This document shows, in pieces, positions 1-64,000 of a DNA stretch of 64,000 bases. The notes beneath the pieces are model-generated. The model searched no databases, was not told the DNA's origin, and saw nothing but the letters and a program-made list of their open reading frames with translations. The number at the start of each line of letters is the position of its first letter. Position 1 is the first letter of the stretch. The position numbers and the translations under genes were made by a program. Source of the stretch: Sphingomonas cavernae (GTDB taxonomy: Bacteria; Pseudomonadota; Alphaproteobacteria; Sphingomonadales; Sphingomonadaceae); NCBI RefSeq assembly GCF_003590775.1, contig NZ_QYUM01000003.1, positions 188,501 to 252,500 on the forward strand. The letters run 5' to 3'.

Positions 1-455
1 GACACACCGAGCTTGGAGGCCGTCCGATCACGAGCCATGCGGGCGCGATGGGATTGATGCAGCTCATGCCCGGAACCTGGACCGAGATGCGCGCGCGTCT
101 GTCACTGGGCCTCGATCCCCACGATCCGCGCGACAATATCCTCGCCGGCACCGCCTATCTTAGACTGATGTACGACCGCTTCGGTTATCCCGGACTGTTC
201 GCCGCCTATAATGCCGGGCCCGCGCGTTACGCAGATCATCTCGCAACGGGCAGGCGACTCCCACGTGAGACGCGCGCCTATCTGGAGACACTGAGCGGCC
301 GCCTGCCGGAACGTCCGGTCGCGGCAGACGACGAGCCTCCCAGCGGCATTTTCTTCACGCTCGGCGGATCAACTCCGCGCCCGGCAGGGGATGCTGGCGA
401 ACCATCCGCCAGCCTGTTCGTCCGGCTCGGGAGCGGCACGCATCCCGAAGAATAG
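1..455 (+). CDS. Conjugal-transfer lytic transglycosylase (SLT family), 5' end cut by window
   Basis: The reading frame is open from base 3, so the start lies to the left and the internal Met at 48 is not the true start. Visible SLT features are the GAMGLMQLMPGTW segment, NILAGTAYLRLMYDRFG and AAYNAGP, which are the core and C-terminal helices of goose-lysozyme-type transglycosylases. The catalytic Glu would lie upstream and is not seen. Such enzymes open peptidoglycan locally in the periplasm for the mating apparatus. Location upstream of a relaxase and trb genes supports a transfer role. About 60 C-terminal residues after the domain are low-complexity. Confidence 0.85.
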   Translation, partial: HTELGGRPITSHAGAMGLMQLMPGTWTEMRARLSLGLDPHDPRDNILAGTAYLRLMYDRFGYPGLFAAYNAGPARYADHLATGRRLPRETRAYLETLSGRLPERPVAADDEPPSGIFFTLGGSTPRPAGDAGEPSASLFVRLGSGTHPEE

Positions 456-509
456 TCGCAGTTCTGGTTTCCGGTGGGTGGAGGGCTCGTCTCGGCAAGG
501 CCCAGCATG

Positions 510-639
510 ACGGGCGGCGGCGCGGCTGTACAAGGCCGGCGGCCCCTCCAATTTGGCTATCGCCAAATCGGTTCCTCCGCCGCCGCTTGCGCGGCGCGGG
601 GCTCCGCCCCGCGGCCCTGACAGCCGCGCCGCCGCCCGT
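510..639. repeat. 20-bp perfect inverted repeat enclosing smaller hairpins
   Basis: The 20 bases at 510-529 are the exact reverse complement of 620-639, with a 90-bp interior. Inside are a palindrome around tttggctatcgccaaa (552-567) and a GC-rich hairpin around 593-615. The structure lies between the transglycosylase stop and the RBS of the next gene (aggagg at 677-682), so it could be a terminator or attenuator, or a transfer-related structure close to the candidate oriT. Confidence 0.75.
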
Positions 640-687
640 CCTCGAAGCTTCGTCCTCGTTGCGAGGGTTAAGGCTCAGGAGGTTCTC

Positions 688-1047
688 ATGACAGCGATCC
701 CGACCATAGAACGTGTGAAGGATGACCCTTTTCCGGCATTGGTTTCGGACCTTGAAATCGAGTTTGGCACGGCCGGAATCGAAGCGCTGGCAACCTATTT
801 TCTCGAAGCGGAAGCAGCGGATTTCCACTGGGATGCTCGCATGAACGAGCAGCATCTGGGTGCTTATGAGAGCGTTGACGGCGATGATTTCGAGCTGGAT
901 CGCGTGGCAATCATCGGCTGGATCGCGGGCCGCTGGTATGTCGCGGCCTGCATCGTCGACGGCGATGGCGCAGTGCACGACATGATCGACCTTCAGCACT
1001 TCGAGAGCGCAGGGCAAGCCGAGGGGGCGTTCGACGACATGCATTGA
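688..1047 (+). CDS. Small conserved ICE protein of unknown function
   Basis: A 119-residue acidic protein. The ATG at 688 is chosen because a strong aggagg ribosome binding site ends about 5 bases upstream. The longer in-frame extension back to 553 runs through the inverted repeat and is Arg/Pro-rich, which looks non-coding. I do not recognise a named domain. The sequence is soluble-looking, with DGDDFELDRVAIIGWIAGRWYVAACIV suggesting a beta-rich core (quoted in part: GWIAGRWYVA). Its place between a transglycosylase and the relaxase suggests an accessory transfer or maintenance protein. Confidence 0.65.
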   Translation: MTAIPTIERVKDDPFPALVSDLEIEFGTAGIEALATYFLEAEAADFHWDARMNEQHLGAYESVDGDDFELDRVAIIGWIAGRWYVAACIVDGDGAVHDMIDLQHFESAGQAEGAFDDMH

Positions 1048-1174
1048 ACCTTATCACATGAGGAGCGGCGCTTCGACGGCGTCGCTCATTCTTTTGGCCT
1101 CGGCTCGCCGAAGGGGGATGGGGGATGAAATCGGGAAATGAGCGGGTTTTGGGCGCGTAAGGCAAGATGAAGCA

Positions 1175-1257
1175 ATGGTGCCATCCTGCGGGACGTCACC
1201 ATAACTCTTTGTCTGCACATCTTTTTCCCCTGGAATTTTGGCTAATTTTGGCACCAT
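1175..1257. other. Candidate origin of transfer (oriT) with IncP-type nic core
   Basis: The 333-bp gap upstream of the relaxase contains CATCCTGC at 1182-1189, which matches the YATCCTG/Y core nicked by IncP (RP4 TraI) relaxases. It overlaps one arm of a 9-bp inverted repeat, ATGGTGCCA at 1175-1183 and TGGCACCAT at 1249-1257. oriT commonly lies directly upstream of the relaxase gene, as here. The exact boundaries and nick position are inferred; no function can be shown from sequence alone. Confidence 0.5.
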
Positions 1258-1380
1258 GGGTTTTGCGACAGTGCCATGGCCGGCTGCGCGCGGCGGAAAT
1301 GCTTGTCCTTTCTGGCACCGGTTTTCAGCCGCTTGAATGCGGCCCATGCTGGCTGCCCACCCCCTCAAAACAGGTTCGCC

Positions 1381-3366
1381 ATGAGCAACGAAGACGAGTT
1401 CGAACCGCGCCTTGGCCGCATGCGCGCCCGCACCGGTAATCACGGCTGCAAATATCTTCACCGCGTCCTCGCTGCCGCCAACCTCGCACGCGGTGGCAGC
1501 GCGATGCCGGGCGGTCGAACCCGCCGCTTCGACGGCAGCCGGATCGGACGCGGTGCGGGCATCGGGCGCGTGCTCGCGAGCCGCGACAGGTATGCCGCAT
1601 TCCGCCAGCGCCGCGTCATCATCAAGTCGCGCATCGTGAAACTCGCGGGCAAGGGGCTCGCCGGCGCGCGTGCCCATCTTCGTTATATCGAGCGCGACGG
1701 CACGACGCGGGGTGGCGGGCGCGGCGAGCTCTACGGTGCGGACAGCGACAAGGTCGACGGCAGGGCCTTCCTCGACAGGGGCGCTCAAGACCGCCACCAG
1801 TTCCGCTTCATCGTCTCCCCGGAAGACGGCGCCGAATATGAAGATCTGAAACCGCTCACGCGCCGGCTGATGGCCCGCATGGAAGAAGATCTCGGGACAA
1901 AGCTCGACTGGGTGGCGGTCGATCATTTCAATACCGGTCATCCCCACACTCATATCGTGGTGCGTGGGCGTGACGATCGGGGCAAGGATCTGATCATTGC
2001 CCGCGAATATATCACGCAGGGCATGCGCGAGCGCGCCGCCGAGCTCGTCGATCTCGATCTCGGACCGCGCTCGACGAGCGACATTGAGGACAGGCTTCGC
2101 GGCGAGGTCGATCAGGAGCGGCTGACCAGCATCGATCGCGCCCTGCTTCGCGACGTCGATGAGGCCGGACTGGTGAGCGCGGCGGGGCGCGACGCATTGG
2201 ACCAGACCATCCGCATGGGACGGCTGCGCAAACTGGAGCGGCTGGGGCTTGCCCAGCTCGCGAACAAAATGCTCTGGGGGCTAGACCCCGATCTTGCCGG
2301 CACGCTCAGGCGCATGGGTGAGCGCGGCGACATCATCCGCACGATGCAGCGCGCTTTTACCGCACGGGGGCACGCGCCCGCACTCGCCGACCAGGCTATC
2401 TATGACCCCGGCGTGCCAGGCGCGCGGCCGCTCGTCGGACGCGTGATCGAGCGCGGCCTGTCGGATGAGCTCAATGATCGCCATTATCTGCTCGTCGAGG
2501 CGACCGATGGACGCACCCATTATGTCGAAATCGGCCGGGGCGAAAATGTCGATATGCTCGCGAGCGGCGCGATCGTGCGGATCGAGCCATTCGCGAGCGG
2601 TGTCCGCGAAGCCGATCGCACCGTTGCCACGGTCGCCGCCGCCAATGGCGGACGCTACGACATCGACGCGCATCTCTCATACGACGCCACCGCCACCGAA
2701 GCCTTTGCCGAAACCCATGTGCACCGCCTTGAGGCGATGCGGCGGTTGACCGGCGGGGTGACTCGCGAGGCCGATGGCACCTGGATCATCGAGCCTGACC
2801 ATCTCGAGCGCGCGGCCACCTATGAGGCGGCGCGCGCAAGGGATCGGCCGGTGATGGTCGAGGCGCTGTCGTCGCAGCCTCTGGGCAAGCTGATCGAGGC
2901 AGACGCCGCGACCTGGCTCGACCGAGAGTTGATCGCCGCCGATCCGGTCCCCTTGCGCGATGCTGGATTTGGGGCTGACGCGCGCGATGCGCAGGCACGG
3001 CGACGCCAGTGGCTGATCGCGCAAGGGCTCGCCGAGGACACGGGCGGTCAGACCGCCTATCGGGCGGGCATGATCGACCTGCTCCGGCGTCGTGAGCTGT
3101 TGCGGACGGCCACCCAGCTTTCACGCGAGCTGGGGATGGCGTTCGCCGAAACCATGGACGGCGAACAGATCAGCGGCATCTATCGCCGGCCCATTGATAT
3201 CATGGGTGGGCGTCTCGCGCTGATCGAGAAGTCGAGGGAGTTCACGCTGGTGCCGTGGCGACCGGATTTGGATCGTCATGTCGGCAAGAGTGTTTCGGGC
3301 ATCATGCGCGGTGACGGCATAAGCTGGACGAACGGGCGGCAGCGCAGCGGGCCGAGTATTTCGTGA
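1381..3366 (+). CDS. Conjugative relaxase, VirD2/TraI-like with DUF3363
   Basis: A 661-residue protein expected to nick oriT and pilot the strand through the Trb channel. The histidine cluster of MOBP-type relaxases is seen as DHFNTGHPHTHIVVRG, after the RHQFRFIVSPEDG strand characteristic of the VirD2-like/DUF3363 family. The long C-terminal half matches the DUF3363 part of that family. The ATG at 1381 gives the usual N-terminus (SNEDEFEPRLGRMR); an in-frame ATG at 1276 would add a Cys/Trp-rich tail encoded by the oriT region and is less likely. The coupling partner is probably the TraG at 18.8 kb; the cargo has been inserted between the two. Confidence 0.9.
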   Translation: MSNEDEFEPRLGRMRARTGNHGCKYLHRVLAAANLARGGSAMPGGRTRRFDGSRIGRGAGIGRVLASRDRYAAFRQRRVIIKSRIVKLAGKGLAGARAHLRYIERDGTTRGGGRGELYGADSDKVDGRAFLDRGAQDRHQFRFIVSPEDGAEYEDLKPLTRRLMARMEEDLGTKLDWVAVDHFNTGHPHTHIVVRGRDDRGKDLIIAREYITQGMRERAAELVDLDLGPRSTSDIEDRLRGEVDQERLTSIDRALLRDVDEAGLVSAAGRDALDQTIRMGRLRKLERLGLAQLANKMLWGLDPDLAGTLRRMGERGDIIRTMQRAFTARGHAPALADQAIYDPGVPGARPLVGRVIERGLSDELNDRHYLLVEATDGRTHYVEIGRGENVDMLASGAIVRIEPFASGVREADRTVATVAAANGGRYDIDAHLSYDATATEAFAETHVHRLEAMRRLTGGVTREADGTWIIEPDHLERAATYEAARARDRPVMVEALSSQPLGKLIEADAATWLDRELIAADPVPLRDAGFGADARDAQARRRQWLIAQGLAEDTGGQTAYRAGMIDLLRRRELLRTATQLSRELGMAFAETMDGEQISGIYRRPIDIMGGRLALIEKSREFTLVPWRPDLDRHVGKSVSGIMRGDGISWTNGRQRSGPSIS

Positions 3367-3420
3367 GGCGGTCGAAAGACGCCAATCTGCTGATAGGCTC
3401 GGAAGGGCCAACCGCCTCCG

Positions 3421-3454
3421 GGCGGCTCCAAGGATCTTTCGAGGATCAGCCGCC
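3421..3454. terminator. Hairpin between convergent relaxase and abiEii
   Basis: ggcggct at 3421-3427 pairs with agccgcc at 3448-3454, with gatc repeats inside. It lies between two converging genes and could end transcripts from both sides. There is no strong T-run. Confidence 0.45.
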
Positions 3455-3472
3455 CCCTGTCAGCCATGCGTT

Positions 3473-4526
3473 TCAGTCTTGCAGGTGCTCGGCATTCAGC
3501 CTCGACTGCAACGTTGCGACACTTTCGATCACCGCATCGAAATCGGGCACCGCGCCGAAGATCATGGTACTCATGGCTGCATAGTCGCGCCGTAGATCAT
3601 CATACATGGCGCCCTCGGGGCACAGCGCGAAGCTGGGTGCTTCCGCAGACGCAAGGTCGAAATCGGGCCTGTTGAAGAACATGCGCGCGTGCGCGACGCA
3701 GTCGGCACCCAGTGATGGGTTAGCCAAAGCCTTCTCACCAGCGTCGGATGTCAGGAGCATGTGAACGTCGTAATAATGACGGGACACGCGGTGCCCGTTG
3801 CCGCGCAGCCCACCGCGGATATCGAACCAGCGGCGCAACCCGTGCAGGATCACGACCTTATCCCAGAAGGTGCGCTCAGCATCGACGATCGTGACGTTCG
3901 AAACGATCAGATCCAGATCGGGAGCGTCCTCGTCAACATAGGGACGGATGCTATGGACCGCGTTGGGATCGAGTGCGGATTTGGCGCCGGACTCGATCTT
4001 CACGCTTTGTCGATATAGCCGTCGGTGGGCGTCGCGGTTGGATAATGAACCAGCAGCGTCTGGCTGTCTGCGTCGTGCGGCGCGATGCGGAATCGGTCGG
4101 CGGGCAAGCCGGTCCGTTCAGCGGTGGCGGCGGCGATCGAGGACAGCTGCTCCAGAAGCGGCCCGTTGATATAGGCTTCGCACGCCGCCTTGATCGCGTC
4201 GAGTGCGGCGTCGCGCTTCTTGCGACTCAGCGCCTGCAGCTCTCGACGCTCGCGGCTTTGCCGAGGTCGTCGCGGAACACCGTGACATCGATATCTTCAG
4301 AGAAGCGACGGATCAGCCCGAAGCCCTTGGATAGCGAGGTGCCACCCTTGAACAGCAGCCTTGGCCCGTCCGGAAGGCCGTTGAAGAGCGAGTCCAGCGT
4401 CCAGCAGACCCAGAAGTCCTTTTCGGCATTTTGCGGAGTTGTGCCGAGGCGCAGCGCGGTCGCGGTGAAGAGACCCGCCCGCGTGTCCTGATCGGCGGAC
4501 AGGATCACATCATAGTTCAGATTCAT
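3473..4526 (-). pseudogene. abiEii: AbiEii nucleotidyltransferase toxin, broken by two frameshifts
   Basis: The N-terminal part (from ATG at 4526) carries the minimal nucleotidyltransferase signature KGGTSLSKGFGL and RFSEDIDVTVF of AbiEii/AbiGii toxins. The frame is lost at about 4237, where AASVE runs into SCRR and a stop. The next frame restores ELQALSRKKRDAALDAIKAA up to GYIDKA at about 4012, where it is lost again. The third frame then gives VKIESGAKSALDP and continues to the stop at 3473. Adding one G at each break restores a continuous protein of about 350 residues, the family's usual size. The start overlaps the abiEi stop by 4 bp. Either a decayed toxin or two sequencing errors. Confidence 0.85.
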
Positions 4527-5176
4527 GCGGCTTTGGGCTCGTCGGTGAGGATGCTTCTCAGATAGTCCTGCATCCAGGCCGGCAATGTCGACATTCCGTC
4601 GCGCAGGTCCTTGCGCAGCCGTGCGCCGTCCGGCTCGCGCCGGAGAAGCTGCTGGAGCCTGTAGCGGATGACTTGGTTCTCCTCGACGTCTGTCGTGGCG
4701 TCGCGCAGCCAGTGAAGCGCCTGCACGATTCGCATCGCCGGGCGACCAGCCCAAAAGAGCTTGCTGGCGGCCGTAGGCCGGAAGCTGATGTCGAGATTGC
4801 CGAGATGGACCGGCTTCAGTCGGGCGTCGGTGTGGACGACGATCTTTGCTGGAACCGCATTGGTGAGACCAAGATCGTTGGCGGCGGTCATGCCGTCGAC
4901 CAGAACCCGAATCTGGTCGCGGCGGGTGATCGCCTCGACCACTTGGCGTGGATCGGGGGGATTGGGCGCCTTGGTGAGGCGGTTGAAGGCCGGCTTGTCG
5001 TATAGGCCTCTGTCGAGCCGGCGGAGCGTGCTGGCCGCGACAAGACGCTGGAGGACCTTATCGACGGCGGCGCGCGTGGCGAGGTCGAGAAAGTCCGCCG
5101 CCGTCCATACAGCTCGTGGCACACCGGTGGCGATCCGCTCGAGGACGCAGCTCTTCAGGTCGTTCGTCTTCCTCAT
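4523..5176 (-). CDS. abiEi: AbiEi-type antitoxin / transcriptional regulator (DUF6088 family)
   Basis: A 217-residue protein with an N-terminal winged-helix segment (VWTAADFLDLATRAAVDKVL, then LRRLDRGLYDKP) followed by the AbiEi body that contains TAANDLGLTNAVPAKIVVHT. In AbiE systems this protein neutralises the AbiEii nucleotidyltransferase and represses its own promoter through inverted repeats. Two such repeats lie directly upstream. The ATG at 5176 is chosen because the longer frame back to 5239 would be encoded by the operators themselves; its product would start right next to operator 1 with no room for a Shine-Dalgarno, so a leaderless transcript is possible. It is intact, while its toxin partner is broken. 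Confidence 0.8.
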   Translation of the reverse strand: MRKTNDLKSCVLERIATGVPRAVWTAADFLDLATRAAVDKVLQRLVAASTLRRLDRGLYDKPAFNRLTKAPNPPDPRQVVEAITRRDQIRVLVDGMTAANDLGLTNAVPAKIVVHTDARLKPVHLGNLDISFRPTAASKLFWAGRPAMRIVQALHWLRDATTDVEENQVIRYRLQQLLRREPDGARLRKDLRDGMSTLPAWMQDYLRSILTDEPKAA

Positions 5177-5177
5177 T

Positions 5178-5249
5178 TGTCCGAAATTTGTATATATTTT
5201 TCGGACAAGTTGCAACCAATGTCCGAAATTTGTGGTCATATTTCGGACA
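5178..5249. promoter_or_regulatory. Two tandem identical operators upstream of abiEi
   Basis: TGTCCGAAA-N12-TTTCGGACA occurs twice, at 5178-5207 and 5220-5249. Arms and 12-bp spacers are the same length in both, and the centres are 42 bp apart, about four helical turns, so both would face the same side of the DNA. AbiEi antitoxins are known to autorepress by cooperative binding to paired inverted repeats. The AT-rich spacer of the first copy (tatatatt) may hold the -10 element. Confidence 0.8.
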
Positions 5250-5716
5250 AAAGGGTCGTCGAAATTCGAGCGGACCCAGTCAGGCTTCAGAGTGGATTCT
5301 CCCGCATCATGCTGTCAATGCGGCCGGCAACGTCGCGCCAATGGCGGTTAGCGCCGCCATCTCGGACATTTGTGCGCCCAACCTCGCTTCCTATAAGCTG
5401 CCGTCTGTTCATGTATCGCAAGATCGGCCGAAGCTGGGCCGCTAGCTGACAGACGCCTTGCGGGCTGCACTGACACGTTTGCTGTCGTCCGGGCACAGCA
5501 TGCCCGACAACCGAGATTCTCCAGATCGAAATCGTCGGGGTTGCTTGCTGCTAAGCGAAGTCGAATCTAAAGGTCTCTGGAAATAAAGCCGCGAGGTGTT
5601 GATGGATTTGGCGAGAACATCGCGACTTGATGCTTCGGCTTTCGGCAAGAATGCCAAGGCTCCGGGTATGGTAGCCGGATTGTGCGCTGCCGCAAGCATG
5701 CTGGACACCGCTGTCG
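5250..5716. other. 467-bp gap without a recognisable gene
   Basis: Short frames exist on both strands but none has a recognisable domain or a good ribosome binding site. The gap should hold the promoters for abiEi (leftward) and for the sigma-like gene (rightward), so it probably marks the join between two cargo modules. Confidence 0.5.
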
Positions 5717-6535
5717 ATGAGAGATGAGGGGGTCATCCACCCAACGCCGCTCACCCGCAAGCGCCGTGACGGCACACGGTACACCCGTAGGCCGGAGATC
5801 GAGATGGCGCTCCAGTCGCTGCTCGCTATGTCTCGCGACGACTTGCAGAAGGTTATCGCGATCCGCGATCCCTCGGCGGCCGGATATGTCCCGTCCGAAT
5901 GCCTCGTCCATCTCATCCGTCGGACACGGATCGACAACTCCGAAAGCCAGTTCGACCGTCTTTATCGCGAGATCATGCGTCGCATCGATGCGGTCATGCC
6001 CCGCGTGCAGGGCGAACGGATGGACAAGGCGGAGAACATCCACGCAGCAGGTGCCCGCGACCGGGTGCGTGACGCCTTCAACGAGCGGCTTGCCTCCGAT
6101 CGGAACGAGCCCGGCCCCGGGCTCGATTACTTCGAGGTCATGTTCGCCGACGCCATCGCCGCGCTGCGCGCCAGCGCCTTGCGCAAGACGGGGCGGGAGG
6201 CGAGGCGCACCGAGCCGATCGAACGCAACCCGGAGACCAATGAGCCATCGCTGGCGGTCGAACGCGCCGTCGGAAGCCTCGACATAGAGGAGATGCTGCT
6301 CTCGGACGATCCGATCTACCGGTCCCGCGTCGCCGCCGCGATTGACGCCCTACCGGACAAGCAGCGGAGGGTTATCGAGATGATCAGACAGGGAATGCAG
6401 TTGGACTCTTCGGACGATGCGGTGCTTTCCATACGCAAAGTGCTCGACGTTGCGGAGAAGACCGTCCGTAACCGCCGCGACGCGGCGATCGAGAGCATCC
6501 GGAAGACATTAGAGATTGGAAGCGCAGATGACTGA
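5717..6535 (+). CDS. Sigma-70-like protein (region 4-type HTH)
   Basis: A 272-residue protein whose C-terminus reads like sigma-70 region 4: AAIDALPDKQRRVIEMIRQG, then a helix-turn-helix around SIRKVLDVAEKTVRNRRDAA. The middle (YFEVMFADAIAALRASALRK) could correspond to region 2. It may direct RNA polymerase to promoters of the downstream block or act as a DNA-binding adaptor. The start ATG at 5717 has no strong RBS. Its end overlaps the next gene by 8 bp, so the two are translationally coupled. The distance from classical sigma factors is large, so the role is inferred. Confidence 0.6.
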   Translation: MRDEGVIHPTPLTRKRRDGTRYTRRPEIEMALQSLLAMSRDDLQKVIAIRDPSAAGYVPSECLVHLIRRTRIDNSESQFDRLYREIMRRIDAVMPRVQGERMDKAENIHAAGARDRVRDAFNERLASDRNEPGPGLDYFEVMFADAIAALRASALRKTGREARRTEPIERNPETNEPSLAVERAVGSLDIEEMLLSDDPIYRSRVAAAIDALPDKQRRVIEMIRQGMQLDSSDDAVLSIRKVLDVAEKTVRNRRDAAIESIRKTLEIGSADD

Positions 6536-7115
6536 TCCCGATCGAGAAAATGCCGAGGATATCCTATTGGAGTTCGCGGCCGAGCCCGAGCACGATCGCG
6601 AGACACTCGAGCGGTATCTGCGCGACCATCCCCGCCTCGCCGATCAACTCGTGGACCTGTCGCTCGAACTGCGTTTGCAGCGGACGACCTCGGCTCAGAG
6701 CGTCCCGGAGGACGAGGAGTGGGTCGAGACGTCGTTGAAGTCCTTCAAGACCATGATGGGCGCCGGATCAGCGACCGCGACCGCCGCCGACCCGTTCGCC
6801 CCACATTCTTCGACGGCACTGGTCGCGATACGAAAGAGGCTCGGCGTACCCAGCGCGGTCATGCACGGATTCCGGACCCGCATCGTTGATGTGGCAACGG
6901 TACCGGCCCGCTTCCTCGACATGCTCGCGCGCGAACTCGGCTCCAGCGCCGAAGGTCTGCGCGGCTTCCTCGCCCGGCCCCCACAGCTGGCGGTAGGGCT
7001 GAGCTACAAGGCGGACGAGGCTCCGACCCTCGAAGGACAGCGCATCTCCTTCGAGAAGCTCCTCCTGGATGCCCGCGTTCCGGAAGAGGATCGCGTGCGT
7101 CTGCTCGCGGAATAG
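6528..7115 (+). CDS. Small acidic partner of the sigma-like/IrrE genes, unknown function
   Basis: A 195-residue protein. The N-terminus is acidic and helical (DPDRENAEDILLEFAAEPEH), and the C-terminal half has a pattern seen in proteins placed before ImmA/IrrE peptidases (TALVAIRKRLGVP, ATVPARFLDMLARELG, ISFEKLLLDARVPEED). It starts inside the end of the sigma-like gene and is followed 9 bp later by the IrrE-UvrD gene. That arrangement resembles a sigma / anti-sigma / protease unit, or a repressor / protease pair such as DdrO-IrrE and ImmR-ImmA. I therefore suspect it is an inhibitor cleaved by the downstream peptidase. No domain proves this. Confidence 0.55.
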   Translation: MTDPDRENAEDILLEFAAEPEHDRETLERYLRDHPRLADQLVDLSLELRLQRTTSAQSVPEDEEWVETSLKSFKTMMGAGSATATAADPFAPHSSTALVAIRKRLGVPSAVMHGFRTRIVDVATVPARFLDMLARELGSSAEGLRGFLARPPQLAVGLSYKADEAPTLEGQRISFEKLLLDARVPEEDRVRLLAE

Positions 7116-7124
7116 GACCGGCGC

Positions 7125-10100
7125 GTGGACGCCATCGAACTCGCGAGGCAGCATGCCGCACGCCTCCACGACGCGGTGGTGGCGGACGGGACCGATGCAT
7201 GGAACCCTCTCGCCGTCGCGACGGCCGTGGCAAAGGCGAAGGAACTGGACGTCGAGCCCATCGAACCGGGCAGCCCTCTTCTGTCGGATGGTCGGGCCCA
7301 CTTCGATCCGACGGCGCGCGCGATCCGGCACGAGGATTGTGGTGACGACTTCCACAAGGCCTTTCTCATCTCCCACGAGCTCGGGCACGCATCGTTGGGC
7401 GACGACCGCGTCGAGCACACGGCGCACAAGATCGATCCCGCCCGGTCGTCCGAAGCCGCGCCGGTCGGCGAGGACAGGGTCACCGACTACAGCAGACGGC
7501 AGCGCCGGGAGGTCCAGATGGACCTGTTCGGGCGCGAACTGCTCCTTCCGCGCCATCGGGTTCGCGCCCTGCATCTCGACGGGATGACCGCCACTCAGAT
7601 CGCGGAACGGCTGGGCGCGCCATTCGAGGTCGTGGCCCAGCAGTTGCTGGACGCGCTGCTCCTTCCGCCCATCGCGCACGAGGAACCGGCATTAGCCCCG
7701 GCGCCGGTAAGGCAGCTGAACAACGAGCAGCGCGCAGCGGCGTCGTACCGTGGTCCCGCCTATCTGCTGGAGGCGGGACCCGGCACCGGGAAGACCCAGA
7801 CGCTGGTGGAGCGGGTGACGTTGCTCGTCGACGAGGGCGTCGATCCGCGCTCGATCCTCGTCCTCACCTTCTCCAACAAGGCGGCCGGGGAGCTGTCGGA
7901 TCGGATCGCCTCCCTGCGACCGGAGGCTGCGTCCGCCATGTGGATCGGCACCTTCCACGCGTTCGGTTTGGACCTAGTACGCCGACGTCATCGCGACCTT
8001 GGTTACGATCGCGAACCCCGCCTGATGGACCGGTCCGAGGCGATTGCGTTGCTGGAGCATGAGTACCTGTCGCTCGGTCTCGTCCACCATCAGGAGCTGT
8101 GGGATCCGGCGCGGCCGCTGAAGGACATGCTCTCGGCCATATCGCGGGCGAAGGACGAGGTCGCCGATGCGACGAGGTTCGCCGACCTCTCGCGCCTGAT
8201 GCTCGATGCCGCGACAACTGTCGAGGAGCGCGAGGCGGCGGAGCGCTGCGGGGAGGTAGCGCTCGTGTACGAGCGCTACGAGCAACTGAAGCGCTGCGCG
8301 GTTGCCATCGACTTCGGCGACCTCGTCGCCCTTCCCGTCACACTCCTCGAAAGCATGCCGTCGATCGCTCAGGAACTGCGCGGCATCCATCAGCACGTCC
8401 TCGTCGACGAGTATCAGGACGTGAACCGCAGCAGCGTTCGGCTCCTCCAGTTGCTGACCGATGGCGGCCGCGACCTATGGGCGGTGGGTGATGCGCGACA
8501 GGCGATCTACCGCTTCCGCGGTGCGTCCTCCTACAACATGTCGCGCTTCGCCGAGGACTTCCCGGGAGCGCAGGGGGGAAGGCTCCGGGTCAACTACCGC
8601 TCAACCCCTGAAATCGTCGCGTCATTCTCCGCCTTCGGGCAGGACATGGCCGCTGGCACGGGCGACGCCAGCCTCGAAGCGAACCGGCCTAGAAGCGGCA
8701 GCCGCCCGGATCACGTGACGTTCGGCGACAACGACGATGAAGCGGACGCGCTGGCCGACGAGATTCTGGCGCTTAAGCCTTCGATCGGCTTCCGGGGGCA
8801 GGCGGTGCTCTGCCCCGGCAATGATCGCCTCGCCCGGCTCGGCGGTGAACTCGAACGTCGCGGTATACCCGTACTCTACCTGGGCAATCTGTTCGACAGG
8901 CCTGAGGTCAAGGATCTGCTGGCCCTGCTTTCGCTGCTCGTCGACCGGCGGGCCATGGCGCTTGTGCGCCATCCGACGCTGCCGGGACTCGACGCACGCC
9001 TCGGGCTCACGGGTGCCGCGGCCGTCGTCGAGCACCTCCGCCAGAGCGACGTGGCACCGCTCGCGTGGACGTCTCGGCCCAGTGAAATCACCGGGGTCAC
9101 GGACGAAGACGCGGCGGTCCTCTCGGATCTCGCCGTCGTGCTGACCGGATTCAGCGAGGAGAGCCGCCCCTGGCCGGTGCTCGCCCGCGTCCTGCTGGAC
9201 CGGACCCGCGCCGCCGCACTGCTCTCCGAGGCAGACGACGTCGCGGGACGCTCGATGGGCGTGGCCGTCTGGCAGTTCATGGGCTTCCTGCGAGCCGCAC
9301 GACCCGGCCAGGGCCTACCTATCCAGAACCTCCTCGACTCCATCCGGCGTCTCGTGATGCTCGCCGACGAGCGAGATCTGCGGCAGCTGCCGATCGCAGC
9401 CCAAGGTATCGACGCGGTCCGCCTGATGACGATCCATGGCAGCAAGGGCCTGGAGTTTCCGGCGGTCCACGTGATGGGGCTCAACAAGAACTCCATGCCG
9501 CGGGCCGCCCGACGCCCCGCCTGTCCCGTACCGGACGGCATGATCGACGGCGCCGAGGGCGGCACCGTCGCCATCGCCAAAGCAGACCATGAGCTCGAAC
9601 AGGAATGCCTGTTCTACGTCGCAGCATCCCGCGCGCGCGATCGACTGCTCGTCTATTCCGCGACGAAGGATGCGGGCGGCAGGAATCGCAATCCGTCCCC
9701 CTATGTCGCAAGACTCGCACCGATCACGCAGCGGTCAGCGACCAAGCACGTCGACCGCCAACCCGACCCCGAACTCCTCCCGCTGCCGATCCGCGTCGGG
9801 CCACCTCTCGTCCTGACCACCGCGCAGCTGGACCTGTACACCCGCTGCCCGCGCCGCTTCCTATACACGCATGTTCTCGGGACCGGCGGGAAGCGGACGC
9901 CCACCACGCTCTCGCGGATGCACGACATCGTACGCGCGGTGGTGAACGACATGGCCCGCATCGAGCCCGACGCGTGCACGCAGATGGAGGCGGAGGAGAT
10001 GCTCGCCGCCGCCTGGTCGATCAGCCCGTTGGCGGGAGAGGAATACCGTCTCCATCGCGAGGCCGCCCTGCTTCTCGTGCAACGCTTCGCGTCTTCACGC

Positions 10101-10523
10101 GCGGGCGGGCGGCGCGTCGAGATCGAGGCGTTCCAGGCGGTCATCCGCGACGATGTGGTGACCGCACGGGCGGACGACGTCATCGTTGGGAGTGACGGAA
10201 GGCACATGGCGCGCGTCGTGCGGACGGGGCACGCCTCTTCTAGCGCCGGGCAGGGGCTCGCCGATGCGGCATTCCAGATGGCCGCCGCCAGCATGCCTCA
10301 TTGCGGCATCGAGATCCTCCATCTGTCGGACGCCGGTCCGGCCATCGCAGTCGCCTTCGACGCCAACAAACTCGGCAAACAGCGCGAGAAGCTGGTGACG
10401 GCGCTTGCGGAAATTAGCGCCGGTCGCTTCGCCCCGGAGCGTTCGGAACGAACATGCCCGTTTTGCCCGGCGTTCTACACCTGCGGCCCGATCGCCTGCG
10501 GGTCGCTGCAAAAAAATCTCTGA
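7125..10523 (+). CDS. ImmA/IrrE metallopeptidase - UvrD helicase - AddB-like Fe-S nuclease-domain fusion
   Basis: A 1132-residue protein with a GTG start 9 bp after the previous gene. Residues 1-190 are a COG2856 zinc peptidase: HELGH at 84-88, then a possible third ligand in RREVQMDLFGRELLLP. A full UvrD/Rep superfamily 1 helicase follows: AGPGTGKT, DEYQD, GDARQAIYRFRG, VNYRSTPEI, TIHGSKGLEFPAV and YVAASRARDRLLV. The C-terminus resembles the AddB/RecB-type nuclease with a 4Fe-4S cluster: C908 in YTRCPRRF and C1111, C1114, C1120 in CPFCPAFYTC. The expected catalytic DYK of vvDYKTG reads as VVR in ARVVRTG, so the nuclease is probably inactive. Sensor helicase coupled to regulatory proteolysis is my inference. 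Confidence 0.85.
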   Translation: MDAIELARQHAARLHDAVVADGTDAWNPLAVATAVAKAKELDVEPIEPGSPLLSDGRAHFDPTARAIRHEDCGDDFHKAFLISHELGHASLGDDRVEHTAHKIDPARSSEAAPVGEDRVTDYSRRQRREVQMDLFGRELLLPRHRVRALHLDGMTATQIAERLGAPFEVVAQQLLDALLLPPIAHEEPALAPAPVRQLNNEQRAAASYRGPAYLLEAGPGTGKTQTLVERVTLLVDEGVDPRSILVLTFSNKAAGELSDRIASLRPEAASAMWIGTFHAFGLDLVRRRHRDLGYDREPRLMDRSEAIALLEHEYLSLGLVHHQELWDPARPLKDMLSAISRAKDEVADATRFADLSRLMLDAATTVEEREAAERCGEVALVYERYEQLKRCAVAIDFGDLVALPVTLLESMPSIAQELRGIHQHVLVDEYQDVNRSSVRLLQLLTDGGRDLWAVGDARQAIYRFRGASSYNMSRFAEDFPGAQGGRLRVNYRSTPEIVASFSAFGQDMAAGTGDASLEANRPRSGSRPDHVTFGDNDDEADALADEILALKPSIGFRGQAVLCPGNDRLARLGGELERRGIPVLYLGNLFDRPEVKDLLALLSLLVDRRAMALVRHPTLPGLDARLGLTGAAAVVEHLRQSDVAPLAWTSRPSEITGVTDEDAAVLSDLAVVLTGFSEESRPWPVLARVLLDRTRAAALLSEADDVAGRSMGVAVWQFMGFLRAARPGQGLPIQNLLDSIRRLVMLADERDLRQLPIAAQGIDAVRLMTIHGSKGLEFPAVHVMGLNKNSMPRAARRPACPVPDGMIDGAEGGTVAIAKADHELEQECLFYVAASRARDRLLVYSATKDAGGRNRNPSPYVARLAPITQRSATKHVDRQPDPELLPLPIRVGPPLVLTTAQLDLYTRCPRRFLYTHVLGTGGKRTPTTLSRMHDIVRAVVNDMARIEPDACTQMEAEEMLAAAWSISPLAGEEYRLHREAALLLVQRFASSRAGGRRVEIEAFQAVIRDDVVTARADDVIVGSDGRHMARVVRTGHASSSAGQGLADAAFQMAAASMPHCGIEILHLSDAGPAIAVAFDANKLGKQREKLVTALAEISAGRFAPERSERTCPFCPAFYTCGPIACGSLQKNL

Positions 10524-10606
10524 GGGAATTACCGGTCGTCCCTGGCTGGGGGATTTGCCCTTTGAGACCGCCGCATGCCGCCGCGGTCGCGATGAGGTAA
10601 ACACAG

Positions 10607-11353
10607 ATGACCCCCACCGAAATCCTGATCGACGTCGACGACGTCTCCGATGCCATCCTCGAAGGCCGCGCGCTGCGTCCGGGGCGCTACCGCGTCTCTT
10701 TTGCCATTGACGGCATCGACTTCGCCCCCACTATCCTCGACGATCCGGTTCCGCTCGGCCGGCAGATCCAGAAGGCGGGCGGCGCCACCCCGATCGACAA
10801 CTTCGCTCTGTTCACCATCACGAGCGAAGGCGACTTCGAGGACGTCCGTCCCGACGAGGAGGTCGACCTGCATGGCCGCGGCGTCCACCGCTTCATCGCC
10901 TTCAGCGGCGACCCGTTGTATCGGGTGAAGCTCAACGACAGCCGCATCGTCTGGGGCATGACCTTGATCCCCGAGACGGTCCTCCGCTCGCTCGCCGGCA
11001 TCGGCGAGGAGGAGGCGGTCTTCCTCGAAGTCCGCGGCGGCACCGACCGGCTCATCCCGCCCGGCAGCGATGTGGACCTCACCGGCGAAGGGGTCGAGCG
11101 CTTCATCACCGCCCCGCACAAGCAGACATACCGCTTCTTCGTGAACGGCAAGCCCTACGAGACCGACAAGAAGAAGCTGACCGGCGCCCAGATCAAGGCG
11201 ATGGTGCCCGACTGGGATCCGACCCACGATCTCGCGCTGGAGGGCGAAGGGGACGATCCCGACCGGATCATCGCCGACGACGAGACAATCAGCCTCGACC
11301 CGAAGCACGGCATCCGCCGCTTCTCGTCGGTGCCGAAGGCGAACTTCGGCTGA
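10607..11353 (+). CDS. Multiubiquitin-type protein with three ubiquitin-like domains (BubA/BilA-like)
   Basis: A 248-residue protein with three tandem beta-grasp repeats, about residues 26-100, 104-170 and 174-248. Each ends in a related strand: VDLHGRGVHRFIAF, VDLTGEGVERFITAP and ISLDPKHGIRRFSSVP. The chain ends in ANFG, so a C-terminal Gly is already exposed for adenylation by an E1 without proteolytic trimming. This matches the multiubiquitin domain proteins encoded with E1, E2 and JAB proteins in bacteria. An RBS (gatgagg) precedes the ATG. It is presumably the modifier attached to target proteins by the next two gene products. Confidence 0.9.
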   Translation: MTPTEILIDVDDVSDAILEGRALRPGRYRVSFAIDGIDFAPTILDDPVPLGRQIQKAGGATPIDNFALFTITSEGDFEDVRPDEEVDLHGRGVHRFIAFSGDPLYRVKLNDSRIVWGMTLIPETVLRSLAGIGEEEAVFLEVRGGTDRLIPPGSDVDLTGEGVERFITAPHKQTYRFFVNGKPYETDKKKLTGAQIKAMVPDWDPTHDLALEGEGDDPDRIIADDETISLDPKHGIRRFSSVPKANFG

Positions 11354-11736
11354 TGTCCGGCATCCTCACCATGCAGCTGGAGCAGCTGCGGGAGCGCTTC
11401 GGCGACGTGCAGTCCCGGCCGATGGCGAGCGGCACCACGCTCGTCGCCGTGCGGGGTGTGCACCTGCCGGAGGGGTGGTCGAAGGCCTCGACCACCATCC
11501 GCTTTCTCATCCCGCCGGGATACCCGTTCGCCCAGCTCGACTGCTTCTGGGCGGATGCCGACCTGCGTCTCACCGGCGGGGCGATGCCGCAAAGTTCGGC
11601 GCCGAACGGCATCCCCGAGACCACCGAGATGGGTTTGTGGTTCTCCTGGCACCTCACCGGCGCCTGGAACCCCAATCGCGACACGCTCTCCTCATGGATG
11701 AACGTCGTGATCGAGCGCATGAGGCAGGTGCGATGA
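11353..11736 (+). CDS. E2-like conjugating protein (prokaryotic E2 family E)
   Basis: A 127-residue protein whose start shares one base with the previous stop (TGATG). The E2 fold is indicated by FLIPPGYPFAQLDCFWAD, the PxxYPF-type turn, and by WFSWHLTGAWNPNRDTL, which corresponds to the segment around the catalytic site and the following helix. The only Cys (C64) lies in the strand after PPGYPF, not at the catalytic position. By spacing from W105-N-P, the canonical Cys position falls near F97/S98. Related diverged bacterial E2 proteins have been reported, as I recall, to act through Ser; that fits but is not proven here. It should receive the ubiquitin-like protein from the JAB-E1 fusion. 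Confidence 0.85.
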   Translation: MSGILTMQLEQLRERFGDVQSRPMASGTTLVAVRGVHLPEGWSKASTTIRFLIPPGYPFAQLDCFWADADLRLTGGAMPQSSAPNGIPETTEMGLWFSWHLTGAWNPNRDTLSSWMNVVIERMRQVR

Positions 11737-13079
11737 GCGGGATCCGCTTCGCCGCGCCGGCCTACTCCGGCCTGACGTCGAGCTTGCTCGACGCCGACGG
11801 CCTGGAGAGCTGCGCCATCGCCTACGCCCATCACGATGCCGCCACCAGCACGTGGATCGTCGGCGACGCCGTGCCGGTGCCGGAGGACGCCTATGAACGC
11901 CGGGACTGCGTGTCCGCGGTGCTCAAACCGTCCTTCCTCATCGACGTCGCCAACCGCAGCCGGGTGACCGGCATGGCCGTGATCGCCATCCACACGCATC
12001 CGGGCAGCTCGGGATATCCGCACTTCTCGTCGATCGACGACGAGGGCGAGACCGAACTCGCTCCCTATTTCGCCCAGCGCGGGGCGGCCGTGCCGCACGT
12101 CGCGCTTGTGATCGGACCGGAGGGCTGCCGTGCCAGGGTGCTCGGTGCGGGGGAGAGCATCGACGTATGGGAGGTGGGAGAGCGGCTCTTGCTTCATTCG
12201 CCCATGCCCGGCCGCGCTGCCCAGAAGAGGGACGACCGGCAGGTGCGTGCATTCGGTGAGCCGGGGCAACGCCTGCTGCGTCGGCTCCGCTTCGGCGTCA
12301 TCGGCGCTGGCGGCACCGGATCACTCGTCTGTCAGCAGCTGGCCCATCTGGGCGCGTCGTGGATCACGGTCATCGACCCCGATCTGGTCGAGGCCACGAA
12401 CCTCAACCGCCTCGTAGGGTCCGTTCCGTCGGACGTCGGCACACCGAAGGTCGACGTGGCGGCGAGGATGATCCGCGCCATCAACCCCGACGCCACCGTC
12501 ATCCCCCTACGGGCCGACATCGTCGACGAAGATGTGGCCAAGCTGCTCGCCACGTTCGACTTCGTGCTGCTCTGCACCGACTCCCACGCGAGCCGGGCCG
12601 TCGTCTGCCAGGCGGCCTACCAATATCTGGTGCCGGCGATCGACATGGGCGTCAGCATCACCGTCGCGAACGGCGGGGTGACCCACATCACCGGACGTGT
12701 GCAGATGCTTGCGCCGGGTCTGCCGTGCCTTACCTGTTCGGGCACACTGGACGGCGAGGTGATCCGGCGCGAGATGCAGACGCCGGAGCAGCGCGCCGCC
12801 GATCCCTACGTGCATGGCGTCCGCGAGCCGCAGCCCGCGGTGTTGTCCATCAATTCGACCGTGAGCTCGCTGGCCGTCACTATGCTGCTCGGCGCCGTCA
12901 CGCCAGTGCCGGTGAAGCCGCGCCACCAGACGTACGACGGTATCCGCGGGAGAGTGAGGGAGATCGCCGTCGCCGTGCAGTCGCAATGCATCGTTTGCTC
13001 CCCTGCGGGCGCGCTGGCCAAGGGGCCGACCTGGAACCTGCCGGTCCGTCCGGCCCGTCCTGAGGGGGATGACCGATGA
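11733..13079 (+). CDS. JAB isopeptidase - E1/ThiF adenylyltransferase fusion
   Basis: A 448-residue protein, start overlapping the E2 stop by 4 bp (ATGA). Residues 1-150 form a JAB/JAMM metalloprotease domain with H87-T-H89-P and S99-S-I-D102, slightly longer spacing than canonical HxHx10D. Residues 185-448 form a ThiF/E1 domain: GAGGTGS at 191-197, IDPDLVEATNLNR at 214-226, and two zinc pairs CxxC at 332/335 and 419/422. No Cys lies between the zinc pairs, where an E1 thioester Cys would often sit, so it may adenylate and pass on the modifier without a classical thioester. The JAB part would remove conjugates or trim the modifier. Confidence 0.9.
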   Translation: MSGIRFAAPAYSGLTSSLLDADGLESCAIAYAHHDAATSTWIVGDAVPVPEDAYERRDCVSAVLKPSFLIDVANRSRVTGMAVIAIHTHPGSSGYPHFSSIDDEGETELAPYFAQRGAAVPHVALVIGPEGCRARVLGAGESIDVWEVGERLLLHSPMPGRAAQKRDDRQVRAFGEPGQRLLRRLRFGVIGAGGTGSLVCQQLAHLGASWITVIDPDLVEATNLNRLVGSVPSDVGTPKVDVAARMIRAINPDATVIPLRADIVDEDVAKLLATFDFVLLCTDSHASRAVVCQAAYQYLVPAIDMGVSITVANGGVTHITGRVQMLAPGLPCLTCSGTLDGEVIRREMQTPEQRAADPYVHGVREPQPAVLSINSTVSSLAVTMLLGAVTPVPVKPRHQTYDGIRGRVREIAVAVQSQCIVCSPAGALAKGPTWNLPVRPARPEGDDR

Positions 13080-13612
13080 GGCCGCCCGCACACATGATCC
13101 GAATGGTTGGGGAGGCCGAATATCGGGATCAAGCGGAGGCCTCCCTTGAGGCCCCGGGCGATGCGTCGATGGTGTTTCGCGCCCGGCCCCGTTCGATAGT
13201 GATGGCGTGCCCCGACGGTTGCGGTGAGACGCTCGTGATCAACCTCGACAGCCGCGCTGACAAGGCTTGGCGGCTGGACATGCGTGGCGGAGGATTGACC
13301 CTCTTCCCGTCGGTGTGGCGCGACGGGGGGTGCGAGAGCCACTTCATCGTCTGGCGCGGCCGCATCCTTTGGTGCGACAGGTTTGAGGAGGGGAACCGGG
13401 AACCGGCCTACGATGCGACGATCGAGCCGACTGTCCTCGCTGCGATGGATCCGATCGAGCCACGCAATGCCGTCGAAATGGCGGATGCGATCGACGAACT
13501 CGTGTGGGACGTGAACCGTGCGGCGGATCGCCTTGTAAGTCGAGGGCTCGCTCGCTCGCGCAAGGAAAACGGGGTGTGGGTGTTCACTCGTAAAGACGAA
13601 GCTAAAATCTGA
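13076..13612 (+). CDS. DUF6527 (BubE-type) protein of the ubiquitin-like operon
   Basis: A 178-residue protein overlapping the JAB-E1 stop by 4 bp. The DUF6527 signature is clear: CPDGCGETLVINL, LTLFPSVW and CESHFIVWRGRILWC. The conserved Ser-His in CESHF could be functional, and members of this family accompany multiubiquitin/E2/JAB-E1 operons. A role as a hydrolase or deconjugating enzyme has been suggested for it; I cannot confirm this from sequence. After about residue 105 there is an extra helical C-terminal region of about 70 residues with winged-helix character (AADRLVSRGLARSRKENGVW), so it may have a fused module. Confidence 0.85.
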   Translation: MRPPAHMIRMVGEAEYRDQAEASLEAPGDASMVFRARPRSIVMACPDGCGETLVINLDSRADKAWRLDMRGGGLTLFPSVWRDGGCESHFIVWRGRILWCDRFEEGNREPAYDATIEPTVLAAMDPIEPRNAVEMADAIDELVWDVNRAADRLVSRGLARSRKENGVWVFTRKDEAKI

Positions 13613-13674
13613 CGAAGGATCTCTCGATCACTTTCACATTCACTGCCTATCGCAGGGCAAGGGTATTTGCCAAC

Positions 13675-14955
13675 ATGCGACATCGACCCAAAAAGGGGGC
13701 AACATTGTCAAGCTTTCGATTCCTGCATGCTGCAGACATCCACTTGGACAGCCCATTGCATGGCCTCTCGCGGTATGAAGGGCTGCCTATTGAGGAGATC
13801 CGGTCGGCCACACGATCGGCGTTCGACAATTTGATTCAGTGCGCGATCGATGAGGCGGTGGATTTCGTCGTCATCGCCGGCGATCTTTTCGACGGCGATT
13901 GGCGCGACATGGGGACCGGACTTTATTTCGCGCGAGCTATGGGCCGGCTCGACCAGGCTGAAATCCCCGCTTTCGTGCTTGCCGGGAACCACGACGCCGC
14001 CTCCGTGATCTCACGCACGGTGCCTTGGCCCCCAAACGTGAAGCTCTTCGGTTCCCGCAGGCCCGAGACGCACCGGTTGCCGAACCTCGAGGTCGTCGTG
14101 CACGGCCAGAGCTTCTCCACTCCCGCGGTCACCGACAACCTCGTCCTGGCCTATCCGGCGGCCGATGATCACGCCTTCAACATCGGCATGCTGCACACCG
14201 CGCTTGCAGGAAGGCCGGGCCACGCCGCTTACGCGCCTTGCAGCTTGGATGACCTTCGCTCCAAGGGCTACGACTACTGGGCACTGGGTCACGTTCACGA
14301 GTTCGAGATCGTGAGCCGGGATCCCTACGTGGTCTTCCCAGGCAACGTGCAGGGCAGAACCATTCGAGAGACCGGAGCCAAAGGCGTGGTGATCGTCACG
14401 GTGGTCGACCGTGAGGTGACCGCGCTCGAGCGGGTCGAGCTTGATGTCATCCGCTGGATTCGGCTGGATGTCGACTGCGTGGGCGCGCTCGACGATGATG
14501 TCGGCGATCTGGTGAGAGCGGAGCTCGGCCGCCTCCACAGTTCAAACGGATCTGGTCGCCCGCTTGTGGCCCGGGTCACACTGGTCGGCGAGACCGTGGC
14601 CGCCGGAGCCCTGCACGACCGCGCGGCGTCGCTACGCGACGACGTCCGCGCCATCGCCGGCTCGATCTCGCCCAATCTTTTTGTCGAGAAGGTAAAGGTG
14701 CTCGTGAGCGAACCTGCTCGGGAAGGCGTTACCATGGGCGAGGACCTCGGCTTGCTCATCGACGAGGCCGCGACCGACCCCGACCTTGCCGCCGCTATCA
14801 AGGCAGATCTCGATAGGTTCATGATCGCTGCCGGCACGACGCTTGGCGAACCGGAGGAGGGCGAACTCCGCTTGTCGGCGGCGCAAGATGATTGGTCGTC
14901 CGTCCTCGCGACTGCGTCGACCGCATTGCGATCTCGCCTCACGAGAGGGGCCTGA
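13675..14955 (+). CDS. SbcD/YhaO-like metallophosphoesterase (DNA nuclease subunit)
   Basis: A protein of up to 426 residues with all metal-binding motifs of the Mre11/SbcD/YhaO family: HAADIHLDSP, GDLFDGDW, LAGNHDAAS and GHVHEF. It should act as a Mn-dependent nuclease with the ATPase encoded 2 bp downstream. The first ATG is at 13675 but lacks a good RBS. A TTG at 13705 is preceded by aaggggg and would give the typical short N-terminus SSFRFLHAADIH, so it may be the real start. The gap to the ubiquitin-like operon is 62 bp, so transcription could continue through. Confidence 0.88.
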   Translation: MRHRPKKGATLSSFRFLHAADIHLDSPLHGLSRYEGLPIEEIRSATRSAFDNLIQCAIDEAVDFVVIAGDLFDGDWRDMGTGLYFARAMGRLDQAEIPAFVLAGNHDAASVISRTVPWPPNVKLFGSRRPETHRLPNLEVVVHGQSFSTPAVTDNLVLAYPAADDHAFNIGMLHTALAGRPGHAAYAPCSLDDLRSKGYDYWALGHVHEFEIVSRDPYVVFPGNVQGRTIRETGAKGVVIVTVVDREVTALERVELDVIRWIRLDVDCVGALDDDVGDLVRAELGRLHSSNGSGRPLVARVTLVGETVAAGALHDRAASLRDDVRAIAGSISPNLFVEKVKVLVSEPAREGVTMGEDLGLLIDEAATDPDLAAAIKADLDRFMIAAGTTLGEPEEGELRLSAAQDDWSSVLATASTALRSRLTRGA

Positions 14956-14957
14956 CC

Positions 14958-17900
14958 ATGCGGTTCTCTCGTCTCTCGCTAGAACGATATGGTCGCTTCG
15001 AGGACTGCGCACTCAATTTTCGTTTGGGCTCTCCCGACCTTCATATAATTTACGGCGCCAACGAGGCTGGAAAGACCACATCGCTCGCGGCCGTGTCGGA
15101 TCTCCTTTTCGGATTTCCGGTCCGATCGCCCTACAACTTCCTGTTCGACTACTCCCTGCTCCGCGTGGGAGCCGTCCTTGAGGACAGCGGCGCCACGCTT
15201 GCTTGCCGCCGGAAGAAGGGCTCGGCCGGCACTCTGCTCGACGCCAACGAGGCGGTGATCGACGATGCGCCCCTGAGGGCAATGCTCAAGGGGCAGACGC
15301 GCGAGACCTTCGGGCTATCGTTCAGCCTGAATCAGGATGCCCTGCGCTCAGGTGGCCGCGCCATGGTCGAAGCCAAGAACGACGTCGGACGAGCGCTCTT
15401 CGCAGCCGGATCCGGTCTGACTGGCGTCGCGGACGAGTTGAAGAAGCTCGAAGCGGAATCCGATGGCATCTGGGGTCCGACCGCGAAGGCAAGCCGGACG
15501 TTCACCCAAGCACTGCGAATCTATTCTGAGTCGAGCAAGACGGTTCGGGATAATGCGTTGAAGCCAAAGGCATGGTCCGACGCCAAGGCGACAAGCGAAT
15601 GCACGCGAGAGGCGCTCGCGGCGGCGCGACGTGAGCGCGACCAAGTTCACGCAGAACTGAGCGGGGCGGAGCGCGTTCGCAGGCTAGCGCCGGTGATGCG
15701 CCAGCGCGACGAGCAATTGGCGTCGCTGGATACCTTCGCGGACGTCGTTGATCTGGGGCGGCAGCGCGAGGACGCCGCCGAGGCCCTGATCAACGAAGCT
15801 GAGGAAGCGGTGCGTCAGGCCACCGCTGCTGAGCTGCTCCAGCGCGACATAGCGGAGCGACGCGCTAAGATTGCTGCCGATACCGCGGTGCTCGACGAGA
15901 GCGAGGAGATCGATCGCCTGGTTGCAGACTCAGGTGCGGAAGCGAAGGCGGCACGGGATCTCGTCGGCCTCGAACAGGAGCGGATCGCCGCCACCGCAAA
16001 CGTCGAACGGCTGCGAGCGGAGGCTGGCGTTAATGCCGACGCAACGCCTCAGCGTTCCGTGGCTGCGAAGCTGCGCGACCTTGCCCGCCGCCACGGCGAA
16101 CATCAGGTCGCGAGCCAACAGCTAACCGAAAGCCGGCAAGCAATCGAAGCGCGTCGGGAGCGCGCCCAGAGCTCATTGGATGCCAGCCCGGCGGAGGCTA
16201 CACCGGATGCTCTCGTGGATGCGGTCGATGCCGCGCGATCCCTCGGTGCCGACGCTGACGAGAGGGTCGAGGCCGCCCTTCGCCAAGCGGAGGTCGCCGG
16301 CATCGCGGTCGCTGCAGCTCTCGGCAGATTGGTCCCATGGAACGGCGACTTCGAGAGCCTCATCAAGCTCCCAACCGTTGGTGACCGGGAAATCGAGGTC
16401 GCGCGCGACGAGTTGGCCGCGCTTGCTGCAACGATCCGCCGCGAGGAGGACGACGCGCGTCGTTCGAACGAACTCGCTGCCGGCTTGGCCTTGGAGATCG
16501 CCCAGACCGCGACTGGAACGGCTGTCTCACCGGAGGAAATTCTCGAGGCGCTGCAGCTTCGCGAGAGCCGCTGGAGGCCGATCCGCGACCATGTTCTGAA
16601 TGGCGCACCACTGGCCGGGCCCGCCGCCGCGGTCGAGGGCTTCGAGGCATGTGTTGCGTCCGTCGACGAGAAAATGGAGCGGCGGTTCAACCTAGCGGAG
16701 GCTTCGAGCCGGCTCACCGTCCGCGAACAAACGAAGGCTGGTCACGAACTGGAGGCATCACAGGCAGGGAAGCGAGCCGAGGACGCCAAGGAACGGCATG
16801 AGCAGTCGCTCAAAGTCTGGCTGACGCGGTTGGTCGATGCAGGCCTGCCCGAGTTGGATCCGTCCCGGTTCCAGACGTGGCAGGCCGACCGCATGCGAGC
16901 GGAGGCGGCACACTCAGAGCATCAGGATCTTCTGGCCGATGCCAAGCGGTCAGGGGCGCGACGCGACGCAGTCCGCCAAGCGCTCTCCGCCGCTCTGGCA
17001 CTTGAGGATTCTGGCGGCCTCCTAGCTCCCGTGCTGCTCGCAGCCGAGCGTCGGCGTTCCTTGATCGAGGAGGTCGAGCAGAAGCGACGCGTTGCTCAGT
17101 CCGAACTGGACCAGGTCGCGATTGACGCTGAGGCACTGGAACAGCGGCAGGGGAAGCTCGATCCGGACATCGCGAAGAACGCGTTCGATTGGACGGCAGC
17201 CTTGGCTGAGGCTCGTCTGAACCTGGACGTCGTGACCTGCGGAGCAGTGCTGGACGTCCTCGACGAGCTTCGAGAGGCGACCGCCGGAGAGGCGCTACTC
17301 CGTCGACGGATAGATGGCATCAACCGCGATGCTCGTGACCATGCTTCGAGTGTCGATGCCATTGCCGACAGGATCGGCGTGCCCCCGGGCGATGCCGCAA
17401 GCCGCCTCCGCATGCTTCGGGAGCGACTGGCAGCAGCACGTTCATCGGCAACGCTCCTCGGCTCTCTGGACGAGGAGGGTCGACGGCGCGGCGGTGAGGT
17501 CGATGAGGCGCAGGCGAAGCTGAAGGCAGCCGAGGAGGCTCTCGGACCGCTGCTTGCCGAAACGAAGTCAGCGGATCGCCCCGCTCTTGGCGCGGCGATT
17601 GAGCGGTCGCGTGTTCTTCGCGCCTTGCGCGATGAGATTGCCGCGACCGAACGAAGGATCGTTGCTGATGGGGATGGCTTGGCCTTGGCAGAGCTGATCG
17701 CCGCTGTGTCGGACTCCAATCCAGACCAAATCGCCGAGCGTGTCGCATCGCTCAACGCGAAGCTCGAGGAACTAAACGAAAGCACCGACGAAGCCGCGAC
17801 TGCACACGGGGATGCGCGCAGCACGTTCGCGGCGCTCGCGACAGAAGGCACCTCGGCGGTCGATGCGGCGACGGACGCCGAGCAAGCGAAGTCCGAACTG

Positions 17901-18398
17901 GAGGTCCTCGCCGAGCACTACATCCTGAAGCGATCGCAGGCGGTCATGCTGAAATGGGCGATCGAGAAGTATCGCGAGCGACACCAGGACCCGTTGCTTC
18001 TGCGAGCTGGCGAACTGTTCTCCATCCTGACGACCGGCAGATACGCGACGCTGAAGATCGATGCCGACGGCGCGACGCCGCGCCTCTTGGGCATGCGGGA
18101 CGATCAGCGCACGATGGTGGAGGTGGATGCCATGAGCGAGGGCACTACGGACCAGCTCTTCCTTGCCCTGAGGCTCGCGGCTTTGGAGCAGTCCGTCGCC
18201 GCTGGTATCAGTTTGCCCTTCCTCGCCGATGATCTCTTCGTGAACTTCGACGATGAGCGGGCAGAAGCGGGCTTTAAGGTGCTCGCCGAGGTGTCGAAAT
18301 CGACTCAGGTCCTCTTCTTCACCCATCACCCACACCTCGTCCAGATCGCGAAATCGGTGGTTGGCGCCGAGCTACACTCGGAGTGCTCGCTATCGTGA
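14958..18398 (+). CDS. SbcC/YhaN-like coiled-coil ATPase
   Basis: A 1146-residue ABC-type ATPase of the Rad50/SbcC/YhaN class. The N-terminus has IIYGANEAGKTTSLAAV (Walker A) and the YhaN-like phrase ETFGLSFSLNQDALRSGG. The centre is a very long Ala/Glu/Arg-rich coiled coil. The C-terminus has the signature MSEGTTDQLFLALRLA, Walker B LPFLADDLFVNFDDER and the switch FFTHHPHL. The start at 14958 is 2 bp after the nuclease stop, so the two are cotranslated. Together they would tether and process DNA ends. Not a housekeeping SbcC: it lies in ICE cargo. Confidence 0.88.
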   Translation: MRFSRLSLERYGRFEDCALNFRLGSPDLHIIYGANEAGKTTSLAAVSDLLFGFPVRSPYNFLFDYSLLRVGAVLEDSGATLACRRKKGSAGTLLDANEAVIDDAPLRAMLKGQTRETFGLSFSLNQDALRSGGRAMVEAKNDVGRALFAAGSGLTGVADELKKLEAESDGIWGPTAKASRTFTQALRIYSESSKTVRDNALKPKAWSDAKATSECTREALAAARRERDQVHAELSGAERVRRLAPVMRQRDEQLASLDTFADVVDLGRQREDAAEALINEAEEAVRQATAAELLQRDIAERRAKIAADTAVLDESEEIDRLVADSGAEAKAARDLVGLEQERIAATANVERLRAEAGVNADATPQRSVAAKLRDLARRHGEHQVASQQLTESRQAIEARRERAQSSLDASPAEATPDALVDAVDAARSLGADADERVEAALRQAEVAGIAVAAALGRLVPWNGDFESLIKLPTVGDREIEVARDELAALAATIRREEDDARRSNELAAGLALEIAQTATGTAVSPEEILEALQLRESRWRPIRDHVLNGAPLAGPAAAVEGFEACVASVDEKMERRFNLAEASSRLTVREQTKAGHELEASQAGKRAEDAKERHEQSLKVWLTRLVDAGLPELDPSRFQTWQADRMRAEAAHSEHQDLLADAKRSGARRDAVRQALSAALALEDSGGLLAPVLLAAERRRSLIEEVEQKRRVAQSELDQVAIDAEALEQRQGKLDPDIAKNAFDWTAALAEARLNLDVVTCGAVLDVLDELREATAGEALLRRRIDGINRDARDHASSVDAIADRIGVPPGDAASRLRMLRERLAAARSSATLLGSLDEEGRRRGGEVDEAQAKLKAAEEALGPLLAETKSADRPALGAAIERSRVLRALRDEIAATERRIVADGDGLALAELIAAVSDSNPDQIAERVASLNAKLEELNESTDEAATAHGDARSTFAALATEGTSAVDAATDAEQAKSELEVLAEHYILKRSQAVMLKWAIEKYRERHQDPLLLRAGELFSILTTGRYATLKIDADGATPRLLGMRDDQRTMVEVDAMSEGTTDQLFLALRLAALEQSVAAGISLPFLADDLFVNFDDERAEAGFKVLAEVSKSTQVLFFTHHPHLVQIAKSVVGAELHSECSLS

Positions 18399-18760
18399 CC
18401 AGACTGCCGGTTCGGACCGCATGACTCTCGAAGATGACCCCGCCCTTCATAACTGGGCACGAAGCCGAGACGAACTGTGGGCTTAGCACAACGGCAGATC
18501 TTCAAGGATTTCGACTTGTAAACCGACTTTCCGGATTGTCCGCCATCCAAGATGTTCAGTCCGGGGCCTGCGCGGGCCGCGGGAATGTCTGCTTGCAGGC
18601 GCCCGAAAAAGGGCAATCTAACGACCGCGATTGGGCGCTAATCTGCTGCTGCCGCATGGTGCGTTGTGGCGCGTCAAGACCGCCATATGAGGTTTGGGGC
18701 GCTGGCCTGATGATCGCGGCTTGAACCTGGACGCATCCGGCGTCTGGCGGGAGAGCCGTG
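18399..18760. other. 360-bp junction between cargo and conjugation genes, no gene seen
   Basis: Only short frames without RBS or domain are present. This is the boundary where cargo (5.7-18.4 kb) meets traG, so it may be a variable-region insertion junction. No direct or inverted repeat that would mark an insertion was evident by eye. Confidence 0.4.
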
Positions 18761-20788
18761 ATGACGCCCACCAAGCTGCTGATAGGTCAGATCCTCGTCG
18801 TCTTCGGCATCGTTATCGCCGGCGTGTGGGCGGCGACCCAATGGACGGCCGCGATGCTTGGCTATCAGGCCGAGCTCGGCCTTCCCTGGTTCATGCTCGG
18901 CGAGTTCCCCGTTTATTGGCCGTGGGCGATCTTCTCGTGGTGGTATCATTACGAGGCCTACGCGCCGCACGTTTTCGACAAGGCGGGGACACTCGCCGGT
19001 GCCAGCGGTTTTCTTGGCTGTGCCGCGGCCATCGCGGGCTCGCTCTGGCGTGCGCGCCAAGCCCGGCATGTCACCACATATGGTTCGGCGCGCTGGGCGA
19101 CCAACGGGGAGATCGAGCGCGTCGGACTGTTCGGCGACGCCGGCGTGTTCCTCGGCCGGCTGCATGCCCGCTATCTGCGCCATGATGGCCCCGAGCATGT
19201 CATGGCGTTCGCCCCGACGCGTTCGGGAAAGGGCATCGGCCTTGTCGTGCCCACGCTGCTGAGCTGGACCGGCTCGGCCGTTATTCACGACATCAAGGGT
19301 GAGAACTGGCAGATCACCGCCGGCTGGCGGTCGCTTTTCTCGCACTGCCTGCTGTTCAACCCGACTGACTCGCGTTCAGCCAAATACAATCCCCTGCTGG
19401 AGGTCCGTCGCGGCGAATATGAAGTCCGCGACGTCCAGAATATCGCTGACATCCTCGTCGATCCCGAAGGCGCGCTCGAACGGCGCAATCATTGGGAGAA
19501 GACATCCCACTCGCTGCTCGTCGGCGCGATCCTCCATATCCTCTACGCCGAGGAGGAGAAAACGCTGGCGCGCGTCGCCACCTTCCTCTCCGATCCGCAG
19601 CGGACATTTGTCGACACACTCAAGCGGATGATGGGCACCAACCATCTCGGCACCAAGGAGGCGCCGCAAGTCCACCCCGTGGTCGCCTCAGCCGCTCGCG
19701 AGGTGCTCAACAAGAGCGACAATGAGCGCTCGGGCGTGCTCTCGACTGCGATGTCCTTCCTCGGCCTGTATCGCGATCCGACCGTCGCCGAGGTCACTTC
19801 TCGCTGTGATTGGCGCATCGCTGACCTGGTCGAGGCAGAGCGGCCGATCTCGCTCTATCTGGTCATTCCACCATCAGATATCAGCCGCACCAAGCCGTTG
19901 ATCCGGCTCGTGCTCAACCAGATTGGCCGCCGGCTGACTGAACAGCTCGATGGCGGCGCCAGCGGTCGCAAGCATCAACTGCTGATGATGCTCGACGAGT
20001 TCCCGGCTTTGGGGCGGCTGGATTTCTTCGAGACCGCGCTGGCGTTCATGGCCGGCTACGGCATCCGCGCCTTCCTGATCGCCCAGAGCCTCAACCAGAT
20101 CGAAAAGGCTTATGGCGAACACAACGCGATTCTCGACAATTGTCATGTGCGCGTGGCGTTCGCGACCAATGACGAGCGGACCGCACGCCGCATCTCCGAC
20201 TCGCTCGGCACGGCCACCGAACAGCGCGCGATGCGCAATTATGCGGGGCATCGGCTCGCGCCCTGGCTCGCCCATGTCATGGTCAGCAGACAGGAGACCG
20301 CAAGGCCGCTGCTGACCACCGGCGAGGTGATGCAGCTTCCGCCCGCCGACGAACTGCTCCTAATCTCGGGGCTCGCGCCAATCCGCGCGAAGAAGCTGCG
20401 GCACTATGAGGACGACAATTTCCGCGCGCGGCTGCTGCCGACGCCAGTGCTTGCCGAAGGCGCATACAGCGATCGTCCCAAGGCGCGATCGAACGACTGG
20501 GGCAGTTTCGCCCGTAAACCCGACCCCCGGCTCGCCCGCGCCGAAGATGCGGCAACGCCGGATGAGGATGACGGTGGCCTTCAGCAGCAGCGCCATCCCG
20601 GCCTTGCTCAAGAACGCGTCGTGAAGCCCGAGCCGCCAAAGCAGCTCAAGCTTCTCGGGCTTGATCAGGACGACGCCGATCCCGCGACCGACAAACGCGC
20701 GATGGACCGGGCGCGCTCCCTTGTCCCGATGGTCCGCGGCCACACGCTGAACCAGGGCCGGGACCATGACGTCCTGCCGGGTCTGTGA
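18761..20788 (+). CDS. traG: Type IV coupling protein TraG/VirD4
   Basis: A 675-residue inner-membrane ATPase that links the relaxosome to the mating channel. Two N-terminal hydrophobic segments (ILVVFGIVIAGVWAA and FLGCAAAIAGSLW) anchor it. Walker A is APTRSGKGIGLVVPTLL and Walker B is LLMMLDEFPALGRL. The family phrase VIHDIKGENWQITAGWR is present. A GTG at 18758 directly precedes the ATG; the ATG at 18761 has better spacing to gggag. The C-terminus ends 10 bp before the CopG gene. Confidence 0.95.
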   Translation: MTPTKLLIGQILVVFGIVIAGVWAATQWTAAMLGYQAELGLPWFMLGEFPVYWPWAIFSWWYHYEAYAPHVFDKAGTLAGASGFLGCAAAIAGSLWRARQARHVTTYGSARWATNGEIERVGLFGDAGVFLGRLHARYLRHDGPEHVMAFAPTRSGKGIGLVVPTLLSWTGSAVIHDIKGENWQITAGWRSLFSHCLLFNPTDSRSAKYNPLLEVRRGEYEVRDVQNIADILVDPEGALERRNHWEKTSHSLLVGAILHILYAEEEKTLARVATFLSDPQRTFVDTLKRMMGTNHLGTKEAPQVHPVVASAAREVLNKSDNERSGVLSTAMSFLGLYRDPTVAEVTSRCDWRIADLVEAERPISLYLVIPPSDISRTKPLIRLVLNQIGRRLTEQLDGGASGRKHQLLMMLDEFPALGRLDFFETALAFMAGYGIRAFLIAQSLNQIEKAYGEHNAILDNCHVRVAFATNDERTARRISDSLGTATEQRAMRNYAGHRLAPWLAHVMVSRQETARPLLTTGEVMQLPPADELLLISGLAPIRAKKLRHYEDDNFRARLLPTPVLAEGAYSDRPKARSNDWGSFARKPDPRLARAEDAATPDEDDGGLQQQRHPGLAQERVVKPEPPKQLKLLGLDQDDADPATDKRAMDRARSLVPMVRGHTLNQGRDHDVLPGL

Positions 20789-20798
20789 GGGGCTGCCC

Positions 20799-21203
20799 AT
20801 GAAAATGCGCCAGAATCTCTACATCGACCGACAGCTTGGCGAGGCACTGGAAGCGCTTGCGGCAAAGCCCGGCGCGACCAAAAGCGGGATCGTCAACGAC
20901 GCGCTCGCCGCATGGATCGCGCGGCGTGGGGCAAAAGAGATCGACGATCTCCTCAAAGGGAGGCTCGACCGCATATCGCGCGAGATCGGTCATGCTCGTC
21001 GGGACATCGAAGTTCTGCTCGAAAGCCTGTCGCTGTTCGTGCGCTATCAGTTGATGGTGACGGCGCCGTTGCCCGAAGCCGACACCGCCGCGCGCGCGGT
21101 CGGTCGCGAACGGTTCGAAGCGTTCGTTGCCCAAGTTGGCCGGCAGATGTGTTCGGGCAAGCGCACGATTGGCGCGCTGGACGAAGCGGAGGCGGAGCGA
21201 TGA
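20799..21203 (+). CDS. CopG-type ribbon-helix-helix regulator in the tra/trb operon
   Basis: A 134-residue protein with an N-terminal ribbon-helix-helix (RQNLYIDRQLGEALEALAAK, then KSGIVNDALAAWIARRG). The rest is helical. ATG at 20799 follows gagggg with 7-base spacing; the longer frame from 20766 overlaps traG. The same gene occurs between traG and trbB in Tn4371-like elements, where it is expected to autoregulate the transfer genes. Its end overlaps trbB by 4 bp. Confidence 0.85.
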   Translation: MKMRQNLYIDRQLGEALEALAAKPGATKSGIVNDALAAWIARRGAKEIDDLLKGRLDRISREIGHARRDIEVLLESLSLFVRYQLMVTAPLPEADTAARAVGRERFEAFVAQVGRQMCSGKRTIGALDEAEAER

Positions 21204-22192
21204 GCGAAACGCCGTCCGACGCCAATAGGTTCGAGGGGCGCCGCCGTGCCATGCTGCGCACCGCAATGGGGCCGACCATTGGAGCGGCGCTCTCCGATCC
21301 CGCCGTCATTGAAATCATGGTCAATCCCGACGGCGTGCTTCGGCTCGATCGGTTGGGAGAGGGCCGGATCGACACCGGCACGCGATACGACCCGGCGCAG
21401 GTCGAGCGGATCATTCGCCTGGTTGCCAGTCATGCGCGGACCGAGATTCATGCTGCGTCGCCGATCGTATCGGCCGAGCTGCCCCCGCATGGGGAAGGCG
21501 CCGGCGAACGGTTCGAGGGTGTGCTGCCGCCGGTCAGCCTTGCGCCCTGCTTCTCGATCCGCAAGCCCGCCACGAAGATTTATACCCTGCTGGACTATGT
21601 GAGCGACGGCATCATGTCGGCCGACATCGCCCGACTGCTCAGCCTCGCCGTTGTCGATCGCAAGAACATCCTCGTTGCGGGCGGTACCAGCTCGGGCAAG
21701 ACCACGCTCGCCAACGCGCTGCTCGCCGAGATGGCGCACCTCGACGAGCGCGTCCTCATCATTGAGGACACACGCGAATTGCAGTGTGCTGCGAACGACG
21801 TGGTGGCGCTTCGCACACGGCCCGGCATCGTCAGCATGGCCGATCTTGTCCGCTCGACGCTCAGACTTCGGCCCGACCGCATCGTCGTCGGCGAGGTTCG
21901 GGGCCGCGAGGCACTCGACATGCTCAAGGCGTGGAACACCGGGCACCCCGGGGGAATCGCAACCGTTCATGCCAATGGCGCCGTGGCGGCGCTCTACCGG
22001 CTCGAGCAGCTTGTGCAGGAAACGGTCGTCACCGTGCCGCGCCGGCTGATCGCAGCGGCCATCGACATGATCGTCTTCATCGCCGGCCGGGGTCTTGCCC
22101 GCCGCGTCGAGACGGTCGCCCGCGTCGCCGGCCTCGACGCGCAAGGTGGCTACGCCGTCCTCGACGTCACCCCCCAGCAAAATGGAGACTGA
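21200..22192 (+). CDS. trbB: TrbB, VirB11-type secretion ATPase
   Basis: A 330-residue hexameric ATPase of the type IV secretion system. It shows Walker A GGTSSGKTTLANALL, the Asp box IIEDTRELQC, Walker B LRPDRIVVGEVRG and the His box GHPGGIATVHANG. It powers pilus assembly and transfer at the cytoplasmic face. ATG at 21200 overlaps the regulator's stop. The stop is 2 bp before trbC. Confidence 0.95.
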   Translation: MSETPSDANRFEGRRRAMLRTAMGPTIGAALSDPAVIEIMVNPDGVLRLDRLGEGRIDTGTRYDPAQVERIIRLVASHARTEIHAASPIVSAELPPHGEGAGERFEGVLPPVSLAPCFSIRKPATKIYTLLDYVSDGIMSADIARLLSLAVVDRKNILVAGGTSSGKTTLANALLAEMAHLDERVLIIEDTRELQCAANDVVALRTRPGIVSMADLVRSTLRLRPDRIVVGEVRGREALDMLKAWNTGHPGGIATVHANGAVAALYRLEQLVQETVVTVPRRLIAAAIDMIVFIAGRGLARRVETVARVAGLDAQGGYAVLDVTPQQNGD

Positions 22193-22194
22193 AC

Positions 22195-22557
22195 ATGCGC
22201 GCACTGTCACCTTTGACGCACAAAGCCAGGGTCCGCGGTCCCGAGCTTTGGAAACTCGCCGCCGTCGGCATCAATCTCGGCCTGGTCCTGGCGCTCGCGG
22301 GAAAGGCCCAGGCTGCGGGCTCCGGCATGCCGTGGGAACAGCCGCTCCAGCAGGTGCTGGAATCGGTTCAGGGTCCGGTCGCCAAGATCGTCGCGGTGAT
22401 CATCATCATCGTCACCGGCCTGACCTTGGCATTCGGCGAGACTGCGGGCGGGTTTCGCAGGCTGATCCAGATTGTCTTCGGCCTGTCGATCGCGTTTGCG
22501 GCGTCTAGCTTCTTCCTTTCCTTCTTCAGCTTTGGCGGCGGAGCGCTGATCGCGTGA
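22195..22557 (+). CDS. trbC: TrbC, pilin (VirB2-like)
   Basis: A 120-residue small membrane protein with a long signal sequence ending near GKAQAAG and two hydrophobic helices (VAKIVAVIIIIVTGLTLAFG and IVFGLSIAFAASSFFLSFF). This is the layout of cyclised TrbC/VirB2 pilins. It follows trbB by 2 bp and its stop overlaps the GTG start of trbD. Confidence 0.92.
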   Translation: MRALSPLTHKARVRGPELWKLAAVGINLGLVLALAGKAQAAGSGMPWEQPLQQVLESVQGPVAKIVAVIIIIVTGLTLAFGETAGGFRRLIQIVFGLSIAFAASSFFLSFFSFGGGALIA

Positions 22558-22838
22558 CTGGCCCAAACACCTACAGCGCCGGCCAGATAGAGGGCTTCGA
22601 AGCGCCGCTGCACCGGTCGCTCGCCGAGCCGATCCTGCTCGGAGGCGTGCCGCGCGCCATCGCGATCGTCAACGGAACGGTTGCGGCCGCTCTCGGCCTC
22701 GGTCTGCAGCAATGGATAGCAGGACTGGTCGTCTGGGCAATCGGCCACACGCTGTTGGGTGTAGCCGCCAAGCGCGATCCCGACTTCGCGCCCGTACTGG
22801 CCCGCCATCTTCGTCAGAAGGGGCACCTCGGATGCTGA
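22554..22838 (+). CDS. trbD: TrbD (VirB3-like membrane protein)
   Basis: A 94-residue protein with a GTG start overlapping trbC (GTGA). The family opening EGFEAPLHRSLAEPILLGGV is visible, followed by one or two hydrophobic helices. VirB3/TrbD proteins sit in the inner membrane with the TrbE ATPase. The stop is 7 bp inside trbE. Confidence 0.92.
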   Translation: MTGPNTYSAGQIEGFEAPLHRSLAEPILLGGVPRAIAIVNGTVAAALGLGLQQWIAGLVVWAIGHTLLGVAAKRDPDFAPVLARHLRQKGHLGC

Positions 22839-25291
22839 ACCTGCGCGAATACCGACAGAAGGCCGATCGTCTGGTCGATCATCTGCCCTGGGCGGCACTG
22901 GTCGCACCGGGCATCGTCCTCAACAAGGACGGCAGCTTCCAGCGCACGCTGGCGTTTCGTGGACCCGATCTGGAATCCGCGACCGAGGCCGAGCTGGTTT
23001 CGGCCTGCGCGCGCGCGAACAACGTGTTCCGCCGGTTCGGCACCGGCTGGGCATTGTTCTTCGACGCCGAGCGGCGGGAGGCGCTTGGCTATCCGGCGAG
23101 CGATTTTCCCGACGCGGCGTCATGGCTGGTTGACCAGGAGCGCCGGGCCGGGTTCGAGAATGCTGGTCAGCATTTCGAAAGCCGGTACCACCTGACGCTC
23201 CTTTATATGCCGCCAGCCGATCAGGCAGATACTGCCGGCCGTGCGCTGGTCGAACGCAGCGACAACCATAAGGGCCGCGACTGGCGGCAGGCGTTGGCAG
23301 CCTTCATCGCCGAGACCGACCGCGCATTGGATCTGCTGTCGGGATTCATGGCGCAAGTGCGGGCGCTCAACGATGCCGAAACGCTGACCTTCCTGCACGG
23401 CACGATCTCTACTCGGCGGCACGATGTCGCCCGGCCCGAGACACCCATGTATCTCGACGGGCTGCTGGCGGACACGGCACTGACCGGCGGGCTGGAGCCG
23501 AGGCTGGGCGGCGAACATCTGCGCACGCTTACCATTCTCGGTTTTCCCAATCTCAGCCGTCCCGGCATCCTCGACGCGCTCAACCATCAGGATTTCGGGT
23601 ATCGCTGGGTCACCCGCTTCGTCGCCCTCGACAAGACCGACGCGACCAAGGCGCTCACCAGGCTGCGACGTCAGTGGTTCAACAAGCGCAAGTCGATCAC
23701 CGCGCTGCTGCGCGAGGTCATGTACAATCAGCCGGCCCAGCTCCTCGACAGCGACGCCGACAACAAGATGGCCGATGCCGATCTCGCGCTGCAGGCGCTC
23801 GGCGGCGATCATGTGGCGTTTGGGCATCTGACGACGACGATCACCGTGTCGGACGTCGACCGGGCAAAGGCCGAAGACAAGGTCCGCATGGTCGAGCGGA
23901 TCGTGAACGGTCTCGGCTTCACCTGCATCCGCGAGCGCGTGAACGCAGTCGAGGCATGGCTGTCGTCGCTGCCCGGTCATGTCTACGCCAATGTCCGCCA
24001 GCCGCTCGTCCATACGCTGAACCTGGCGCACCTGATGCCGCTTTCGAGCGTTTGGGCGGGACCGGCGCGCAACGATCATCTCGACGGGCCGCCGCTGCTC
24101 TATGCGGAAACCTCGGGTTCGACGCCGTTCCGGCTCAGCACCCATGTCGGCGATGTCGGACACTTGGCTGTCGTCGGGCCAACCGGCGCGGGCAAGTCCG
24201 TGCTGCTGGCCCTGCTCGCACTTCAGTTCCGGCGTTATCCGGACGCCCAGGTCTACATCTTCGACAAGGGCTTCTCAGCCCGTGCCGCAGTGCTGGCGAT
24301 GGGCGGCGCGCATCATGCGCTCGGCCTTGGCGGCGAGCATGATGGCGAAGCCCGTGCCATATCGTTCCAGCCGCTGCGCCATATCGACCGCGGCGACGAG
24401 CGGGCCTGGGCCTCGACATGGATCGCGGCGCTCCTCGCGCATGAGCGCGTCACCGTCACGCCCGAGATCAAGGAAAGCCTGTGGTCGGCGCTGAACAGCC
24501 TTGCGACCGCACCGGTCGAGGAGCGCACGCTGACGGGGCTCGCGCTGCTGTTACAATCGACAGCGCTGCGATCGGCACTTGCCCCCTATACGTTGGAGGG
24601 GCCGTTCGGCCGGCTGCTCGACGCGGCGGAAGATGATCTCGCCATAGCGAATGTCCAGTGCTTCGAGACCGAAGCGCTGATGGGCCAGGCCGGCGTCGTG
24701 GCGCCAGTGCTCACCTATCTGTTCCACCGGCTCGAGGAACGGTTCACGGGCAAGCCCACGCTGCTGGTGCTCGACGAGGCCTGGATCTTCCTCGACCACC
24801 CGCTGTTCGCCGCGCGTATTCGCGAATGGTTGAAGACGCTGCGCAAGAAGAATGTGGCGGTGGTTTTCGCGACCCAGTCGCTTGCCGATATTGCCGATAG
24901 CAGCATTGCGCCCGCCATTATCGAGAGCTGCCCGCAGCGCATCCTGCTCCCCAATGATCGGGCGATCGAGCCGCAGGGCCGCGCCGCCTATGAGCGGTTC
25001 GGCCTCAACGACCGGCAGATCGAGCTTATCAGCCGCGCGACCCCCAAGCGGCATTATTATCTCCAGTCCGCGCGCGGCAACCGGCTGTTCGAGCTGGGGC
25101 TTGGCCCGATCGCGCTGGCGCTGTGCGGCGCATCCGATCCAGCCACGCAAGCGCGCATTGACGCCATTCTCGCCGCACATGGCCCGCGCGACTTCGCCGC
25201 CAACTTCCTCCGCGACGCGGGGCTTGAATGGGCCGGGACGCTGCTCGCCGATTTCCTTGACCGTCAGTCCGCCGAAGGAGAAAACCCATGA
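22832..25291 (+). CDS. trbE: TrbE, VirB4-type ATPase
   Basis: An 819-residue secretion ATPase. The N-terminal region reads MLNLREYRQKADRLVDHLPW, typical of TrbE. Walker A is VVGPTGAGKSVLLALLA and Walker B is LLVLDEAWIFLDHPLF, with FATQSLADIADS downstream. It energises pilus assembly at the inner membrane. The start overlaps trbD by 7 bp and the stop overlaps trbJ by 4 bp, so expression is coupled. Confidence 0.95.
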   Translation: MLNLREYRQKADRLVDHLPWAALVAPGIVLNKDGSFQRTLAFRGPDLESATEAELVSACARANNVFRRFGTGWALFFDAERREALGYPASDFPDAASWLVDQERRAGFENAGQHFESRYHLTLLYMPPADQADTAGRALVERSDNHKGRDWRQALAAFIAETDRALDLLSGFMAQVRALNDAETLTFLHGTISTRRHDVARPETPMYLDGLLADTALTGGLEPRLGGEHLRTLTILGFPNLSRPGILDALNHQDFGYRWVTRFVALDKTDATKALTRLRRQWFNKRKSITALLREVMYNQPAQLLDSDADNKMADADLALQALGGDHVAFGHLTTTITVSDVDRAKAEDKVRMVERIVNGLGFTCIRERVNAVEAWLSSLPGHVYANVRQPLVHTLNLAHLMPLSSVWAGPARNDHLDGPPLLYAETSGSTPFRLSTHVGDVGHLAVVGPTGAGKSVLLALLALQFRRYPDAQVYIFDKGFSARAAVLAMGGAHHALGLGGEHDGEARAISFQPLRHIDRGDERAWASTWIAALLAHERVTVTPEIKESLWSALNSLATAPVEERTLTGLALLLQSTALRSALAPYTLEGPFGRLLDAAEDDLAIANVQCFETEALMGQAGVVAPVLTYLFHRLEERFTGKPTLLVLDEAWIFLDHPLFAARIREWLKTLRKKNVAVVFATQSLADIADSSIAPAIIESCPQRILLPNDRAIEPQGRAAYERFGLNDRQIELISRATPKRHYYLQSARGNRLFELGLGPIALALCGASDPATQARIDAILAAHGPRDFAANFLRDAGLEWAGTLLADFLDRQSAEGENP

Positions 25292-26019
25292 AGAAATATG
25301 TCATTGCAGGGCTTCTTGGTGCCGCCGCCATCGGATCGTTCGGCGCCGGGCTTGTCGTTTCAGCCACGCCGGCCCGGGCGATCCCGGTGTTCGACGCGAG
25401 CAACTATGCGCAGAATGTGCTCACCGCCGCGCGAACGCTCCAGCAGATCAACCAGCAGATCCAGTCGCTCCAGAACGAAGCCCAAATGCTCGCCAATATG
25501 GAAAAGCATCTGAGCCGGATCGATTTCCCGCAGCTCGACCAGCTTCGCCAGAAGCTTGCAACAATCGACCGTCTGATGGGTCAGGCGCAGCGCATCGATT
25601 TCCGGGTCGATCAGCTCGACGCGAAGTTCCGTGCGCTGTTCCCCGACAGCTTCGACCAGACACTGCGACTCGACCGGCGTGTCGCCGACGCGAGGGCTAG
25701 GCTGGACACGGCGATGGCCGGGTTCCAGCAGACGATGACGGTGCAGGCGCAGGTCGTCGAGAATGTTCGCGATGATGCTCAGGTGTTGTCCGAGATCGTT
25801 GCGAAGAGCCAGGGCGCCGAGGGCGATCTGCAGGCGGCGCAAGCCACCAACCAGCTTCTCGCGCTCACCGCCAAGCAGCAATTCCAGCTCCAGCAATTGA
25901 TGGCAGCACAGTTCCGCAGCGAATCCATCGAGCAGGCGCGGCGCGTGCAGGAAGCCCAGGAAGCGCGCGCCGCGACCCGGAAATTTCTCGGCAACGGCAA
26001 GGCCTACACGCCCGATTGA
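25288..26019 (+). CDS. trbJ: TrbJ (VirB5-like) exported protein
   Basis: A 243-residue protein with a Sec signal peptide (KKYVIAGLLGAAAIGSFGAG, predicted cleavage after TPARA) and a long Gln-rich coiled coil (TLQQINQQIQSLQNEAQML). This matches P-type TrbJ/VirB5 minor pilus components. No TrbK-like entry-exclusion lipoprotein follows; the next 120 bp are non-coding. Confidence 0.92.
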   Translation: MKKYVIAGLLGAAAIGSFGAGLVVSATPARAIPVFDASNYAQNVLTAARTLQQINQQIQSLQNEAQMLANMEKHLSRIDFPQLDQLRQKLATIDRLMGQAQRIDFRVDQLDAKFRALFPDSFDQTLRLDRRVADARARLDTAMAGFQQTMTVQAQVVENVRDDAQVLSEIVAKSQGAEGDLQAAQATNQLLALTAKQQFQLQQLMAAQFRSESIEQARRVQEAQEARAATRKFLGNGKAYTPD

Positions 26020-26062
26020 GCTGAGGCGCGCCGGCGGCCGACCCCGCTGCCGGCGTCGTCTC

Positions 26063-26118
26063 GTCGCGGGGGCCGCGCGAGACCCCCCAGCGAACCGCTC
26101 GGCCTGCGGCCCCGCGAC
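26063..26118 (+). promoter_or_regulatory. GC-rich stem between trbJ and trbL
   Basis: gtcgcgggggccgc (26063-26076) pairs with gcggccccgcgac (26106-26118) with one bulged G. It fills the only gap over 100 bp in the trb run. It may be an attenuator or mRNA-stability element, or the scar of a lost trbK. Confidence 0.45.
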
Positions 26119-26141
26119 AGATACTTGAAAGGTCAACACAC

Positions 26142-27431
26142 GTGAACGACTTGGGCGTCATCGACCGATTTCTGGATGCCTTCATTCGCTACATCGATAG
26201 CGGGTTCGGGTTGCTCGGCGGCGATGTCGGTTTCCTGACCACCGTTCTGATTGGCATCGACATCACGCTTGCCGGCCTGTTCTGGGCGATGGGCGGCGAG
26301 GACGACATCATCGGCCGGTTCCTGAAGAAGATTCTTTATGTCGGCGCCTTCGCGCTGATCCTGAACAGCTTCTCGACGCTCGCCGACATCATATTCCGTT
26401 CCTTCGCCGGGCTGGGGCTGACCGCGGGCGGCGGCACGCTCTCAGCCGATGATCTCTTGAAGCCCGGTCGTCTCGCGGGCACCGGCTTCGAGGCAGCATG
26501 GCCCTTGCTCGACCAGGCATCGCAGATGCTGGGGTTCACCACCTTCTTCGACAATTTCTTGAGCATCATGGTGCTGCTGATCGCCTGGGTGCTCGTGATC
26601 TGTGCCTTCTTCATCCTCGCGGTACAGCTCTTCATCACCATACTCGAGTTCAAGCTCACCGCGCTCGCCGGTTTCGTGCTCGTGCCGTTCGCGCTGTGGA
26701 ACCGCACGTCGTTCCTTGCCGAGCGGGTGCTTGGCTCGGTCGTAACCTCAGGCATCAAGGTAATGGTGCTTGGCGTGATCGTTGGCATCGGTTCCGGGTT
26801 CTTCGCTGATTTCGTCTCGGCCCTGCAGGGCAAGCAGCCCGATATTGGACAGGCGATGAGCCTCGTGCTCGCCAGCCTCGCCTTGTTCGGCCTCGGCATC
26901 TTCGGCCCTGGCATTGCCTCGGGACTCGTCGCCGGCGCCCCGCAACTCGGCGCGGGATCGGCGGTCGGCACCGCCGCGCTCGCCGCCGGTGGGCTGGCGA
27001 TGGGCGGAGGCGCAGCCGTCGCGGCGACGCGCGGCCTCGCCGGCGCAGGTCTGGGCGCTGTCCGCGCCGGCACGACAATGGGCACAGCCGCGTCGACCGC
27101 CGCACAGCTTGGGCGAGAGACGGGCGGCAGTGCCATCGGCGGCATGGCGAGTGCTGCGAAAGGCGCGGCCACTCAGAAGATCGGGAACACTTTCGGGATC
27201 GGTGCCGCCGCCGAGCGCGGCCGCAACGCCACCTGGGCAGCGCTCAACCGTGCTGGCAGCGGCGGATCCGCCACCCCACAGCAAGCGGCATCGGACGCCG
27301 CCCCCGCATGGGCGCGGCAGCTTCACACCAGTCAGGCGGCCCGTACCCGCCGCCAAGCCGTGATCCACGCGCTGCGCGAAGGCGACCGCGGCGGCGCCGG
27401 CGCGACTCCCGATATCAAGGAAAGGGACTGA
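26142..27431 (+). CDS. trbL: TrbL (VirB6-like) polytopic membrane protein
   Basis: A 429-residue protein with a GTG start. At least six hydrophobic helices fill residues 25-270 (for example VGFLTTVLIGIDITLAGLFW and VLLIAWVLVICAFFILAVQL), followed by a Gly/Ala-rich soluble tail. This is the TrbL/VirB6 design, an inner-membrane channel component. The stop overlaps trbF by one base. Confidence 0.92.
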   Translation: MNDLGVIDRFLDAFIRYIDSGFGLLGGDVGFLTTVLIGIDITLAGLFWAMGGEDDIIGRFLKKILYVGAFALILNSFSTLADIIFRSFAGLGLTAGGGTLSADDLLKPGRLAGTGFEAAWPLLDQASQMLGFTTFFDNFLSIMVLLIAWVLVICAFFILAVQLFITILEFKLTALAGFVLVPFALWNRTSFLAERVLGSVVTSGIKVMVLGVIVGIGSGFFADFVSALQGKQPDIGQAMSLVLASLALFGLGIFGPGIASGLVAGAPQLGAGSAVGTAALAAGGLAMGGGAAVAATRGLAGAGLGAVRAGTTMGTAASTAAQLGRETGGSAIGGMASAAKGAATQKIGNTFGIGAAAERGRNATWAALNRAGSGGSATPQQAASDAAPAWARQLHTSQAARTRRQAVIHALREGDRGGAGATPDIKERD

Positions 27432-28255
27432 TGCCCATGCGATTCAAACGCGCTGTGCAACGCTATGGGCGGACGCCCGAGCCCGAGACTCCCTACCAAC
27501 GCGCAGGCCAGTTATGGGACGAGCGGATAGGGTCGGCGCGCGTCCAGGCCCGCAACTGGCGGCTGATGGCGTTCGGCGGGCTGATCCTCACGACTGGCCT
27601 TTCGGGCGCGCTTGTGTGGCAGTCGATGCAGAGCCGCGTCGTGCCCTATGTCGTCGAGGTCGACCGGCTTGGCGAGGCGCGCGCGGTTTCACTGACTGCG
27701 ACCGACTATCGCCCGACCGATCCGCAGATCGCCTGGCATCTGGCACGGTTCATTTCGAACATTCGCTCGAAATCCCTCGACCCGCTGATCATGCGCGAGA
27801 ACTGGCTCTCGGCCTATGACTACGCGACCGACCGGGGCGCCATCTTTCTCGGGGAGCATGCACGCGCCTCCGATCCGTTCGCCGATATCGGCGACAAGAC
27901 CGTGGCGGTGCAGGTGACGAGCGTGGTGCGCGCCTCGGACAACTCCTTTCAGGTCAAATGGACCGAGAGCCAGTATGATCGCGGCAGCCTGGCCGGAGTC
28001 TCGCGATGGACCGCGATCCTGACCGCGAAAGTGCGCCCGCCGCGATCCGCCGAGATACTGAGGAAAAACCCGCTCGGACTCTATGTCGCCGCGATCGACT
28101 GGAGCCGAGAACTGGACGCGCCGGCACCCGCGCCCACGCCGCCACCATTGCCTTCAGCCCCGACCGTCAACCTCCCGCTTGGCTCGCCGCTCGATCCAAC
28201 GCTCGGGCCCGAGCCGACCAATCGGCCCACTTCTTCGGAAAGGACACCGCAATGA
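27431..28255 (+). CDS. trbF: TrbF (VirB8-like) assembly protein
   Basis: A 274-residue protein with one N-terminal transmembrane helix (WRLMAFGGLILTTGLSGALVW) and a periplasmic VirB8-like domain (PYVVEVDRLGEARAV, SRWTAILTAKVRPP). The Pro-rich tail is variable. The ATG at 27431 shares a base with the trbL stop; ATG 27437 is an alternative. It nucleates the channel in the inner membrane. Confidence 0.93.
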   Translation: MPMRFKRAVQRYGRTPEPETPYQRAGQLWDERIGSARVQARNWRLMAFGGLILTTGLSGALVWQSMQSRVVPYVVEVDRLGEARAVSLTATDYRPTDPQIAWHLARFISNIRSKSLDPLIMRENWLSAYDYATDRGAIFLGEHARASDPFADIGDKTVAVQVTSVVRASDNSFQVKWTESQYDRGSLAGVSRWTAILTAKVRPPRSAEILRKNPLGLYVAAIDWSRELDAPAPAPTPPPLPSAPTVNLPLGSPLDPTLGPEPTNRPTSSERTPQ

Positions 28256-29124
28256 TGCGATCTCTTGCCCTGTCGGCATCGCTGCTGACCCTCTTGGCCG
28301 CCGGTCCGCTTTCCGCGGCTCCATCGGGCGGCGAACCTCGCGACATAGCAACGCCCGCCACGCGGATCCTGTCGGCGAACCGCGCCGCGACGCGCGAGCC
28401 GTCGAGTGCCGGCTACTTGGGCGCGATGCAGGTCTATCCCTATGCCGAAGGCGTGCTCTATCGGCTTTATACCGCCCCGGAACGCGTGACCGATATCGCG
28501 CTCCAGCCTGGCGAGACCGTCACGGCCGTGGCCGCTGGCGACACGGTGCGCTGGACCGTCGGCGACACGACGAGCGGCAGCGGTGATACGCGCCGCACGC
28601 ACATCCTCGTCAAACCATTCGCGGCCGGGCTCAGAACCAATATCGTCATCACCACCGACCGCCGCACCTATCACCTGCAACTTGAGAGTACTGTCGCGAC
28701 CGCGATGATGGCGATCTCCTGGACCTATCCGGCAGATGCGCTGCTGGCGTTGCGGCGTGCGGAAGTGGCGACACAGGCCGCAGCGCCGGTCGCAACCGGG
28801 CTTGCGATCGAAAATTTGAGTTTCGGCTATGCGATCAGCGGCGACGATCCGCGCTGGCGGCCGATCCGCGCTTTTGATGATGGACGGCAGACCTTCGTCG
28901 AGTTCCCGCCGAGCATCGCGGTCGGCGAGGTGCCGCCGCTGTTCGTGCTCGATGAAGACGGCAAGGCCAGTCTCGTCAACTATCGCATGGCCGGACGCTA
29001 TTATGTGGTCGACCGCCTGTTCGACGCTGCCGAACTCCGGCTCGGCGGGAAGCGGCAACAGACCGTCCGCATCAGTCGGCACGGTGGCGATCGGCGCGGC
29101 GGACACCGGCGGAGGGCGTCGTGA
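28252..29124 (+). CDS. trbG: TrbG (VirB9-like) outer-membrane core protein
   Basis: A 290-residue exported protein with a Sec signal (RSLALSASLLTLLAAGPLSA). VirB9/TrbG features are QVYPYAEGVLYRLYTAPERV, the beta-rich centre and the conserved C-terminal NYRMAGRYYVVDRLFDAAEL. It forms the periplasmic to outer-membrane core with TrbI. Start and stop each overlap a neighbour by 4 bp. Confidence 0.93.
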   Translation: MMRSLALSASLLTLLAAGPLSAAPSGGEPRDIATPATRILSANRAATREPSSAGYLGAMQVYPYAEGVLYRLYTAPERVTDIALQPGETVTAVAAGDTVRWTVGDTTSGSGDTRRTHILVKPFAAGLRTNIVITTDRRTYHLQLESTVATAMMAISWTYPADALLALRRAEVATQAAAPVATGLAIENLSFGYAISGDDPRWRPIRAFDDGRQTFVEFPPSIAVGEVPPLFVLDEDGKASLVNYRMAGRYYVVDRLFDAAELRLGGKRQQTVRISRHGGDRRGGHRRRAS

Positions 29125-30362
29125 GCGACCAGGCACCCGCCACAGCTTCGCCGCCGCCCAAGCTCGATCCCGAGACTTTGGTGCTGCGCGCCAGCCCTGG
29201 GCGCATGGTGCGGTTCCGGCGCGGCGCGATCATCGCGATCGCAGCGCTCGGCTCTGCCGCGATTGTCGGCACTGCCTGGATCGCTCTCAAGCCCGCGACC
29301 TTCCGTATCATCGGCGGGAACGAGGATCAGGCAGAGGTCGGCGCCAAGCCACCCGCCGAAGTGCTGGCCGGAGCGCCAAAGAGCTATGGCGATGTACCTG
29401 AACTCGGACCACCGCTTCCTGGGGACCTCGGCCGTCCGATCTTCAAGCACAACCAGGCGATCGGGGCGACTGCATCGACGGAACAAGATGAGGTCGCACA
29501 GCGCGCCGCACAGGAGGCCGAGGCCGAGCGACAGCGCCTCGCCGCCGAGCGTAAGGCCGCACGCGAGTCCGGGGTGATGATGCAGCTTGCCAGAGCGTCT
29601 TCGTCAAGCGGTACTGCCGAAGCCGCGCTGACGGATGCGCGCGTTGCAGCATTCGCCGGAGAAGTGGCCACTGGGGAGCGTCAGCCCGATCCTGGGGGCG
29701 ACCAGAACCGCCAACAGCGAAAGCTGGACTTCTTGGCCCAGCGTGATGCCAACAGTGACGTCAATCCGCACGGGCTCACACCGGCGGCTTCACCGTGGAT
29801 GTTGAGTGCGGGCAGTGTCATCGCCGCGAGCCTGATTACCGGGCTCAATTCCGATCTGCCGGGACTGGTCACGGCGCAGGTGACGGAAAATGCTTATGAC
29901 AGTGTGAGCGGGCGAACGCTGCTGATTCCGCAAGGATCGCGGCTGATCGGCAGTTATGACAGCGTGGTGGCGTTCGGACAGAAGCGGGCACTCGTCATCT
30001 GGCAGCGCATCATCCTGCCCAACGGCTCTTCGATCCGCATCGACAATGTGCCCGCCGCCGATACGCAAGGTTATGCGGGCCTAGCCGACAAGGTGGACCT
30101 GCATAGCTGGCAATTGCTCAAGGGTGTGGCGCTCTCGACGCTTCTTGGCATCGGCACCGAACTCAGCTTCGGCAGCAGCGAGAGCGACCTTGTTCGGGCG
30201 ATCCGCGAATCCACCCAGCAGAGCGGCGCGCGCGCGGGAGATCAGATCGTGATGAAGAACCTCAACGTCCAGCCGACGATTCGGGTGCGGCCAGGTTGGC
30301 CGCTCAGGGTTGTGATCCATAAGGATATTGTCCTGCGCCCATGGCGCGCGGCGGAACGCTAA
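29121..30362 (+). CDS. trbI: TrbI (VirB10-like) core protein
   Basis: A 413-residue protein with a GTG start. It has one transmembrane helix near residues 36-57 (GAIIAIAALGSAAIVGTAWI), a Glu/Arg/Ala-rich linker, and the VirB10 domain (SVIAASLITGLNSDLPGLV, LLIPQGSRLIGSYDS, GLADKVDLHSWQLLKGV). The protein spans the envelope and gates the channel. It ends the trb structural genes. Confidence 0.94.
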   Translation: MSDQAPATASPPPKLDPETLVLRASPGRMVRFRRGAIIAIAALGSAAIVGTAWIALKPATFRIIGGNEDQAEVGAKPPAEVLAGAPKSYGDVPELGPPLPGDLGRPIFKHNQAIGATASTEQDEVAQRAAQEAEAERQRLAAERKAARESGVMMQLARASSSSGTAEAALTDARVAAFAGEVATGERQPDPGGDQNRQQRKLDFLAQRDANSDVNPHGLTPAASPWMLSAGSVIAASLITGLNSDLPGLVTAQVTENAYDSVSGRTLLIPQGSRLIGSYDSVVAFGQKRALVIWQRIILPNGSSIRIDNVPAADTQGYAGLADKVDLHSWQLLKGVALSTLLGIGTELSFGSSESDLVRAIRESTQQSGARAGDQIVMKNLNVQPTIRVRPGWPLRVVIHKDIVLRPWRAAER

Positions 30363-30364
30363 TC

Positions 30365-30589
30365 ATGGCCGAGCTCAAGCTCGCCAAGCTGCCGGACCGA
30401 ACTCCGGTCAAACTGACGATCAGCGTCTCGCCCGATCTGCACCGCGCCCTCAATCAATATGCCGCGCTCTATTCCGAGATCTATGGGCAGGAGGAACCAA
30501 TCGCGGAGCTCATCCCGGCAATGCTGGGTAGCTTCCTTGAGAGTGATCGTGCCTTTGCGCGCGCACGGCAGAAGCCGCAGGTTGGCTAA
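30365..30589 (+). CDS. DUF2274 protein downstream of trbI
   Basis: A 74-residue protein matching the DUF2274 family (KLAKLPDRTPVKLTISVSPD, then LNQYAALYSEIYGQEEPIAE). The ATG at 30365 lies 2 bp after the trbI stop and gives the family's normal N-terminus. It is found at this position in Tn4371-like elements. Its short helical form suggests a small DNA-binding or adaptor protein, but its function is not known. Confidence 0.88.
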   Translation: MAELKLAKLPDRTPVKLTISVSPDLHRALNQYAALYSEIYGQEEPIAELIPAMLGSFLESDRAFARARQKPQVG

Positions 30590-30608
30590 TACGGAAAGGC
30601 CTCCGATC

Positions 30609-30830
30609 ATGAAGCGGCGACAACAGTCTCATCGTGCAACGGAGAGGGTAGAGCCAAACCTTCGGCCGATTTCGGTTCGGATCCCGGTTGCTGTCAAACT
30701 CACCGGCATAAGTCGATCCAAGCTGTACGAGCTCATCAAGGACGGGTCGCTGCAGACGGTCAAGGTGGGATCGTCGACGCTCATCCCGATCGACAGTCTC
30801 GAGCGTTTCATCGACGCAAACAGAAGCTGA
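30609..30830 (+). CDS. Excisionase-like small helix-turn-helix protein
   Basis: A 73-residue basic protein with an AlpA/MerR-type winged helix: VAVKLTGISRSKLYELIKDG followed by LQTVKVGSSTLIPIDSLERF. This is the layout of Xis/AlpA directionality factors. It is the last gene of the element, 170 bp from the tRNA-Glu attachment site, which fits a role in excision. It could also be a transcriptional regulator. The integrase it would work with is not in the window. Confidence 0.75.
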   Translation: MKRRQQSHRATERVEPNLRPISVRIPVAVKLTGISRSKLYELIKDGSLQTVKVGSSTLIPIDSLERFIDANRS

Positions 30831-30933
30831 AAGCGAATCGGCCTTCATCCGCGCGTCTGAAGCTGTGTGCTCCGGAGACGCACCCCACACGCACGTCAGC
30901 CGTCTCAGAAATCCAGCGACATCCCGGCGCGTC

Positions 30934-30955
30934 TATTGGTGATGTATTGGTGATG
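30934..30955. repeat. Tandem 11-bp direct repeat near the element end
   Basis: tattggtgatg occurs twice in immediate succession (30934-30944 and 30945-30955), between the excisionase-like gene and the tRNA. It could be an arm-type site for an integrase or Xis protein. Confidence 0.5.
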
Positions 30956-31001
30956 TTCGCGCTTTGATCTCAATCGATCGCCGCTAACCCATTGAAAAAT
31001 A

Positions 31002-31030
31002 TGGTGACCCCTACGGGAATCGAACCCGTG
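31002..31030. other. Probable attachment site (attR-like) of the ICE at the tRNA 3' end
   Basis: The last transfer/excision genes end 170 bp before the tRNA-Glu 3' end, and chromosomal recJ begins right behind the tRNA. The T-arm and acceptor stretch is the usual crossover core for tyrosine-recombinase elements. The matching copy at the other element end is outside the window, so the exact core is unknown. Confidence 0.55.
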
Positions 31031-31076
31031 TTTCAGCCGTGAAAGGGCCGCGTCCTAACCGCTAGACGAAGGGGCC
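31002..31076 (-). tRNA. tRNA-Glu (anticodon TTC), CCA encoded
   Basis: The minus-strand sequence folds as a cloverleaf: acceptor GGCCCCT/AGGGGTC with one G-T pair, D arm with TAGCGGTTAGGA, anticodon loop CTTTCAC giving TTC, and T arm GGGTTCGATTCCC. The 3' CCA is encoded at 31002-31004. The 3' end faces the ICE, and elements of this type commonly integrate into tRNA 3' ends. Confidence 0.97.
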
Positions 31077-31140
31077 TGAGCCAGAGGCGCGCCATTACGG
31101 TCTTGCGCCCGCGGGGTCAAGGCTCGGCGGCGCTCTTTTT

Positions 31141-32910
31141 TTAGTCGACCCATGCCGCGTCGTCGATATGCAGCTCGGCCGCCGGGCGGCTTGCCCAGTC
31201 GTCGATCTTCGCGCGGCCCGCGATCCACAGCCTGCGGTCGCGTGGCGCGCCGAGCAACGCCTGGCCGAGCGGCGTCTCGGCGGCGCGGAAGGCGACCGCC
31301 TTGATGCTGCGCCCGTCATCGCCCGCCACGATCACGCGGACATGGCCCGTGCCGACGATATCGGCCTTGATCACACGCACAGGCCCGGCGACGACGCGCG
31401 GCGCGGGCCAGCCCATGCCATAGGGGCCGCCAACCTCAAGCGCCTCGACCAGCGCCGGGGTGACGCCGCCGGGTGCAAGGACGGCGTCGAGCAGCAGAGC
31501 ACGTTCGCCGTCGGCACGCGTCACATCGGCGGACAGGCGCGCGTCAAGAAAATCGGCGAACGCGTCGATCTTGTCGGCGGCGACGGTGAGACCCGCGGCC
31601 ATGGCGTGACCACCCCCCGCGACAAGCAGGCCGCTGTCCTTTGCCGCGAGCACCGCGCTGCCGAGGTCAACGCCGGCGACCGAACGCCCCGAGCCCTTGC
31701 CGACGCCATCCGCGTCGATCGCGATCACGATTGCGGGGCGGCCGAGCCTTTCCTTCAATCTGCCCGCGACAATGCCGATCACGCCGGGATGCCAGCCCGC
31801 GCCCGAAACCACCGCCACCGCGCGATTGTGCTGCGTAAGTACCGCGGCCTCGGCTGCCTCCTGCACCGCAGCCTCGATCGCGCGGCGTTCCTCGTTCAGC
31901 CGGTCGAGCTCGGCGGCGATCTCCTGCGCTTCAGCGGGATCCTCGGTGGTTAGCAGGCGAACGCCGAGATCGGACTTGCCGACGCGTCCACCCGCGTTGA
32001 TCCTCGGGCCAAGCGCAAACCCCAGATCAGTTGCGGTCGGTGCGCGGTTGAGGCGCGACGCGGCGATCAGCGCGTTGAGCCCGATATTGCGCCGTGCCGC
32101 CATCACCTTGAGCCCCTGAGCCACAAAGGCGCGATTGAGACCCCTCAGCGCTGCGACATCGGCGACGGTGCCCAGCGCGACGATGTCGAGCAGGTCGAGC
32201 AGCCGGGGTTCGGCGCGGTCGGCGAAATAGCCGTGCTGGCGCAGGCGCCGGATGAGCGCCGCGCCGAGCAGGAAGGCGACGCCGACCGCGGCGAGATGAC
32301 CATGCGATGCGCCCTCGTCCTCGTCGAGCCGGTTCGGATTGACGAGAGCGTGCGCGACCGGGAGCGCGCTTGCGCATTTGTGGTGATCGACGACGATCAC
32401 ATCCACTCCGGCGTCCCGCGCCATGTCGAGCGCCTCGAAGGCCTGTGCGCCGCAATCGACGGTGACGATGAGCGTCGCGCCGCCCTCCGCGAGCCGCACC
32501 AGCGCCTCGCCCGAGGGGCCATAGCCTTCCATCAGCCGGTCCGGGATATAGGGACTGGCCGCGAGCCCCAGGTCGCGCAGCAGCCGGATGAGCAGCGCCG
32601 CCGAGGTCGCGCCGTCGACGTCATAGTCGCCGAAGATCGTCACCTTTTCCTGCGCGAGCACCGCGGCGGCGAGGCGATCGGCGGCCTTGTCCATGTCGCG
32701 GAAGATCGAGGGATCAGGCATGAAGCCGCGGATGCTGGGCGCGCGGTGCGCCTCAAGCTCCTCGCGGGGGCAGCCGCGGGTGAGCAGGAGCTGGGTTACG
32801 AGATCGTCGGGCTGGAAGCCCTCGTCACGCGTATCGGTCTGCATCCCGCGCCAGCGCCAGGGCTGGCCGAGGATCGAATGGGTGACGTTGAGGAGGGGGG
32901 CGTTAGGCAT
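31141..32910 (-). CDS. recJ: Single-stranded-DNA-specific exonuclease RecJ
   Basis: A 589-residue DHH-family 5'-3' exonuclease. Motifs are GDYDVDGATSAALL, VTVDCGAQA, VVDHHKC (DHH) and the DHHA1 motif GGGHAMAAGLTV. It acts in recombinational repair and mismatch repair. The ATG at 32910 gives the normal start (PNAPLLNVTHSILGQPWRWR); the frame extends 29 codons further but that part is basic and unlike the family. The gene lies just behind the tRNA-Glu gene. Confidence 0.95.
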   Translation of the reverse strand: MPNAPLLNVTHSILGQPWRWRGMQTDTRDEGFQPDDLVTQLLLTRGCPREELEAHRAPSIRGFMPDPSIFRDMDKAADRLAAAVLAQEKVTIFGDYDVDGATSAALLIRLLRDLGLAASPYIPDRLMEGYGPSGEALVRLAEGGATLIVTVDCGAQAFEALDMARDAGVDVIVVDHHKCASALPVAHALVNPNRLDEDEGASHGHLAAVGVAFLLGAALIRRLRQHGYFADRAEPRLLDLLDIVALGTVADVAALRGLNRAFVAQGLKVMAARRNIGLNALIAASRLNRAPTATDLGFALGPRINAGGRVGKSDLGVRLLTTEDPAEAQEIAAELDRLNEERRAIEAAVQEAAEAAVLTQHNRAVAVVSGAGWHPGVIGIVAGRLKERLGRPAIVIAIDADGVGKGSGRSVAGVDLGSAVLAAKDSGLLVAGGGHAMAAGLTVAADKIDAFADFLDARLSADVTRADGERALLLDAVLAPGGVTPALVEALEVGGPYGMGWPAPRVVAGPVRVIKADIVGTGHVRVIVAGDDGRSIKAVAFRAAETPLGQALLGAPRDRRLWIAGRAKIDDWASRPAAELHIDDAAWVD

Positions 32911-33205
32911 GGATCGCGCTTGTGTTCGCACTTTTCCCGTGGATCGTGAAATAAAGTTGCGCGCGTTGAGCCGTGCCGCATCGCGCGACCTGACCATGGC
33001 AGATCGGCGCCGTGTAGGACAGCAATCATCGACACGGCGCTATCCTGCAGATCGGCGACTGGATCGGCGACTTTCGTGCGTTCTGGACGCCACGCTTCGA
33101 GCGGCAGACGCAGAGGCCAATCGATTGGAAGCAGACGTAGATACGGCCAGTCGCCTTGTTCAGGCAACGACCAGCCAATGCTGACAGAATGTCACGCCTT
33201 GCGGT

Positions 33206-34489
33206 TTACCGCCTGATCAGCGGCGGCGGATAATAGCTGCCATCCGCAACCCCGCCCCGAGGCCCGTAGAAGCGGAAAGTGAGGCTCCACGGCTTGCCCC
33301 TGGTCGGCAGCCAGTTCCCTTCCGGGGCGTCGTCCGGCTTGTCGGGCGCGAAATAGAGCGTCAGCGAACCGTCGTTCCCATAGGTCAGCTTCGATTCCTT
33401 GTTGAGCAGGAAGCGGTTGAGCGAATTGGGCAATACGCGGCGATGGAGCCGGTCCACCGCGATGACCGACCAGAAATATTTCGCGTATTTCGAGGGGAGG
33501 TCGTCCGCGGGGAAGGTCAGCGTATAGGATCCGTCTGCCTCAAGATCCGCACCGCTGCTGTCGAGTGCGCCACGATAATAGAGCACCTCCTCGAAGACAT
33601 TGGCCCAGATGCCGCCATAGTTGACGGTCGTGCGGGTCAGCCAGTCATCGCCCCAATGGCCGCAGCAGGATGGCCGGGCCCAGCCGTTCCGGATCGTGCC
33701 GCGGCCGATATAGGGAGCGGCGGCGCCGAAATCGTGCTGCGCCTTCTGCCGGACCACTTTGTCGATCCGCTCGCGTTCTGCGGGGTCCTTGATGGCGACC
33801 GCAATGGCGCGGGTATTGGCCTGCAGCGTCTCCATGCCGGGGCTCAAATCCTTTTCGGTGTCGAGCGCAAGCGTGGCAGACTCGAATGCCTCGACGCCGG
33901 GCAGCGCGGCCATGTCGAACATCACCGTCCGCGGAATCTCCGGGAGTTTGGGACTGCCCTGAATCTCGAACTTGAACTGGTGCTGGAGCGCGATCGCGTC
34001 GTCCCAATTGGCTCCCAGCTCCACGCGCAGCAGCACGCGCGCGGCCTTGACGGGCAGATCAACCCGCTGCGCGACGGCGGGGATGTCGACATTGCTACCC
34101 TCAAGGCACACTGCGAAGAGACCGTTGGGATGATCCGGATACACCCTCTCATTGATGTTCGCGACGGTCTCGCCCCAGCCGTTCAGAAACTCGACGACAT
34201 AATAGCGCCCCTCGATCGCGGGCACCGTTACCAGCAGGCAGCTATTCTCATCGATCGCCACCCAGGCTTCGGAATAGGCGACGTCGAGATTGGGATTGGG
34301 CCAATCGACCTGCCCGGGCTTCCTGTGGATGAGCTGGTTCCAGACAAAGCCTTCTTCGTCGAAATCGACCTGCTGCTGGCGCGTGATCAGCAGCCGCCCG
34401 AGCAGATAGATATAGGCATCGCTGATGTCCTGATCGCTAAGCTGCAAGTTGCTCGATTGCGGCATGGGCTGGGGATCGATAGTCGTCAT
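33206..34489 (-). CDS. DUF1254/DUF1214 domain protein (first of two)
   Basis: A 427-residue protein with the DUF1254 region (WPNPNLDVAYSEAWVAI, VEFLNGWGETVANINER) and the C-terminal DUF1214 sandwich (YFWSVIAVDRLHRRVLPNS, LTLYFAPDKP, WSLTFRFYGP). No signal peptide is visible. An RBS (tggaggt) precedes ATG 34489. Family function is poorly known. It lies 19 bp downstream of a longer relative and probably shares its transcript. Confidence 0.85.
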   Translation of the reverse strand: MTTIDPQPMPQSSNLQLSDQDISDAYIYLLGRLLITRQQQVDFDEEGFVWNQLIHRKPGQVDWPNPNLDVAYSEAWVAIDENSCLLVTVPAIEGRYYVVEFLNGWGETVANINERVYPDHPNGLFAVCLEGSNVDIPAVAQRVDLPVKAARVLLRVELGANWDDAIALQHQFKFEIQGSPKLPEIPRTVMFDMAALPGVEAFESATLALDTEKDLSPGMETLQANTRAIAVAIKDPAERERIDKVVRQKAQHDFGAAAPYIGRGTIRNGWARPSCCGHWGDDWLTRTTVNYGGIWANVFEEVLYYRGALDSSGADLEADGSYTLTFPADDLPSKYAKYFWSVIAVDRLHRRVLPNSLNRFLLNKESKLTYGNDGSLTLYFAPDKPDDAPEGNWLPTRGKPWSLTFRFYGPRGGVADGSYYPPPLIRR

Positions 34490-34508
34490 GACATACCTCC
34501 AAATGGAG

Positions 34509-36050
34509 TCAGGCGGGGACGGTGTTGACCGGCTGCGCCACTATGGGCTCGACGCCTGCCCTGGCGGCGACGCGTTTCACGTCGGGTAGCTTGTAGCTGC
34601 CGTCGAGCAGCGGCTTTGTCGGCACATAGGCGCGCACCAACAGCGCGAATTGCTCGCGCGGCGCCGGCAGCCAGTTCGCCTTGGCCTCCGCGTCCGCCGG
34701 CTCTTCGCTCGAAATGGTGAGCGTCAGCGAGCCGTCGGCCGCGAACCGGAGTTCGTTGGCATTGAGGTTCACAGTGCCGATATTGGTGCGGCCGTTGGGA
34801 CTGTCGGGCAGCATGAAATAGTCGCGATCGTACATGGTGAGCGACCAGAAGCCGCCGCGTGGCCCGTCCACCGGCGGCAGCGCCCCCTTGGGGAAAGTCA
34901 TCGCATAGGTATAGCGCCCCTGCAGCAGCGCGCCGTCGGCATCGGCGCCGCGGATCAGGTAGACCGCCTCCTCGAACTGATTGACAAAGATATAGATGGC
35001 CGCCGCCTGTGCGCGGCCAAGCCAGTCGACGTCCCAGTGGCCTGCATTTTCCTGTTTTTGCCAGCCATTGCCCGCATCGGTTCCCACCTGTTCGTAGCGC
35101 GCGCTTTCGAACAGTTCGGTATCGGCGGCGAGCACCGTGCGATCGAGCAGCGCACCCCAGCGCGGATCGCTCTTGCGCAGCGCGATGAGCACGCGCGCCT
35201 GCTTTGCCATCGCCGCGTCATCGGGACCTACCACGGGATTGAGATCCAGCGCCTTTTCAAGGTCATCCCAGAAGGTCGTGCCATGCACAGGCCGGTTGCG
35301 CAGGATATCGGGATCGGCGGCCAGCATCTCGGCGGTGAGGCCCGGGGGATAGACTTTGTTGCGCGCGCTTGCCTCGCAGTCGAAGGGCAAGCGGCCAAGC
35401 TTGTCCTTGCTCAAGGGCACGACGCCCATCTGGCTCAGCACCCTGCGCGCCTCGGCCTTTCCTTCAGGCGTGTGCGAGGCGAAGCTCCGCGCCATAATCA
35501 CCGCGACATTGGTCGGCGAACGCAGCACCTCGAGGAATCCCTCGGGCTTCTCGCCCTTCCAGTCCGGCGCCACCATCAGGATCTTGCCGCCCGGCGTCCC
35601 CGCGGTCGAGCCGAGCTGGCGGATCACCGTGGTGAAGGCATCGACGATCTGGATCGTCCAGTAATGGCCGGCCGGCACGTCGTCGGGCGTCTGTATGACC
35701 ACCGGCTCCTCGCCGAGATCGGCGAAGCAGGCGCCGTAAATCGTGTCGTTATTGGGGGTCACCACCTTGCGCTGCGCGGGCGGCAGATAGTCGTCGACAT
35801 AGCCCATGTGATTCTTCGGCGACCCGGGGAAGAGGCCCATCGCCATGCCGGGGCCGTGGCCCTTCATCAGTTCCCAGGTGCTGGTGCGCCCGACGGCGTT
35901 CACAAGCGGATGGCCCCAGACGTAGACGACCCGCGCCAGCGCCTCCACATAGCGCTCATTGGCAAGTTGCGCGGGGGCGCCCGCACCATTGGCAAGGTCC
36001 GGATGGGCGGGCGTGAACAGGCGCGGCGCGTAGGGGAGTGTGTTGGCCAT
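34509..36050 (-). CDS. DUF1254/DUF1214 domain protein (second, longer copy)
   Basis: A 513-residue protein: DUF1254 part with VTPNNDTIYGACFADLGEEP and GHYWTIQIVDAFTTVIRQLG, then DUF1214 part ending in WLPAPREQFALLVRAYVP. It is the upstream gene of the pair and is transcribed away from the CadC-like regulator (36397, plus strand) across a 346-bp divergent gap. The family occurs widely in soil and marine Proteobacteria without a settled reaction. A regulatory link with the neighbour is possible. Confidence 0.88.
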   Translation of the reverse strand: MANTLPYAPRLFTPAHPDLANGAGAPAQLANERYVEALARVVYVWGHPLVNAVGRTSTWELMKGHGPGMAMGLFPGSPKNHMGYVDDYLPPAQRKVVTPNNDTIYGACFADLGEEPVVIQTPDDVPAGHYWTIQIVDAFTTVIRQLGSTAGTPGGKILMVAPDWKGEKPEGFLEVLRSPTNVAVIMARSFASHTPEGKAEARRVLSQMGVVPLSKDKLGRLPFDCEASARNKVYPPGLTAEMLAADPDILRNRPVHGTTFWDDLEKALDLNPVVGPDDAAMAKQARVLIALRKSDPRWGALLDRTVLAADTELFESARYEQVGTDAGNGWQKQENAGHWDVDWLGRAQAAAIYIFVNQFEEAVYLIRGADADGALLQGRYTYAMTFPKGALPPVDGPRGGFWSLTMYDRDYFMLPDSPNGRTNIGTVNLNANELRFAADGSLTLTISSEEPADAEAKANWLPAPREQFALLVRAYVPTKPLLDGSYKLPDVKRVAARAGVEPIVAQPVNTVPA

Positions 36051-36396
36051 TTTGGCGACTCCATGTGCCTTGAAGGATGCCGGCAGTGCGGACGGATCGG
36101 GAGTCTGATGACTCTATACGGGTTCAGACAGCCATCAATCGGGGTTTCCCCGAGGAAATGCAGGGATATTCCTTAGCAATCGGCGGAAATACCAAATGCT
36201 GTAAGTGATCGGCAGAATTCATGATTCATGATCCCGTATCGCATGCTTCCGGGGTTGCTGAAAAATTACGCATGTGACGGGGCCTGCGCCCGCGCTATGG
36301 GCGGCGGGTGCGGGTGCTCATATGATGAGGGGGGCGGGACGGGCCCGCGGGGCCGGTTTATAGCGATCCCGCGGCACAAGGATCGTGGCGTATGTG

Positions 36397-38373
36397 ATGA
36401 CCCATCTGCGCTATCTGCTCGCGGGCCCGATCAGGCTCGACACGCGCGACGAACGCCTCTGGCGCGATGGCAAGCCGGTCCGGCTGGGCGGCAAGGCGTT
36501 TGGCCTGCTGCGCGTGCTGATGGAAACGCCGGCGACGCTCGTCACCAAGGACGAGCTGTTCGATCGCGTCTGGCCCGGGGTCACGGTTTCGGAATCGGTC
36601 CTCGCCACCGCGGTCAAGGAGGTCCGCCAGGCAATCGGCGACGATGCGCGTCCGCCGCGCGTGATCGAGACGGTCTATGGCCGCGGCTATCGCTTCCTGC
36701 CCGCTGTCGAGCAAAGCGACGAAGCGCCCGAGCCGCTCCCCATAGCACCGAAACCGCAGCGCAGCGTGCCAGCGCAGGAAGAGACGATCGCAACGCCCGC
36801 TCCCGCGCGCAATGCCAGGCAGGGGGTGTGGCGCTGGATCGCGCTGGGCGCGCTGCTGCTGATCGGGGCGGCGGCGCTGCTCGTGCTGCGGCCCTGGGGC
36901 GTCCTGCGTCCGTCCGATGAAATCGTCGTTGGCGCCGCGGCCAAGTCGATTGCGGTGCTGCCCTTTGACGACCTGTCGCCAAAGCGCGATCAGGGCTGGT
37001 TCGCCGAAGGGCTGACCGAAGAGATCCTCAACAGCCTTGCGCGCATCCCCGATCTGCGCGTTGCATCGCGAACGACATCGGCGGGGCTCAAGCGATCGGG
37101 CGCGACCGTGCAGGAGGCGGCGGACGCGCTGGGAGTCGCCCACATTCTGGAGGGATCGGTGCGGCGCAGCGGCGGCCGCGTGCGCGTGACCGCGCAGTTG
37201 ATCCGCGCGTCGGACGGTTATCACCTCTGGTCACAGAATTTCGATCGCGCCGAGCGCGATGTGATCTCGATCCAGGAGGATACCGCCTTCGCGATCGCTT
37301 CGGCACTCAAGACGGTCATGGACCCCGCCAAGCTGCGCGCGATGGTCGAGGCGGGAACGCGCTCGGTCGATGCCTATCAGGAATATCTGAGGGGGCTCGC
37401 CTATGACCAGCGCCACCTTGACCTCGGCGAAATCGAAACCGCGCGCCGGGCGAATGCGGCTTACGAGCGCGCGCGGACGCTCGATCCCAATTTCGCTGCG
37501 GCGCACTGGAAGGCCGCGCAGAACTGGTTCGGGCGCGCGACGCGCGTGGATTCACAGGCTGGCGTGCTGGAGGGGACCGATGCCGAGCGGCTGGCGGGTT
37601 ATATGACGCGCGTCGACGCCGCGATCGCCAATAGCAAGGATCCGGCGGACACGCTGAAATATCGCGCGGCGCGGGCGTCGATGCAGCTTCGCTTCCGCGA
37701 GGCGCTGCGGCTGCTGACAGCCTATCTGGAACAGCGCCCGCGCGACATCGACGGCTGGCAGGAGTTGACTGATGTATCGGCCTATGCCGGCGACCGTGCG
37801 GCGACCGGGAGGGCGGCGGAGCGCATCCACGCGCTGTCGATCGAGAACGGCAATCCGCTGTCGCGCGCGATCACGGCATCGGTGATGGCGCTCCAGTTCG
37901 ACAAGGCGGCGGAGCGCGCCCGGGAGCAACTGAAGCTGCGTCCCGACAATGCGCTGATCCAATATCAGGCGCACCGCGCCTTTCTATGGGCGGGCAGCAT
38001 CGATGAGGCGCGGCGCATTCTCCCCCGGGTTGTGGCGGGCAAGCTGCCCGAGGACAACCGGCTGATGGCCGAGATGCGGCAGGCCTGCGCCGAAGGGCGG
38101 CGCGGCGATGCCGAAGCGCTGAGGCGGCGGATCGACGCGCTGACCGATCCGAGCATCAATCCGCGCTGGCTGGCGGCGATGCTGATCGGCGATCATGCGC
38201 GCGCCGACGCGCTGCTGCGGCCGCTCGACACGCCCGAGCGGCTATCGACGCTGATGCAGTTCATGATCTATCCGATGTTCGACGCGCGACGTTTCCCGCA
38301 GCTCAGCGCCAGGCTCGTCGCGGACGGGGTGACGCCGATCCGTCCCGTGCCTGAACCTTTTGCGTGCGATTAG
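36397..38373 (+). CDS. CadC-like regulator: winged helix, membrane helix, TolB/FlgO-like domain, TPRs
   Basis: A 658-residue protein. Residues 1-100 are an OmpR/CadC-type winged helix (LGGKAFGLLRVLMETPATLV, SVLATAVKEVRQAIGDD, IETVYGRGYRFLP). A transmembrane helix (WIALGALLLIGAAALLVL) follows near 150. Then comes a TolB/FlgO-like domain (SIAVLPFDDLSPKRDQGWF, HILEGSVRRSGGRVRVTAQL) and TPR-like helices. It looks like a membrane-bound one-component regulator. Starts at GTG 36385/36394 are possible; ATG 36397 is preferred. It is divergent from the DUF1254 genes, which are candidate targets. The upstream gap is AT-richer and holds both promoters. Confidence 0.82.
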   Translation: MTHLRYLLAGPIRLDTRDERLWRDGKPVRLGGKAFGLLRVLMETPATLVTKDELFDRVWPGVTVSESVLATAVKEVRQAIGDDARPPRVIETVYGRGYRFLPAVEQSDEAPEPLPIAPKPQRSVPAQEETIATPAPARNARQGVWRWIALGALLLIGAAALLVLRPWGVLRPSDEIVVGAAAKSIAVLPFDDLSPKRDQGWFAEGLTEEILNSLARIPDLRVASRTTSAGLKRSGATVQEAADALGVAHILEGSVRRSGGRVRVTAQLIRASDGYHLWSQNFDRAERDVISIQEDTAFAIASALKTVMDPAKLRAMVEAGTRSVDAYQEYLRGLAYDQRHLDLGEIETARRANAAYERARTLDPNFAAAHWKAAQNWFGRATRVDSQAGVLEGTDAERLAGYMTRVDAAIANSKDPADTLKYRAARASMQLRFREALRLLTAYLEQRPRDIDGWQELTDVSAYAGDRAATGRAAERIHALSIENGNPLSRAITASVMALQFDKAAERAREQLKLRPDNALIQYQAHRAFLWAGSIDEARRILPRVVAGKLPEDNRLMAEMRQACAEGRRGDAEALRRRIDALTDPSINPRWLAAMLIGDHARADALLRPLDTPERLSTLMQFMIYPMFDARRFPQLSARLVADGVTPIRPVPEPFACD

Positions 38374-38400
38374 AGAACGTAAAATCTGATCCATGCTGGT

Positions 38401-38476
38401 GCTCCGGGCTTGACCCGGAGCCTATGTCGGAAGCGGCAAGGCGGCTGGACACATGGGCTCCTGCTTTCGCAGGAGC
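38401..38476. repeat. Two-hairpin dispersed repeat, probable bidirectional terminator
   Basis: gctccggg/cccggagc (38401-38421) and gctcctgc/gcaggagc (38457-38476) form two strong hairpins between converging genes. The flanking words (gggcttgacccggag, tcctgctttcgcaggagc) are typical of dispersed palindromic units in sphingomonad genomes. Confidence 0.65.
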
Positions 38477-38488
38477 ACTGAATCCGAT

Positions 38489-39013
38489 TTAACATATCGC
38501 CGTCCAAGCGCCGTCGGCCGCCCGGTCCAGGCGGCGGTGCATGATGTGCAGGCCGACCAGGCCGTGGACGGGATGGTCGAACGCCTCGGGTACGGTGGCG
38601 ATGATCGCGAAGCCGAGTTTTTGCCAGAGCGCCACGGCAGGGGTGTTGGTGGCGACGACGGCATTGAACTGCATCGCGCGAAAGCCTTGCGCGGCCGCCC
38701 AGCCGATCGCGGCTTCGCCGAGCATCCGGCCGATGCCCGCGCCCCTGCGCGCGGGATCGACCATGAAGCTTGCACTCGCGACGTGGCTGCCAGGTCCCAT
38801 CTGGTTGGGTCCGACCTTCGCGCTGCCCAGGATCGTGCCGTCGCTATTCTCGGCGACGAGCACATGGCCGGGTGCGGGGATCATCCACAAGGCGCGCGCC
38901 GCTGGCTCAGTCAGATCGCGGGGATAGGTGTAGGTCTCGCCGGCGGCCGTGATCGCGCGGAAGAATGGCCAGATATGCGGCCAGTCCGCCGCGCCTGCTT
39001 CGCGAACGATCAT
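38489..39013 (-). CDS. GNAT family N-acetyltransferase
   Basis: A 174-residue acetyltransferase. The acetyl-CoA loop region is SFMVDPARRGAGIGRMLGEA, and the last GNAT motif is ALWQKLGFAIIATVPEAFDH. The sequence is near phosphinothricin/RimL-like N-acetyltransferases, but the substrate cannot be told. ATG 39013 overlaps the glpX stop by 4 bp, so it is cotranslated with glpX. A longer in-frame extension over glpX is a shadow. Confidence 0.88.
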   Translation of the reverse strand: MIVREAGAADWPHIWPFFRAITAAGETYTYPRDLTEPAARALWMIPAPGHVLVAENSDGTILGSAKVGPNQMGPGSHVASASFMVDPARRGAGIGRMLGEAAIGWAAAQGFRAMQFNAVVATNTPAVALWQKLGFAIIATVPEAFDHPVHGLVGLHIMHRRLDRAADGAWTAIC

Positions 39014-39984
39014 TTCGCCTTGCGGTGCTCGCCCTTGACCCAGCGGACCGTGCCCGAGCTTGCGCGCATCACGACGCTTTCGGTGGTCATCAGGCCGCCG
39101 GGAAGGCGCTTGACGCCCTCGAGCAGCGAGCCGTCGGTGACGCCCGTTGCAGCGAAGATGCAGTCGCCCCTGGCGAGGTCGTTGAGGTCGTAGACGCGGT
39201 CGAGATCCTCGATCCCCCATTTGCGCGCGCGTCCGCGTTCATCGTCGTTGCGGAAGAGCAGCCGGCCCTTGAACTGGCCGCCCACGCAGCGCAGCGCCGC
39301 GGCCGCGAGCACGCCCTCGGGCGCGCCGCCCGATCCCATATACATGTCGATCGTCGTGTCGGGGTTGGTGGTCGCGATCACGCCCGCGACGTCGCCGTCG
39401 GGAATGAGCATGATGCCGCAACCGATCGCGCGCAGATCGGCGATCAGCTTTTCGTGGCGGGGACGGTCGAGCACGCAGACGATGATGTCGCCCGGATTGA
39501 CGCCCTTGGCCTTTGCCACCGCCTCGACATTCTCCTTCACCGACTTGTCGAGGTCGATGATGCCTTCGGGATAGCCGGGGCCAACCGCGAGCTTGTCCAT
39601 ATAGACGTCGGGTGCGTTCAGCAGACAGCCTTCCTCGGCGATCGCGAGGACGGCGAGAGCGTTGGGGCCCGCCTTGGCGGTGATCGTGGTGCCTTCAAGC
39701 GGGTCGAGCGCGATGTCGATCCGGGGGCCTGTGCCCTGCGCGGTGCCGACCTTCTCGCCGATATAGAGCATGGGAGCCTCGTCGCGCTCGCCCTCTCCGA
39801 TGACGACGGTGCCGTCCATGTAGAGTTCGTTGAGCGCAGCGCGCATCGCTTCGACCGCGGCGGCGTCGGCAGCCTTCTCGTCGCCGCGTCCGATCAGCTT
39901 CGACGCGGCGATCGCGGCGGCTTCGGTGACGCGCACCATTTCAAGCACCAGCACGCGATCGAGAATGTGGCTTGCTTCCACCAT
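39010..39984 (-). CDS. glpX: Fructose-1,6-bisphosphatase class II (GlpX)
   Basis: A 324-residue enzyme of gluconeogenesis. Family signatures are TVVIGEGERDEAPMLYIGE, DIALDPLEGTT (metal/phosphate site) and YMGSGGAPEGVLAAAALRC. It lies between hom (upstream, 249 bp away) and the GNAT gene (4-bp overlap). The hom-glpX-recJ neighbourhood is common in sphingomonads. Confidence 0.95.
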   Translation of the reverse strand: MVEASHILDRVLVLEMVRVTEAAAIAASKLIGRGDEKAADAAAVEAMRAALNELYMDGTVVIGEGERDEAPMLYIGEKVGTAQGTGPRIDIALDPLEGTTITAKAGPNALAVLAIAEEGCLLNAPDVYMDKLAVGPGYPEGIIDLDKSVKENVEAVAKAKGVNPGDIIVCVLDRPRHEKLIADLRAIGCGIMLIPDGDVAGVIATTNPDTTIDMYMGSGGAPEGVLAAAALRCVGGQFKGRLLFRNDDERGRARKWGIEDLDRVYDLNDLARGDCIFAATGVTDGSLLEGVKRLPGGLMTTESVVMRASSGTVRWVKGEHRKAK

Positions 39985-40123
39985 CGGTTCATCTTCCCTG
40001 AATTTGTCCTGATGCGCGCGATAGGCGAGGGGTGTTGCAATGTCGAGAAGGGCAGGCGCTGGTTTGAACGCATTGCTGGTTTTTTCGGGCGAGTCGTCGC
40101 TCGTTACACCGAACCTCCCAAAA

Positions 40124-40211
40124 CCGTTCGGGCTGAGCCTGTCGAAGCCTAGTCCTCCCTTTGCATCGGCGAAGAAGAGAAACGGGGCTTCGACAGGCTC
40201 AGCCCGAACGG
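40124..40211. repeat. 26-bp inverted repeat, dispersed palindromic unit
   Basis: The 26 bases at 40124-40149 are the exact reverse complement of 40186-40211 with a 36-bp loop. The right arm recurs as an identical copy at 55964-55989. It lies between hom and glpX and could act as terminator or REP-like element. Confidence 0.85.
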
Positions 40212-40233
40212 TCCTGCGGATTTGCGGGTGAGA

Positions 40234-41526
40234 TCAGAAATCGAGGATATGCATCAGCATCGGCGCGCCGATCAGGCTCGTCGAACCCGAGAGGCGCTGG
40301 AGCGCGTCGGCGACGTTGCGTTCGGGGCATTCGTGCGTGACGAGCGCGATCACCGCGTCGCCATCCTCGGTCACGCCGCGCTGGATGAAGCTCTCGATCG
40401 AAACCGCCGCATCGCGCATCGCGGTCGCGATCTCGGCGAGCACGCCGGTCCGGTCTTCGACGACGAGACGGATATAGCACCGCCCCGTGCGCTCGCCCGC
40501 ATCGGCGCGACCCGGCTGGGCGAGCGAGGCGACGGGCATTGCGAAGGCGGGGCCATATTCGTTGCGCGCGACGTCGATCAGATCGGCGACGACGGCGGAG
40601 GCGGTCGGTCCATCGCCGGCGCCCGCGCCCTGGAAGAACAGGCGGCCGACGAAATTGCCCTCGGCGACGACGGCGTTCAATGAGCCCGCGACATGCGCGA
40701 GTGGATGGCTGATCGGCACGAGGCAGGGATGGACGCGCTGGAAGAGCCCGCCGCCATTGGCCTCGGCGACGCCGACGAGCCGGACGCGAAAGCCGAGTTG
40801 CGCGGCTTCGAAGATGTCGGCGGCAATGACATGGCGGATGCCGGTGGCGGCGACGCCCGCGAAGTCGAGCTCGCTGCCGAAGGCGAGGCTGGCGAGGATC
40901 GAGAGCTTGTGCGCGGCGTCGACGCCGTCGATGTCGAAGCTCGGATCGGACTCGGCATAGCCAAGCGCCTGCGCCTCTGCGAGCACTTCGGCGAAGTCGC
41001 GGCCGTCCTTTTCCATCGTCGTCAGGATGTAGTTGCAGGTGCCGTTGAGGATCCCGTAGACGCGCATGATCTCGTTGGCGGCCGCGCCCTCGCGCAGCCC
41101 CTTGATGACGGGGATGCCGCCCGCCACCGCGGCCTCGAACTTTAAGGGAATGTCCTTTTCGTCCGCCAGCCGCGCGAGATCGACGCCGTGATGCGCGATC
41201 ATCGCCTTGTTGGCGGTGACGAAGGCCTTGCCCGATTTGAGTGTGTTGCGCGCGAGCGTGAGCGCGGGGCCATCCGAACCGCCGATCAGTTCGACGACGA
41301 CGTCAGCGCCGCTGAGTTCGCCCAGCGCGGTCATGTCGTCGACCCATTGGAAGCGCGAAATGTCGACGCCGCGGTCCTTGCCGCGGTCGCGCGCGGAGAC
41401 CGCGACGATCTCGATCGGACGGCCTGCGCGACGCTCGATCAGCGCGCGGTTGGCGTCGATCAGGCGAATGACGCCGCCGCCCACGGTGCCAAGTCCTGCC
41501 AGCGCTACCTTGAGCGGCTCCGCCAT
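40234..41526 (-). CDS. hom: Homoserine dehydrogenase
   Basis: A 430-residue enzyme that reduces aspartate semialdehyde to homoserine in Thr/Met synthesis. It has the NAD(P) motif GLGTVGGGV, the catalytic region FEAAVAGGIPVIKGLREG and NGTCNYILTTME, and a C-terminal ACT domain (VEDRTGVLAEIATAMRDAAV) that usually binds threonine for feedback control. The leader carries a strong hairpin at 41548-41583. Confidence 0.96.
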   Translation of the reverse strand: MAEPLKVALAGLGTVGGGVIRLIDANRALIERRAGRPIEIVAVSARDRGKDRGVDISRFQWVDDMTALGELSGADVVVELIGGSDGPALTLARNTLKSGKAFVTANKAMIAHHGVDLARLADEKDIPLKFEAAVAGGIPVIKGLREGAAANEIMRVYGILNGTCNYILTTMEKDGRDFAEVLAEAQALGYAESDPSFDIDGVDAAHKLSILASLAFGSELDFAGVAATGIRHVIAADIFEAAQLGFRVRLVGVAEANGGGLFQRVHPCLVPISHPLAHVAGSLNAVVAEGNFVGRLFFQGAGAGDGPTASAVVADLIDVARNEYGPAFAMPVASLAQPGRADAGERTGRCYIRLVVEDRTGVLAEIATAMRDAAVSIESFIQRGVTEDGDAVIALVTHECPERNVADALQRLSGSTSLIGAPMLMHILDF

Positions 41527-41547
41527 TTCGATCCCTTCATCGCTTCA

Positions 41548-41583
41548 CAATCGCCGCCTCCTAAGCCGAGGAGGCGGCGATTG
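41548..41583 (-). terminator. 14-bp perfect hairpin in front of hom
   Basis: caatcgccgcctcc (41548-41561) pairs with ggaggcggcgattg (41570-41583) around an 8-base loop. It sits between the DUF3597 gene and hom, both leftward. No T-run follows, so a rho-independent terminator is weak; an mRNA 5' stabiliser or leader attenuator for hom is possible. Confidence 0.55.
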
Positions 41584-41609
41584 CCAAGGATTTTGGAATT
41601 CCCCTCGAT

Positions 41610-41691
41610 GTCATTCCCGCGAAAGCGGGAATCCAGAGTCGTCCGCGCGAACGCCCGACATCGTCTGGATCCCCGCCTTCGCGGGGATGAC
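41610..41691. repeat. Paired palindromic units in inverted orientation (BIME-like)
   Basis: Two hairpins, attcccgc-gaaa-gcgggaat (41613-41632) and atccccgc-cttc-gcggggat (41669-41688), belong to 27-bp units that are near-perfect reverse complements of each other. This is the layout of REP/BIME elements. Confidence 0.75.
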
Positions 41692-41723
41692 ACAGAAAGG
41701 GTGGCAGTGATCGAGCGGGAAAG

Positions 41724-42134
41724 TCAGTCTTTCAGCTCGGCAGGGACGATGCCGCCATTCTCGGAGAGTTCACGCATCACTTGCTTGTGGAGCCAGATGT
41801 TCATGGTCGCGCTGTCATTGGTGTCGCCGGTATAGCCGAGTTCGGCGGCGAGTTCCTTGCGGTTCTCAAGGCTCGAATCGAGGTCGAGCAGCTTCATCAG
41901 GTCGACGATCGAGCTGCGCCAGTTGAGCGCCTGGCCCGCGCCTGCCGCTTTCTCGGTAAGGACCGCAACGACATCGACCTCCGCGATGACGGGCGCGGCG
42001 GCGGGCGCTGCTGCAGGCGCGAAACCGGGATCGGACGGCGTGTTCATCTGGGGCATGGCCGAGGTGGAAGGCGTGGGGTCGGGCGCCTTCTTCTTTCCGA
42101 AGATTGCATCCTTGATCTTGCCGAAAATGCTCAT
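41724..42134 (-). CDS. DUF3597 family protein
   Basis: A 136-residue protein: an N-terminal basic amphipathic segment (SIFGKIKDAIFGKKK), an Ala/Pro linker, and the DUF3597 helical domain (LNWRSSIVDLMKLLDLDSSL, RKELAAELGYTGD, MNIWLHKQVMRELSENGG). Members are widespread small proteins of unknown function; the helical domain resembles LysM-linked or envelope stress proteins only loosely. It stands alone on the minus strand. Confidence 0.85.
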   Translation of the reverse strand: MSIFGKIKDAIFGKKKAPDPTPSTSAMPQMNTPSDPGFAPAAAPAAAPVIAEVDVVAVLTEKAAGAGQALNWRSSIVDLMKLLDLDSSLENRKELAAELGYTGDTNDSATMNIWLHKQVMRELSENGGIVPAELKD

Positions 42135-42317
42135 CGGTCGTCTCCTCCGCTTAGGTCGGGTCCGTCGCGTATCGGGCCCGAACGTGAAAACTCATTGACT
42201 GCCCCTCCGGTTTCACCCCTTGTTACACCAGAGGCGCGGGCGAGTCCCTGCGCGTCGATCTGCGAAGACGCGCCACTCGCGCGCCGCACAAGGAGACAGC
42301 ACCAAGGAGATCCCGAC

Positions 42318-42542
42318 ATGCCCGGCAAAGGTAACATTCCCGCGACTCGGTCGCGGCCGAAGGAGGAATTGCTTTTCGGCCTCTGGCACGAAGGGAATGA
42401 CGCCGAGCGCGGGCTTGACGGTTATGACACCGGCCAGCGAGATCAGATCATCGAAGTGATGGGCGACGCGCCCGACGGGGAGGAGCTGTTTCACACGGCG
42501 CTGCTGCCCGATATCGCGGATGAGGACGAAGGGCCGGGTTGA
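42318..42542 (+). CDS. Small acidic hypothetical protein
   Basis: A 74-residue protein. ATG 42318 is preceded by aaggaga 7 bases upstream, a good RBS, and the longer open frame before it covers a divergent promoter region. The sequence (RPKEELLFGLWHEGNDAERG, QRDQIIEVMGDAPDGEELFH) is acidic and soluble. I do not recognise a family. Confidence 0.55.
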   Translation: MPGKGNIPATRSRPKEELLFGLWHEGNDAERGLDGYDTGQRDQIIEVMGDAPDGEELFHTALLPDIADEDEGPG

Positions 42543-42563
42543 TCTGCAAGCGAGCGGAACGCA

Positions 42564-43139
42564 TCACGCGTTGACGCTGATCATCAGCCAGTCGCAATCG
42601 TCGAGTGCGCAGAGCAGCCTGCGGATGGCGTCGTGCGCGGCATCGCTGCCTTCGGGACGCAGGTGCGGTCGCAATCTCAGCGCCGTCCGTGCCGGCATCC
42701 ATCCGCCGATGTGCGCGTCGGTGGGCTCGCGGGATGGATGCCCGGTTCGCGCGAAGGCCGCGAGCCAGCGGACCAGCGGCGGGCCATGCGCGGTCATCCT
42801 GGCCAGTAGCGGCGGGATGCCAAGGCTTTCGCCGCGATGGTACATGTCGTGCCAAGTCGTCGCGGGCAGCGGCGTTATCGGGGTCAGGCGATCCAGAAGA
42901 AGCAAGGACAGTGCGAGGCCGGCGGCCATGTCGGTCGATCTCATCCAGTCCCTGGCGTAATCGCGTTCGGCGAGGCCCAGGACGGCGAGTTCGGCGGGTG
43001 TCGCAGCCTCCAGCCGTCCCAGTGCACGTCTTCTCACCTGTCCCGGACGTCCCATTGAAATCGCGCGCCAGTCATCGATGAGAGCACGCCACTCCGCCCG
43101 GGACATCGTGCAGCGATTGCAGTGAATCTCGAACGCCAA
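42564..43139 (-). CDS. Hypothetical protein with Cys-containing N-terminus
   Basis: A 191-residue helical protein. The N-terminus FEIHCNRCTMSRAEWRALID has a CxxC that could bind metal. One hydrophobic stretch (MAAGLALSLLLLDRL) may be a buried helix. It converges with the small gene at 42318. No recognised domain or obvious neighbour link. Confidence 0.6.
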   Translation of the reverse strand: MAFEIHCNRCTMSRAEWRALIDDWRAISMGRPGQVRRRALGRLEAATPAELAVLGLAERDYARDWMRSTDMAAGLALSLLLLDRLTPITPLPATTWHDMYHRGESLGIPPLLARMTAHGPPLVRWLAAFARTGHPSREPTDAHIGGWMPARTALRLRPHLRPEGSDAAHDAIRRLLCALDDCDWLMISVNA

Positions 43140-43194
43140 ATGGCCAACTCCTAGGGTAGCAATCAGGCTAGAGCCTCGAGCGTAAGATCGGAAC

Positions 43195-43306
43195 CGCTCA
43201 TCCTGAGGAGGGGCTGAGCTTGGCGAAGACCCGTCTCGAAGGACCGGCTCTGTGCGTCCTTCGCGACGCCGTTTCGGCTTCGCTCAACGGCTCCTCAGGA
43301 TGAGCG
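43195..43306. repeat. Inverted repeat with 16-bp perfect arms (dispersed type)
   Basis: cgctcatcctgaggag (43195-43210) and ctcctcaggatgagcg (43291-43306) are exact reverse complements. The interior carries further partial complements (gaagac...gtcttcg type). It is a third family of intergenic palindromic repeat in this window. Confidence 0.75.
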
Positions 43307-43335
43307 ATAATGATGCACATTCTACGCACGCCGCT

Positions 43336-43863
43336 CTAGTGGCAGCCAACGGCCGTTCCGTCGTGGATCTGCGCCGACCCTCCGACAACCTTGGCGTGGA
43401 ACACCGCCGCCGCCATGTTACTCGACTGGGTGTTGTTTGCGCCACCGATCGTTGCGCGCGCGATCGACCAATGGCCCGGCGGATTATCGTCGAATACGAC
43501 GTTCCACGGGCCGGGATTGGCGTCGCCGGGGGGCGGATGGGGGATGGTGAGCGAAGCAATGGCGCCCGGCCCGACGGGCGCGATGGCATCGACGTCGAAC
43601 GAGATCCAGCAGGGGATATTGGGCAATGCCATCGCGTTGAAGAGCGAGAGCGTCGGCGGTTGTCCCGAAACCCCGAAGCTGTTGCGCGACCAATCGATCT
43701 GATTGTTCGTGCCAGGCAGGACGCGAAGCCCCCGATAGAGCGTGACGGTGACTTGCTGCGCGGCCCCCACAGGCGGCGGCGGTGCGACGGAAGGGCGTTC
43801 GACGCAGGCGGCGAGCGGGAGGAGCGACAGAAGCCAGATGTGCCGAAGTTTCATGAGTCTCAC
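43336..43863 (-). CDS. Putative lipoprotein
   Basis: A 175-residue protein with a lipoprotein signal (RLMKLRHIWLLSLLPLAAC, lipobox LAAC) and then a Pro-rich linker. The mature part is beta-rich with two further Cys residues. No domain recognised. It lies 12 bp downstream of the gene at 43876 on the same strand, so the two may be one operon. Confidence 0.7.
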   Translation of the reverse strand: MRLMKLRHIWLLSLLPLAACVERPSVAPPPPVGAAQQVTVTLYRGLRVLPGTNNQIDWSRNSFGVSGQPPTLSLFNAMALPNIPCWISFDVDAIAPVGPGAIASLTIPHPPPGDANPGPWNVVFDDNPPGHWSIARATIGGANNTQSSNMAAAVFHAKVVGGSAQIHDGTAVGCH

Positions 43864-43875
43864 TCCCCGCCGCGC

Positions 43876-44616
43876 CTATCGGTAAGAAACCAGCGGTATC
43901 TGGTATTCCGCCTCGACCCGCGCGAAGTTGGGCGCGGCCTCGAGCGCGGCCGCTTCGACGTCAGGGCCCTTCAGGAAATTCCAGGTGTCTGTCATGCGCT
44001 GCTTTGCGGCGGCGCGCTCCTCCGGCGTCAGTGACTCGATGTTTTTGAGTTGCAACGTATAGATTGCGACAAAGTCGATCCATTTGATGCGCTCGATATC
44101 CACATTCGAGATGACGTAGGAGAAGGCGGTCGACTGCTCGATTTTTGATTTGAGAGAGACTGCAGTCACCGTTCGCGACCACGCCATGAGATCGACCCGA
44201 TAAATCGCGAACTCGGTGGAATAGACGAAATATTCCGCCTTGGTCAGTTCCTCGCCCTCGGTGCTTCCGAGGAATATCTCGAGCGTTCGCGTCAGAATCG
44301 AGAATATGCCGTCGAGAATATTGTCGACCCCGCCCTCGATGAAACCGCCAAGCGCTGTTTTCAGCACGTCGCCTATGTCCTTCGCGCTGCTCGATGAATA
44401 GGCTCTTGAAAGGCCATCGGTTCGCAGCACCGACGAGATCGGGACCGTTTTGTTGGTGCCGGTTCCCGCGTCCAGGATCAGAAGATTGATTTGCTTGGTG
44501 AACAGTTCGCGCTTGGCATCGGCAAGACCAGCGAGTGCGTCCAGCGCTTCGCGTTCGGCCTGTGCAAGCTCATCCGACCCGTCGAAACTCTCCAATATCT
44601 TCGAAAAAGTGCTCAT
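43876..44616 (-). CDS. Hypothetical protein, possible operon partner of the lipoprotein
   Basis: A 246-residue helical protein without signal peptide. It starts with STFSKILESFDGSDELAQAE and has a Gly-rich amphipathic segment (LKTALGGFIEGGVDNILDGI) that could insert in or touch a membrane. I cannot assign a family. Its RBS (ggagg) precedes ATG 44616, and an AT-rich promoter-like gap lies upstream. Confidence 0.65.
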   Translation of the reverse strand: MSTFSKILESFDGSDELAQAEREALDALAGLADAKRELFTKQINLLILDAGTGTNKTVPISSVLRTDGLSRAYSSSSAKDIGDVLKTALGGFIEGGVDNILDGIFSILTRTLEIFLGSTEGEELTKAEYFVYSTEFAIYRVDLMAWSRTVTAVSLKSKIEQSTAFSYVISNVDIERIKWIDFVAIYTLQLKNIESLTPEERAAAKQRMTDTWNFLKGPDVEAAALEAAPNFARVEAEYQIPLVSYR

Positions 44617-44926
44617 TGGCGTCCTCCTCGTGAATATTTACGCAATTCAGTTTCAATCGACGCAAGTTGAATGATGTTTTCGAGATCTATTGGAGATCTA
44701 ATATATTGTATGTGTTCTAATTTAAGAGAATATTGTATCGAAATTCGAGTTTAATATTGGGAACTTTGACCATATCGGTGCAATGTCCGGTTGATCCCAT
44801 TCGGGTGGCGCTTCGAGATCGAGGATCGGGACGGCCGGTGCGATCGAGCGGCGCGCGAATAATTTCTTTGCCTCGATGAGGAGATAGGCGCTCGCGCCTG
44901 GAGCCATGCTGCGCTAGGGGCGGCAC
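44617..44926. other. AT-rich intergenic region
   Basis: The 310 bp between two divergent genes are much richer in A and T than the surroundings, with a short direct repeat gagatcta (two copies near 44675-44697) and several tatt/taat runs. It probably holds the promoter of the gene at 43876 and may be a recent insertion scar. No gene seen. Confidence 0.5.
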
Positions 44927-45832
44927 ATGGTGAGCCAATCCGCACAGGGCCGCGCCGGCATTGCCTATGGGCTGGGCGCCTATCTGATCTGGGGCTTTCT
45001 TCCCGCCTATTTCAAACTGCTTGCCAGCGTGTTGCCAAGCGAGGTGGTGGCGCAGCGGATCGTCTGGTCGGTCGCGTTCCTGGCCGGGCTGGTTGCGGTC
45101 AAAGGCAGCTTCCCGGCGCTGCGCGCGGCGCTTGTCAACCCGAAGGCTCTGCGCATTCTGGCCGTGACCGCGCTGCTGATCGCCGCAAACTGGCTGATCT
45201 ATGTCTGGGCGATCGTGAACAATCACGTGCTCGAATCAAGCCTGGGCTATTTCCTCAACCCGCTGGTGAACGTGGCGATGGGCGTCGTGCTGCTGAAGGA
45301 GCGGCTGGGGCGTGCGCAGATGATCGCTGTGGCGCTGGCGGCGATCGGGGTCGCGGTGCTTGCGGTCGGCGCGGGGAGCGGGCTGTGGATCAGCCTCTCG
45401 CTCGCCTTCACCTTTGCAACCTATGGCCTGCTGAGGAAGATCGCGCCTGTCGAGTCACTCGAGGGGCTGTCGGTCGAGACGCTGATGCTTGCGCCCTTCG
45501 CGCTCGGCTATCTGTGGTGGCTGGGAAATTCGGGAGCCTTGTCCTTCGGCTCCGGCACCGACATCAGCCTGCTGATCGCGGCGAGCGGGATCGTGACCGC
45601 GGTGCCGCTGCTGCTCTTCGCCGCCGCGGCGCGGCGCATGCCCTATGCGACATTGGGGCTGCTGCAATATCTCGCGCCCACTATCCAGTTCCTGCTGGCG
45701 GTGTTCGTCTATGGCGAGCCGCTGACGACGTCGCACCTGATCTGTTTCGCGTTCATCTGGACGGGGCTCGCGATCTTCGCTGTGAGCGGGGTGAGCGAGC
45801 TGCGCAGGCGAAGGGTCGCGCTGGCCGACTGA
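44927..45832 (+). CDS. rarD: RarD, EamA-family permease
   Basis: A 301-residue protein with about ten hydrophobic helices and the RarD signature GAYLIWGFLPAYFKLL. It also shows NWLIYVWAIVNNHVLESSLG and YFLNPLVNVAMGVVLLKERL. RarD proteins are inner-membrane transporters of the drug/metabolite superfamily; the substrate is not established. It stands alone and converges on a lipoprotein gene with no gap. Confidence 0.92.
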   Translation: MVSQSAQGRAGIAYGLGAYLIWGFLPAYFKLLASVLPSEVVAQRIVWSVAFLAGLVAVKGSFPALRAALVNPKALRILAVTALLIAANWLIYVWAIVNNHVLESSLGYFLNPLVNVAMGVVLLKERLGRAQMIAVALAAIGVAVLAVGAGSGLWISLSLAFTFATYGLLRKIAPVESLEGLSVETLMLAPFALGYLWWLGNSGALSFGSGTDISLLIAASGIVTAVPLLLFAAAARRMPYATLGLLQYLAPTIQFLLAVFVYGEPLTTSHLICFAFIWTGLAIFAVSGVSELRRRRVALAD

Positions 45833-46354
45833 TCATCCGCTGATGGTGAAGGTGCCCGTCGTGTGCCCTGCCGCGCCCGCGCCGAAATCGAGCGTGAAGG
45901 GCTCGCCATCATCGGTCTTGCCCGACAGGCCATTGGCGCTGGCGGCGAGCGTGAAGTTTTCGGCGCTCATCTTTTCGGTGAACCAGGTCTTAAGCGTGGC
46001 GGCATCGGCCGGCGCATCGAAGACGATGGTGACCTTGTCCTGATCGCCTGCGGCCTCGCCGTCGCCGAGGATGTTGACCGCGGTGACCTTCGAGCCGGGA
46101 TAGAGTTTCACCCCGCCGATATCCATATTGTCTGCGTCGAGCGCGATTTTTGGCAGGTTCACGTCCGCCTTGAAGCCGGGAAGGTTGATATTGACGCGGC
46201 CATCGGCGTCGGCGCTGGCCGAAGCGTTCTGCCCCTTGTCGGTCTTGCCCTGGATGCTGATCGCGGTGCCATTGCCAGCGTCGTCGGATTTGCCGCAGGC
46301 GGCGAGCAGCGCGAGCGCGGACAGGCCCGCAAGGGCGAAGGTCGGCGAGTTCAT
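45833..46354 (-). CDS. Putative lipoprotein
   Basis: A 173-residue protein with signal peptide and lipobox (SALALLAACGK). The mature part is acidic and Gly-rich (ISIQGKTDKGQNASASADAD). No named domain is recognised. A perfect 6-6-6 palindrome lies 16 bp upstream of the start and may be its operator. Its stop abuts rarD. Confidence 0.78.
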   Translation of the reverse strand: MNSPTFALAGLSALALLAACGKSDDAGNGTAISIQGKTDKGQNASASADADGRVNINLPGFKADVNLPKIALDADNMDIGGVKLYPGSKVTAVNILGDGEAAGDQDKVTIVFDAPADAATLKTWFTEKMSAENFTLAASANGLSGKTDDGEPFTLDFGAGAAGHTTGTFTISG

Positions 46355-46369
46355 CGATCATCCTCCACT

Positions 46370-46387
46370 GTATTAATAGACTAATAC
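46370..46387 (-). promoter_or_regulatory. GTATTA-N6-TAATAC palindrome, candidate operator
   Basis: Perfect 6-bp arms with a 6-bp spacer stand just upstream of the lipoprotein start at 46354, within the likely promoter. The size resembles MarR/PadR-type operators. No matching regulator is visible nearby. Confidence 0.5.
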
Positions 46388-46526
46388 GGTACTGCGTTGG
46401 CATAGTTGCGTCAAGCTGCGAGGCCGCGTTGCGCCGGACGCGCCAGCTTTGTCGTTGGTCGAAAAGCAGGTTGCGCCAATAGCGCAGATCATTTTGCCGA
46501 TAGGCCTATCTCAGCGGGGGCCATGC

Positions 46527-47429
46527 ATGCGACGGATTTCGGGTATTCTTGCGGTGATTGCGGTGCTGGGCGCCAGCCCTCAGGCCATCGCGCAGCCGAC
46601 GGCCCAGCCCGACATCTCGGCGCTCAACGACGAGTTCGACGGTAAGGCGCTGTCCGACGGCTGGACGCAGTTCCATGACGCATTCGGTTGGCCGAACAAG
46701 ATCAAGGCGCTCGACATAGGCGGCACCACGGCAGGCGCGCTTCATCTCGAACCGCATCATTCCGCCTGGGTGCGCGACCTCAACGCGCCTTTCCTGTTCA
46801 AGACGGTGGAAGGCGATTTCGATGTTCGCGCGCGCGTGCGGGTGCGCGGGCTGAAGGGGGAGGTTTCGGAGGACACATGGTCGCTGGGCGGTTTGATGGC
46901 GCGTGTGCCCAACCGGAGCAATGCCGGCAAATGGGAGCCCCGCGCGGAGAACTGGCATTTCATCACGACGGGGATTGGTCACGAAGCGGGCAAGACGATG
47001 ACCGAGACCAAGGGCACGTATAACAGCAGTTCGTCGCTCAAGCTGAGGCCCTATGCCAATGGCTGGGTCGAGCTTCGGCTGGTGCGCGTCGGCATGGCGC
47101 TGTTCGCGCTTGCGCGGCGCGATGCGAACAGCCCCTGGGAGGTCCGCGACCGTTTCTATCGCATGGAGGCGCGGCCGGCGATGCAGGTAGGGCTGATCGC
47201 CTATACGCACAGCAAGGATTTGCCGCAGGAGCCCGACGACCCCGAGCGGATGAACCGGAACGTCAACACCGCGGCGCCCGTCGACATGGCGCTGGAAGTC
47301 GACTGGATCCGCTTCAGCCGGCCAAAGCTGCAGGCGCCGCGCGACTGGTATGCGCAGGTGAGCGGCGGCAACCCGCTGGCCAACCCAAATTTGCCCGAGG
47401 CGGAACTCCTCGCAGCACTCGGCGGCTGA
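46527..47429 (+). CDS. Secreted protein with DUF1349/concanavalin-like fold
   Basis: A 300-residue protein with Sec signal (RRISGILAVIAVLGASPQAI, cleavage after AIAQ). The mature part starts LNDEFDGKALSDGWTQFHDA, typical of DUF1349/LamG-like beta-sandwich proteins, with NAPFLFKTVEGDFDVRARVR and WVELRLVRVG as core strands. It may bind carbohydrate outside the cytoplasm. Upstream ATGs at 46449 and 46523 exist, but 46527 gives the clean signal peptide. Confidence 0.75.
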   Translation: MRRISGILAVIAVLGASPQAIAQPTAQPDISALNDEFDGKALSDGWTQFHDAFGWPNKIKALDIGGTTAGALHLEPHHSAWVRDLNAPFLFKTVEGDFDVRARVRVRGLKGEVSEDTWSLGGLMARVPNRSNAGKWEPRAENWHFITTGIGHEAGKTMTETKGTYNSSSSLKLRPYANGWVELRLVRVGMALFALARRDANSPWEVRDRFYRMEARPAMQVGLIAYTHSKDLPQEPDDPERMNRNVNTAAPVDMALEVDWIRFSRPKLQAPRDWYAQVSGGNPLANPNLPEAELLAALGG

Positions 47430-47435
47430 TCGCGC

Positions 47436-48803
47436 TCAGAGCCTTTCGAGCCGGACGGGCAGGCCGTCCCTGGGCTTGGGGATCGGGAAATACTGCCATC
47501 TGGTCTCGCCGCTTCCAGCGGGAACGATCCGATGCGTCGTGAGCAAATGGTAGAAGAAGATCTTCGCCTGAAGATAAGCGAAGTGCAGACCCAGGCACAT
47601 ATGTGCGCCGCCGCCAAAGGGCACCCAGGCATATTTGTGCCGCGCGCGCACCGCATCGGGGGCGAAGCGCATCGGGTCGAACTTCGCGGGTTCGGGCCAG
47701 TATTCGGCCATGTGATGCGTGTAGTCGGGGTGCAGCCCGATGAAGGTGCCCGCGGGGAATTCATATCCGCCGTAGGAGAAGTCCCGCACCGCGCGGCGCG
47801 GGATGGCTGGCACCGGCGGGATCAGGCGCAGCGATTCCTTGAAGGCGTAGTCGGTGAGCACGAGCTCGTCGACGCGGTCATAGGGCAGGGTGTCGCCGTT
47901 GAGGCCGAGCCCGAGCATCTCCTCGCGCAGCCGGTCCTGCCATTCGGGATGGCGGCCGAGCAGCGACACCATCGTCGTGATCGACGAGGTGGTGGTGTCG
48001 TGCGCCGCCATCATCAGGAAGTTCATGTGATCGACGATCTCGTCGTCGCCGAGCTGACTGCCATCTTCGTGGCGAGCGCGGCAGATCTGGCTGAAGATGT
48101 CGTCGCCGTCGCCTGCGCGCCGTTTGGGCACCTCGCGGCCGAAATAGTCGACCAGATAGGCGCGCGCGCGAACGCCCTTGCGCATGGCGGTGAAGGGCAG
48201 GGGGAAACGCACCAGCCCGATTGTCGCCTGGACCATGTCGACAAAGGCCTGATTCACCTTGGTTGCTTCGGGCCCGAAGGGAATGCCCAAAAACGAGGTC
48301 GCGGCCAGGTCGAGCGTGAGCTGCTTGATCGCGGGGTAGAATTTGATCTGTCGGTTCGACCAGTCGACAATGCCCGTGCGGATGCCCTGATTGAGCGCGT
48401 CCGCATAGCGCCGCATCGGCTCGGGCTTGAAGGCGACCGAGAGCGTCCGGCGGTGCGCGCGGTGCTTCTCGAAATCCATCAGCATCAGGCCGCGCGGGAA
48501 GACGAGGTTGAGCATCGGGCCCCAGCCCTGTTCGGACGAAAAGAGCTTGTCGCGATCGAAAAAGCCGAGCTCGTTGGCCTCCGCGCCGATCAACTGGACC
48601 GATCGGCCGCCGAAGCTGCGTGTACGGTAGACGCGGCCATGGCGCGCGACCATCCGCTCGGTAAAGGCGCGCGGATCGCGAATCTCCTCGAGCGTGGTGC
48701 CGATAATCGGCGGGCCGTCGGTGCCGGGGACATGGTCCAGCGATGATGAAGCATTGCGCCGAAGCCAATGGGGATTGGCTTGGAAAGTATGCGCATAGGC
48801 CAT
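47436..48803 (-). CDS. Cytochrome P450
   Basis: A 455-residue haem monooxygenase. I-helix: LMMAAHDTTTSSITTM; K-helix ExxR: FKESLRLIPP; haem loop: FGGGAHMCLGLHFAYLQ with the axial Cys. It lacks a membrane anchor, as in soluble bacterial P450s. Substrate is not predictable. A TetR-type operator lies 16 bp upstream of the start. The redox partners are not in this window. Confidence 0.95.
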   Translation of the reverse strand: MAYAHTFQANPHWLRRNASSSLDHVPGTDGPPIIGTTLEEIRDPRAFTERMVARHGRVYRTRSFGGRSVQLIGAEANELGFFDRDKLFSSEQGWGPMLNLVFPRGLMLMDFEKHRAHRRTLSVAFKPEPMRRYADALNQGIRTGIVDWSNRQIKFYPAIKQLTLDLAATSFLGIPFGPEATKVNQAFVDMVQATIGLVRFPLPFTAMRKGVRARAYLVDYFGREVPKRRAGDGDDIFSQICRARHEDGSQLGDDEIVDHMNFLMMAAHDTTTSSITTMVSLLGRHPEWQDRLREEMLGLGLNGDTLPYDRVDELVLTDYAFKESLRLIPPVPAIPRRAVRDFSYGGYEFPAGTFIGLHPDYTHHMAEYWPEPAKFDPMRFAPDAVRARHKYAWVPFGGGAHMCLGLHFAYLQAKIFFYHLLTTHRIVPAGSGETRWQYFPIPKPRDGLPVRLERL

Positions 48804-48818
48804 CTCAGCGTCTCCACG

Positions 48819-48840
48819 TTACTGACACTATGGTAAGTAA
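48819..48840 (-). promoter_or_regulatory. TetR-type operator upstream of the P450 gene
   Basis: TTACTGAC-N6-GTAAGTAA is a 22-bp quasi-palindrome with 7 of 8 arm positions complementary, 16 bp before the start codon. TTACTNAC half-sites are common for TetR/AcrR-family repressors of P450 and fatty-acid genes. The regulator itself is not nearby. Confidence 0.6.
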
Positions 48841-48929
48841 CTTAACGGGCGGGGGGATGGCAAGTGCGCAGACATGAAGCGGCGCGACCGGCGATATTCG
48901 CCAGCCGCGCCTTTACAGAGACCTGGGGT

Positions 48930-49475
48930 TTAGCGGCAGGTGACCCCGCGATCGACCTCCCGGCCAAGCAGCGCACCCGCGCCACCGCCGATGATGGCGC
49001 CGATCGTCTTGGAACCGCCGGGTGCGATCTCGTTGCCGAGCAGCGCGCCGATCGCGCCGCCGACGATCAGTCCGGTCGTCCCATCGTCGCGGCGGCAATA
49101 ATAGCGGTTGTCGCGGCCACGATAGACGCGGTCGTTGTAAGCTAGCCTCCGCTGCTGATAGTAGCGGCCGTCACGATAATAGCGGTCGGCGTAATAGCCG
49201 CGATAGCCCGGTTCGTAGCGGTTATGGTCATAGCTGCGATAGCGACGCCAGTCGCGGCGATCCTCGCGACGATCATCGCGCCAGTCGTCGCGATCCCCGC
49301 GGCGATCGTCGCGATAGTCACGGCGCGCCTCGTGCACATCTCGACGATAATCGCGCTGCGCGTCACGAACGTCGCGGCGATATTCGCGTTCACGGTCGGA
49401 TTTGGCCGCCGCGGGGGTGGCTGCAATCGGCGCGGTGACAGCGAGGGCTGCAAGCGCAAGGATAAATTTCTTCAT
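48930..49475 (-). CDS. Exported Arg/Asp/Tyr-rich protein with C-terminal glycine zipper
   Basis: A 181-residue protein with Sec signal (KKFILALAALAVTAPIAATP, ending AAAK). The centre is a repetitive RRDVRDAQRDYRRDVHEARR-type helix and a Tyr-rich stretch. The C-terminus is a glycine-zipper 2TM-like segment (GLIVGGAIGALLGNEIAPGG, IGAIIGGGAGALLGREVDRG). It is a cell-envelope protein. The signal and the RD-repeat region are shared with the gene at 51714, so the two are paralogues in part. Confidence 0.8.
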   Translation of the reverse strand: MKKFILALAALAVTAPIAATPAAAKSDREREYRRDVRDAQRDYRRDVHEARRDYRDDRRGDRDDWRDDRREDRRDWRRYRSYDHNRYEPGYRGYYADRYYRDGRYYQQRRLAYNDRVYRGRDNRYYCRRDDGTTGLIVGGAIGALLGNEIAPGGSKTIGAIIGGGAGALLGREVDRGVTCR

Positions 49476-49691
49476 GTCTTCTACTCCTACGCGGCCCGCA
49501 TGAAGCGGAACCGATACCGTAACGAGCCGATTATGGAGGAGGTCTCGTGAACGCACCGCTACGACGCGTTCATGACGGCGACAGGAGACTTCGTACCGCG
49601 CGACCGGCGCCGCACAAGGCATAATGGATCGCGGAGGGCAAGACGCGGCACTGAAAATATCAGAATTGCTGAAGCTGTGCGGATGCCGCGA

Positions 49692-49895
49692 TCACATCAG
49701 GACGTAGCGACGCTTCTTTGGCTTGGAGATCATGGGCTTCATCGCCTTCGCGACCTCGACCTCTTGCGCTTTTCTGTCGGGGCAATCCTCTGTCGAGCGC
49801 GTCGCGCTGTCGGCGCGCGAGGCCATGGCGGGGCCCGCATAGAACCCGAGCGGCACCAGTGCCGCAGCAGCCAGCAGAGTCGCGCCTCGTCCCAT
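49692..49895 (-). CDS. Small exported hypothetical protein
   Basis: A 67-residue protein with a plausible signal peptide (GRGATLLAAAALVPLGFYAG, cleavage after AMAS) and a short basic C-terminus (KPMISKPKKRRYVLM). Evidence is limited to its composition and free-standing position. Confidence 0.45.
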   Translation of the reverse strand: MGRGATLLAAAALVPLGFYAGPAMASRADSATRSTEDCPDRKAQEVEVAKAMKPMISKPKKRRYVLM

Positions 49896-49986
49896 GCAGC
49901 AAGTTATATCACGCGCGTAACTGTACGCAAGGTGAACGGTGGCGAGATTGCGCCGAAAATTTCGCAAAACGGGGCGGCGCGTTGAG

Positions 49987-50352
49987 TCAGGAAACCAGCC
50001 GGGGCCGGCGATCGCGCTTCGGCGGTGCGGCGCCGGTCGCTGCGAGCACTGCACGCAGCCGCGGCAGATCTATCTCGTTGGTGAATTCGCAACCCAGCCG
50101 GCCATCCTTGACCCAGACCACCCGCGCAAGCACCGTGCCGAGCGCGGGAAGGCGCACCCGGATGCGGCTTTCGGCATCGAAATCGCCCGTCGCCTCGGCC
50201 ATGAAACCGAGCGTGGAGATGTTACGGATCACGATATCGACGCCATGATTGCCCGATGCGCGCAGGGTGGCGGAAACCTCCACCTCCTGACGTGCGACCC
50301 GGCGCTGATTGGGGCCGGGCGTTTCCAGGGCGACTTTCGCTGCGATATGCAC
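49987..50352 (-). CDS. PilZ domain protein (first of two)
   Basis: A 121-residue protein consisting of one PilZ domain. The cyclic-di-GMP binding motifs appear as RRVARQEV (RxxxR) and IRNISTLGFMAEA ([D/N]xSxxG). It is a likely c-di-GMP receptor. It stands near a second PilZ gene of equal length (50438), separated by 85 bp. Confidence 0.85.
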   Translation of the reverse strand: MHIAAKVALETPGPNQRRVARQEVEVSATLRASGNHGVDIVIRNISTLGFMAEATGDFDAESRIRVRLPALGTVLARVVWVKDGRLGCEFTNEIDLPRLRAVLAATGAAPPKRDRRPRLVS

Positions 50353-50437
50353 GATCGGTTCTCCAATATCGCAGCACAGCGTAGCGGCAAGGCGTTAAAT
50401 TTCAGTAAGGCTTTAGCTCAATCATTGTTAACCGCGA

Positions 50438-50803
50438 TCAGTGCGCGGTCGCTCCGCCCATGCCCATCACCAGCCGTAGCCGGACGGGATTGACGGTGTT
50501 GAGGAACTCGCCGCCTACCTGTCCGCCCTTAGCCCAGGCGATGCGCGCGAGCACCGTGCCGACGCAGGGCAGCTTCAGCCGAACATAGGAACCCTCGACG
50601 AACTCGGTGGCGGTATCCGCCATGAAGCCATGTTCGGAGATGTTGCGGATGATCACGTCGAAGCCGTGATAGCCGAGCGCACGCATTGTCGTACTGACCT
50701 GAACGGGCGCACGCGTAGTGCGACGTTCCCCACCGGGCCCGTTCTCGACCGCCATCCGCGCCGCAATCCGCATGATGCCCATTCCCCCCGAATATGACAG
50801 CAT
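50438..50803 (-). CDS. PilZ domain protein (second of two)
   Basis: A 121-residue PilZ protein with ERRTTRAPV (RxxxR) and IRNISEHGFMADT (NxSxxG). It is similar in length and pattern to its neighbour (shared words VIIRNIS, GTVLARI/V), so a tandem duplication is likely. ATG at 50779 (GIMRIAARM) is a possible shorter start. Confidence 0.85.
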   Translation of the reverse strand: MLSYSGGMGIMRIAARMAVENGPGGERRTTRAPVQVSTTMRALGYHGFDVIIRNISEHGFMADTATEFVEGSYVRLKLPCVGTVLARIAWAKGGQVGGEFLNTVNPVRLRLVMGMGGATAH

Positions 50804-50863
50804 AGGCTTAATTCGAGAGGGTTAACAAGGTGTTTCACAGCCGAAACGGATTTCGCGATTGGG

Positions 50864-51556
50864 TCAGGACGGTGCTTCGCCTGTCATCAATGGCACGAGC
50901 GGCACGAGCTCGATGACGTCGAGGCGCGATTCGACGACGGGATTCGGCAACACCATGCGCCAGCGAAAAGGTTCGACCCGTTCGACCAGTCCGACAAGAT
51001 TGCGCCCGGCGTCATCGCCATAGGCAGGAGGCGATTGCTCGTCGCCGCGCGCCATGGCGCCGAGAAAGACGAGCTGAGTGTCTCCGTCGGGCCAGATCCG
51101 GCCGGCAGGGCGTTCAGATCCGCTTTGCTTGGTGAAGGTCAGCAGCGGGTCGTCGGCGCCGACATGGCACGAAAAAGGCTTGTACGAAACGAAGCCGCGA
51201 CTGGCGCGCGCCTCCGAATTGGGCAGCCGCCATACACGGCAGCGATAACTGCCAGGTGGCGGCGCGGGGCGCGGCAGTGCCACCCCAGGGTCGAGCAACG
51301 CCCCCAATGCAGTAATCGCGCGCTTCGCCCGGCCCGGGCGCACCGCGGCGAGGCCGTTGCGCCAATCTTCGCGCAGGCGCGCCAGCCGGTCGATGTCCGC
51401 GGGGCTGGCATAGTTGCGCCACTCGACCTCCGATTCGTCTTCGGCGGCGACGACGACTGCAGGCGCGGCTGGCGGCGGCACGTCAGGCTTGGCGCAGCCG
51501 CCCAGCAGGGCTAGGCCGCCCATGACGAACGGGAACTGAGCGAACACGATACGCAT
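50864..51556 (-). CDS. DUF4893 lipoprotein
   Basis: About 230 residues. The start at 51556 gives a lipoprotein signal (FAQFPFVMGGLALLGGC, lipobox LLGGC), then a Pro-rich linker and the DUF4893 pattern ADIDRLARLREDWRNGLAAV, GSYRCRVWRLPN and YKPFSCHV. The frame opens 12 codons earlier. The function of DUF4893 is unknown. The location in the outer envelope is inferred from the lipobox. Confidence 0.75.
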   Translation of the reverse strand: MRIVFAQFPFVMGGLALLGGCAKPDVPPPAAPAVVVAAEDESEVEWRNYASPADIDRLARLREDWRNGLAAVRPGRAKRAITALGALLDPGVALPRPAPPPGSYRCRVWRLPNSEARASRGFVSYKPFSCHVGADDPLLTFTKQSGSERPAGRIWPDGDTQLVFLGAMARGDEQSPPAYGDDAGRNLVGLVERVEPFRWRMVLPNPVVESRLDVIELVPLVPLMTGEAPS

Positions 51557-51713
51557 GCACGCCTCCGCGATGCCACGCCCCCGCGCGCGCACCTCATTAC
51601 ATTTGAAATACTACGGAAAGGTAAATGACAAAAGTTAACGAAAGGCTAACTCTCGTGCGCAATTGGGGAAGGTGCCGGGGGATGGCGAGCCACCCCCGTC
51701 CCATTTGCGGCCT

Positions 51714-52073
51714 TTAACGGCGATAGTCGCGCTCGCGGTGCCAATAGCCCGAGCGGTCGCGCCAGTAGCCGCGGCGATCCTGGCTGTGCCACCGATCGCC
51801 GCGCCAATAGCCGCGACCCCAGCCGCGGTCGTCGCGGCGATCGTCGCGATAATCGCGGCGTGCTTCGCGCAGGTCGCGCTGAAGGTCGCGGCGCGCCTCG
51901 TAAACGTCACGACGACTGTCGGCGCGGCGCATGTCGCGGTCATAATCGCGATAGGCGTCGCGAACATCGCGTCGATATTCGCGATGGTCGCTGCGCGGGC
52001 TGTCCGCGAGCGCGGGGGTGGCGGGAAGGGCGGCAAGGCCGATCAATCCGGCCGCAATGATCAATTTACGCAT
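51714..52073 (-). CDS. Exported Arg/Asp/Tyr-rich protein, paralogue of the gene at 48930
   Basis: A 119-residue protein with signal peptide (RKLIIAAGLIGLAALPATPA) and almost only Arg, Asp, Tyr and Trp after it (EYRRDVRDAYRDYDRDMRRA, YWRGDRWHSQDRRGYW). It lacks the glycine zipper of its relative. This kind of composition suggests an intrinsically disordered, envelope-binding protein. Confidence 0.72.
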   Translation of the reverse strand: MRKLIIAAGLIGLAALPATPALADSPRSDHREYRRDVRDAYRDYDRDMRRADSRRDVYEARRDLQRDLREARRDYRDDRRDDRGWGRGYWRGDRWHSQDRRGYWRDRSGYWHRERDYRR

Positions 52074-52302
52074 CCCATTGCTCCTGATGTGTCGAACGCC
52101 CGATGCGTTCGCGGCCATAGCAATGGCACGCGCTGGCTGAACCATCGAAAACGGCGCGTTCATCCACAGTTAGGCTGGGCAGATGCGGATTTTGCAATAC
52201 GCAGGCGCGGCTTTGCGCTATGCAGAGTCGTGGCGCAGGAGAAACGACTCAGGCGCCGCGCGAGATTCGGACCCGGCGATCGCGACCCCGCCGGGACCGT
52301 GG

Positions 52303-52347
52303 GGACATAGGGCATGGCAGGTCGGGGATCTGCCATGCCCTGTGTCC
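52303..52347 (+). terminator. 18-bp stem-loop followed by gttttctt
   Basis: ggacatagggcatggcag (52303-52320) pairs with ctgccatgccctgtgtcc (52330-52347) with one mismatch, and GTTTTCTT follows. This is the form of a rho-independent terminator reading rightward. No protein gene precedes it on the plus strand, so it may end a short untranslated RNA or act as an attenuator in the leader of the gene at 52549. Confidence 0.65.
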
Positions 52348-52548
52348 GTTTTCTTGTCGGGGTGTCCAACGAACCGAATTTGCTCGGGGTCGCGTAAGCA
52401 TCAAATCACTTGCGATGCGCGGTCACACAGACGGGGGCTTGGCGTGCCCCGCCGACGCGGTCACATTGCCGCCCAGACCTTCACGGCGTCGGTGGAAGCG
52501 CGAAGTGCTTCCACCCCAACCGATCAGACTCTGGGACGGAGGCGTGCG

Positions 52549-53139
52549 ATGCAGGATGCCGTAAGCAATCACGATGTGTTCTTTCACGTTCGCATGCTGA
52601 TCGGCGTCGTGCTTGGCCTTGGCCTGACGCGCATCCTTTCCGGCATCGCGAAGATCGTGCAGCATCCTGGCAAGCGACCGCTTTACGCCACGCACCTGAT
52701 CTGGGTCGCCGCGATCCTCGTGATGATCGTCCATTTCTGGTGGTGGCAATTCGGCCTCGCACGCGTCGGCCCGTGGCGGTTCGAACTGTTCGGCTTCGTG
52801 CTGTTCTACGCCTTCCTCTTCTATCTGCTGGCGAGCCTGCTCTTCCCCGAGGAGATGGACGACTATACGGGCTATGAGGATTATTTCCTCTCTCGCCGCG
52901 GCTGGTTCTTCGGGCTGCTGATCGCGAGCTTCGCCGCGGATTATTTCGACACGCTGATCAAGGGGCGTCCGCATCTCCAGGCGCTGGGGCCTGAATATGA
53001 AGCGCGGCTGGCCATCGGCATCCTGTTGTTCGCCGCCGCGACATGGACGCGCGACCGGCGCTTCCATCTGGCGCTGCCGATCCTGTTCCTGCTCTATTAT
53101 TTGAGCTGGATCGTCCGGATGTACGACGTGCTCGGCTAG
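52549..53139 (+). CDS. Integral membrane hypothetical protein
   Basis: A 196-residue protein with about five or six hydrophobic helices (RMLIGVVLGLGLTRILSGI, LIWVAAILVMIVHFWWWQF, LFGFVLFYAFLFYLLASLLF, FHLALPILFLLYYLSWIV). RBS gggacggagg lies just before ATG 52549. No family recognised. Confidence 0.75.
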   Translation: MQDAVSNHDVFFHVRMLIGVVLGLGLTRILSGIAKIVQHPGKRPLYATHLIWVAAILVMIVHFWWWQFGLARVGPWRFELFGFVLFYAFLFYLLASLLFPEEMDDYTGYEDYFLSRRGWFFGLLIASFAADYFDTLIKGRPHLQALGPEYEARLAIGILLFAAATWTRDRRFHLALPILFLLYYLSWIVRMYDVLG

Positions 53140-53214
53140 CCTGGATTGCGGGAACGTCGCGGCGCGACGGGCGTTGCAGCGTGGGCGGGGTTTCTCACCA
53201 CCGAGGAGAGCATA

Positions 53215-53460
53215 ATGACCGACCTGAGCCAGATCCGCGAGCATATGGAAGTGATCGGCGCCGATGGCGTCCATGTCGGCACCGTCGACCGCGTCGATGG
53301 CGATCGCATCAAGCTGACCAGGAAGGACACCGAGCACGGCGAGCATGCGCGGCATCACCACTATATCTCCAACGGGCTGGTCGCGGACATAGAGGGCGAT
53401 CAGGTGCGGCTTTCCGCCAATGCCGATGTCGCGGTGACTTTCGAGGAAGAGAAGGGCTGA
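53215..53460 (+). CDS. DUF2171 family protein
   Basis: An 81-residue soluble protein with TDLSQIREHMEVIGADGVHV, GTVDRVDGDRIKLTRKD and HHHYISNGLVADIEGDQVRL, the PRC-barrel-like DUF2171 pattern. RBS gaggagag precedes the ATG. Function unknown. Confidence 0.82.
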   Translation: MTDLSQIREHMEVIGADGVHVGTVDRVDGDRIKLTRKDTEHGEHARHHHYISNGLVADIEGDQVRLSANADVAVTFEEEKG

Positions 53461-53493
53461 CCCCGGCAGCCGCCGCGCATTCGGACGCGCGGA

Positions 53494-53907
53494 TCAGTCC
53501 TGCGAAGCTGCGGGAGTGCTGAACTGCGCGTGCTGGGGAAGCGCGGGGTTGGGCGCGATCCAGGACAGGCGCTCTTCGATCCAGATCTCCTTGCCGGGCG
53601 GGAAGGCCTCCGGATCGTCAAGCGAGCCGGTAGTGACGTCGAACAGACCCGGCCGGTTGGCCCGCCGGTAGGTTAGCGAGGTGCCGCAGCGCGCGCAAAA
53701 GCCGCGCTCGACACCGGGAGACGATTCAAAGATGGCGAGCTCGCCTTGCGTGATCTCGACCTTGTCCTCGAGGAAGATCACCCAGGCGAGCGACGGCCCG
53801 CCCGTCGCACGGCGACAGGATGCACAGTGGCACAAGGATGTCGCTTGCGGCGGGCCACTGACACGATAGCGAACCGCCCCACACAGGCATCCACCGCTTT
53901 GGGTCAT
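53494..53907 (-). CDS. GFA family protein (glutathione-dependent formaldehyde-activating enzyme-like)
   Basis: A 137-residue zinc protein. Zn ligands are in CLCGAVRY, CHCASCRR and CARCGTSLTY. GFA members activate formaldehyde via S-hydroxymethylglutathione or are simply zinc-binding; this copy cannot be distinguished. ATG 53907 is chosen because the longer frame is preceded by unrelated sequence. Confidence 0.88.
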   Translation of the reverse strand: MTQSGGCLCGAVRYRVSGPPQATSLCHCASCRRATGGPSLAWVIFLEDKVEITQGELAIFESSPGVERGFCARCGTSLTYRRANRPGLFDVTTGSLDDPEAFPPGKEIWIEERLSWIAPNPALPQHAQFSTPAASQD

Positions 53908-54029
53908 GATCGCTCCTTCCTTGGCGCGGTACGCACAGAGACGGGCACCCCGCAAAACATAGTTTGCGAGGTGCCCCTGCGCCAGCGCGTGGGAGCACAC
54001 GCCGTTCGCATTTCGGGATATTTGCGGGC

Positions 54030-54452
54030 TTAGCCCTTGGCCATTGGCCCTTCGAGCAAGGCAAGCATCTCGCCCTGCGAAATGCCGGCGTTGGCGTCGG
54101 TGTCGGCCTCGGCGAAGGCGGCGGCGTTCCAGGCGCCCGCATCCTCGCCCGTGGGCGCCTTCATGCCGGCTTCCTCGCGCAAGGCCTTCAGGAAGTGGCC
54201 AAATTCGGCCTCGTTGAGCAGGCCGCTGCCGTCCATGTCATATTTGGCCCATTCGACGTTGAGCATGACCTTGAGGTCGAGATCGGTCGCGACGATGGGT
54301 GGCACCGCCTTGTCGGCAAGCTCGCGCTGCGCCGGCGAGCCCTTGACGGTGGGAGGCGCCATCGCCGGATCGGTCGCCGGGGCACTGACGTCCTGCGCCA
54401 GCGCCGGCGCAGCTATGAATGCGGCCCCCGCGAGCATCAGGATACGAAGCAT
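54030..54452 (-). CDS. Exported EF-hand protein
   Basis: A 140-residue protein with signal peptide (LRILMLAGAAFIAAPALAQD) and two EF-hand-like loops: DMDGSGLLNEAEF and DTDANAGISQGEM. It probably binds calcium in the periplasm. ATG 54452 gives the tightest signal peptide; a start at 54470 is possible. Confidence 0.82.
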   Translation of the reverse strand: MLRILMLAGAAFIAAPALAQDVSAPATDPAMAPPTVKGSPAQRELADKAVPPIVATDLDLKVMLNVEWAKYDMDGSGLLNEAEFGHFLKALREEAGMKAPTGEDAGAWNAAAFAEADTDANAGISQGEMLALLEGPMAKG

Positions 54453-54633
54453 GTTCAGTCTCCTTTCCACGCGGTAAAACGCGCCGCTGCCGCACTATGC
54501 TGCCCGATTAACGCTCCGCCGTGCGCGAAGAGGGACGAGGCGAGGGGAGTGGCGGGAAAATTGCGCGAAACAGCGAATAATGGCACAGGCGCCGTCCTGC
54601 GACTCATGGCGCGCGGCATCAAAGGAGGCGATC

Positions 54634-54855
54634 ATGAAGAATATCGACGCATTCGCCGACCTCCCCTGCTTTCGAGGTCACCAGTAAACGCCGCAAAGGC
54701 TTCCCCAGCGAGACGCGCGTGAAGCGCGGCTTGCGCTTCGTCCGTGGCGGCGAGGTGGAGCTGGTCGAGAAGCTGGGCCGGAAGGACCCATGCCCCTGCG
54801 GCTCAGGGCGCAGATTTCAGCAATTGCTGCATGTCATCGGGCCGGTTTCGACGGC
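54634..54855 (+). pseudogene. SEC-C motif gene fragment, frameshifted (copy 1)
   Basis: ATG 54634 with RBS aaaggagg starts [16 protein letters not shown] and then stops. Removing one T from the following ccccctg/ccctgct stretch would continue as [20 protein letters not shown] and [19 protein letters not shown], a SEC-C tail. The normal final CC zinc ligands are LL here, so the motif is degenerate. A GTG frame at 54719 keeps the open part. The same 189 bp recur at 57210-57398. Confidence 0.6.
54656..54844 (+). repeat. 189-bp direct repeat, copy 1 (partner 57210-57398)
   Basis: Ungapped alignment with 57210-57398 shows only about a dozen differences. It covers the SEC-C coding fragment. The two copies are 2,554 bp apart on the same strand and enclose a patch of unknown ORFs. 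Confidence 0.85.
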
Positions 54856-55144
54856 GCCGGGCGGCGTGATTATTGGCGCTGAGGCCAGAACGGCTCTGAT
54901 GCGGGCGGGGATGGTACGGCCAGGCGCCGTGCCGCCCCGCTTTACAATCGTGCGCCGAAGGCTTATCGGCCCGCCTCCGAAACGAATTTTCAGGTGCGCC
55001 GATGATGTTTTTCATCCGTCTTGCGCCACCGCCCTCCATCCAGACGGGGCGGTAGGCCCCCGAGCAACGCCGCCGTCCATGACGCGCGCGGCGTGATCCC
55101 CTGATGCAAGCCCGCCGGGGCGCAGGCCCCGCGTGGAGGGTTTC

Positions 55145-55546
55145 ATGTATGTTCGTTTCCATGCGCCGTGGCGGGAGGTCCGCCGCGGTGTGAGCCATGG
55201 TCTGTTCGGCCCGGCCGGCTGGTGCGCGTACGACGCCGATGCGGGCGGCGCGCTGGGCGAAGCGATCGGGCGCGAGCTCGACTGGTTCAACGCCAACCTG
55301 CCGGTTCCGCGCCGCCGTCACTTCCTCGTCAAGTCGTGCCGCCGCTGGCGGAGCGACGGGATCTGCTGGTTCGTGGGCGACGCGGGCGAGATGATCGCGC
55401 ACGCGCATGTGCTGGCGAGCCTGTTGCGCGAATGCGGCGTGCCGGTGACCAAGGTGGTGACGCACCGGCCGGGCACGATCCTGTACCGCGATGCGTATCA
55501 GATCGTCGCCAAGCCGGAAGAGGCGACCCCGACCGTGTGGCATTGA
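55145..55546 (+). CDS. Hypothetical protein
   Basis: A 133-residue soluble protein (YVRFHAPWREVRRGVSHGLF, GEMIAHAHVLASLLRECGVP). ATG 55145 has ggagg 5 bases upstream; GTG 55133 is another possible start. It converges with the YjhX-like gene over a 12-bp perfect hairpin. No known family. Confidence 0.6.
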   Translation: MYVRFHAPWREVRRGVSHGLFGPAGWCAYDADAGGALGEAIGRELDWFNANLPVPRRRHFLVKSCRRWRSDGICWFVGDAGEMIAHAHVLASLLRECGVPVTKVVTHRPGTILYRDAYQIVAKPEEATPTVWH

Positions 55547-55567
55547 GCCGCTGGGATGGCCGGCCTG

Positions 55568-55596
55568 CCCCGCCGTGGCATGGCGCCACGGCGGGG
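55568..55596. terminator. 12-bp perfect stem between converging genes
   Basis: ccccgccgtggc (55568-55579) pairs with gccacggcgggg (55585-55596) over a 5-base loop. Placed between the stop at 55546 and the stop at 55604, it fits a bidirectional terminator. Confidence 0.65.
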
Positions 55597-55603
55597 TTGC
55601 GGC

Positions 55604-55861
55604 TCAGCGGTTGTCGAGCTGAGCGCGGACCGAGGCGAGGCCGAGCCGCGTGATGCGGTAGGGCTGGCCACCGGTGCTGGCGATCAGGCCGCGGCGCTTG
55701 AGGCGTGCGAAGGCGCTCAAGTTACAGTCGGCGAGCAGCCAGCCGTCACGCGTGAAGCATTCGGCCTCGACGATGCGGCCGCGTTCATCGCGGCGGTGCG
55801 CGATGCACCCGCCTTGCGCCAGCGCGTGGAGCACGCGCTGTTCGTATTTCGAGATATTCAT
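55604..55861 (-). CDS. YjhX family (UPF0386) protein
   Basis: An 85-residue protein, the family's normal length, starting [20 protein letters not shown] and ending [20 protein letters not shown] then RAQLDNR. YjhX proteins were proposed as toxins of the YjhX/YjhQ toxin-antitoxin pair. No antitoxin-like GNAT partner is adjacent here, so it may be an orphan. ATG 55861 is selected over a start at 55897. Confidence 0.82.
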
Positions 55862-55899
55862 TGTCGGGATTGCCCCTGTCCGGGCTACGATTCCCACCG

Positions 55900-55989
55900 A
55901 TCCGTTTGTCCTGAGCTTGTCGAAGGACTTTCCTTCTTCCCCCGACCCGAAAGGGAAGGGAGGGGCTTCGACAGGCTCAGCCCGAACGG
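55900..55989. repeat. Dispersed palindromic repeat, related to 40124-40211
   Basis: The right arm (55964-55989) is identical to 40186-40211. The left arm (about 55900-55926) is a diverged complement. It lies just upstream of the YjhX-like gene and may hold its promoter. Confidence 0.75.
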
Positions 55990-55990
55990 G

Positions 55991-56287
55991 TGGAGGTTCG
56001 CGGCCCTATTGGACGGGCGCGTGAGAACAGCGGCCGGACCAGAAGCCCGAACCTCTTCCACGCGCGGCTGACGGTGATCCGGGGCCGGAGCATTTTCAAG
56101 TCGGCCGTTTACGGACGGCGGCTCGGAAAATGTGGCAGCAAAAGCCGGAGCGTTTCCACGCAATGTGGAAGCGATCCATGGCCACGGTCACGTCAATCAG
56201 CGGGCGACAATCTCCAGCATATCCACTCCGGCCTTGAGGTGGGGAGGATCAAGCATATCGGGGCAGGTCGGGCAAGGGCGCTGCGGT
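55991..56287. other. Gap without a recognisable gene
   Basis: About 300 bp contain no supported frame. A cattttc/gaaaatg complementarity (near 56090-56136) could form a stem. Two cattcc/gtggaagc-like short repeats are seen but no known element. Confidence 0.4.
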
Positions 56288-56632
56288 TCAAATGACGTAG
56301 ATATGCGCAAGACAGCCGCGGTTGGTGAGGACGTTGAATTCCACCCACGGCGATGTCCGGAACGACAGCACCGCGGCGGCGGATCCGCCCCAGCCGGACC
56401 CCGTTAGCGGAGGTGCCGGGGAGGTGCCGGAGCTGCGCTGATAGAAGGGCGGGGCCGCGCTGAAGCCTTCGAGCGTCCAGCTTACCATTGCATTGCCCGT
56501 CGATGATCCGAGGGGCATGCCAAACTCGAGGAACTGGAAGACAAAACCCTGAAGCAGGGGGCCTTGCCAGATTTTTGTCCAGACTCTGCTGCGGACCGTC
56601 ACCCAGTTATATGTCGTTGCTATATAGGCCAT
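56288..56632 (-). CDS. Hypothetical protein
   Basis: A 114-residue protein without recognised domain, rich in Trp, Gly, Ser (YIATTYNWVTVRSRVWTKIW, SWTLEGFSAAPPFYQRSSG). It ends 8 residues after a possible hydrophobic strand. It is 14 bp downstream of the gene at 56647 on the same strand, so the two probably form an operon. Confidence 0.5.
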   Translation of the reverse strand: MAYIATTYNWVTVRSRVWTKIWQGPLLQGFVFQFLEFGMPLGSSTGNAMVSWTLEGFSAAPPFYQRSSGTSPAPPLTGSGWGGSAAAVLSFRTSPWVEFNVLTNRGCLAHIYVI

Positions 56633-56646
56633 GGCGGATCACCCGT

Positions 56647-57078
56647 TCAGGCGAGCTGGAATGCGGGGCGCGGTGCGGCCTGCGCGGCCTCGAACTCGCA
56701 GCGGAGGAGCGCGAGATGCACGCGGCTCAGCAGCTCCCCCTCATGCGCAATCGGAAACCAGCTTTCGGGCATCATGTGCGCAACCGCGTCGGCATCGATG
56801 CGATGCCCGCCGAGCTTCAGCGCGTCAGCGCCGATACAGGATTGCAGCGCCCCGCGGTCCGCAACCGGATAGCGCAGCCCGCGCCGCCGCGCCTCCTGCC
56901 CGATCGCGGTCACGATCCGCAGGACCGGCGCGATGGCAAGGACATTGTCGAGCAATGCGAGGTCTTCGGGCGCCAATTGCAGGTCAATGGCCCCGCCGCG
57001 CCAGCCCGCGAGCGTCCGCTTGCCCTCGGAAGGGGCCAATGCCGGTTCGCTGTCTTGCGGGGTCTTGGGCCTTGCCAT
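56647..57078 (-). CDS. Hypothetical protein
   Basis: A 143-residue soluble helical protein (LAPEDLALLDNVLAIAPVLR, ALQSCIGADALKLGGHRIDA). It lies in the patch between the two SEC-C copies and is transcribed with the gene at 56288. No family recognised. Confidence 0.55.
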   Translation of the reverse strand: MARPKTPQDSEPALAPSEGKRTLAGWRGGAIDLQLAPEDLALLDNVLAIAPVLRIVTAIGQEARRRGLRYPVADRGALQSCIGADALKLGGHRIDADAVAHMMPESWFPIAHEGELLSRVHLALLRCEFEAAQAAPRPAFQLA

Positions 57079-57185
57079 GGCGACGCCTCCAGAGTCGGGA
57101 GATTAACAAGCGCGGCCTGCACCAACAATTAGACTGACGAGGGATAGGCACTGCGCCGACGGAATTCGCCGGATGCCGGAATGGC

Positions 57186-57521
57186 ATGCAGAAGGCGATC
57201 AGACGAACACCGACCTCCCCTGCTTTCGAGGTCACTAGTAAACGCCGCAAAGGCTTCCCCAGCGAGACGCGCGTGAAGCGCGGCCTCCACTTCGTCCGTG
57301 GCGGCGAGGTGGAACTGGTCGAGAAGCTGGGCCGGAAGGACCCGTGCCCCTGCGGCTCAGGGCAGAGATTTCAAGAATTGCTGCATGGAATCGGGCCGTT
57401 CACGCCGCGCATCCGGTATAGCGCGGGGCGCAGGAGAACGAGCCGAGCGGAACTAATGCATTATCACGACAATTCTGTCGCCGTACTTGACGCCTATTCA
57501 GTCTGCGCTGTTACTCACTGA
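57186..57521 (+). CDS. SEC-C motif protein, copy 2
   Basis: A 111-residue frame from ATG 57186: [20 protein letters not shown], then [19 protein letters not shown]. Only CPC of the zinc motif is intact; the usual CC pair is replaced by LL. It is open where copy 1 is shifted because its upstream sequence differs. The last part ([12 protein letters not shown] onward) is not family-like and overlaps the convergent gene by 24 bp. It may be an expressed small protein or a fragment. Confidence 0.5.
57210..57398 (+). repeat. 189-bp direct repeat, copy 2 (partner 54656-54844)
   Basis: See the partner entry: same strand, ungapped, about a dozen substitutions. Confidence 0.85.
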
Positions 57522-58205
57522 ATTTTTTGTATGCTGCATTGGCGGTTTTCCTGCCGAGGATAGTTTATGCTGGAGCGCGCTTCGTTTTTCTGCAGCCCTC
57601 GCTGGTCGCACGTAGTAGTGATCAAAAAGATCCTGAATGATCTCTAAGCACCACTCAGCTTCACTCTCCTCCACATCAACGATTTGGAGTGTGGTTTTGT
57701 CCGTTAGAGGATGCGCTGAGAAATTTCCGAAGTTTCTTACCGCGTCAAAATTATCTCTGATCGAGCTTGGAAGCGACTTTGATGCATCACGTTCATCAAT
57801 TGCCGCTTTGATCTGATCGACCAAATTTTTTGAGTTATATCCTTGAGACGCAAGGATATGTTGCAAGCAACGTCTAGAAAGCGCTGCGGATGCCTTCGCG
57901 CTTATAGGAAGAACAAGATTTGCTTCCGCGTAATCGCCAGCAATAGCTTGAGGTACCTCAGGTGGAGGTGGCGGAAAACGTCCAGCTTGAGGATAGGCTA
58001 AGAAATTTGCAAATACTCCGCTAAGCGCAGTTCCCCTCAAAAATATATGCGCGCCAGCGCAAGCGGAGCAGACAGTCGTATGTACTTGAAAGTGCTCAGC
58101 AATCAAATTGCCAGTTGCTGAGGTGCGACGGGGTTCCTGATGAAAGGAGATTGGAGCGCTGAATGAAATTGCATGAAAGTCTGTAAGGCAGTGGCTACAT
58201 TTCAT
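57498..58205 (-). CDS. DUF4145 domain protein
   Basis: A 235-residue protein. N-terminus [20 protein letters not shown] with CxxC and a second CSACAG pair looks like a zinc ribbon. The C-terminal half is DUF4145: [44 protein letters not shown] and [23 protein letters not shown]4145 occurs in restriction-modification and defence loci. The gene is clearly poorer in G+C than its neighbours, a sign of transfer. ATG 58205 is 8 bp from nrdB. Confidence 0.82.
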
Positions 58206-58212
58206 TAGGTTG

Positions 58213-59265
58213 TTACTCCGCCGCCACCCCGGCCTTCGAGAACATATCCTCGCCCTCGCCGGCATCGGCGTCGACGTCATTCGCCTTAGCCTTCTTGCGG
58301 CGGTCGAAGCTGTCCCAGACCTCGTTCCAGTTGCCGCGCGTCGCGGCCTTGGAATATTCGGTGGCGCGCGTTTCGAAGAAGTTGGCGTGCTCGACGCCGT
58401 TGAGGAGCGGGGCGAGCCAGGGGAGGGGGTGGTCGTCGATCATGAACATCGGCTTCAGGCCCAACTGGCCGAGGCGCCAGTCGGCGATGTAGCGGATATA
58501 CTTCTTGATCTCCTTGGGCGTCATGCCGGGGACGGGGCCCTGCTCGAAGGCGAGGTCGATGAACGCGTCCTCGAGCCCGACGGTGGTGTGGCAGACGTCG
58601 CGAATGTCGCTCTTGACCGCGGCGGTCAGGCAGTCGCGCTCCTTGCAGAAGGCGTGGAACAGGCGCGTGATGCCCTCGCAATGCAGGCTCTCGTCGCGGA
58701 CGCTCCACGAGACGATCTGGCCCATGCCCTTCATCTTGTTGAAGCGCGGGAAGTTCATCAGCATCGCAAAGCTCGCGAAGAGCTGAAGCCCCTCGGTGAA
58801 GCCGCCGAACATGGCGAGCGTGCGCGCGATATCCTCGTCGCTGTCGACCCCGAAGGTGGCGAGATAGTCGTGCTTGTCCTTCATCTCCTTATACTGGAGG
58901 AACATGCCGTATTCGCTCTCGGGCATCCCGATCGTGTCGAGCAGGTGGCTGTACGCCGCGATGTGCACCGTCTCCATGTTGGAGAAGGCGGTGAGCATCA
59001 TCTTGATCTCGGTCGGCTTGAACACGCGGCCATATTTGTCGTGGTAGCAATCCTGCACCTCGACATCGGCCTGGGTGAAGAAGCGGAAGATCTGCGTGAG
59101 CAGGTTGCGCTCATGATCGGTGAGCTTCTGCGCCCAGTCGCGGCAATCCTCGCCCAGCGGCACCTCCTCGGGCATCCAGTGGATCTGCTGCTGACGCTTC
59201 CAGAATTCGAATGCCCAGGGATATTCGAAGGGCTTGTACTGTTTGGAAGCTTGGAGGAGGGGCAT
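58213..59265 (-). CDS. nrdB: Ribonucleoside-diphosphate reductase beta subunit (NrdB)
   Basis: A 350-residue radical-generating subunit of class I ribonucleotide reductase. Di-iron and Tyr radical elements are visible: NMETVHIAAYSHLL (ExxH plus the Tyr four residues on) and SVRDESLHCEGITRLF (ExxH). No ATP cone is present. The start PLLQASKQYKPFEYPWAFEF is typical. It is separated from nrdA by two small membrane genes. Confidence 0.95.
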   Translation of the reverse strand: MPLLQASKQYKPFEYPWAFEFWKRQQQIHWMPEEVPLGEDCRDWAQKLTDHERNLLTQIFRFFTQADVEVQDCYHDKYGRVFKPTEIKMMLTAFSNMETVHIAAYSHLLDTIGMPESEYGMFLQYKEMKDKHDYLATFGVDSDEDIARTLAMFGGFTEGLQLFASFAMLMNFPRFNKMKGMGQIVSWSVRDESLHCEGITRLFHAFCKERDCLTAAVKSDIRDVCHTTVGLEDAFIDLAFEQGPVPGMTPKEIKKYIRYIADWRLGQLGLKPMFMIDDHPLPWLAPLLNGVEHANFFETRATEYSKAATRGNWNEVWDSFDRRKKAKANDVDADAGEGEDMFSKAGVAAE

Positions 59266-59281
59266 GGAGCTTGTCCTTGGC

Positions 59282-59515
59282 TCAAGAATTGGCAGTGATT
59301 TGGAAGAAGATGAAGAGCGAGATGGCGAGGGCCGCGATCCCGGTCAGTCGATAGTATAGGAATGTCTGTCGTCCCGGCTCGGCAGGGCGCGCGACAAAAA
59401 GACGCCGATAAATCCATAGCTGGTGGGCGGCGAAGCGTTGAGGAGCGATGGTGAGCCAGAGGCCCTGCCCAAGCATCAGCAGGAAGACCGCATAATGAAG
59501 GGGCGTGACGCTCAT
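59282..59515 (-). CDS. Small membrane protein between nrdA and nrdB
   Basis: A 77-residue protein with two hydrophobic segments (YAVFLLMLGQGLWLTIAP and YRLTGIAALAISLFIFFQIT). Its ATG overlaps the lipoprotein stop by 4 bp and its stop is 16 bp before nrdB, so it is part of the nrd operon. Function unknown. Confidence 0.65.
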   Translation of the reverse strand: MSVTPLHYAVFLLMLGQGLWLTIAPQRFAAHQLWIYRRLFVARPAEPGRQTFLYYRLTGIAALAISLFIFFQITANS

Positions 59516-59823
59516 CGCCGTATCCTCACCACGCGGTCGCGATAGACGATGCGCGTGCTGCGTGCGCCGACGCCGATGAAGACGATGCCAACGAAATAGC
59601 CGAAATCGTACCAGCCGCCGTTGTTGGGCACCGCATAGACCGCAACATTGTCGAGGAAGAGCGAGAGCACCCACGCCACCGGGAAGATGAAGCCGTGCCA
59701 CACGCCCCAGAGGAAGCCGGGAGCGTCGGACGCGATCCCGCTCTTCGCCTGTTGCGCGCAGGCGGCAAGCGCAATTAGCGCCCCCAGAGGCAGGAGGCGC
59801 AGGCTTACTGGCAAGCCAAACAC
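59512..59823 (-). CDS. Small membrane/lipoprotein between nrdA and nrdB
   Basis: A 103-residue protein with a lipobox-like signal (RLLPLGALIALAAC) and one or two hydrophobic stretches (GVWHGFIFPVAWVLSLFL, FGYFVGIVFIGVG). Its start lies inside nrdA's end (59805-59823 overlap). It resembles small membrane proteins with YDFGYFVG that are found widely with no function assigned. Confidence 0.65.
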   Translation of the reverse strand: MFGLPVSLRLLPLGALIALAACAQQAKSGIASDAPGFLWGVWHGFIFPVAWVLSLFLDNVAVYAVPNNGGWYDFGYFVGIVFIGVGARSTRIVYRDRVVRIRR

Positions 59824-61748
59824 TCGTCATAATCCTTCACCTCGACCTCGATCTGCTTGAGGTCGATGGTGTTGTCCGCCTCGACGCCGCCCGCGAAGCC
59901 CGCGCGCTGGACCGACTTGGAGCGGAGATAATAGAGCGACTTGATGCCGAGCTCCCATGCGCGGAAGTGGAGCATCAGCAGGTCCCATTTCTCGACGTCC
60001 GCGGGGATGAAGAGATTGAGGCTGGTCGCCTGGTCGATATAGGGCGTACGGTCCGCGGCGAGCTCGATCAGCCAGCGCTGGTCGATCTCGAAGCTGGTCT
60101 TGAACGTGTCCTTTTCCTCCTGGCTGAGGAAATCGAGATGCTGGACCGAGCCGCCCTGTTCGAGGATCGTGCTCCACACGCCTTCGCTGTTCTTCGACTT
60201 TTCGATCAGCAGCTTTTCCAGATAGGGGTTCTTGATCGAGAAGCTGCCCGAGAGCGTCTTGTGCGTATAGATGTTCGCGGGGATCGGCTCGATGCACGCG
60301 CTGGTGCCGCCGCAGATGATCGAGATCGACGCGGTGGGCGCGATCGCCATCTTGCACGAAAAGCGCTCCATCACGCCCATGTCGGCCGCGTCGGGGCAGG
60401 GGCCGCGTTCCTTGGCGAGCATCATCGAGGCCTCGGAGGCACGCGACGAGATGTGCTTGAACATCTTGAGGTTCCAGCTCTTGGCCATCGCGCCCTCAAA
60501 GGGCAGGCCGCGCGCCTGGAGGAAGCTGTGGAAGCCCATCACACCAAGACCGACCGAACGCTCGCGCTCGGCCGAATATTTGGCGCGTGCCATCTCGTCG
60601 GGTGCGCGGGCGATATAGTCCGAGAGGACGTTGTCGAGGAAACGCATGACGTCCTCGATGAACTGTTTGTCGCCGTTCCACTCGTCCCACGTCTCGAGGT
60701 TGAGGCTGGAGAGGCAGCAGACCGCGGTGCGGTCCTTGCCGAGATGGTCGCGGCCCGTGGGGAGCGTGATTTCGGAGCAGAGGTTCGAGGTCGAGACCTT
60801 GAGGCCGAGATCGCGGTGATGCTTGGGCATCATGCGGTTCACGGTGTCGGAGAAGACGATATAGGGCTCGCCCGTGGCGAGGCGCGTCTCGACGAGCTTC
60901 TGGAAGAGCGCGCGCGCGTCGACCTTGCCACGCTCGCTGCCGTCCTTGGGGCTGCGGAGCGTCCATTCGGCGCCGTCGCGCACCGCCTCCATGAAGGCGT
61001 CGGTGAGGAGGACGCCGTGGTGGAGGTTCAAAGCCTTGCGGTTGAAATCGCCCGAAGGCTTGCGGATCTCGAGGAATTCCTCGATCTCGGGATGCGAGAC
61101 GTCGAGATAGCAGGCGGCCGAACCGCGGCGCAGGCTCCCTTGCGAGATCGCGAGCGTGAGGCTGTCCATCACGCGGACGAAGGGGATGATGCCCGAGGTC
61201 TTGCCGTTGAGGCCGACGGGCTCGCCAATGCCGCGCACGCTGCCCCAATAGGTGCCGATGCCGCCGCCGCGGCTGGCGAGCCAGACATTTTCGTTCCACG
61301 TGTCGACGATGCCGTTGAGGCTGTCATCGACCGAGTTCAGATAGCACGAAATGGGCAGGCCGCGGCCGGTGCCGCCGTTCGAGAGAACGGGCGTGGCGGG
61401 CATGAACCACAGCTTCGAGATATAGTCATAGACGCGCTGCGCATGCGCCGCATCGTCGGCATAGGCAGAAGCCACGCGGACAAAGAGGTCCTGATAGCTT
61501 TCGCCGGGGAGGAGATAGCGGTCCTTCAGCGTTTCCTTGCCGAAATCGGTGAGGAGGTCGTCACGCGAGTGATCGACGTCGAGCGCATAGGGCTGCGGCG
61601 CGATGCTTTTCGAATCAAGGTGTTCAACCTTGGACTCGGTCTTGGTGGCGACCCCCTCGGCCTTGCTCGGGACAGGCTTTTCGGGCGCTTCTGTAACGGT
61701 GGCTGACACGTCGCTGTTGCTCGCTTCCTGAGTCTCTCTGAAGTCCAT
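59805..61748 (-). CDS. nrdA: Ribonucleoside-diphosphate reductase alpha subunit (NrdA)
   Basis: A 647-residue catalytic subunit reducing NDPs to dNDPs. Active-site region: STSNLCSEITLPTG; substrate loop: PATPVLSNGGTGRGLPISCY; C-terminal redox tail CLACQ. There is no N-terminal ATP cone (nor in NrdB), so the overall dATP-inhibition site appears missing. Residues 20-45 (PVPSKAEGVATKTE) look like an inserted repeat-derived stretch. It heads the operon nrdA, two small genes, nrdB. Confidence 0.95.
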   Translation of the reverse strand: MDFRETQEASNSDVSATVTEAPEKPVPSKAEGVATKTESKVEHLDSKSIAPQPYALDVDHSRDDLLTDFGKETLKDRYLLPGESYQDLFVRVASAYADDAAHAQRVYDYISKLWFMPATPVLSNGGTGRGLPISCYLNSVDDSLNGIVDTWNENVWLASRGGGIGTYWGSVRGIGEPVGLNGKTSGIIPFVRVMDSLTLAISQGSLRRGSAACYLDVSHPEIEEFLEIRKPSGDFNRKALNLHHGVLLTDAFMEAVRDGAEWTLRSPKDGSERGKVDARALFQKLVETRLATGEPYIVFSDTVNRMMPKHHRDLGLKVSTSNLCSEITLPTGRDHLGKDRTAVCCLSSLNLETWDEWNGDKQFIEDVMRFLDNVLSDYIARAPDEMARAKYSAERERSVGLGVMGFHSFLQARGLPFEGAMAKSWNLKMFKHISSRASEASMMLAKERGPCPDAADMGVMERFSCKMAIAPTASISIICGGTSACIEPIPANIYTHKTLSGSFSIKNPYLEKLLIEKSKNSEGVWSTILEQGGSVQHLDFLSQEEKDTFKTSFEIDQRWLIELAADRTPYIDQATSLNLFIPADVEKWDLLMLHFRAWELGIKSLYYLRSKSVQRAGFAGGVEADNTIDLKQIEVEVKDYDECLACQ

Positions 61749-62192
61749 GGTCCGCTTCCCCGTTCTCGATACGTTCGACTCGGAGGGCCAAACCCCCGAC
61801 TAGCATTTTTCGGCGGGCATGGGGCCTGAAATATGGGGCTTATCCCCGATTTCCACAAGGCGCGCAGACCCGTTCGCGAAACATGTCGCGTTAACGATCT
61901 ACCAGCGCTTGCGTTTGGCCCCCTGCCTCAACACCATCTATAGTGCCTCATCGGGCGGACGATGCAAGACGGTAAATGACGGTTCAGAGACTCGGTTCGT
62001 CGCTGAAATGACTCGGTTCGCGGTTACGCCATGGAGCGACGCATGGACTTCCCTTGGCTCCGCAAAAGGCAAGGGAACATCAGGGGAACGAAAAAAAATT
62101 CAGACAGTTAGAGGGCAGTCGCGGAAAGCCGCGGGCTTGCGGAACCGGTCCAGCCGCCAGCGATTTAATCGGGGACGAACATGGAGGCCAGC
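61749..62192. other. Intergenic region between nrdA and the SDR gene
   Basis: About 440 bp separating divergent genes, so both promoters should lie here. I looked for NrdR boxes and saw no clear match. No supported ORF. Confidence 0.5.
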
Positions 62193-62948
62193 ATGACCAG
62201 CCTATCCGATGCACACACCGCCCAGCCCGACCTGAAGGGCCGTCGCGGCGTGGTCACGGGCGGGACGACGGGGATCGGACGTGCGATCGCGGTGCTGCTT
62301 GCATCCTATGGCGTGAAGATATTCGTCTGCGGGCGCGAGCCCGCGCATCTGGACGACGCGCTCGCCCGCATTCGCGAGGTCGGCGAGGGGGACGGGATCA
62401 ATGTCGATCTGGCAAAGCGCAAGGACGTTGACGCCTTTTACGACGCAGCCGAGCAATATCTGGGCGGGATCGACATTGCCGTGATCAATGCCGCGATTCC
62501 CGCCGATGCGCTGATGGATGTCGACGAGCCCGAGCTGCGATACCAGATCGCGACCGATTTCACTGCCTATCTGACGACGACACAGGCGGCAGCGGAACGC
62601 ATGAAAGCCGGGAGCGACATCGTGCTGATAGGATCGATGTCGGCGGTTTCGCGCAGGCCGGGATCCTCGGTCTATGTTGCTGCCAAATCGGGGATTCAGG
62701 GCTTTGCCAAATCGCTGCGCGAGGAACTTGCCGAACAGGACATCAAGGTCGGACTGATCGAGCCGGGCTTTACCGGCGCGGATTTCCAGTATCCCGACTT
62801 TCCGCCTGAAAGGCAGCGCGCGTGCATCGAGGAAGACCGCATGCTCCGCGCCGAGGACATCGCGGTTGCAGCGCATTTCATGCTTACCCAGCCGCGGCGG
62901 ACTGCGGTGTCGCTGATGCGCGTCGAGACAAGGCTGGAACACCCATGA
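62193..62948 (+). CDS. SDR family oxidoreductase
   Basis: A 251-residue short-chain dehydrogenase. Nucleotide motif VVTGGTTGIGRAIAVLLASY, the NAA equivalent in VINAAIPADAL, catalytic Ser in IGSMSAVS, and YVAAK. RBS ggagg ends 5 bases before ATG 62193; ATG 62181 is another candidate. Its stop overlaps the glycosidase gene start (ATGA), suggesting it acts with that enzyme on a sugar substrate. Inferred, not shown. Confidence 0.88.
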   Translation: MTSLSDAHTAQPDLKGRRGVVTGGTTGIGRAIAVLLASYGVKIFVCGREPAHLDDALARIREVGEGDGINVDLAKRKDVDAFYDAAEQYLGGIDIAVINAAIPADALMDVDEPELRYQIATDFTAYLTTTQAAAERMKAGSDIVLIGSMSAVSRRPGSSVYVAAKSGIQGFAKSLREELAEQDIKVGLIEPGFTGADFQYPDFPPERQRACIEEDRMLRAEDIAVAAHFMLTQPRRTAVSLMRVETRLEHP

Positions 62949-64000
62949 GCCGCTTCGCCGTCGACCAACTCGTCTTCGTGCCCGACGATGTCGATCTTTC
63001 GCGCTCGCCGCTCGCTGGGCAGCTCGATGCCGAAAGTTTTGTGCTCGGGGCCTTCAATCCGGGGTTCACGCGGCTCGACAACGGCAATTTGCTGATGATG
63101 GTACGGATCGCCGAAGCGCTCAGGGAACCGATCGCAAACGGCCATGTCCACGCGGTTCGCTGGGAGGCGGAGGGCGGACGAAATGGCGGACGCTATGTGC
63201 GCGACGCCTGGCCGATCGAGCTTGCGAACACCGCCGATCCGCGCAAGTTTGATGTGCCGGGCGGCGGCTGGCGGGTGATGGCGCTCACCTCCTTATCCTG
63301 GCTGCTGCCAGTCGAGCTGTCCGCCGACGGCCTTTCGGTGGTGGCGGTGCATTATGATCGGGCGATCGCGCCAAGCGCACCCTATCAATGCTATGGCATC
63401 GAGGACGCGCGGATCAGCAAGGTGGGCGACCGCTGGCTGATGACGACATGCACGGTCAGCTCCGAGCGTCACGCAACCACGCTCTACAGCTCTGGTGACG
63501 CGATTGACTGGCGATGCGAGGGCATTGTGCTCGACCATCAGAACAAGGACATGCTGATCTTCGAGGGGCTGATCGACGGGCATTACTGGGCGCAGACGCG
63601 GCCGCTGGGCGACCTTTACTTCGCCTATCCGCCGGGCAGCGAGTGGCGCCCAGGGCCCTCGATCAATCTCGCACGCTCGCCCGACGCGCTTCACTGGAAA
63701 CCCTGCGACCGCCCGGGAATCCGGCCGCACACCGGAACTGTTGCAACCGCGCGGATCGGGGGCGGCGCGCCGCCCGTGCTGACCGACAAGGGCTGGCTGA
63801 CGATGTGGCACGGGGTTGAGCCCAAGGAGATCGTCGGCATCTACCGCACCTATTGGTCGCTGCTCGATCGCGACGACCCGAGCCGCATCATCGCGACCGG
63901 AGAGACGCCGCTGCTCGAACCCGAATCCGAACTGACGCGGCCGATCGAGCACCAGCTCTATCTGCGTGACGTGGTCTTCACGACGGGGATCGTCGATGCG
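62945..64000 (+). CDS. GH130-like glycosidase/phosphorylase, 3' end cut by window
   Basis: A frame open from ATG 62945 to the window end (352 codons). GH130 features: FNPGFTRLDNGNLLMMVRIA, YQCYGIEDARISKVGDRWLM and LTDKGWLTMWHGVE, the blades of a five-bladed propeller. GH130 enzymes phosphorolyse or hydrolyse beta-mannosides. The start overlaps the SDR stop by 4 bp, so the two are translationally coupled. No stop is seen before 64000. Confidence 0.8.
   Translation, partial: MSRFAVDQLVFVPDDVDLSRSPLAGQLDAESFVLGAFNPGFTRLDNGNLLMMVRIAEALREPIANGHVHAVRWEAEGGRNGGRYVRDAWPIELANTADPRKFDVPGGGWRVMALTSLSWLLPVELSADGLSVVAVHYDRAIAPSAPYQCYGIEDARISKVGDRWLMTTCTVSSERHATTLYSSGDAIDWRCEGIVLDHQNKDMLIFEGLIDGHYWAQTRPLGDLYFAYPPGSEWRPGPSINLARSPDALHWKPCDRPGIRPHTGTVATARIGGGAPPVLTDKGWLTMWHGVEPKEIVGIYRTYWSLLDRDDPSRIIATGETPLLEPESELTRPIEHQLYLRDVVFTTGIVDA

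Follow-up and report, generated by a model that had tools for sequence, protein, structure and literature searches.

A conserved three-gene set as candidate damage-sensing controller of ubiquitin-like conjugation operons in Sphingomonas cavernae and other genomes

The window analysed here is a stretch of 64,000 nucleotides from Sphingomonas cavernae. The ORF list and a family search gave nine ORFs at 5717-18398, all on the plus strand, whose starts were refined from the translations (Table 1). The first-pass annotation had described nine same-strand genes with gaps ranging from overlaps up to 83 bp, and the refined coordinates agree with it on both points: the overlaps measure 1-8 nt, and the spacers are of 62 bp between the DUF6527 and YhaO genes and of 83 bp between the helicase and Ubl genes.

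Table 1. Genes and DNA features of the block, in window coordinates
Feature	Position	Strand	Evidence
sigL, 272 aa, predicted ECF-like sigma factor, sigma2-like and sigma4 domains	5717-6535	+	
Promoter-like element copy 1, CTACCGG-N17-GATT, inside sigL	6316-6343	+	PWM, codon constraint
smallS	6528-7115	+	
IrrE-UvrD-PD(D/E)XK fusion helicase, GTG start	7125-10523	+	
Promoter-like element copy 2, TTACCGG-N16-GATT, spacer before Ub operon	10529-10555	+	regex, PWM
Leader with hairpin, basal stem reaching the Shine-Dalgarno region	10556-10609	+	folding z
polyUbl	10607-11353	+	PF14452
E2-like protein (Prok-E2_E)	11353-11736	+	PF14462
JAB-E1 fusion	11733-13079	+	ThiF
DUF6527 protein	13076-13612	+	PF20137
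YhaO/SbcD-like phosphoesterase	13675-14955	+	Metallophos, 49.8 bits
YhaN-like AAA ATPase	14958-18398	+	AAA_27, 241 bits

The block lies among conjugation genes, with a DUF3363 relaxase at 1276-3366, a TraG/VirD4-type coupling protein at 18758-20788 and trb genes up to 30362. Relaxase, coupling protein and type IV secretion genes of an ICE are thus all present, and the earlier placement of the block inside an ICE stands as an assignment by gene content, since the ends of the element could not be located. In the 40 kb leftward and in window positions 1-36000, the segment 30300-31140, which contains a tRNA-Glu, has no exact repeat of 17 bp or more, and this tRNA was rejected as an element end for want of such a repeat. 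An Rfam scan of positions 1-32000 returned nothing besides this tRNA.

The four genes after the helicase form an operon of type 6e in the scheme of Iyer et al. 2006, which, in the available part of that work (PMC1779556, Table 1), comprises a polyUbl with two to three domains, an E2/RWD-like protein, a JAB-E1 and a metal-binding protein Y. The polyUbl of the window has three PF14452 stretches (beta-grasp repeats) over the cut-off (127.7 bits) and a Gly C-terminus, in agreement with the two to three Ub-like domains of type 6e. The E2-like protein matches PF14462 with 40.2 bits (cut-off 25), as expected of the E2/RWD-like UBC protein of type 6e; one Cys, one His and several Trp columns are invariant in 18/18 homologues, and because of the invariant Cys the protein may not be inactive. 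JAB is fused to E1 as in type 6e: ThiF scores 149.5 bits, the JAB Pfam model gives 14.3 bits, below its cut-off of 25, and a JAMM-like motif is found in 16/16 sequences. The 534-aa ORF of this fusion is over-extended at its N end. In type 6e variants, domain X replaces JAB (PMC1779556). The DUF6527 protein (PF20137, 64.1 bits) is protein Y, assigned by position. The words helicase and sigma are absent from the available part of the type 6e account (PMC1779556), which describes neither the three genes upstream nor the element presented below.

The leader of this operon may fold into a hairpin, for which two computations gave folding z values of -3.2 and -3.12. Values below -2 were obtained for 51/71 leaders, against 8/70 coding windows, and the Acinetobacter leader (L011) has a weak hairpin (z -0.9). 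The alignments displace the leader stem by one column between clades.

The helicase joins an IrrE peptidase domain (HELGH), a UvrD helicase and a degenerate PD-(D/E)XK domain, as found with Pfam and a motif survey of 92 relatives. HExxH occurs in 90/92 of them, always within the helicase protein and not in a stand-alone IrrE peptidase of the CapH+CapP type, and Walker A in 92/92; in the two other relatives (L087 and L091), the reading frames begin further upstream. The canonical nuclease motif is D-x-K-T-G. A regex for D.KTG matched 0/92 relatives, and, with the register taken from the alignment, the family appears to have lost the nuclease motif while the HExxH and ATPase motifs are kept. The SF1 core and the PD-(D/E)XK-like C-terminus with conserved cysteines are shared with AddA/AddB and UvrD/PcrA, from which the fusion differs by its N-terminal IrrE and the lost nuclease motif. 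A search of the nuclease domain against PDB by sequence gave nothing credible. Two assignments to described defence systems were discarded. For Gabija, the best 25 of 53 helicase families matched were GajB and other UvrD-type models, and no GajA family was found among the eight other block proteins at E 0.01; for DRT, the matches listed were generic UvrD ones. Viral contigs and phage records contained no relative of the IrrE-helicase start.

The structural model of sigL (AF2, pLDDT 88.2) has sigma factors as its top structural matches (Z at most 9.7). The -35-binding sigma4 fold of the ECF/sigma70 family is present, aligning with sigmaE region 4 (2h27; Z 9.5, 68 residues, rmsd 2.9) and with SigW (5wur; Z 8.9, 62 residues, rmsd 2.0), and the Pfam sigma70_r4 match lies below the cut-off. 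The two-domain alignments that bear on the sigma2 question cover residues 56-267 with a large rmsd. A sigL profile searched against PDB sequences found one FliA at E 0.0072, plus one unrelated chain, and Foldseek at E 0.001 or better gave no match for the sigL or smallS model. The model suggests that sigL is an ECF-like sigma factor, which would use core polymerase and initiate transcription. According to the alignments and its AF2 model (pLDDT 85.6), smallS consists of a helical N domain, an XRE-like HTH, a conserved low-confidence linker with a SYKADxKP-like sequence and C-terminal helices. Structural matches of the HTH include SinR, DdrO and the CapH NTD at Z 5.3-5.6 (5.5 for the latter, 7t5u, a middling score); overall Z values of 5.3-7.0 are middling and the fold is a common one. 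By sequence, PDB gave nothing credible for smallS.

The spacer between the helicase and the first Ub gene holds an element with the consensus TTACCGG-N17-GATT. A strict regex recovered it in 75/92 helicase/Ub spacers, with exactly N17 in 72, and a PWM placed 85/90 loci above the 99th percentile, a count that is partly circular as the PWM was trained on spacers. Free of this circularity, the same PWM found the element in or before sigL in 89/91 loci, and the window's copy inside sigL is the best plus-strand match across the whole 64 kb. The Ile codon of the sigL copy is ATT in 73/87 loci (5 further loci lacked the peptide and were left out) against 28% in the triplet genes, and the third base just before it is T in 85/90 against 19%, a codon bias which points to a DNA-level constraint within the coding sequence. 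The two copies also agree inside one locus, the third base of the first box being alike in 79/83. Across the whole genome the pattern gave 19 matches and its reversed form 5, which means that it lacks specificity when taken alone. No clear element was seen in the most divergent triplets (L153, L123, L124). Its sequence features suggest that the element is promoter-like and joins the controller and conjugation modules.

The same element might instead be the operator of smallS as an XRE-like repressor, with the housekeeping polymerase reading the operon, IrrE cleavage derepressing it as in CapH/CapP and sigL serving as an accessory activator. The resemblance of the smallS HTH to CapH and DdrO and the position of CapH/CapP next to other Bub operons (PMC13373217, available part) fit such a repressor; however, the element is not palindromic, its two boxes lie a constant 17 nt apart, as in a sigma site, and sigL has a sigma4-like domain, and we consider this arrangement quite unlikely.

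The conservation of the block was followed in 80 genome loci, of 224 helicase relatives. sigL and smallS lie immediately upstream of the helicase in 80/80 loci, and Ubl, E1 and DUF6527 genes lie downstream in 70 of the 75 loci with at least 2.5 kb of downstream sequence, related loci among these counts not being independent. Two genome draws made without helicase preselection agree: smallS was found in 3/385 class genomes and 6/398 phylum genomes, with Ubl and E1 adjoining in all 8 distinct genomes. These counts support the earlier proposal in so far as the ubiquitin-like module is conserved in company with the sigma-like unit and the IrrE-helicase.

Three of the remaining five loci carry 6A-MBL genes, identified by NCBIfam scores of 410 and 660 bits in L029, by HMM in L027 and by ORF lengths equal to those of L029 in L030. 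In a tree, the 6A-MBL triplets are nested within a 6e clade with support 100. Other copies of the triplet stand directly before Bil genes, as the 6A-MBL genes of L029 also stand directly behind it: PADLOC found BilA-D in L114 and L124, BilD in L116, BilA, C and D in L120, and BilA, B and C in L121, with scores of 156-580 bits for the members scanned. HMM matches to Bil in L120, L121 and L124 arise by construction, these being training proteins, and PADLOC is independent of them. In L012, sigL and smallS precede Bil (PADLOC BilA, C, D) with no helicase; the sigL match of L124 reaches 16 bits only, L122 has no sigL match and divergent Ub genes, and in L115 the triplet is followed by an IS element. 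The partner operons are thus of four types, namely 6e with E2 and JAB-E1, 6e with a shorter E1, 6A-MBL, and Bil, and the window operon is type 6e, unlike BilABCD and 6A-MBL. Two of the four kinds are catalogued as anti-phage systems. Judged from sequence, the triplet travels before the four systems, accompanied by the element in nearly all copies other than the most divergent ones.

This exchange bears on whether the triplet is itself an effector, in which the helicase attacks phage DNA or recruits the conjugation machinery as an E3-like targeting factor and sigL regulates its own operon only. In favour of such a role, models of GajB and other defence helicases match the UvrD core, and strict co-occurrence would fit a physical partner as well. 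A nuclease motif found in none of the 92 relatives and an element that lies ahead of the conjugation operon whichever of the four partners it is, and that persists where the operon was exchanged, argue against it, and this reading, the foremost of the alternatives, is itself unlikely.

The SbcCD-like pair behaves otherwise, and here the co-occurrence anticipated by the first-pass annotation held for the triplet with the Ub genes but not for YhaO/YhaN. Both genes occur within 10 kb in 7/80 loci, upstream of the block in two, and were not seen in the examined flanks of the other 73, some of them short (61/80 loci had about 7 kb downstream). One defence system of all nine genes, with the pair as obligate DNA-end processor, would gain from these seven loci, given how seldom strong YhaN matches occur (289 class genomes yielded 19 with at least 130 bits, the window's own included). 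It would also gain from L123, where a pair on the same strand immediately follows the Ub genes, and from L116 and L120, which have a divergent SbcCD pair upstream. Against it, position and strand vary, no element precedes the pair in the 9 loci checked, and close relatives with 75% and 67% identity occur in the two Sphingomonadaceae plasmid stretches examined, from which sigL, smallS and Ub genes are absent. The nine-gene unit, which we now hold very improbable, was rejected because the pair is separable; by its distribution the pair is an optional neighbour of a seven-gene set. Genes 1-7 are grouped far above chance, and the pair is enriched but optional.

We therefore return to control. A sigma-like protein, a peptidase and an inhibitor make a sensible control circuit, and the genes at 5717-10523 are probably a portable damage-sensing controller of ubiquitin-like conjugation operons, with a wiring that we infer as follows. 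ECF-type sigL would recognise TTACCGG-N17-GATT at both copies, the one in or before sigL driving smallS and the helicase and the spacer copy driving the conjugation operon. smallS would keep sigL inactive as an anti-sigma factor, or block the element sites. The helicase would load onto abnormal DNA, for instance phage DNA or damaged ends, with its dead nuclease domain serving DNA binding, and this engagement would activate the fused IrrE peptidase. The activated peptidase could then cleave the conserved linker of smallS, in the way that DdrO is cut by PprI and CapH by CapP, and the released sigL would transcribe the conjugation operon, whose leader hairpin may hold translation low until that release. 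Where present, the SbcCD-like neighbour may process DNA ends. There is about an even chance that the triplet provides ubiquitin-like immunity with a dedicated mobile sigma factor, in the form of a sigma/anti-sigma-like pair with a helicase-tethered protease gate that reads aberrant DNA and a private promoter, pluggable before any such operon (6e, Bil, 6A-MBL).

Known controllers resemble this arrangement in part. According to the available part of PMC13373217, CapH+CapP, CapW and CapK+CapS likewise lie just upstream of immune operons (Bub, Bil, MBL or CBASS) and sense DNA damage, CapP cutting the HTH protein CapH once bound to ssDNA. These controllers act via repressors (PMC13373217), whereas in the present loci the peptidase domain shares one polypeptide with a UvrD helicase and its degenerate nuclease, and the element and a sigma-like protein come in addition. 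The PprI/IrrE-DdrO system of Deinococcus (PMC10904395) shares an IrrE-type peptidase, an XRE-type protein and the DNA-damage theme proposed here; the available part of that paper mentions neither a fused helicase nor a sigma factor. IrrE-type peptidases are sensors of ssDNA whose cleavage targets are DdrO or CapH (PMC10904395, PMC13373217). We found no description of the triplet controller in the open-licence literature.

PMC13373217 counts CapW or CapH+CapP at 219 of 544 Bub operons and CapK+CapS at 59, so that for many of these operons no controller is known. The present results suggest that the triplet is a new kind of on-switch for the ubiquitin-like branch of bacterial immunity. If this is true, the triplet would control by activation, would bring its own DNA sensor and could be recognised by a 28-bp element; the element would offer a route to further controlled operons, and one switch would link conjugation systems that have been described separately.

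The nine rightward genes listed by the first-pass annotation were recovered as ORFs, with matching families and translations. Its grouping of a sigma-like unit and an IrrE-helicase with a ubiquitin-like (Ub) module also stood: sigL (sigma-factor-like), smallS and the helicase fusion, here called the triplet, form one unit that belongs with that module. The IrrE part was used once to scan 84,980 genomes; 224 relatives turned up, and sigL, smallS and Ub genes around the helicase were called with home-made HMMs in the best 80 of them. SigL and smallS precede the helicase in 80/80 loci, and Ubl, E1 and DUF6527 genes are present in 70 of the 75 loci having at least 2.5 kb downstream; the five exceptions carry 6A-MBL-type genes (loci L027, L029 and L030) or an early end of the helicase frame (L052 and L054). 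Hosts include alpha-, beta- and gammaproteobacteria, Myxococcota, Verrucomicrobiota, Planctomycetota, one cyanobacterium and one archaeal MAG. The contig of this MAG (Methanoregulaceae, L044:1-6257) holds the triplet with Ub genes, by transfer or binning error.

A sigL search of plasmids returned 76 records, seven of which were opened. In six (from Cereibacter, Rhizobium, Leptolyngbya, Roseovarius, Klebsiella and Acinetobacter) the triplet lies immediately upstream of multiubiquitin, ThiF and DUF6527-type genes. The seventh, L012, is a counter-example, with sigL and smallS upstream of a Bil operon and no helicase; another is L115, where an IS element directly follows the triplet. Because the genome scan was helicase-seeded, class and phylum genomes were also drawn without helicase preselection. 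SmallS (by a profile of this protein) was found in 3/385 class genomes and 6/398 phylum genomes, the window's own genome being in both counts, and sigL, helicase, Ubl and E1 adjoin it in all 8 distinct genomes; no DUF6527 match was found in the most divergent of these, L153. The triplet never occurred without a Ub module in these draws (8 distinct genomes), whereas Multi_ubiq was found in 12/385 class genomes against 3/385 for smallS, so Ub modules often occur without the triplet.

Four partner systems were found behind the triplet, and they are listed in the table together with the features of the window.

Features of the window and partner systems behind the triplet
Feature	Position or loci	Remarks
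Relaxase	1276-3366	left of the nine-gene block
SigL	5717-6535	triplet
SmallS	6528-7115	triplet
IrrE-UvrD-PD(D/E)XK helicase	7125-10523	triplet
Coupling protein	18758-20788	right of the nine-gene block; trb genes next
Partner (i), type 6e		with E2 and JAB-E1; the window's own
Partner (ii), type 6e	54 of the 70 loci	shorter E1 without JAB, no separate E2
Partner (iii), 6A-MBL	L029	410 and 660 bits against NCBIfam anti-phage models
Partner (iii), 6A-MBL	L027	HMM match
Partner (iii), 6A-MBL	L030	ORF lengths equal to those of L029
Partner (iv), Bil	L114, L116, L012, L120, L121, L124	PADLOC 156-580 bits, members scanned

The helicase is 43-52% identical to that of the window in seven other aligned sequences, and five type (ii) E1 proteins compared are 23-26% identical to the window's E1; the type (i) E1 of L004, with no triplet adjoining, is 58% identical. 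In the helicase tree, built by a quick method with warnings for several long branches, the 6A-MBL rows fall inside the 6e E2/JAB clade with support of 100. The tree needs 11 partner-label changes; true changes are fewer, as four rows are labelled as having no partner (L052, L065, L115 and L122, the last solely for Ub genes on the opposite strand, divergent from the triplet). These identities and the nested 6A-MBL rows show that the operon downstream of the triplet has been swapped. The two types of Ubl may differ in chemistry, since the Ubl ends in Gly in 16/19 cases with JAB-type E1 versus 1/62 with the other type, whose polyUbl typically ends VFNVTRTVQS. After the 6A-MBL genes of L029 lies a gene (L029:9067-10227) presumed from its motif to be patatin-like, which may be an effector. 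In two different plasmids an AAA or ATP-binding protein and an S8 peptidase lie beside the Bil operon (L124:2817-6078 and L012:16478-19697).

Intergenic gaps in the triplet are short, but in annotated loci the helicase is followed by a spacer of about 70-110 bp before the first Ub gene begins. A strict regex found TT(A/T/C)CCG(G/A)-N17-GAT(T/G) in this spacer in 75/92 loci, 72 of them at exactly 17 nt. Matrix scores exceeded the 99th percentile of 3000 background windows in 85/90 spacers; those below were L042, L077, L052, L125 and L019, the last two with a copy further along. Over 69 unique spacers, picked by the matrix itself, the first box carries 1.85 bits of information per base, the second box 1.93 and the stretch separating them 0.47. 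All three 6A-MBL loci have the element in their spacer, as do 4/5 helicase-bearing Bil loci (two with N18, one with GATC); no clear element was seen in L153, L123 and L124. At least one sigL-side copy occurs in 89/91 loci, over the conserved peptide YRSRLDAAI within the coding region in 82/91 and just upstream of sigL in 12; the matrix was trained without these sigL copies. The two top plus-strand matches of the entire 64 kb window are at 6316, in sigL, and 10529, in the spacer. Within a locus the copies covary, the third and the seventh base each being the same in 79/83. Over the sigL copy, five further loci without the peptide being left out, the preceding third base is T in 85/90 against a background of 19%, Tyr is TAC in 77/78 against 50%, Arg is CGG in 74/90 against 23%, and Ile is ATT in 73/87 against 28%. 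These codons are chosen for the DNA they spell, and the promoter-like element travels with the triplet.

The second box, GATT, lies 38-95 nt from the start codon (48-57 nt in 62/71 leaders). Fold z was below -2 in 51/71 leaders versus 8/70 coding windows, and the Shine-Dalgarno was at least half paired in 52/66. The stem sequence changes from clade to clade (CCUUAG/CUAAGG, CCUGUG/CACAGG and CUUCG/CGAAG), which suggests structure in the Ub-operon leader.

The proposal that all nine genes make one system held for genes 1-7 and was not supported for the SbcCD-like pair, which is an optional neighbour. The pair lies within 10 kb in 7/80 loci and also in L123 (in L116 and L120 an SMC/SbcD pair is divergent). 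In L146 and L147 it occurs with none of sigL, smallS and the Ub genes nearby, and the element was not found before it in the 9 loci checked. It is enriched near the triplet, since YhaN matches of at least 130 bits are rare (19 in 289 class genomes); residence in defence or mobile islands alone would raise this rate. The relaxase, coupling protein and trb genes make the setting conjugative; its ends were not found in a search for an exact repeat of the tRNA-Glu stretch in window 1-36000 and 40 kb leftward. In Roseovarius pelagicus (L116:1-18738) the triplet, Bil and SbcCD pair adjoin relaxase and coupling-protein genes, resembling window 1276-20788. DUF6088 genes recur beside the triplet (window 4523-5239, L007, L009 and L120), as do AbiEii-type genes in L007 and L009; both are possibly common cargo of triplet-bearing elements.

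Among re-examined Foldseek matches of the sigL model, the highest Z rows are sigma factors (sigmaE, 9.7; sigmaE region 4, 9.5). The predicted smallS model has a helical N domain, an XRE-like HTH, a low-confidence linker with a conserved SYKADxKP-like motif (81/91, loose regex) and two short helices. Matches of the HTH are middling, with Z 7.0 for the best, 3kxa, and 5.3-5.6 for SinR, DdrO and CapH. According to excerpts of PMC10904395 and PMC13373217, DdrO and CapH are cut by ssDNA-activated peptidases. Walker A and DExQD are present in 92/92 helicases and HExxH in 90/92, the remaining two having over-extended frames; the nuclease motif D.KTG is lost (0/92), and 89 have a C-terminal cysteine pattern. 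Sequence and structure comparisons thus establish the triplet as a unit, its partner systems, the element, the fold class of sigL and the loss of the nuclease motif. In the proposed mechanism sigL would have sigma activity, smallS would inhibit it, a DNA trigger would lead to cleavage, and the whole would presumably serve defence.

The Ub module of the window is type 6e of Iyer (PMC1779556, in excerpt), and damage-sensing controllers of such operons are described in an excerpt of PMC13373217, so this kind of control is known; no description of a sigma-based, helicase-tethered controller was found in open-licence literature. In two Bil loci (L116:7709-8876 and L120:5298-6351) WYL and WGR genes lie upstream of the triplet, and a CapW-like WYL repressor could add a further level of control. 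In L015 (10567-11405), HTH and ImmA/IrrE genes resembling CapH/CapP are divergent from a type 6e-like operon that lacks the triplet, as though one controller could stand in for another.
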